From the NCBI GenBank assembly GCA_031284225.1, contig JAITAH010000008.1, forward strand, positions 1 through 21,092: a DNA stretch of 21,092 nt. The letters are read 5' to 3'. This document shows positions 1 to 21,092 of this stretch, in pieces. The stretch is from Dysgonamonadaceae bacterium (lineage in GTDB: Bacteria; Bacteroidota; Bacteroidia; Bacteroidales; Azobacteroidaceae). Positions within the stretch are counted from its first letter, which is position 1. The number at the start of each line of letters is the position of its first letter. Below the pieces are notes generated by a model. That model was given only the letters and a program-made list of their open reading frames with translations, ran no database searches and was not told the origin of the DNA. The position numbers were made by a program, and so were the translations under genes.

Positions 1-156
1 CGATCAGCGCTTACCACCGGCTCAATCGCCGTCGATAACGCTTTAAAAAAATTTATTTTTTTAAGAGGTGTATATCGAGAGTCTCTCTCTCTCTCTCTCT
101 AACATTTCTCGGAGAACATCCAAATTTTCTTCGTTAATTATCGTTAATTTTTTCAT
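1..156 (-). CDS. 5' part of an unrecognised gene, frame interrupted at an (AG)9 run, runs off the left edge
   Basis: Reading leftward from an ATG at 156-154, the frame gives MKKLTIINEENLDVLREM and then an Arg/Glu stretch encoded by an AG dinucleotide run. It meets TAA at 63-61 (31 residues). Downstream of the run, only one frame stays open to the left edge. It reads SRYTPLKKINFFKALSTAIE and then PVVSAD, which looks like ordinary protein. Joining the two parts needs one more AG unit or two fewer. Upstream of the ATG the frame is also open and lysine-rich back to about position 229, but has no ATG. I do not recognise the family. The segment also has A7 and T7 runs at 45-62. It could be a phase-variable gene in the OFF state, a decayed gene or an assembly error. 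Confidence 0.4.
82..100. repeat. Dinucleotide microsatellite, (AG)9 read on the minus strand
   Basis: The + strand has 19 bases of alternating T and C, read as nine AG units on the minus strand. It lies 54 bases inside the putative coding region that starts at 156. A run whose unit length is not a multiple of three, placed near a start codon, is the usual arrangement of slipped-strand contingency loci. Confidence 0.85.
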
Positions 157-440
157 CTTTTTTTCTGCTGCCTTTTTACTGTTTCTGTGCTTCTTTACCT
201 GCTTTTCTGCTGTTTTTATTCGTTCTTTTTACCCTCAAATATTGTAAAATATTTTATTATAATCGACCAAGTATTAACGTTTTATGATGGCAAATGCAAA
301 CTGCTTTTTTTAATAGTACAAATATTATACCAACTTTTTTGATGCGGGCAGTATTTGTCCTGTACCCCCTCTCTCTAATGGACATTGAGTTCTTAACTTC
401 CAAATTTTGCGAACAAGCAAAATTAACGCCGATCCGGACA

Positions 441-469
441 AGTAGATGATTGGATATTAATGGTGGACA
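441..469 (-). promoter_or_regulatory. Weak inverted copy of the putative HTCS operator
   Basis: Read on the minus strand, this stretch matches the 29-bp repeat found at 4672-4700 and 5962-5990 at about 18-19 of 29 positions. It keeps TTGGAT and GTGGACA-type blocks at the same 13-bp spacing. It ends 58 nt before the -7 box of the HTCS promoter. It could mediate autoregulation of the HTCS gene. This is weaker than the other two copies and inferred by eye. Confidence 0.4.
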
Positions 470-504
470 AAAAACACAATTCGAGGAAAAGAGCGGATTT
501 CCAG

Positions 505-535
505 TTGTTTTTCCATCGGAGAATGTTTACTTTTG
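505..535 (+). promoter_or_regulatory. Candidate Bacteroidetes promoter of the HTCS gene
   Basis: TACTTTTG at 528-535 fits the -7 consensus TAnnTTTG exactly. TTG at 505-507 lies 20 nt upstream, in the -33 position. The ATG at 556 would leave a short leader of roughly 10-15 nt. Confidence 0.5.
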
Positions 536-555
536 TATAATATCGAATACAAATT

Positions 556-3500
556 ATGTCAAAACAGCTCCTTTGTCTGCCGTTTATAGGGTTGTGCTTG
601 TGGATACAAACAAGCGCCGTTCATGCTCAAGGAACATTTATCGACCGCTATAACATTACCTATATCACTATGGACAACGGGTTATTGCACAATTTTGTGG
701 ACAATCTTTACCGCGACAAAAGAGGATTTCTCTGGATCGCTACCGGCGGAGGCGGCCTTTCGCGTTACGACGGCTATGAATTTATACAGTATAATACAAC
801 AACTAATCCGGTCAAACTCAAAAGTAATTTTATTTATGGAACCGTCGAAGATAAATTTAACCGTTTATGGATCGTATCTGAAGGCGGTATCGATATTCTG
901 TCGCTGGCTTCGCTGCAATTAACGTTCCCTCACGACCGGACGGGGTTGTTTAACCGGTTAACCGGTTGTTCGGCAATAGGCGTGATTAGCGATAGCCAGG
1001 GATGTATCTGGTGCTATTGCGGAGATACTTTGTATAAAATCCGCTTCGATAAAAAAGGGGATATCGACGAAATTTACAGGCTGCCTTCCGTTTCGCTCAA
1101 TATTCCGGTAATCGCTCTGGACGATATGGATGAAGACGGCAATATTTGGGCGGGATTGGAAAATACTGTTTGTAAACTGTACGAAGGCGAGAATGGACAA
1201 CTGATAGCCAGTCCCATCATTCCGAGTCTGGTTTTGGAACCGGGCAGTATCATTTCTTCTTTTCAGTTGAAAGAGAATGAAGTATGGATTGGAACCGACC
1301 GGGGACTTATCCGCTACAATAAAAACAGCGAACAAGTGAAACACTACCATTACGAACGAAACCGGATGCGATGCCTTTCCCAAAATCACGTAACCGATTT
1401 GGCGATTACAAACGACAAACAACTACTTGTCAGCACTTTGAGAGGAATAAATGTTTACAATGCCATGACCGACGATTTTGAACTGATTACGCTCAATAAT
1501 GCTTCGCAGAAAAACAGTCTGAATTCCAATTTTGTTAATTGCCTGTTAGTGGACGGCAACCGGATATGGGTAGGTACCGAAACCGGAGGCCTTAACAAGA
1601 TGATACCGGGTAAATTATCGGTGCGCAACTACATCCACAGCAACGACAATCCCGCGAGTTTGTCCGACAATCCGGTTAACGCCGTATATGAAGATGAGAA
1701 AGGGTATTTGTGGGTAGGCACGGTGGAAGGCGGATTAAACCGGAAAGAACCGGACAGCGACCGTTTCTCGCATTATACGGCCGAATCGGTTTCCGCTTTG
1801 AGCCACAATTCCGTAAGCGCCATCATCGCCGACCGGCTGGAGCGCTTATGGGTAGGCACTTGGGGCGAGGGTATCAGTATTTTAGATATCAATCATCCGG
1901 AACGCCGGGCGATTCAATACATTTCGTCGCAGAACCATCCGAATTTTCCGGTCAATTTTGTCGGCTCCCTTTGCTACGATACCTTGAATAATGGAATGTG
2001 GATTGGTTGCAATCCGGGAATTTTCTTTTACGATCTGTCCGCCGAACGGTTAATCATGCCCTTTGACAGCGCTATTGCGGAAAATATCTACGGCGTTATC
2101 GGTTCTGTAATCGACCGCGAAAATCGGTTGTGGATGGGCTGTATGAATGGAATGTATGTTATCGACTTACATTCTCGTTCCGACCAGGGTTTTTCATATC
2201 GTTATTTTCCTTACAAATTAGACCGGCCGGATTCGCACATGATTGAAAAAATCACTTGTTTTTGCCTTTCGGACAATGGTACGCTCTGGCTGGGCAGTAA
2301 CGGATACGGCATTTATCAATTCGTTCCGGATGAGAAAAATTTTGGCCGTTTTATTGCTTATACAACCGAACAGGGATTGATCAACAACAATATCAAAGGA
2401 ATATTGGACGACCGGAAAGGTTATCTGTGGATTAGTACCAACAATGGTATTTCCCGTTTCGACCCGTCGAACAATCGTTTTACCAATTACACCACAGAAG
2501 ACGGACTGGCAAGCAATCAATTCTATTGGAATGCGTATTGCCGCTCGCAGACAGGCGGACTGTACTTCGGCGGACTGAACGGATTGACCGTTATCGATCC
2601 CGGTCGCAACCCGATGCAGCATACGGCCTATAAAGTCGCGCTTACCAAATTGCGAGTCGCTTATAAAGAGATTATTCCGGGAAATCGTTACATCCATTCG
2701 GATATATCTATGACCGATATTTTGCGCTTGCACGAACGCGACAAATCGTTTTCCCTGGAATTTTCGGCCTTGAATTACGAACCGCAAATATCGGCCGTTT
2801 ACAGTTATCGCCTGGTGGGCTTCGACGACGATTGGGTGGACGTTCCCGGCAGTCGCCGTTTTGCTTCCTACACCAATTTATCGGCTGGAAAATACGTTTT
2901 TCAAGTAAAATATATTCCGGAAGGACTGGACGCACAGGAAGTTCCGGTAACAGAATTAACAATTGTCGTACAACCTTATTTTTACAAAACCACGCTGTTC
3001 ATTTTAGCCATTATCTTCTTGCTCGTATGCGGCGCCGTTTATTGGTACAAACGCCGCATTTCCGTCCTCAAAAAACAGCACGTAGCAATGGAGAAAAAAA
3101 TCGAAGAACTGACTATCGACAAATTATCTTTTTTCACCAATATCACGCATGAATTTCGAACGCCGATTACATTGATTATCGGCCCCATCGAGCGAGCATT
3201 AAAATTAAGCACCAATCCGAAAGTCATCGAACAGTTGCATTTTGTAGAACGAAATTCCAAATACTTGCTGTCGTTGGTCAACCAATTAATGGACTTTCGA
3301 AAAGTGGAATCCGGCAAATTGGAAATCGTAAAAGTGAAAGACGATTTTCTGAAATTTCTCGACGCTATCGTCTTTCCTTTCGAAGCGTTCGCCGGAAACC
3401 GCAACATCCAAATCCGCAAATATTACCGGCTGAGTTCCCCCGAATTCTTTTTCGACCAGGACGCCATGCAAAAGGTGATTACCAATTTACTGTTCAATGC

Positions 3501-4668
3501 CGTTAAATTTACTCCCGACGGAGGAAGCGTAAGCATTTACGTTACCTCCTTCTTCGATAAGGAAGTCCAAAAAGACAAACTGTTCGTTAGCGTCAAAGAT
3601 ACCGGAACCGGAATTGCCGAAGAAGATATCGACAAGATATTCAATCGTTTTTACCAATCGAAAAATCATGTCAAATTTCCGGTTTACGGACAGAGCGGCA
3701 CAGGCATCGGGCTTTATCTTTCCAAACGGCTTGTCCAATTGCACGGCGGAAATATTGCCGCCCGAAACAACCGGAAAGCCGGAGCTACATTCTACCTCGC
3801 GTTGCCGGTTTCGACCGAAGAAGAAATGCCGGAAGCAGATAAAAACACGAATTCTCTGACCAACCCTCTTTCGGAAGACGCTCCGATCCGGTTTTCGCTC
3901 GGAAAGCAAACCATCCTCATCGTCGAAGACAACAAAGATATGCGCGATTACATCCAATCGATCCTTTCCGACAACTACAACACGCTGGAAGCGGAAAATG
4001 GAGAAAACGCACTATCTATCCTGTCTGAATCGCATGTCGATTTTATTATCAGCGACTGGATGATGCCGGTCATGGACGGATTGGAACTTTCGCGGCGGGT
4101 AAAAGAGAATTTTTCCATTTCGCACATCCCGTTTTTGATGCTTACCGCCAAAACCGCTCAGGAAGCGCGTCTCGAAAGTTATCGAACCGGTGTGGACGAA
4201 TACCTTTCCAAACCCTTCAGCGAAGAATTATTGCTCGCCCGAATTACCAACATTCTGGAAAACCGCAAACGATACCAGCAACAATTTGCTCTCAACATGA
4301 ATGTCGAAACTTTGCATATCGACGAAGAATCGAGCGATAAAAAGTTTATTAATAAAGCTTTGGAAGTTATCAAAGCAAATTATAAAAATTCTTATTACGA
4401 ATCCATTGATTTTATTGAAGCCATGGGCGTCAGTAAAAGTCTGCTCAATAAAAAGATGCAACACCTTACCGGCCAATCGATCGGTCAGTTTATCCGTAAC
4501 TATCGTTTGAATATAGCCTACGAACTTATTGAGAAAAACCGGATTACTAAAAATATGAATATTTCCGAAATCGCTTATGAAGTAGGTTTTAACGATCCCA
4601 AGTATTTTACACGTTGTTTTACCCGGCGATTCAATATTACGCCAAGCAGTTTATTGGAAGGAAACTAA
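556..4668 (+). CDS. Hybrid two-component system sensor/response regulator (HTCS), PUL regulator
   Basis: A one-protein signalling system of 1370 residues, a normal length for Bacteroidetes HTCS. A signal peptide (about 1-24, ending VHAQ) precedes a periplasmic sensor of many Reg_prop propeller repeats (about 25-730, e.g. GYLWVGTVEGGLNR and GYLWISTNNGISRFD). Then come a Y_Y_Y domain (about 735-805), one membrane helix (about 812-834), and a HisKA domain with phospho-accepting His865 in THEFRTP. The HATPase domain has an N box at 977-985, DTGTGI at 1015-1020 and GTGIGLYL at 1048-1055. The receiver has Glu1124/Asp1125, phospho-acceptor Asp1167 and Lys1219. An AraC-type HTH forms the C-terminus (about 1285-1370). 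All key catalytic residues are present. It probably binds an oligosaccharide in the periplasm and activates the downstream genes. The ATG at 556 is chosen because it gives a proper signal peptide. Confidence 0.97.
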   Translation: MSKQLLCLPFIGLCLWIQTSAVHAQGTFIDRYNITYITMDNGLLHNFVDNLYRDKRGFLWIATGGGGLSRYDGYEFIQYNTTTNPVKLKSNFIYGTVEDKFNRLWIVSEGGIDILSLASLQLTFPHDRTGLFNRLTGCSAIGVISDSQGCIWCYCGDTLYKIRFDKKGDIDEIYRLPSVSLNIPVIALDDMDEDGNIWAGLENTVCKLYEGENGQLIASPIIPSLVLEPGSIISSFQLKENEVWIGTDRGLIRYNKNSEQVKHYHYERNRMRCLSQNHVTDLAITNDKQLLVSTLRGINVYNAMTDDFELITLNNASQKNSLNSNFVNCLLVDGNRIWVGTETGGLNKMIPGKLSVRNYIHSNDNPASLSDNPVNAVYEDEKGYLWVGTVEGGLNRKEPDSDRFSHYTAESVSALSHNSVSAIIADRLERLWVGTWGEGISILDINHPERRAIQYISSQNHPNFPVNFVGSLCYDTLNNGMWIGCNPGIFFYDLSAERLIMPFDSAIAENIYGVIGSVIDRENRLWMGCMNGMYVIDLHSRSDQGFSYRYFPYKLDRPDSHMIEKITCFCLSDNGTLWLGSNGYGIYQFVPDEKNFGRFIAYTTEQGLINNNIKGILDDRKGYLWISTNNGISRFDPSNNRFTNYTTEDGLASNQFYWNAYCRSQTGGLYFGGLNGLTVIDPGRNPMQHTAYKVALTKLRVAYKEIIPGNRYIHSDISMTDILRLHERDKSFSLEFSALNYEPQISAVYSYRLVGFDDDWVDVPGSRRFASYTNLSAGKYVFQVKYIPEGLDAQEVPVTELTIVVQPYFYKTTLFILAIIFLLVCGAVYWYKRRISVLKKQHVAMEKKIEELTIDKLSFFTNITHEFRTPITLIIGPIERALKLSTNPKVIEQLHFVERNSKYLLSLVNQLMDFRKVESGKLEIVKVKDDFLKFLDAIVFPFEAFAGNRNIQIRKYYRLSSPEFFFDQDAMQKVITNLLFNAVKFTPDGGSVSIYVTSFFDKEVQKDKLFVSVKDTGTGIAEEDIDKIFNRFYQSKNHVKFPVYGQSGTGIGLYLSKRLVQLHGGNIAARNNRKAGATFYLALPVSTEEEMPEADKNTNSLTNPLSEDAPIRFSLGKQTILIVEDNKDMRDYIQSILSDNYNTLEAENGENALSILSESHVDFIISDWMMPVMDGLELSRRVKENFSISHIPFLMLTAKTAQEARLESYRTGVDEYLSKPFSEELLLARITNILENRKRYQQQFALNMNVETLHIDEESSDKKFINKALEVIKANYKNSYYESIDFIEAMGVSKSLLNKKMQHLTGQSIGQFIRNYRLNIAYELIEKNRITKNMNISEIAYEVGFNDPKYFTRCFTRRFNITPSSLLEGN

Positions 4669-4671
4669 ATC

Positions 4672-4700
4672 TATCCACTATCTTAATCCAATTGTCCGCC
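4672..4700 (+). promoter_or_regulatory. Putative HTCS operator, copy 1
   Basis: A 29-bp sequence that starts three bases after the HTCS stop codon and recurs at 5962-5990 with 25 of 29 identical bases. Shared blocks are TATCCACTAT, TAATCCA and TTGTCC. TCCA cores occur at offsets 3, 16 and 24, so the outer two are 21 bp apart, about two helical turns. It ends 20 nt before the -7-like TTACTTTG. Such spacing suits an AraC-type activator site that replaces a weak -33 element. Confidence 0.65.
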
Positions 4701-4720
4701 TTGTTTAACCTATTCCTCGC

Positions 4721-4728
4721 TTACTTTG
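4721..4728 (+). promoter_or_regulatory. -7 element of the first LamG gene
   Basis: TTACTTTG differs from TAnnTTTG at one base. It lies 20 nt after operator copy 1 and 31 nt before the ATG at 4760. No good -33 TTTG is seen at the right distance, which is consistent with activator dependence. Confidence 0.45.
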
Positions 4729-4759
4729 CAATTATATTAATTTTTAATTTCGGTATATC

Positions 4760-5767
4760 ATGAAAAGAATTTTTACTATCCTTTTTTTTCTGGGCGTAGC
4801 GCTGTCTAATGCAAACGCCCAAACATTGCTTTATTCCAACGATTTCGAACAAGGCGTTAACGACGCCGCTATTATCGGAAACGGAGTAATTGAAGACAGC
4901 CAACATTTGTCGTTTGGCAAAGTGTTTCACAATGCCGCCGGAGGGCAGGCCATTCGCGCCAATTATTTGCAATTGCCCGCTACGATTTTCGCCGATTTGC
5001 AAACGGCGGCTACTAATGCCGTAACCATTTCGTTCTGGGTAAATAAAGGAACGGCAGTCGATTATTTCTTTACGCCGCTTTTTTCCGCCTATGGCGCAGC
5101 GCCGGCGAATGGAACCAACGCATGGCCAATGATGATACTTCAAAGCCGCGGAATCGTGCAGGTAAATAACGCCGGCTGGTGCGATTTCACCGACGCCCAG
5201 AATGTAACCGGCGTAAATACGGTATCGACCGTATGGTTGGACGATGAACTCTGGCATTTTTATTCCGCCGTTTTCACGCCCAATAATGTAAAAGTATATA
5301 TCGACGGTAGGGTGATGAACGAATGGAACCTGACCGGCCTTGAAGCCGGCGGTTCGACAAGCGGTTTGTTTACCAACGGTTCGGCATTGACTTATATCTG
5401 TTTGGGAGGAAATCAGGCTTGGGATTGGCCAGACCCCGATCCGGCTTACCTGTTCGACAAATTACGGATTCATGCCGATGCGCTGACAACAGAACAGATT
5501 GAAGCATTGATTGCAGCCGACAATTCCACAGCTATCCCCAACATTTCGTTGGAAAACATTCGCATTGCCTACGATGCGTCCGCCCAATTGATTTCCGTCA
5601 AAGGATTGAATGGCGGAGAAAAGGTGGAATTAATCAGTATTTTGGGACAAAAAACAAGTATTTCCCATCCGTCGGCAATTCCCACCGGAAATTTAAGTCG
5701 GGGCGTTTACATTGTAAGAATAAGTAAAGGCAACGAATGGAAAACGCAAAAATTACTGCTGAGATAA
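4760..5767 (+). CDS. Secreted LamG (concanavalin A-like) protein with T9SS sorting tail
   Basis: A 335-residue exported protein. A type I signal peptide (1-20, cleavage after NANA) is followed by a LamG/laminin-G-like jelly-roll domain (about 25-250). The last 75 residues (261-335) look like a type IX secretion type A tail: a small beta domain with ILGQK and GVYIVRIS, ending in KLLLR. The jelly roll is clearly paralogous to the second LamG domain of the next gene, sharing GWCDFTDAQN, YICLGGNQAW and DPDP. No enzyme motif is seen, so a carbohydrate-binding role on the cell surface or in the medium is inferred from the PUL context. It is preceded by operator copy 1 and followed by a hairpin terminator, so it is probably its own transcription unit. 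The substrate cannot be told from the sequence. Confidence 0.85.
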   Translation: MKRIFTILFFLGVALSNANAQTLLYSNDFEQGVNDAAIIGNGVIEDSQHLSFGKVFHNAAGGQAIRANYLQLPATIFADLQTAATNAVTISFWVNKGTAVDYFFTPLFSAYGAAPANGTNAWPMMILQSRGIVQVNNAGWCDFTDAQNVTGVNTVSTVWLDDELWHFYSAVFTPNNVKVYIDGRVMNEWNLTGLEAGGSTSGLFTNGSALTYICLGGNQAWDWPDPDPAYLFDKLRIHADALTTEQIEALIAADNSTAIPNISLENIRIAYDASAQLISVKGLNGGEKVELISILGQKTSISHPSAIPTGNLSRGVYIVRISKGNEWKTQKLLLR

Positions 5768-5773
5768 AATCAC

Positions 5774-6001
5774 TTAATCCGATAGTAAATAGTCGATTTT
5801 CGCAAGCTCAAATTGCGAGGGCGAAGCCCGAAGCAATCCAGTGATTGACAAATATTCCGGGCGCTTCGGTTTAGAAGAATGCTTGCCCAAGTCTATGCCG
5901 AATACTTGGGCAAGTTTTTTCAACGCTTGACTGCGAGCAGTTGACTCAAGTATTTTCATTTTATCCACTATTCTAATCCATTTGTCCACCACCATACCCA
6001 T
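5774..6001 (-). CDS. Doubtful small ORF (75 aa, or 61 aa from an internal Met)
   Basis: An open frame between the two LamG genes on the opposite strand. From Met15 (5959) it reads MKILESTARSQALKKLAQVF onward and ends in FELAKIDYLLSD. I do not recognise it. The composition looks protein-like. However, the first 14 codons lie over operator copy 2, and an 11-bp hairpin with a T run lies inside it. It may be chance, a decayed fragment or a small intergenic element. Confidence 0.2.
   Translation of the reverse strand: MGMVVDKWIRIVDKMKILESTARSQALKKLAQVFGIDLGKHSSKPKRPEYLSITGLLRASPSQFELAKIDYLLSD
5882..5920 (+). terminator. Intrinsic terminator after the first LamG gene
   Basis: A perfect 11-bp stem, CTTGCCCAAGT (5882-5892) with ACTTGGGCAAG (5904-5914), an 11-nt loop, and then six T (5915-5920). 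It lies 115 nt after the stop at 5767 and before operator copy 2, so it separates the two PUL transcription units. Confidence 0.7.
5962..5990 (+). promoter_or_regulatory. Putative HTCS operator, copy 2
   Basis: Second copy of the 29-bp sequence at 4672-4700, in the same orientation relative to its gene. Its last base is 21 nt before an exact -7 box, against 20 nt for copy 1. This conserved position, despite unrelated flanking DNA, argues for function. It would drive the main operon starting at 6051. Confidence 0.65.
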
Positions 6002-6011
6002 ATTCTTTTTT

Positions 6012-6019
6012 TAAGTTTG
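6012..6019 (+). promoter_or_regulatory. -7 element of the main PUL operon
   Basis: TAAGTTTG matches TAnnTTTG exactly. It lies 31 nt before the ATG at 6051, the same distance as at the first LamG gene. A TTTG at the normal -33 spacing is absent. The operator copy occupies that position. Confidence 0.55.
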
Positions 6020-6050
6020 TAGCGTAAAAATACTTTAAATTTAATAAATC

Positions 6051-7526
6051 ATGAGAAATTTTTTAACATTTGTTTTAATGTTGCCCTTCCTCTTTTCTGC
6101 CTGCCAAAAGTGGGGAGAATGGGATGATCCCGCCGGCAATCAGAAAAATCCGGTACCGCCGGACGCTTCCGTCAAAGTTATTGCCCATTTTCCGTTTGAT
6201 ACGGATTTAAGTGCAATAGATATCGATATAAGCGGAGAAACTACGATTTTGACCGACGGAACGGAACCGGAAATTGTAAACGATCCCTTCCGAGGCGAGG
6301 TATTGCATCAAAAAGGAAGCTATACCCGTTTCAAAAACCCTATGCAAGGTCTTTATGTGGCTCAAGGCGTTTCCGTAAGTTTTTGGACAAAAATGCCTGA
6401 GATAGATCTGCGCGGAGCGTTATTTTCATTTAAAAACGAAGAAACGACGAGCGCGCTGTTTTTTACCGGAAATGCCTGGCTCAACTACCAAGGCGCAACG
6501 GATGCATTTGAGATTAATAATCCTAACGCTACGGCAACAGACGCTTTACTTGCCAACCAGTGGCATTTTATAGCGGTTACGCTCACTCATGACGGTTACC
6601 AGATCTATGTGGACGGAGAAAAACGATATGAAAACACGGCCGGCGACTTCGATTATTCCAATATGGTCGATTTGATAACTACTTCGCCCTATTTCTATTT
6701 GGGATACGGATCGCCGGCAGAAACCCAAGAAGTCTATTTTGACGAGGTAAAGATCTATAAAAATAAAATTTCATCGTCAGAGGCACAACCGGTTGTAACG
6801 CTTCCCGAACCCATATATCTACATACTTTCGACGTGGCCAATGTATCTACTATTGTGGGAGGAGGCAGTTTCGTTCCTGTTACGGAGCAAGAATTTGGAG
6901 TCGTATTCCAAAATGCAACCGGAGGCATGCGCGAAAATTACCTGCTGTTGCCCGAAACCGTACTGTCTCATTCCGTCGAAACCAAAGCGTTAACGGTGGG
7001 CGTATGGGTCAATGCTTCCAATGCAGGCGCATCTTCTGTTTATATGTGGTCGCCTTTGTTCACTGCCTACGGGGCGGCTCCCGTCAATAAAGAAAACACC
7101 TGGCCGATGCTGGCTTTGCAATACCGCGGCGTTGTACAGGTAAATTGCGCCGGATGGTGCGACTTTACGGATGCACAGAATATAAAAGGAGTCAACACAC
7201 TCTACCATACGGCAAACGACTGGCTGGTTGACCATCATTGGCATTACTACACGGCTACTTTTACCGAAACCACTGCAAAAGTTTTCTTCGATGGCGTAGC
7301 GGTCAACGAATGGCAAGTCAGCGGTAGCGGCGCAGGTTCGGAAGTCAAAGGATTGTTCAGCAACGGAGCCGATCTGAAATACATCTGTTTGGGCGGCAAT
7401 CAAGCCTGGAGCTGGAGCGATCCCGATCCCGGATTTATGTTTGACGATATTGCTATCTATAATGTGGAATTGAGCGCAGAGCAAATCGCCATGATCATTG
7501 CTGAGAAATACGGCTCCAATAAATAA
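6051..7526 (+). CDS. Surface lipoprotein with two LamG domains, probable glycan-binding protein
   Basis: A 491-residue lipoprotein. The signal peptide ends in lipobox FSAC with Cys18, followed by QKWGEWDD, whose acidic residues fit surface export. There are two concanavalin A-like LamG domains: about 42-245 (with VSVSFWTKM and IYVDGEKRYE) and about 252-490. The second is paralogous to the upstream secreted LamG protein, sharing GWCDFTDAQN, YICLGGNQAW and DPDP. It is the first gene of the main operon and precedes SusC by 27 nt. That is the place usually held by a SusE/SusF-type or other surface glycan-binding protein, so it probably binds the target polysaccharide next to the SusCD complex. 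No catalytic signature is seen. Binding specificity is inferred only from context. Confidence 0.85.
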   Translation: MRNFLTFVLMLPFLFSACQKWGEWDDPAGNQKNPVPPDASVKVIAHFPFDTDLSAIDIDISGETTILTDGTEPEIVNDPFRGEVLHQKGSYTRFKNPMQGLYVAQGVSVSFWTKMPEIDLRGALFSFKNEETTSALFFTGNAWLNYQGATDAFEINNPNATATDALLANQWHFIAVTLTHDGYQIYVDGEKRYENTAGDFDYSNMVDLITTSPYFYLGYGSPAETQEVYFDEVKIYKNKISSSEAQPVVTLPEPIYLHTFDVANVSTIVGGGSFVPVTEQEFGVVFQNATGGMRENYLLLPETVLSHSVETKALTVGVWVNASNAGASSVYMWSPLFTAYGAAPVNKENTWPMLALQYRGVVQVNCAGWCDFTDAQNIKGVNTLYHTANDWLVDHHWHYYTATFTETTAKVFFDGVAVNEWQVSGSGAGSEVKGLFSNGADLKYICLGGNQAWSWSDPDPGFMFDDIAIYNVELSAEQIAMIIAEKYGSNK

Positions 7527-7553
7527 AATGTTAATTTTTAAAGATACTGATAT

Positions 7554-10500
7554 ATGAAACATATCGTTTTAATCCTGTTACTTTTTTGTACAATTACCGG
7601 GGTGTTTGCGCAAAACAAAATGGTATCCGGCGTGATAAAAGATTCGCAGGGAGAAGCCATGATTGGCGTAAGCGTATCGGAAAAAGGCACAGGAAACGGC
7701 GCCGTTTCCGATGTGAACGGCGCTTACCAACTGAATGTACGGGCAGGAGCCATACTTCAGTTCAATTACGTAGGTTATGTAACCGTCGAAATTACGGTAG
7801 GTTCTGCAAACGTTTATTCCGTTACCATGATGGAAAATACGCAATTGGAAGAAATTGTAGTCGTGGGATACGGTCAACAAAAGAAAGAATCGGTAGTGGG
7901 CGCTATATCGCAAATCAACAATATGGAATTGTTGAAATCGCCCGCAGCCAATATTTCTCAAGCCATCGCCGGTAAACTTCCGGGGGTGATTACTTCGCAA
8001 ACTTCCGGTGCGCCCGGTAGCGACGATGTAAGCATTTACATCCGCGGACGAGCTTCTTTTGCCGGAGACGGTCAACCGCTGATTCTGGTGGACGGCGTCG
8101 AACGCCCTTTCTCGCAAATCGCTCCCGACGATATAGAAACCATCTCGGTACTGAAAGACGCTTCGGCAACAGCCGTTTATGGTGTTCGCGGCGCGAATGG
8201 CGTACTGTTAATTACCACCAAGCGCGGCGTCAACCAAAAACCGACCGTCAGTCTGACAGCCAACTTTCAGGTACAATCGCCCACTCGTCAGGATAATTAT
8301 CTGGACGCCTATCAATCGGTCATCCTGTTGGAAGAAGCCCTGAAAAACGACGGTTTGCCTTCCCAATTTTCGGCGGCAGATTTGGATATGTACCAGAAAT
8401 CGTCGGCCGGACTTTTATCCGGAACCGAATCCATGCGGTATCCGAATGTGGACTGGTACGATTATGTACTGAATGAAATCGCGCCGGCGCAACGTTACAA
8501 TATAAATATTCAGGGCGGCACCCAGCGAATGCGGTATTTTGCTTCGGCAGAATATTATAATCAGGCCGGTTTGTTCAAGAATTTCAGCGCCGATCAATAC
8601 GGCAACAGTTCCAATTCCTCGTATCAACGCTATGCGTTCCGCGCCAATTTGGATTTCCTGGTAACGAAAGATTTAACGGCTTCTATTAATTTCGGAACCC
8701 GGTTTGAAGAACGACAAGGGCCGAATACCAACGATTACAGTTCCGGATTCAGCGAAGTGTATTACGAACTGAACCATACGCCCGGCTGGCTATTTCCCGT
8801 CGCTTACGAAATCGGAAGCGGAGCGGACAAACAAACGCTTTACGGCGGAAATTCGCAGAATCAGAACAATATTGTCAGCCGGTTGGCCAAAGGCGGATTT
8901 TACCGGCAAACCAACACGATCAACGAAACCAATTTCATTGTTAATTACAACATGGACTGGTTGACGCAAGGTTTATCCGCCAAAGCAATGCTTTCGTTCG
9001 ATTACGATTCGTGGTATCGCCGGCTCTTTACCGCCGATTTCGCGACTTACGAATTATTATCATACGACAATGGCGTTTATAATTTTTCTAAATACAATAC
9101 CGACACGGAATTAGCTTATTCCGGAAACAATCAAACCACCACCATGAAGGTGTATATGGAATACGCTTTGAATTATGCGCGCCAATTCGGATTGCACGAT
9201 GTATCCGGTCTGTTGCTCTACAATCAAAACGATTACCGATACCAGGCCGACTTGGCGAAACGCTACCAAGGCTTGGTGGGACGTATCACTTATGGTTATG
9301 ATAATCGCTACCTGGCGGAAGTCAATTTCGGTTACAACGGCTCGGAAAACTTTATGAAAGGTCGGCGCTTCGGGTTCTTCCCTTCTTTTTCCTTAGGTTG
9401 GCGATTGAATAACGAATCGTTCATGGAAACAACGCAGGATTGGCTGGATAATCTGAAACTGCGCGTATCCTACGGCGAAGTGGGTAACGACGAATACCGC
9501 GTCAACGGCGCATTGCAACGCTTTCTCTATATTCCCGTCTGGACACAATTGGGAACAGCATACGTTTTCGGCAACGGTGGAGCGCAAGGCGGTATTTATG
9601 AAAGCCAGTATCCCAATTATTTCGTAACCTGGGAACGCGCGAAAAAATACAATGCCGGTATCGAATTCGGGTTGTTCCATAACTTATTATTCGGAAGTGT
9701 GGATTTGTTTACGGAAAACCGGAACGATATCCTGACGCAACGACTTTCCTCCCCGCAGTGGGTAGGCGTAAATATTGCCGCCGCTAATTTGGGAAAAACC
9801 AAAAACAGCGGGTTTGAAATCGAACTTTCCCACCGCCATCACCTTGTTCACGGACTCAATTACTCGATTAAAGCGAACTTTACACATGCAAATAACCGGA
9901 TTATCTCCATGGATGAGCCGGACGCAAAAACCGCTTATCGAAAACAGGAAGGACGCCCTATCAGTCAGTATTTCGGATTAGTGAGCCAAGGGTTTATTAC
10001 TTCCTCCGATTTGGAAAATCCGGATTTCCCTGTATCTTCTTTTGGAGACGTCAAAGTGGGCGATTTGAAATACAAGGACATGAACCACGACGGCTTTATT
10101 GACGAACGCGACATTACTTTCATCGGATACAGCAATATTCCTGAAAACAGCTATTCGGTTACCTTGGGATTGGATTGGAAAGGACTTGCTTTCAGCGTCA
10201 TGTTTAACGGCGTCGATCACGTATCGCGCTATTACGACGCCGAAGCCATGTACGCGTTCGTCAATGGCGGGAAAGTCAAGGAACTGCATCTGCAACGATG
10301 GAATCCCCAACTGTCCGAGAGCGAGAATCTGGCAAAAGCGCAATACCCGCTTTTACACTACGACCAATACGGCGCTCACAACCAACGGGAAAATTCGTTT
10401 TTCCTGCAAAACGGCGCTTTTATCCGGTTAAAAAACATAGAATTGAGTTATACGATTCCTCGCCGGTTCACGAAAAACTGGGCAAATGAATTACGTTTCT

Positions 10501-10625
10501 ATGTAAATGCCAATAATTTGGTTACCTGGGATCATTTAGACGGATTGACAGATCCCGAAAGCAATGGTTCTAATACATACCCGATTATGAAAGCAGTGAA
10601 TTTCGGAGTTAATGTTAAATTCTAA
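7554..10625 (+). CDS. SusC/RagA-family TonB-dependent outer membrane transporter (first pair)
   Basis: Outer membrane importer of oligosaccharides powered by TonB, 1023 residues, a normal length. A signal peptide (1-19, ending VFA) is followed by a carboxypeptidase D regulatory-like domain (about 24-100), then the family signature EEIVVVGYGQQKKES (about residue 99). The plug (about 113-226) contains LKDASATAVYGVRGANGVLL and TTKRG. The beta barrel ends in NVKF with a terminal Phe, as expected for barrel assembly. SusD follows after 11 nt, and the pair should form a lidded import channel. It belongs to the operon driven from operator copy 2. The substrate is inferred from the GH43 enzyme in the same operon. 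Confidence 0.96.
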   Translation: MKHIVLILLLFCTITGVFAQNKMVSGVIKDSQGEAMIGVSVSEKGTGNGAVSDVNGAYQLNVRAGAILQFNYVGYVTVEITVGSANVYSVTMMENTQLEEIVVVGYGQQKKESVVGAISQINNMELLKSPAANISQAIAGKLPGVITSQTSGAPGSDDVSIYIRGRASFAGDGQPLILVDGVERPFSQIAPDDIETISVLKDASATAVYGVRGANGVLLITTKRGVNQKPTVSLTANFQVQSPTRQDNYLDAYQSVILLEEALKNDGLPSQFSAADLDMYQKSSAGLLSGTESMRYPNVDWYDYVLNEIAPAQRYNINIQGGTQRMRYFASAEYYNQAGLFKNFSADQYGNSSNSSYQRYAFRANLDFLVTKDLTASINFGTRFEERQGPNTNDYSSGFSEVYYELNHTPGWLFPVAYEIGSGADKQTLYGGNSQNQNNIVSRLAKGGFYRQTNTINETNFIVNYNMDWLTQGLSAKAMLSFDYDSWYRRLFTADFATYELLSYDNGVYNFSKYNTDTELAYSGNNQTTTMKVYMEYALNYARQFGLHDVSGLLLYNQNDYRYQADLAKRYQGLVGRITYGYDNRYLAEVNFGYNGSENFMKGRRFGFFPSFSLGWRLNNESFMETTQDWLDNLKLRVSYGEVGNDEYRVNGALQRFLYIPVWTQLGTAYVFGNGGAQGGIYESQYPNYFVTWERAKKYNAGIEFGLFHNLLFGSVDLFTENRNDILTQRLSSPQWVGVNIAAANLGKTKNSGFEIELSHRHHLVHGLNYSIKANFTHANNRIISMDEPDAKTAYRKQEGRPISQYFGLVSQGFITSSDLENPDFPVSSFGDVKVGDLKYKDMNHDGFIDERDITFIGYSNIPENSYSVTLGLDWKGLAFSVMFNGVDHVSRYYDAEAMYAFVNGGKVKELHLQRWNPQLSESENLAKAQYPLLHYDQYGAHNQRENSFFLQNGAFIRLKNIELSYTIPRRFTKNWANELRFYVNANNLVTWDHLDGLTDPESNGSNTYPIMKAVNFGVNVKF

Positions 10626-10636
10626 TATATGATATC

Positions 10637-12367
10637 ATGAAGAAATCAATCTTATATATGCTTTTCTGTTCGTTTGTCGCAGCGCTCGCTTTTTCTTCCT
10701 GTGAAGATATGTTCGGCGATTTTCTGGATAAACAACCCAGCAACGAATTGACGGAAAAAGAAACATTTTCCTTGTGGACAAATGCATCCAAATTCCATTA
10801 CGATACCTATAATTTTCTGCGTAACGGCGCCGGACGAATCAACGACTCGTGGATGGACGCTGCCACCGACTTGGCGGAAACCAGCTACTCGCAGTGCGGA
10901 ACACGATACAGTTTCAACGTGGGCAACTATTACGCCAGCGCCGGCGCTTCGGAATTAACGGATACTTGGGAACATTATTACCGAGGCGTCCGGAAATGCA
11001 ACATGCTGTTAGCTCATATCGACGACGTACCGAAAGCGGCCGACGATACGCCGGAAATCTACGAGATGAACAAAACAAATTTCAAGTCGGAAGCTCGTTT
11101 CCTGCGTGCCTGGTTTTATTGGGAATTATTCCTGCGCTACGGTACGGTTCCGGTCATCACCGATGTGCTGGATCCCGACGGAGACTTATTGACGGGATAC
11201 ACCGAACGTCCAAGTAATGAAACATTCGTTAATTTCCTCCTCAGAGAATTAACCGAATGTGAAAGCGGATTAATGGATAAACCCACCGAAAACGAACGTA
11301 TCGGACGCATCTGTAAACCGGTGGCCTCCGCTTTACGGTCAAGAATCATCCTTTATATGGCCAGTCCGAGATATCAGGTAAAAACCTGGCAGGAAGCAGC
11401 CGATGCAGCGCTTTCGTTTATAGATATTTACGGCAGTCAATACGGTTTATATCGGGGAACGGAAAGCGTTGTTCTCTTACCCGCGCATGCCGGCAATAAC
11501 GAAGTGATCTTCTGGCGCAACGACACTCAAATCGGATGGTCGGATATTTACAACGATACGCCGGTAGGCGAAGGCGGACGGGGCGGCTTATGTCCTTCCC
11601 AAAATTTAGTAGATATGTACGATATGGCAAACGGTCAATCGCCCTTTACGGAATACGACGATACCGGCGCGCCGGTTTACAATGGAATATCCGCGCCTTC
11701 CGTGTCTTCCTCCGGCGGATACAACGACAACGACCCTTATACCGGACGCGACCCACGGTTTTATAAAACCGTACTTTATCATCAGTCCGTTTGGAACAAC
11801 AGCGTCATCAATGTCATCAAAGGCGGAAAAGACAATCCTGTGGGAAACGCCAACGCTACGCCTACCGGCTATTATGTGCGGAAATACATTCCGGAAAATA
11901 TCTTGTACAACAATCACAGCAATACCAGTTTCCGAAACTGGATTTTCATCCGATACGCCGAAATTCTGCTGAATTATGCAGAAGCCATGAACGAAGTAAA
12001 AGGGCCTTGTCCAGAAGCATTTAATGCTTTGCAGGAAATCCGTGAACGTGCCGGAATAACCGCCAACGTAGCCGGTCGTGCCGATTTGCAAACCCAGGAA
12101 GCTTTACGCAAATTCATCCGCAAAGAACGCACCGTCGAACTGGCTTTTGAAGACCATCGCGCTTGGGACGTTCGCCGCTGGAACGTAGCCGTTGAAGCGC
12201 TCTCCCGCCCTATCTACGGCATGGAAGTAGCTGCCGGCACAGGAGGAAACCCGGTCTATACCCGCAAAATTGCTCAAAACAGAATATTCATGGAAAAAAT
12301 GTACCTCTATCCGATTCCCGAAACGGAAGAATGGAAAACAGGAATTGCTAATAATCCGGATTGGTAA
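10637..12367 (+). CDS. SusD/RagB-family surface glycan-binding lipoprotein (first pair)
   Basis: A 576-residue outer membrane lipoprotein that caps the preceding SusC channel and binds the glycan. The lipobox is FSSC with Cys22, followed by acidic EDMFGD. Family motifs include DKQPSNELTEKE near the N-terminus, RAWFYWELFLRYGTVPVI (about 156-173), IRYAEILLNYAEAMNE, and near the C-terminus KERTVELAFEDHRAWDVRRW (about 496-515). The tetratricopeptide-like core is unbroken. Spacing is 11 nt from SusC and 20 nt to the second SusC, with no terminator in either gap, so it is co-transcribed with them. Confidence 0.95.
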   Translation: MKKSILYMLFCSFVAALAFSSCEDMFGDFLDKQPSNELTEKETFSLWTNASKFHYDTYNFLRNGAGRINDSWMDAATDLAETSYSQCGTRYSFNVGNYYASAGASELTDTWEHYYRGVRKCNMLLAHIDDVPKAADDTPEIYEMNKTNFKSEARFLRAWFYWELFLRYGTVPVITDVLDPDGDLLTGYTERPSNETFVNFLLRELTECESGLMDKPTENERIGRICKPVASALRSRIILYMASPRYQVKTWQEAADAALSFIDIYGSQYGLYRGTESVVLLPAHAGNNEVIFWRNDTQIGWSDIYNDTPVGEGGRGGLCPSQNLVDMYDMANGQSPFTEYDDTGAPVYNGISAPSVSSSGGYNDNDPYTGRDPRFYKTVLYHQSVWNNSVINVIKGGKDNPVGNANATPTGYYVRKYIPENILYNNHSNTSFRNWIFIRYAEILLNYAEAMNEVKGPCPEAFNALQEIRERAGITANVAGRADLQTQEALRKFIRKERTVELAFEDHRAWDVRRWNVAVEALSRPIYGMEVAAGTGGNPVYTRKIAQNRIFMEKMYLYPIPETEEWKTGIANNPDW

Positions 12368-12387
12368 ACAAATAAATCGAATAAATT

Positions 12388-15300
12388 ATGTGGAAAATCA
12401 AATATACATTCATTTGGGTCGCGGCGCTGGCAATACAATCGCTATATGCACAATCGCCAAAAACGTTAGACGGCCGCATTGTTGATGAAAACGGTCATCC
12501 GGTAGCAGGAGCTATCGTCAATGTCGCGGAAGCCAGCCGGATCACTTTGTCCGGCAAGGACGGCTATTTTCATCTGAAAAACGTAAAACCGGGCGACGAA
12601 ATCATCGTAACCCGTCAAGGTTATTTCCCTGCTTCGGTACCGGCGGATTTTTCGGACAATTTCAATGTGGAATTGAAAGTCGATAACGACGAATACAAAC
12701 ACGCCACGCCGCTTCCTTTCAGCCGAAAAGAAAAGAAATTCGTTACGGAAGCAACATCCGTCGTTTCCGGCGAAGAACTGGAAAAACATCCGGTTACTGT
12801 ATTGCAAAACGCCTTTACTGCCACGCTTACAGGTGTAGAAACGCTTGAAATGCAGTCCGAACCCGGATGGTCGGAATCGGCGATTTACATTCGGGGCATA
12901 CACACGATGAACACCGGCGCCCGCGCTCCTCTCATTATTGTGGACGATATGGAGCGGGATTTATCTTTTCTCGACGCCTATTCCATCGAATCGGTTACCA
13001 TTCTGAAAGACGCCGCCTCTACGGCGATTTACGGAATGCGCGGAGCCAACGGCGTAATCCTCGTAACCACTAAACGCGGAAGCGTAGGAAAAACCAAAAT
13101 CAATTTCACACAGGAATTCGGTTATCAAACTACCGCCGGCATACCGGAATCGCAAAATTCCTACAACTACGCGCTAACCCGCAATCAGGCGTTGTATCTC
13201 GATGGTCTGCAACCCGAATTTTCGGACGAAGATATCCAACATTACTACGAAGTCGCTAACGGCACGCTCGACCCTTCGTTGAAATACAAATATTTCAACA
13301 CCAACTGGCATGATGTGATGTTACGCGATTTAGCGCCCCAACATCGTACCAACCTATCGGTCAGCGGAGGAAACGATCGCGCTAAATATTTTGTAACCTT
13401 TTCCTATCTGCGGCAAGAAGGTTTATACGATACGCAATGGACGGAATGGAACGATGCTTATTCGACGCAACAAGTATTAGACCGTTTCAATCTTCGTTCC
13501 AATATCGACCTGAATATCAACAGATATCTCAACGTATCCATGGATTTGGGCGGACGCATCGACAATATTTCCCAACCGGGAATCGACGTCTGGAACCTCT
13601 TTACCTGGGGCGCGGGCGAAAACAAACCGATTTTTCCCGTATTCTGTCCCAACGGTAGTTTCTTTATGCCCACCGAAAGCGACAGTAAGAACGGAGCGGC
13701 GCAAATTGCCGGACGCGGAATAGAGAATAATCGCCGTCGTAATCTTTATACAAACGTTACGGCGAGCGGCGATTTAAGCGCTCTGACCCAAGGGCTGAAA
13801 GCCAAGTTGACGGTAGGTTTCGATTCTTATGAAACATTCCAGTCCGTGCAACGGGCGGATATCGACGTATATTCCTACAACTACGGCGCAACCGTCAACG
13901 ATCCTTCGGAATATACCTATACCCGTATGCGCACAGGTATTGCTTTGCCGAATCCAAGCACAACTCCCCGGGATTATTACTACAATATCAACATGCGCGC
14001 CGGATTGGATTACGGCCGCACGTTCGGGAAACATGCAATCAATGCACAGGCTTTTATCCGCACTTACAAAAACGTGGTTCGCGGACAAAATTCTTCCAAT
14101 CGTTACCTGTCCTACAATGCGATGGCGACTTACGTCTATAATAATCGCTATATCCTGTCGGGAAATCTCTCCTACATGGGTTGCGATAATTTTGCTCCCG
14201 ACGAACGTTTCGCCGTATTTCCGGGTATTTCTGCCGGCTGGGCGCTTTCCGAAGAATCCTGGATGAAAAACGCCGGATTCAATCTGTTGAAGCTACGCAC
14301 TTCCTACGGCCGGGCGGGACAAGCTAATATCGGAGTCGGCCGCTACCCATTCCAGGGAACTTACATGGAAGGAAACGGATATAACTTCGGAACCTCGCAA
14401 ACGTCTTGGCAAGGCGCTTACGAATCGGCTACCGGAAACAAAAACATCCGATGGGAAATTTCCGATATGGCAAACATCGGATTAGACTGGGACGTCGCCC
14501 ATAAAAAGTTCTATGGAACAGTGGATGTTTTCAAAGAATGGCGTTCTAATATCCTCGTTACACGTTCCACTATTCCCGAAGGTCTTTTTGGCGCAAGCGT
14601 TCCGCAAGATTCGTATGGAAAGGCCGAAACGAAAGGTATTGAAACCACTTTGGGACATGCTTATAAAATAGGAAACGTCAATTACTTCCTCGAAGGTCTG
14701 TTAACGTATAATATCAATAAAATTACGGAAATGGACGAGGTGGCTCCCGATTATGACTATCAGGCGCTTACAGGACAACGCATTGGCAGTATTCTGACCC
14801 TGAATTGGGTACAGTGGGCTTCCGACCCGGATTTAATCCCCTCATCTCATCAGGATGCTATCGACCATCCCGAAAAATACCCGTGGCACGCGGCAGGAAA
14901 GTACAAATTGGGAAATGCGGTGTTTGAAGATAAAAATAACGACCGGATCATCGACAGTTACGATAAATATCATATCGGCTTCCCTTCGGCTTCCGATAAC
15001 CGTATTCCGGAAATTGTTTCAAGCATAAAGGCCGGTTTTGAATTTCACGGGTTTGACGCAAGGGCAATCCTTACGGCCTATCTGAACCGCACGGTGGAAA
15101 CGCGCGAAAATATGGACGCCGGTTTTGGCTGGGGCGGTACTTCAACGCATGCCGTAACAAATACTTGGGGTTATTACACCGACGACCCGACCGACTCGCG
15201 CAATATCAATGCCAAATATCCGCGCCTGTCCACCTCTTTCAGCGATATCGACCGGAATTATCCCTACAACCAATCGACCATCTGGCTGGTAAACGGCGAT

Positions 15301-15516
15301 TTCCTGTCATTACGCAATATCGAAGTCGGCTATTCGTTACCGGAAAACCTGATTTCCAAACTTTTTATGACGAAATGCCGCATCTATTTCAGCGGATACA
15401 ATTTACATGTATGGAGTCATTTACCGAAAGGGTTTGACCCGGAAAATCCCACTAATTATATTTGGGCTTATCCGAAAACAAAATCGTTTTCCATTGGTAT
15501 AAATATCGGATTTTAA
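12388..15516 (+). CDS. SusC/RagA-family TonB-dependent outer membrane transporter (second pair)
   Basis: 1042 residues. The signal peptide (1-21, ending LYA) is followed by a carboxypeptidase D regulatory-like domain (about 27-100) and a plug (about 120-230) with IYIRGIHTMNTGARAPLIIV, LKDAASTAIYGMRGANGV and TTKRG. The long barrel ends in GINIGF. The usual VVVGYG signature between the regulatory domain and the plug is missing. LPFSRKEKKFVTEATSVV stands there instead. It is only distantly similar to the first SusC, so it is not a recent duplicate and may import a different product or chain length. SusD follows after 13 nt. Confidence 0.95.
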   Translation: MWKIKYTFIWVAALAIQSLYAQSPKTLDGRIVDENGHPVAGAIVNVAEASRITLSGKDGYFHLKNVKPGDEIIVTRQGYFPASVPADFSDNFNVELKVDNDEYKHATPLPFSRKEKKFVTEATSVVSGEELEKHPVTVLQNAFTATLTGVETLEMQSEPGWSESAIYIRGIHTMNTGARAPLIIVDDMERDLSFLDAYSIESVTILKDAASTAIYGMRGANGVILVTTKRGSVGKTKINFTQEFGYQTTAGIPESQNSYNYALTRNQALYLDGLQPEFSDEDIQHYYEVANGTLDPSLKYKYFNTNWHDVMLRDLAPQHRTNLSVSGGNDRAKYFVTFSYLRQEGLYDTQWTEWNDAYSTQQVLDRFNLRSNIDLNINRYLNVSMDLGGRIDNISQPGIDVWNLFTWGAGENKPIFPVFCPNGSFFMPTESDSKNGAAQIAGRGIENNRRRNLYTNVTASGDLSALTQGLKAKLTVGFDSYETFQSVQRADIDVYSYNYGATVNDPSEYTYTRMRTGIALPNPSTTPRDYYYNINMRAGLDYGRTFGKHAINAQAFIRTYKNVVRGQNSSNRYLSYNAMATYVYNNRYILSGNLSYMGCDNFAPDERFAVFPGISAGWALSEESWMKNAGFNLLKLRTSYGRAGQANIGVGRYPFQGTYMEGNGYNFGTSQTSWQGAYESATGNKNIRWEISDMANIGLDWDVAHKKFYGTVDVFKEWRSNILVTRSTIPEGLFGASVPQDSYGKAETKGIETTLGHAYKIGNVNYFLEGLLTYNINKITEMDEVAPDYDYQALTGQRIGSILTLNWVQWASDPDLIPSSHQDAIDHPEKYPWHAAGKYKLGNAVFEDKNNDRIIDSYDKYHIGFPSASDNRIPEIVSSIKAGFEFHGFDARAILTAYLNRTVETRENMDAGFGWGGTSTHAVTNTWGYYTDDPTDSRNINAKYPRLSTSFSDIDRNYPYNQSTIWLVNGDFLSLRNIEVGYSLPENLISKLFMTKCRIYFSGYNLHVWSHLPKGFDPENPTNYIWAYPKTKSFSIGINIGF

Positions 15517-15529
15517 AACAATTACGAAG

Positions 15530-17349
15530 ATGAAACACAATATAAACAAACAAGGTCATGGATTTAGTACATTAATTGCAATAATCCTGCTCATGGCCGT
15601 TCAGACAGGATGCAGCGATTATCTGGACAAGGAATACGATGCGTCTCTTTCCGAAGAAAAAGTGTTCGGCAATCAAACGCTGACCAGCGAATTTCTAAGC
15701 AATATCTACACGAATTTACCGGACGGAATTGCCGGCTATGCAGACGACCAGTTTTTAGGCGCTTCGCGCGATTGCATGACCGATAACGCCACTTCGTTCT
15801 GGGGATTACATTATTTCAACAAAATCAATCTGGACGCTTATACGGCAGCCGATCATCCGTTGCTCGGTTTCTGGAATACCGACTTTTCCGGTATCCGAAA
15901 ATGCAATACTTTTCTGAAAAATGCCAAGGCAAGTATTGTCGGCAATGCTACGCTCGCCGGCGACGATAATCATCTGTATGATCGCTATTGTGCGGAAGCG
16001 CTTTTGCTTCGGGCTATTTTCCATTTCGATCTGGTGTGCTGGTTCGGTAATGTTCCGATTTTGGGCGAAGATGAAAACGGCGAACCGATTATATTAGACA
16101 TGAACAATCAGGCGCAAATGAACATGTCGCGGCAACCGGCCGCCGAAGCGTTGCAATGGGTAGCCGACCAATGCGATGCGGTAAAAGATTTGTTGCCTTT
16201 CCGCTACGGCAACGAAGACATTAATTGGGGACGAGTGAACGGAGCTACAGCTTATGCACTGAAATCAAGGGCGTTACTTTATCGAGCTTCGGCTTTGAAC
16301 AATCCGGAAAATGATCGATCGTACTGGACGGCCGCCGCTCAGGCAGCCCTCGATTTTATCGCCAAAAATCAAACGCAAAGCAAACCTTACAGTTTGTATG
16401 CGACTATCAGAAATGTTTCTACGAAAATCCGACTTACAACAATGAAATCATTTTGTCGCGCTCGCTCTGGAACACCAACCGGATTGATTTGCAATTGTTG
16501 CCTCCCGGATTTACCGGTTCCGTATCGGGCGCCGGACGCACCAATCCGACGCAAAACTTTGTGGACTGCTTCGAAATGAGCAACGGTAAACGCATTGACG
16601 AAGCCGGTTCGGGCTACAATCCGGCCGATCCCTACACGAATCGCGACCCGCGCCTGGAAGCAACCTTATTTCATCACGGTTCAATATGGGGACGCGCCGA
16701 TCAAGGCGAACAACGCCGGGTGGACATTCATTTCAATTCGGCAACCGATAAAGGCGCCGACTATCGCGAATCTATGGGTGGAACTTATACCGGCTATTAC
16801 CTGAAAAAATTCGTTAATCCGGATTTAATTCTTAAAGCGCCTCAGAATTTCCCACATTCCTGGATCATCTTCCGCTATGCCGAAATCCTGTTGAATGCAG
16901 CGGAAGCCATCAACGAAACCGACGGGCCGGAAACAGCTTACTCTTATGTGAACCAGGTGAGAAACCGCGTAGGTATGCCGACTTATACCAATCTGTCGCA
17001 GGAACAATTTCGGCAACGCATCCGGAACGAACGCCGGGTGGAACTGTCATTTGAAGACCATCGCTTTTTTGATTTACGCCGCTGGCGGCTCTATGACGGA
17101 GTAACGGCTCCAAATGAATTGTCGAAACCCCGCTACGAACAGTTGTTGAATATGTATGGCGTGCAGATAACGGTTTCAGGCAATCAACCGGTCTATACCT
17201 TTACCGGCGCTCCGGGGAATCAGGGAAACGATATGGATCTCCGTGTGTTCAACAATCCGAAAAATTATTATTTTCCGATCCCCGACAGCGAAGTCAAACG
17301 CGCCCCAAATCTGGGACAGAATCCGGGCTGGGAAGTAAATGCTAATTAG
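15530..17349 (+). pseudogene. SusD/RagB-family lipoprotein (second pair), broken by a one-base deletion
   Basis: Two overlapping frames together make one SusD. The first runs 15530-16399 as normal SusD (290 residues): signal peptide with lipobox QTGC (Cys28), then SDYLDKEYD and LLLRAIFHFDLVCWFGNVPI. The second runs 16402-17349 (315 residues) with DYQKCFYENPTYNNEIILSR, FRYAEILLNAAEAINE and RNERRVELSFEDHRFFDLRR. The frame is lost at about 16400-16402, where SLYA should be followed by DYQ but one base is missing. Unrepaired, translation goes out of frame to a stop at 16577-16579 (349 residues). Adding one base gives about 606 residues, normal for the family. Both halves look well conserved, so this is either a very recent mutation or a sequencing or assembly error. 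No good restart is seen for the second half. Confidence 0.88.
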
Positions 17350-17373
17350 TTAATGAATTAAATAAATGAATAA

Positions 17374-19062
17374 ATGAAAACCGATGCGAAAAATTATAAA
17401 AAACAGGCACATATAGCCCTGAAATACGGATTCTTCTTTTTAGGAGCATCGCTCATTTGTTCATGGCAAGGGTGTAAAGAAGATCCGGTTAATCCGGAAG
17501 ATCCGGGAGGAATTGTCGTTGTCGATCCTCCCGGTCCGGGCGATTCGGAAGATAATTCTTTGGATCTTTTCGTAGCGCCGGATTACAGCGACGATTATGC
17601 GGCTATTGCCGCCTGGGGCGAACGCAACAGATGGAATTTAGCGAATGTACACGACCCAACGGTGGAAAAATGCGGCGATTATTATTACATGTATCAAACC
17701 GACGCATCCTATGGAAATGCTCACGAAGGGCATGGGCATTTCTTTTGCCGCCGTTCCAAAGATTTGGTGAATTGGGAATTTCGGGGAGCTACTCAAAGCG
17801 ACGTACTGCCTTGGGTAAAAGATACGTTGAACAATATGCGTTCCCGCTTGGGATTACCGGCTATCAATAATCCTTCTTACGGATACTGGGCGCCGGTAGT
17901 TCGCAAAGCCGGTAATAAATACTGGATGTATTATACCATCGTAATCGATAATTATATCCAAACCGGAAAATCCGCCACATCCGCCAATTTCGATTATTCG
18001 TGGACGGAACGCGCTTTCATCGGTTTAATGGAAACCGACGATTTGGCAAGCAACCTGTGGACCGACCGGGGAATGGTTGTGTGTTCTTCTTCCGACAGGG
18101 GAACGAATTGGTCGCGTCCCAGCCTCAACAACTGGGATGCTTACTTCAAATGGAATGCTATCGACCCTTCGTTTATTATTACCCCCGAAGGAGAGCGCTG
18201 GTTGATCTACGGTTCCTGGCATTCCGGCATTGTCGCCTTACTTTTAGACCCGGAAACGGGTAAACCCGCACATTTGGGCGATCCCTGGGCGACCGGCGCT
18301 TTGCCGGATTACGGCACACGTATTTATACGCGCGACGGCAATAGTCGCTGGCAAGCCTCCGAAGCCCCGGAAATCATTTATAACGGCGAAACCGGTTATT
18401 ATTACCTGTTTCTGGCCTATGATGAATTATCGGTCGCATATAACACGCGCGTATGTCGTTCACGGTCCATTACAGGCCCTTACACCGGTTATAATCATGC
18501 CGACGTCAGCGCAGGAGGGAACGTTTATCCTTTGTTGACGCATCCCTACCAATTTAATCGACATTCCGGATGGGTAGGGATTTCGCATTGTTGTATTTTT
18601 CAGGACGGCGACGGCCATTGGTATTACAGTTCACAAGGACGTTTACCTGCTAATACGAACGGGAACGCTTACAGCAACGCCATCATGATGGGACATGTCC
18701 GTAAAATCCGATGGACAGACGATGGTTGGCCGGTGGTCATGCCGGAACGTTACGCAGCCGTTCCGGATGTATCCATCCAAGAAGATGAGTTGACGGGAAC
18801 TTGGGAACATATCACATTGAAATATGCGATCGGTAAACAACAAACCTCCCAAACGCTCACATTAGCAGGCAATCATACGGCTACGGGCGCTTTATCCGGC
18901 GCTTGGTCGTGGGATTCCGGTAATAAAATCTTGACTATCGGCAACCAAAAACTCTATGTGGAACGCGAAGCGGACTGGGAAGCCTCGCCTCGCCACCATA
19001 CCTTAATATATGCAGGCCTCAATTCGTCGGGAGAGTCTTTATGGGGAAAACAGAGCAGATAA
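17374..19062 (+). CDS. GH43 glycoside hydrolase, probable surface endo-1,5-alpha-L-arabinanase
   Basis: A 562-residue lipoprotein. The lipobox WQGC (Cys34) is followed by KED, which fits the K(D/E)2 surface-export signal described in Bacteroidetes. The five-bladed GH43 propeller carries the three expected acidic residues: Asp94 in HDPTV (base), Asp264 in AIDPSF (pKa modulator) and Glu330 in SEAPEI (acid). Long inserts such as GYWAPVV and the C-terminal beta domain (about 463-562, starting LTGTWEHITLKYA) resemble the GH43 arabinanases that carry a GH43_C2 domain. It would cut the 1,5-linked arabinan backbone at the cell surface and release oligosaccharides for the two SusCD pairs. It is the last gene of the operon. 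No clear terminator follows. An exo-acting arabinofuranosidase or another GH43 specificity cannot be excluded. Confidence 0.88.
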   Translation: MKTDAKNYKKQAHIALKYGFFFLGASLICSWQGCKEDPVNPEDPGGIVVVDPPGPGDSEDNSLDLFVAPDYSDDYAAIAAWGERNRWNLANVHDPTVEKCGDYYYMYQTDASYGNAHEGHGHFFCRRSKDLVNWEFRGATQSDVLPWVKDTLNNMRSRLGLPAINNPSYGYWAPVVRKAGNKYWMYYTIVIDNYIQTGKSATSANFDYSWTERAFIGLMETDDLASNLWTDRGMVVCSSSDRGTNWSRPSLNNWDAYFKWNAIDPSFIITPEGERWLIYGSWHSGIVALLLDPETGKPAHLGDPWATGALPDYGTRIYTRDGNSRWQASEAPEIIYNGETGYYYLFLAYDELSVAYNTRVCRSRSITGPYTGYNHADVSAGGNVYPLLTHPYQFNRHSGWVGISHCCIFQDGDGHWYYSSQGRLPANTNGNAYSNAIMMGHVRKIRWTDDGWPVVMPERYAAVPDVSIQEDELTGTWEHITLKYAIGKQQTSQTLTLAGNHTATGALSGAWSWDSGNKILTIGNQKLYVEREADWEASPRHHTLIYAGLNSSGESLWGKQSR

Positions 19063-19087
19063 TGTGAAAACGGCCGCTTTGTATTAC

Positions 19088-19319
19088 TCATCTCGGCAAA
19101 TGCTGAAAGAAATAGTTGAATGCCGTAGCTACCTCATCTGTCGGGACACTTGTCAGACGACTTAAAAAGGTTTTGTGTGTTCGGCTATTTAACCAATTTT
19201 CTAACTCCGCACGGTCTTCCTCTGATAAGAGAGGTAACCAAAACCGCTACCTCTTCTGCCGATAACTTTTCTAAATCAATCGTTTTAACTCCTTTATTAT
19301 ACTGTTTACGACTACCAAA
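19088..19319 (-). pseudogene. Frameshifted remnant of a small unrecognised protein
   Basis: On the minus strand, 19319 to about 19247 reads SRKQYNKGVKTIDLEKLSAE and then EVA. The reading then continues only after a one-base shift, from 19246 to the TGA at 19090-19088, as FWLPLLSEEDRAELENWL, then NSRTHKTFLSRL, TSVPTDEVATAF and NYFFQHLPR. Dropping one base from the GCGGTTTTGG stretch would restore a single frame of about 76 codons. No ATG is seen, and an in-frame TAA lies at 19322-19320, so the 5' end is missing or uses another start. The residue pattern is protein-like on both sides of the break. The family is not recognised. It fills most of the gap between the GH43 gene and the ATPase gene. 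Confidence 0.4.
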
Positions 19320-19343
19320 TTATATAAAGTTTTGATGTGCGCT

Positions 19344-20483
19344 TCAAATAATCTCCCCCGACCAGAGCCGTTGCAAAAAAACATTCCAGGGAAGCGCCGA
19401 TACATTTTCTACCAAACGCGGATAAGGGTCATTCGTTACCAGAATCAGTTTTTTCACCGGATATTCTTCGGCAAACGCTTTCAGGCCTTTCAGGTGACGG
19501 TTCGTTACCGATACAGTCGATTTGACGTCTATGGCAACTTCGTGGTCGCCCAATACAAAGTCGATTTCTATTTGTGAAGCTGTTCGCCAATACGTTACAG
19601 GATAATTCAAATCGGAATACCGGCTGTGGGCGTATATTTCCTGATAAATAAAATGCTCGAAAACTTTTCCGAAAATTTCGTTCCCAAAATCTATTTTTCC
19701 TCTGTTCAACAATGAATTAACAATTCCAATGTCGAAAAGATAAAACTTGGGCGCAACTATCACGCGCCGCTTGGGATTTTTTTGGAACGAAGGCAAATAA
19801 CGTCCCAGCAAAGTATCTTCCAAAATTTGGAAATATTCCTTTACGGTCGGTACGCTGACGCCTGTTTCGGATGCAATATTGCTGTAATTAACCATTTCGC
19901 TGTTGGTAAGAGCGGCAATTTCCAGAAAACGACTAAATGTAGCCATGTTTCGTATTTTGGCTTCCGCTGCAATTTCGTCCCGGAGGTAACTCCCTATATA
20001 TGCCGACAACATTTTTTTTGGATTATTGGCGTCGTAATGTTTTGGTAATAAACCGTTGTTCAACGCTTTAATTAAATTAAATTCGGAAATTTCCCTGCTT
20101 GTCAGCGGATATAATTCATAGCGCAACGCCCTGCCTCCCAAGAGATTTGTACCGGAATGAAGGATTTTTCGCGGACTTGAACCGCTCATGATAAAACGGA
20201 TTCCTTTATTGACAATCAGCCAGTGAATCTCGTTCAGTAAAGCGGGAATTAATTGTATTTCATCGATGATTACCAACCGGATAGCGGGATTTTCCAAAAC
20301 GATTTCCCTGATAAGTCCCGGATTTTTGGAAAACCGTTTGTATTCGTTTGTCAGCAATAAATCGATCAGGAAGGTTTCCGGGAAAAGCGTCTTCAGCAAC
20401 GTGCTTTTTCCGGTTTGCCGCGCTCCCCATAAAAAAATGCTTTCGTTTTCAGAACCTTCAAATAGTTGCGTTCTTGTGTACAT
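19344..20483 (-). CDS. AAA ATPase with C-terminal DUF4143 (nuclease-like) region
   Basis: A 379-residue protein of the widespread AAA_14/DUF4143 family, usual length about 370-400. Walker A is GARQTGKST (20-28), Walker B VIIDEIQ (71-77) and a sensor-like MSGSSPRK follows (99-106). A winged-helix-like segment lies at about 195-225. The C-terminal region has EIDFVL (306-311) and AIDVKS (317-322), the ExD...DxK pattern of a restriction-endonuclease-like fold. The family's cellular role is not settled. No TM segment or signal peptide is seen, so it should be cytoplasmic. It is transcribed opposite to the PUL and divergently from the gene at 20836. A strong promoter and a 30-bp palindrome precede it. 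It is probably an accessory gene unrelated to glycan use. Confidence 0.92.
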   Translation of the reverse strand: MYTRTQLFEGSENESIFLWGARQTGKSTLLKTLFPETFLIDLLLTNEYKRFSKNPGLIREIVLENPAIRLVIIDEIQLIPALLNEIHWLIVNKGIRFIMSGSSPRKILHSGTNLLGGRALRYELYPLTSREISEFNLIKALNNGLLPKHYDANNPKKMLSAYIGSYLRDEIAAEAKIRNMATFSRFLEIAALTNSEMVNYSNIASETGVSVPTVKEYFQILEDTLLGRYLPSFQKNPKRRVIVAPKFYLFDIGIVNSLLNRGKIDFGNEIFGKVFEHFIYQEIYAHSRYSDLNYPVTYWRTASQIEIDFVLGDHEVAIDVKSTVSVTNRHLKGLKAFAEEYPVKKLILVTNDPYPRLVENVSALPWNVFLQRLWSGEII

Positions 20484-20507
20484 ATTATAGATAATAATTT
20501 ATATTGC

Positions 20508-20537
20508 TACTTTAAAATATCATGATATTTTAAAGTA
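20508..20537. repeat. 30-bp perfect palindrome in the ATPase leader, putative operator
   Basis: Each half is TACTTTAAAATATCA or its exact complement, with no mismatch and no loop. It lies between the -7 box (20553-20546, minus strand) and the ATG at 20483, over or just after the expected transcription start. This is a typical position for a repressor site, or for a hairpin in the 5' leader. Confidence 0.75.
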
Positions 20538-20545
20538 CGATGCTG

Positions 20546-20577
20546 CAAATATAATTATTTTTCAGGCAATTAGCAAA
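20546..20577 (-). promoter_or_regulatory. Promoter of the ATPase gene
   Basis: On the minus strand, TTTG (20577-20574) and TATATTTG (20553-20546) are separated by 20 nt. This matches the Bacteroidetes -33/-7 consensus at both elements. Confidence 0.7.
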
Positions 20578-20698
20578 TAATGATGGAAAATCAAACAAAA
20601 ATGTATTATGTTCCCCGTTTTCGATTCGTATTAAATGGTTACACTCAATATCCTGTTTATCGGTTCTAATAAAAATAAATTTTTATTATTCTTAATTC

Positions 20699-20730
20699 TC
20701 TGATTTTTAAAAGGAAAATGTTTAACTTTG
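20699..20730 (+). promoter_or_regulatory. Promoter of the right-end gene
   Basis: TAACTTTG at 20723-20730 fits TAnnTTTG. TCTG at 20699-20702, one mismatch to TTTG, lies 20 nt upstream. The start codon is about 105 nt downstream of the -7 box, leaving a leader of roughly 95 nt. Confidence 0.6.
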
Positions 20731-20735
20731 TCCGA

Positions 20736-20757
20736 TTTCAATCATATATGATTGAAA
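20736..20757. repeat. 22-bp perfect palindrome downstream of the -7 box, putative operator
   Basis: Each half is TTTCAATCATA or its exact complement. It begins six bases after the -7 element of the right-end promoter, over the expected transcription start. Sequence and length differ from the palindrome of the divergent ATPase gene, so a different binding protein would be expected. Confidence 0.7.
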
Positions 20758-20835
20758 ATAAGTTTTCTGTTTAAATAATTAAAGGCTGCTTGTGATAAAT
20801 TGGGCGCTCAAACGTAAAGCTAAATTAATTGGTAT

Positions 20836-21092
20836 ATGACTCTAAAAAATTTTGTCGAAAAATATGACAAACCGGGCGCCGTGGTAATTCTTGAAGGCAA
20901 GCGCAAGGTTCTTCCTGAAGATGAAGAAAAAATCGAGCTATTTGGAAAATTGATTGCAGAAAAAACCCAACACATCACGTTTCGCAGCGGAAATGCGCTT
21001 GGCGCCGATTACTGTTTCTCGCGAGGCGTAACGGCTGTCGATCAGAAACGTATGCAAGTGGTAACGCCTTATTCGGGACATCGTCAGAAAAC
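20836..21092 (+). CDS. 5' part of a possible SLOG/Rossmann-fold protein, runs off the right edge
   Basis: The ATG at 20836 opens a frame that stays open to the window end (85 complete codons). It begins MTLKNFVEKYDKPGAVVILE and later has ITFRSGNALGADYCFSRGV and VVTPYSGHR. A hydrophobic strand, then a glycine-rich SGNALGAD loop and a further strand, resembles the SLOG/LOG nucleotide-binding group (relatives of DprA and LOG proteins). This is a family-level guess from motif shape. It has no signal peptide, so it should be cytoplasmic. A promoter and a 22-bp palindrome lie upstream. The missing C-terminal part is needed to decide the family. Confidence 0.75.
   Translation, partial: MTLKNFVEKYDKPGAVVILEGKRKVLPEDEEKIELFGKLIAEKTQHITFRSGNALGADYCFSRGVTAVDQKRMQVVTPYSGHRQK

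Follow-up and report, generated by a model that had tools for sequence, protein, structure and literature searches.

Genes and features of the locus

The window, by which we mean the whole stretch of 21,092 nucleotides that was analysed, carries on its plus strand a gene (556–4668) for a hybrid two-component regulator (HTCS), in which every expected domain, namely a Reg_prop propeller, Y_Y_Y, HisKA, HATPase_c, a response regulator and an AraC-type HTH, scores above the Pfam cut-off in one protein. It is followed on the same strand by a gene for a Laminin_G_3 protein (LamG1, 4760–5767), the predicted first target of the regulator, and by LamG2 (6051–7526), which takes the position of BT0365 and would be the first gene of a second target operon. 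Downstream of LamG2, also on the plus strand, domain searches identified SusC-like 1 (7554–10625), SusD-like 1 (10637–12367), SusC-like 2 (12388–15516), SusD-like 2 (15530–17349), which is split over two overlapping reading frames, and a GH43 gene with a GH43_C domain (17374–19062). LamG2 (P0106) is 50% identical to LamG1 over 65%. The best named relatives of LamG1 are from Dysgonamonadaceae assemblies (78–80% identity), whose isolate names presumably point to termite guts.

A terminator-like hairpin with a T run lies 3′ of LamG1 (5881–5921, plus strand, −19.4 kcal/mol, z −4.56); a simple terminator pattern scan did not report it because its loop has 11 nt and the limit of the scan is 8. According to the open reading frame table, the intergenic gaps from LamG2 to GH43 are 11–27 nt. 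The hairpin lies between LamG1 and the second copy of the element described below. LamG1 alone and LamG2 to GH43 are likely to be two transcription units, and the original prediction that the two are co-regulated is plausible.

A direct repeat upstream of both LamG genes

The original prediction placed a 29-bp element upstream of both LamG genes. By direct reading of the window, 25 of 29 bases are identical between 4672–4700 and 5962–5990, and independent repeat finding recovered the same copies as repeat family D17 (86% over 29 nt). Their flanks are unrelated, as had been noted, and copy 1 indeed begins 3 nt after the HTCS stop codon (4666–4668). The pattern common to the two copies, allowing up to three mismatches, has two matches in the window and none in 100 shuffles, which is a weak test by itself because the pattern was derived from those copies. 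In copy 1, TCCA, TCCA and TCCG begin at 4674, 4687 and 4695, so that the spacings of 13 and 8 bp, with the outer two 21 bp apart, were correctly given; copy 2 has TCCA, TCCA and TCCA in the same order.

The 21-bp register was counted in a larger sample. Genome contigs were scanned for LamG genes with a 17-row alignment (LamG1 of the window and 16 of its 131 relatives), which yielded 77 loci and, with the window, 78 sequences totalling 1.09 Mb. Same-strand pairs of [AG]TCCAC are found 33 times at a distance of 21 bp, and no other distance from 5 to 60 has more than four; five Markov-shuffled controls have 0–2 pairs at 21 bp. This pile-up shows that the real unit is a direct repeat, TTTRTCCACY-N11-TTTGTCCACC, of 31 bp, and the peak, together with the conservation in related loci described below, is independent evidence against a chance repeat. 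The predicted repeat is thus real, and the conserved unit extends to 31 bp rather than 29, at 4670–4700 and 5960–5990, both on the plus strand. The former, predicted operator 1, has the half-sites TCTATCCACT and ATTGTCCGCC in the 21-bp register upstream of LamG1 and differs from the cross-genome consensus at three positions. The latter, predicted operator 2, has the half-sites TTTATCCACT and TTTGTCCACC upstream of the LamG2-SusC-SusD-SusC-SusD-GH43 operon and matches the consensus without mismatch. Two direct half-sites about 21 bp apart are the arrangement of HTCS direct-repeat operators.

Three TCCA cores had been proposed, and the question is whether the middle one is a core of its own. Over 50 distinct near-perfect sites the middle position reads TCCA in 7, TTCA in 8 and one of 24 other forms in the rest, with a trend of A/G, T, C/T, C (69%) and A/G/T; a similar, weaker trend precedes the first half-site (C 54%). 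The outer half-sites show almost no variation over the near-perfect sites, in part because the sites were picked by those half-sites. Three contact sites, occupied in a trimeric or two-dimer arrangement, would account for the TCCA, TCCA and TCCG of copy 1 and the three TCCA of copy 2, and for the near-perfect sites in which the middle TCCA is kept: four of the seven are from the window, L001 (both sites) and L002, and the others are from L029, L115/L142 and L137/L160. We consider such an arrangement very unlikely, since the middle TCCA is present in only these 7 of 50 sites whereas the outer half-sites hardly vary, and since the middle bases look, position for position, like the sequence just 5′ of the first half-site. 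This variability and resemblance point instead to one longer half-site used twice, in which the middle TCCA is probably the 5′ arm of the second half-site. The predicted half-site would be about 10–15 bp, roughly ATYCR-TTTRTCCACC, and at about 15 bp it fits the 12–16-bp half-sites and 5–9-bp spacers of the examples in the available text of PMC3878776.

Promoter spacing

A −7-like box of LamG1, TTACTTTG (4721–4728, plus strand), begins 20 nt after operator 1 and differs from TAnnTTTG at one base, and the −7 box of the LamG2 operon, TAAGTTTG (6012–6019, plus strand), begins 21 nt after operator 2. Both boxes lie 31 nt before the ATG (at 4760 and 6051), and the coordinates agree with both predicted distances. 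For the 56 distinct sites that depart from the consensus at no more than one base, which come from related genomes and are not independent, TAnnTTTG begins 20 or 21 nt after the repeat in 48 and is lacking there in 8. Bacteroidetes promoters are read as a −7 box with a −33 element upstream. Given the position of the −7 box, the downstream half-site would occupy the place of the −33 element.

Conservation in related loci and genomes

Conservation in orthologous loci was checked with the LamG genes that are followed by SusC. There are 28 of these, 25 of which have at least 150 nt of upstream sequence. The repeat is present upstream in 16 of the 25 operons at up to three mismatches and in 15 at no more than one; of 25 control stretches matched in length and placed 500 nt into these genes, none carries it. 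The element is thus conserved in orthologous loci, at a fixed distance from the −7 box, where absence of conservation had been named as the outcome that would speak against it. At up to three mismatches the repeat is absent upstream in nine of the 25 (L021, L022, L023, L024, L036, L039, L041, L062 and L073). In L073 the sequence AAAATCCACC occurs two times in the 21-bp register, with the same alteration in each half-site; in L021 and L022 the HTH of the HTCS matches that of the window only weakly; and L024 (B. cellulosilyticus) has the HTCS and a perfect repeat at another position of its contig, after which comes a run of N. Among the remaining 48 LamG genes with sufficient upstream sequence, five carry the repeat at up to three mismatches.

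Genome-wide counts were made in related genomes, and 31-mer matches at two or three mismatches include background. In ten genomes there are ten matches with at most one mismatch, located in six of the ten and all at this locus, and with at most three mismatches there are 49 versus 33 for the reversed pattern. In 158 genomes (genus of G001) the count at up to two mismatches is 128 versus 44 for the reversed pattern, with at least one such match in 71 of the genomes, and perfect matches number 37 in 33 genomes. Twenty matched regions, picked for having a site, were fetched. An HTCS adjoins the site within the fetched stretch in 19 of them (exception L150), a LamG2 relative follows the site in 17 (exceptions L138, L139 and L144), and a second, divergent site was found by regular expression across the HTCS in 18, mostly before GH43 (exceptions L149 and L150). 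The HTCS is broken into two frames in L140 and L153. Looser regular expressions also match within genes, apparently spuriously, in L004, L005 (minus strand) and L035, and further spurious-looking matches are those at L138 12264, L144 13842 and L147 5090.

These distributions bear on whether the two copies could be a functionless remnant of the duplication that gave rise to LamG1 and LamG2. The two proteins are homologous, as such a remnant requires, yet the flanks are unrelated while 31 bp are conserved across families at a fixed −7 distance, and the divergent site precedes a different type of gene, mostly GH43. We regard a remnant as extremely improbable.

A divergent site is also present in the window. 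The two predicted copies are both real, but a third, diverged one on the minus strand (471–441) had been missed. This operator-like copy 3 lies upstream of the HTCS gene and has five mismatches to the consensus, with TTTGTCCACC perfect and the second half-site diverged. It is identical at 28 of 31 positions to the HTCS/GH43 intergenic site of G006 and at 27 of 31 to that of G005; these counterparts have four mismatches each, and the ATCTAC form is common to both. Downstream of copy 3 the sequence diverges, with a TAATTTTG box at 15 nt as against the usual 20–21, and within the window no divergent gene of at least 90 amino acids and no GH43 was found beyond it. Copy 3 may be a remnant or may serve the HTCS's own promoter.

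The regulator and its counterpart BT0366

The 112-residue HTH domain of the window's HTCS was used as a query against ten genomes. In seven (G164, G159, G011, G115, G119, G053 and G001) the best match is the HTCS that adjoins the repeat, with 71–79% identity; in G006 (94%) and G005 (82%) the best-matching HTCS is on a different contig from the LamG-side repeats, and the G007 assembly is without this HTCS and gave only a poor HTH match. Lower-ranked matches reach at most 54% among the matches listed, and inspection by eye of the promoter areas of two paralogous HTCSs, whose HTH domains match at 54% and 44%, showed no such repeat. The HTCSs of the window and of G159 are 57% identical over 1425 aligned positions, and LamG2 is 49% identical to the LamG protein of G159.

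The identity of G159 provides the link to published work. An exact 31-nt stretch of the BT0365 promoter, printed in the available part of PMC4666351, is present in G159, where the repeat begins 3 nt after it; when this stretch was sought in 137 of the 158 genomes (genus of G001), 119 gave no match and the other 18 a single one, in G159. Therefore G159 is B. thetaiotaomicron or a close relative. According to the accessible text of PMC3878776, BT0366 is HTCS_Ara-1, the arabinan regulator, and BT0365-60 comprise two SusC/SusD pairs and an endo-arabinosidase under dual control by HTCS_Ara-1 and AraR. In the available text of PMC5061871, part of BT0366 comprising its receiver and DNA-binding domains is reported to shift both the BT0365 promoter and the BT0366-BT0367 region, but not an araM promoter fragment; judged by their positions, the regions that are bound correspond to the two repeat-bearing places in G159. 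In ChIP-seq described in the available part of PMC3404733, an HTCS chimera carrying the regulatory domains of BT0366 was located at the BT0366 locus and, in addition, close to loci whose expression falls on activation; activation is therefore not the sole reported effect. Two features of the HTCS_Ara-1 (BT0366) regulon are found in the window, an orthologous HTCS output domain and the same operon of LamG, two SusC/SusD pairs and GH43. We infer identity with the published HTCS_Ara-1 motif from position and structure, not from motif letters; the available parts of PMC12125979 and PMC10994844 hold nothing on this motif, and a literature search for the repeat returned nothing relevant.

Arabinan or arabino-oligosaccharides would by analogy be the inducer, as predicted from this orthology and from the gene context in G006, where GH43, two arabinofuranosidase-type proteins, an AraR-type NrtR, an aldolase-family protein and L-arabinose isomerase are encoded divergently beside the HTCS. 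A xylan locus, suggested by the SusC-SusD-SusC-SusD order, was considered and dropped; the G006 arabinose genes and the BT0365-60 description, as far as it was available, point to arabinan.

AraR-like dyads adjoining the repeat

AraR and the Crp-like global regulator BT4338 have also been reported, in the published texts available to us, to act on the arabinan locus, and one of them, or another factor, could bind the repeat, in which case its adjacency to the HTCS would be incidental. The AraR oligonucleotide of the BT0365 promoter is printed in the accessible part of PMC4666351, and from the oligonucleotides there the AraR site reads as a separate dyad of the GTGTA-N5-TACAC type. With at most two mismatches, this dyad adjoins 21 of 50 distinct near-perfect sites, whereas 300 shufflings of the flanks gave 1.9 on average and never more than 6; another count found it at 21 of 52 related sites. 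Its start precedes the repeat by 16–26 bp in 18 of the sites listed, and in three, L166 (G006), L078 (G005) and L020, it falls 62 bp downstream of the repeat's first base. At operator 2 of the window there is no dyad with at most two mismatches, only a degenerate form, and none was seen by eye at operator 1, which falls below the site cut-off of the count. One possible reading is that between lineages the dyad has changed its place relative to a constant core and that in the window it has been eroded. Frequent as AraR-like dyads are beside the repeat, they are separate from it, the Crp-type motif in the available text of PMC3878776 is a palindrome and not a direct repeat, and the repeat itself tracks the orthologous HTCS. 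Binding of the repeat by a factor other than the HTCS is accordingly very improbable.

Predicted operator and proposed mechanism

We consider it highly probable that the 31-bp element is the operator of the adjoining HTCS, an ortholog of the arabinan sensor BT0366 (HTCS_Ara-1), and that it works by the mechanism proposed here. What was computed for this reading is the repeat, its register, its conservation, the promoter spacing and the co-occurrence with orthologous HTCS genes, and the prediction that the element is an HTCS operator is supported by its conservation beside those genes at a fixed −7 distance. Among the points against it are the three mismatches of copy 1 with its one-mismatch −7 box, and the 9 of 25 promoters without the repeat.

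An arabino-oligosaccharide would be bound by the periplasmic propeller of the HTCS, and a phosphorelay inside the protein would activate its AraC-type C-terminal domain. Two such C-terminal domains would then sit on the two half-sites which, being 21 bp or two helical turns apart, would lie on one face of the DNA. The downstream half-site, ending 20–21 nt before the −7 box, would be in the place of the −33 element, so that the bound HTCS may help RNA polymerase to start, a proposed class-II-like activation, and LamG1 and the LamG2-SusC-SusD-SusC-SusD-GH43 operon would be switched on together. The ligand class and DNA binding are carried over by analogy from what was available of the published BT0366 work, and the dimer geometry, the class-II contact and the validity of the whole scheme in the window's organism are our extrapolation.

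Regulators without a kinase in Prevotella-type loci

In 7 of the 16 repeat-bearing LamG-SusC loci (L030, L033, L034, L037, L040, L057 and L065) the regulator directly before the repeat is a protein of 962–1014 amino acids with Reg_prop, Y_Y_Y and an AraC-type HTH. HisKA, HATPase_c and receiver domains gave no match in these regulators, and tblastn with the kinase-receiver part of the window's HTCS found nothing in the seven loci and matches in L025, L059 and L045. Six of the seven are titled Prevotella or Prevotellaceae and L057 comes from an uncultured bacterium; the site is identical in L030 and L065. A hydrophobic stretch of 19 residues follows Y_Y_Y in all seven. When four of the seven short regulators were aligned with six full HTCSs, window residues 843–873 and 893–1227 were absent from the short proteins, the few residues aligned between these gaps being probably misaligned, and the linker after the receiver was retained. 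Of 6049 proteins related to that of L037, the best 120 have without exception this domain set, lacking kinase and receiver, in precomputed Pfam lists, which shows the number of such proteins and not their exclusiveness, because the list is ranked by likeness to the short form.

The HTH domains of the seven are 41–52% identical to that of the window, no closer than those of the paralogs that lack the repeat. HTH similarity alone therefore does not predict the operator, and what ties these regulators to it is their adjacency, the orthology of the targets, and a repeat and promoter spacing that have not changed. We lean towards the view that in these Prevotella-type relatives a one-component descendant of the HTCS, composed of a propeller, Y_Y_Y, one membrane span and an AraC-type HTH, reads the same arabinan operator, having cleanly lost the kinase and receiver (about 843–1227) and kept the linker. 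All HTCSs identified in PMC3878776 possess kinase and receiver, as far as its available text goes, and a thin literature search found no printed account of kinase-less regulators. If this view is correct, the sugar signal passes the membrane straight to the DNA-binding domain without phosphorelay while operator and promoter spacing are unchanged, and the pairing of such regulators with this operator would serve as a natural test of whether sensing of this type requires a phosphorelay.

Comparison with known systems

At araI1-I2 of Escherichia coli, two AraC-type HTH domains of AraC occupy direct repeats 21 bp apart that adjoin the promoter, and we propose that the operators of the window work in a like manner; AraC itself is a soluble arabinose-binding protein, of another sensor family than HTCS. 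SusR is a propeller-type membrane regulator without phosphorelay, a likeness that holds for the kinase-less Prevotella-type relatives only. Unlike the SusR-like motifs, which have a 67- or 77-bp register in the available text of PMC3878776, those kinase-less proteins adjoin a 21-bp repeat and have an AraC-type HTH.

The closest counterpart is the BT0366 arabinan locus. An HTCS with LamG-SusC-SusD-SusC-SusD-GH43 matches the description of BT0365-60, so far as the published text was available, and sites are found in front of the operon and, in divergent orientation, in front of the HTCS. Unlike that locus, the window contains LamG1 as an additional unit, preceded by a predicted operator of its own, and is without the divergent GH43 gene. 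Operator 2 also differs from its relatives in being without a recognisable AraR dyad, which is upstream in Bacteroides-type loci or over the start region in L166, L078 and L020.

The operators in the window further resemble those of Bacteroides HTCSs. The available text of Ravcheev et al. 2013 (PMC3878776) gives predicted motifs for 16 of 36 HTCSs of B. thetaiotaomicron, all of them direct repeats with a mean register of 21 bp, with half-sites of 12–16 bp in the examples and positions upstream of polysaccharide operons. They differ in their host, which is of Dysgonamonadaceae type and not Bacteroides, and the comparison is of structure and not of sequence letters. The principle of a sensor with a two-part operator is already published for human gut Bacteroides. 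The arabinan-HTCS operator predicted here is a well-supported new example of that published kind, in a Dysgonamonadaceae-type bacterium with a duplicated LamG unit; it offers a concrete sequence, TTTRTCCACY-N11-TTTGTCCACC, as the operator of the arabinan HTCS in Bacteroidales outside Bacteroides as well, with a fixed promoter distance, by which arabinan regulons could be called from sequence in uncultured bacteria.

Regulators and operators in the window and related loci

Kinase-less regulators adjoin the same operator as regulators of the window's type, that is, the hybrid two-component system regulator (HTCS), in the related loci L030 (242-3286), L033 (4084-7080), L034 (4257-7145), L037 (1834-4773), L040 (3295-6234), L057 (2882-5848) and L065 (4096-7140). 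All of these proteins contain the propeller, the Y_Y_Y domain, a membrane span and an AraC-type HTH, and a kinase and receiver are absent from them. The missing segment corresponds approximately to residues 843-1227 of the window HTCS, and the post-receiver linker is retained.

The operator repeat of another related locus, L073 (4419-4449), is changed identically in both half-sites, reading AAAATCCACC at 21 bp. Such a parallel change is expected if one protein domain reads both half-sites.

A third operator-like copy lies on the minus strand of the window (441-471), upstream of the HTCS gene and in divergent orientation, and is identical at 28 of 31 positions to the HTCS/GH43 intergenic site of the related genome G006. 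No divergent gene beyond this copy is left in the window. A CT simple repeat close to the left end (79-98) falls in the stretch expected to hold the divergent GH43 gene.

A dyad resembling the site of AraR, a second regulator reported on the arabinan locus, adjoins the HTCS operator in L166, L078, L020 and Bacteroides-type loci, with a placement relative to the operator that varies by lineage. The window dyad (6019-6045) is degenerate.

Other features of the window locus

A strong terminator-like hairpin (5881-5921) separates LamG1, the first target gene, from operator 2. The second SusD-like gene (15530-17349) is broken into overlapping frames at 15530-16579 and 16453-17349, and a different part of the SusD family is matched by each of the two; this split is a frameshift or an assembly error. 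The locus is adjoined by an AAA_14/DUF4143 ATPase gene on the minus strand (19344-20483).

Among solved structures, the PDB 12aw chain, named as a hybrid two-component system protein, matches residues 1118-1369 of the window HTCS (receiver plus HTH), and is useful for modelling the output domain.
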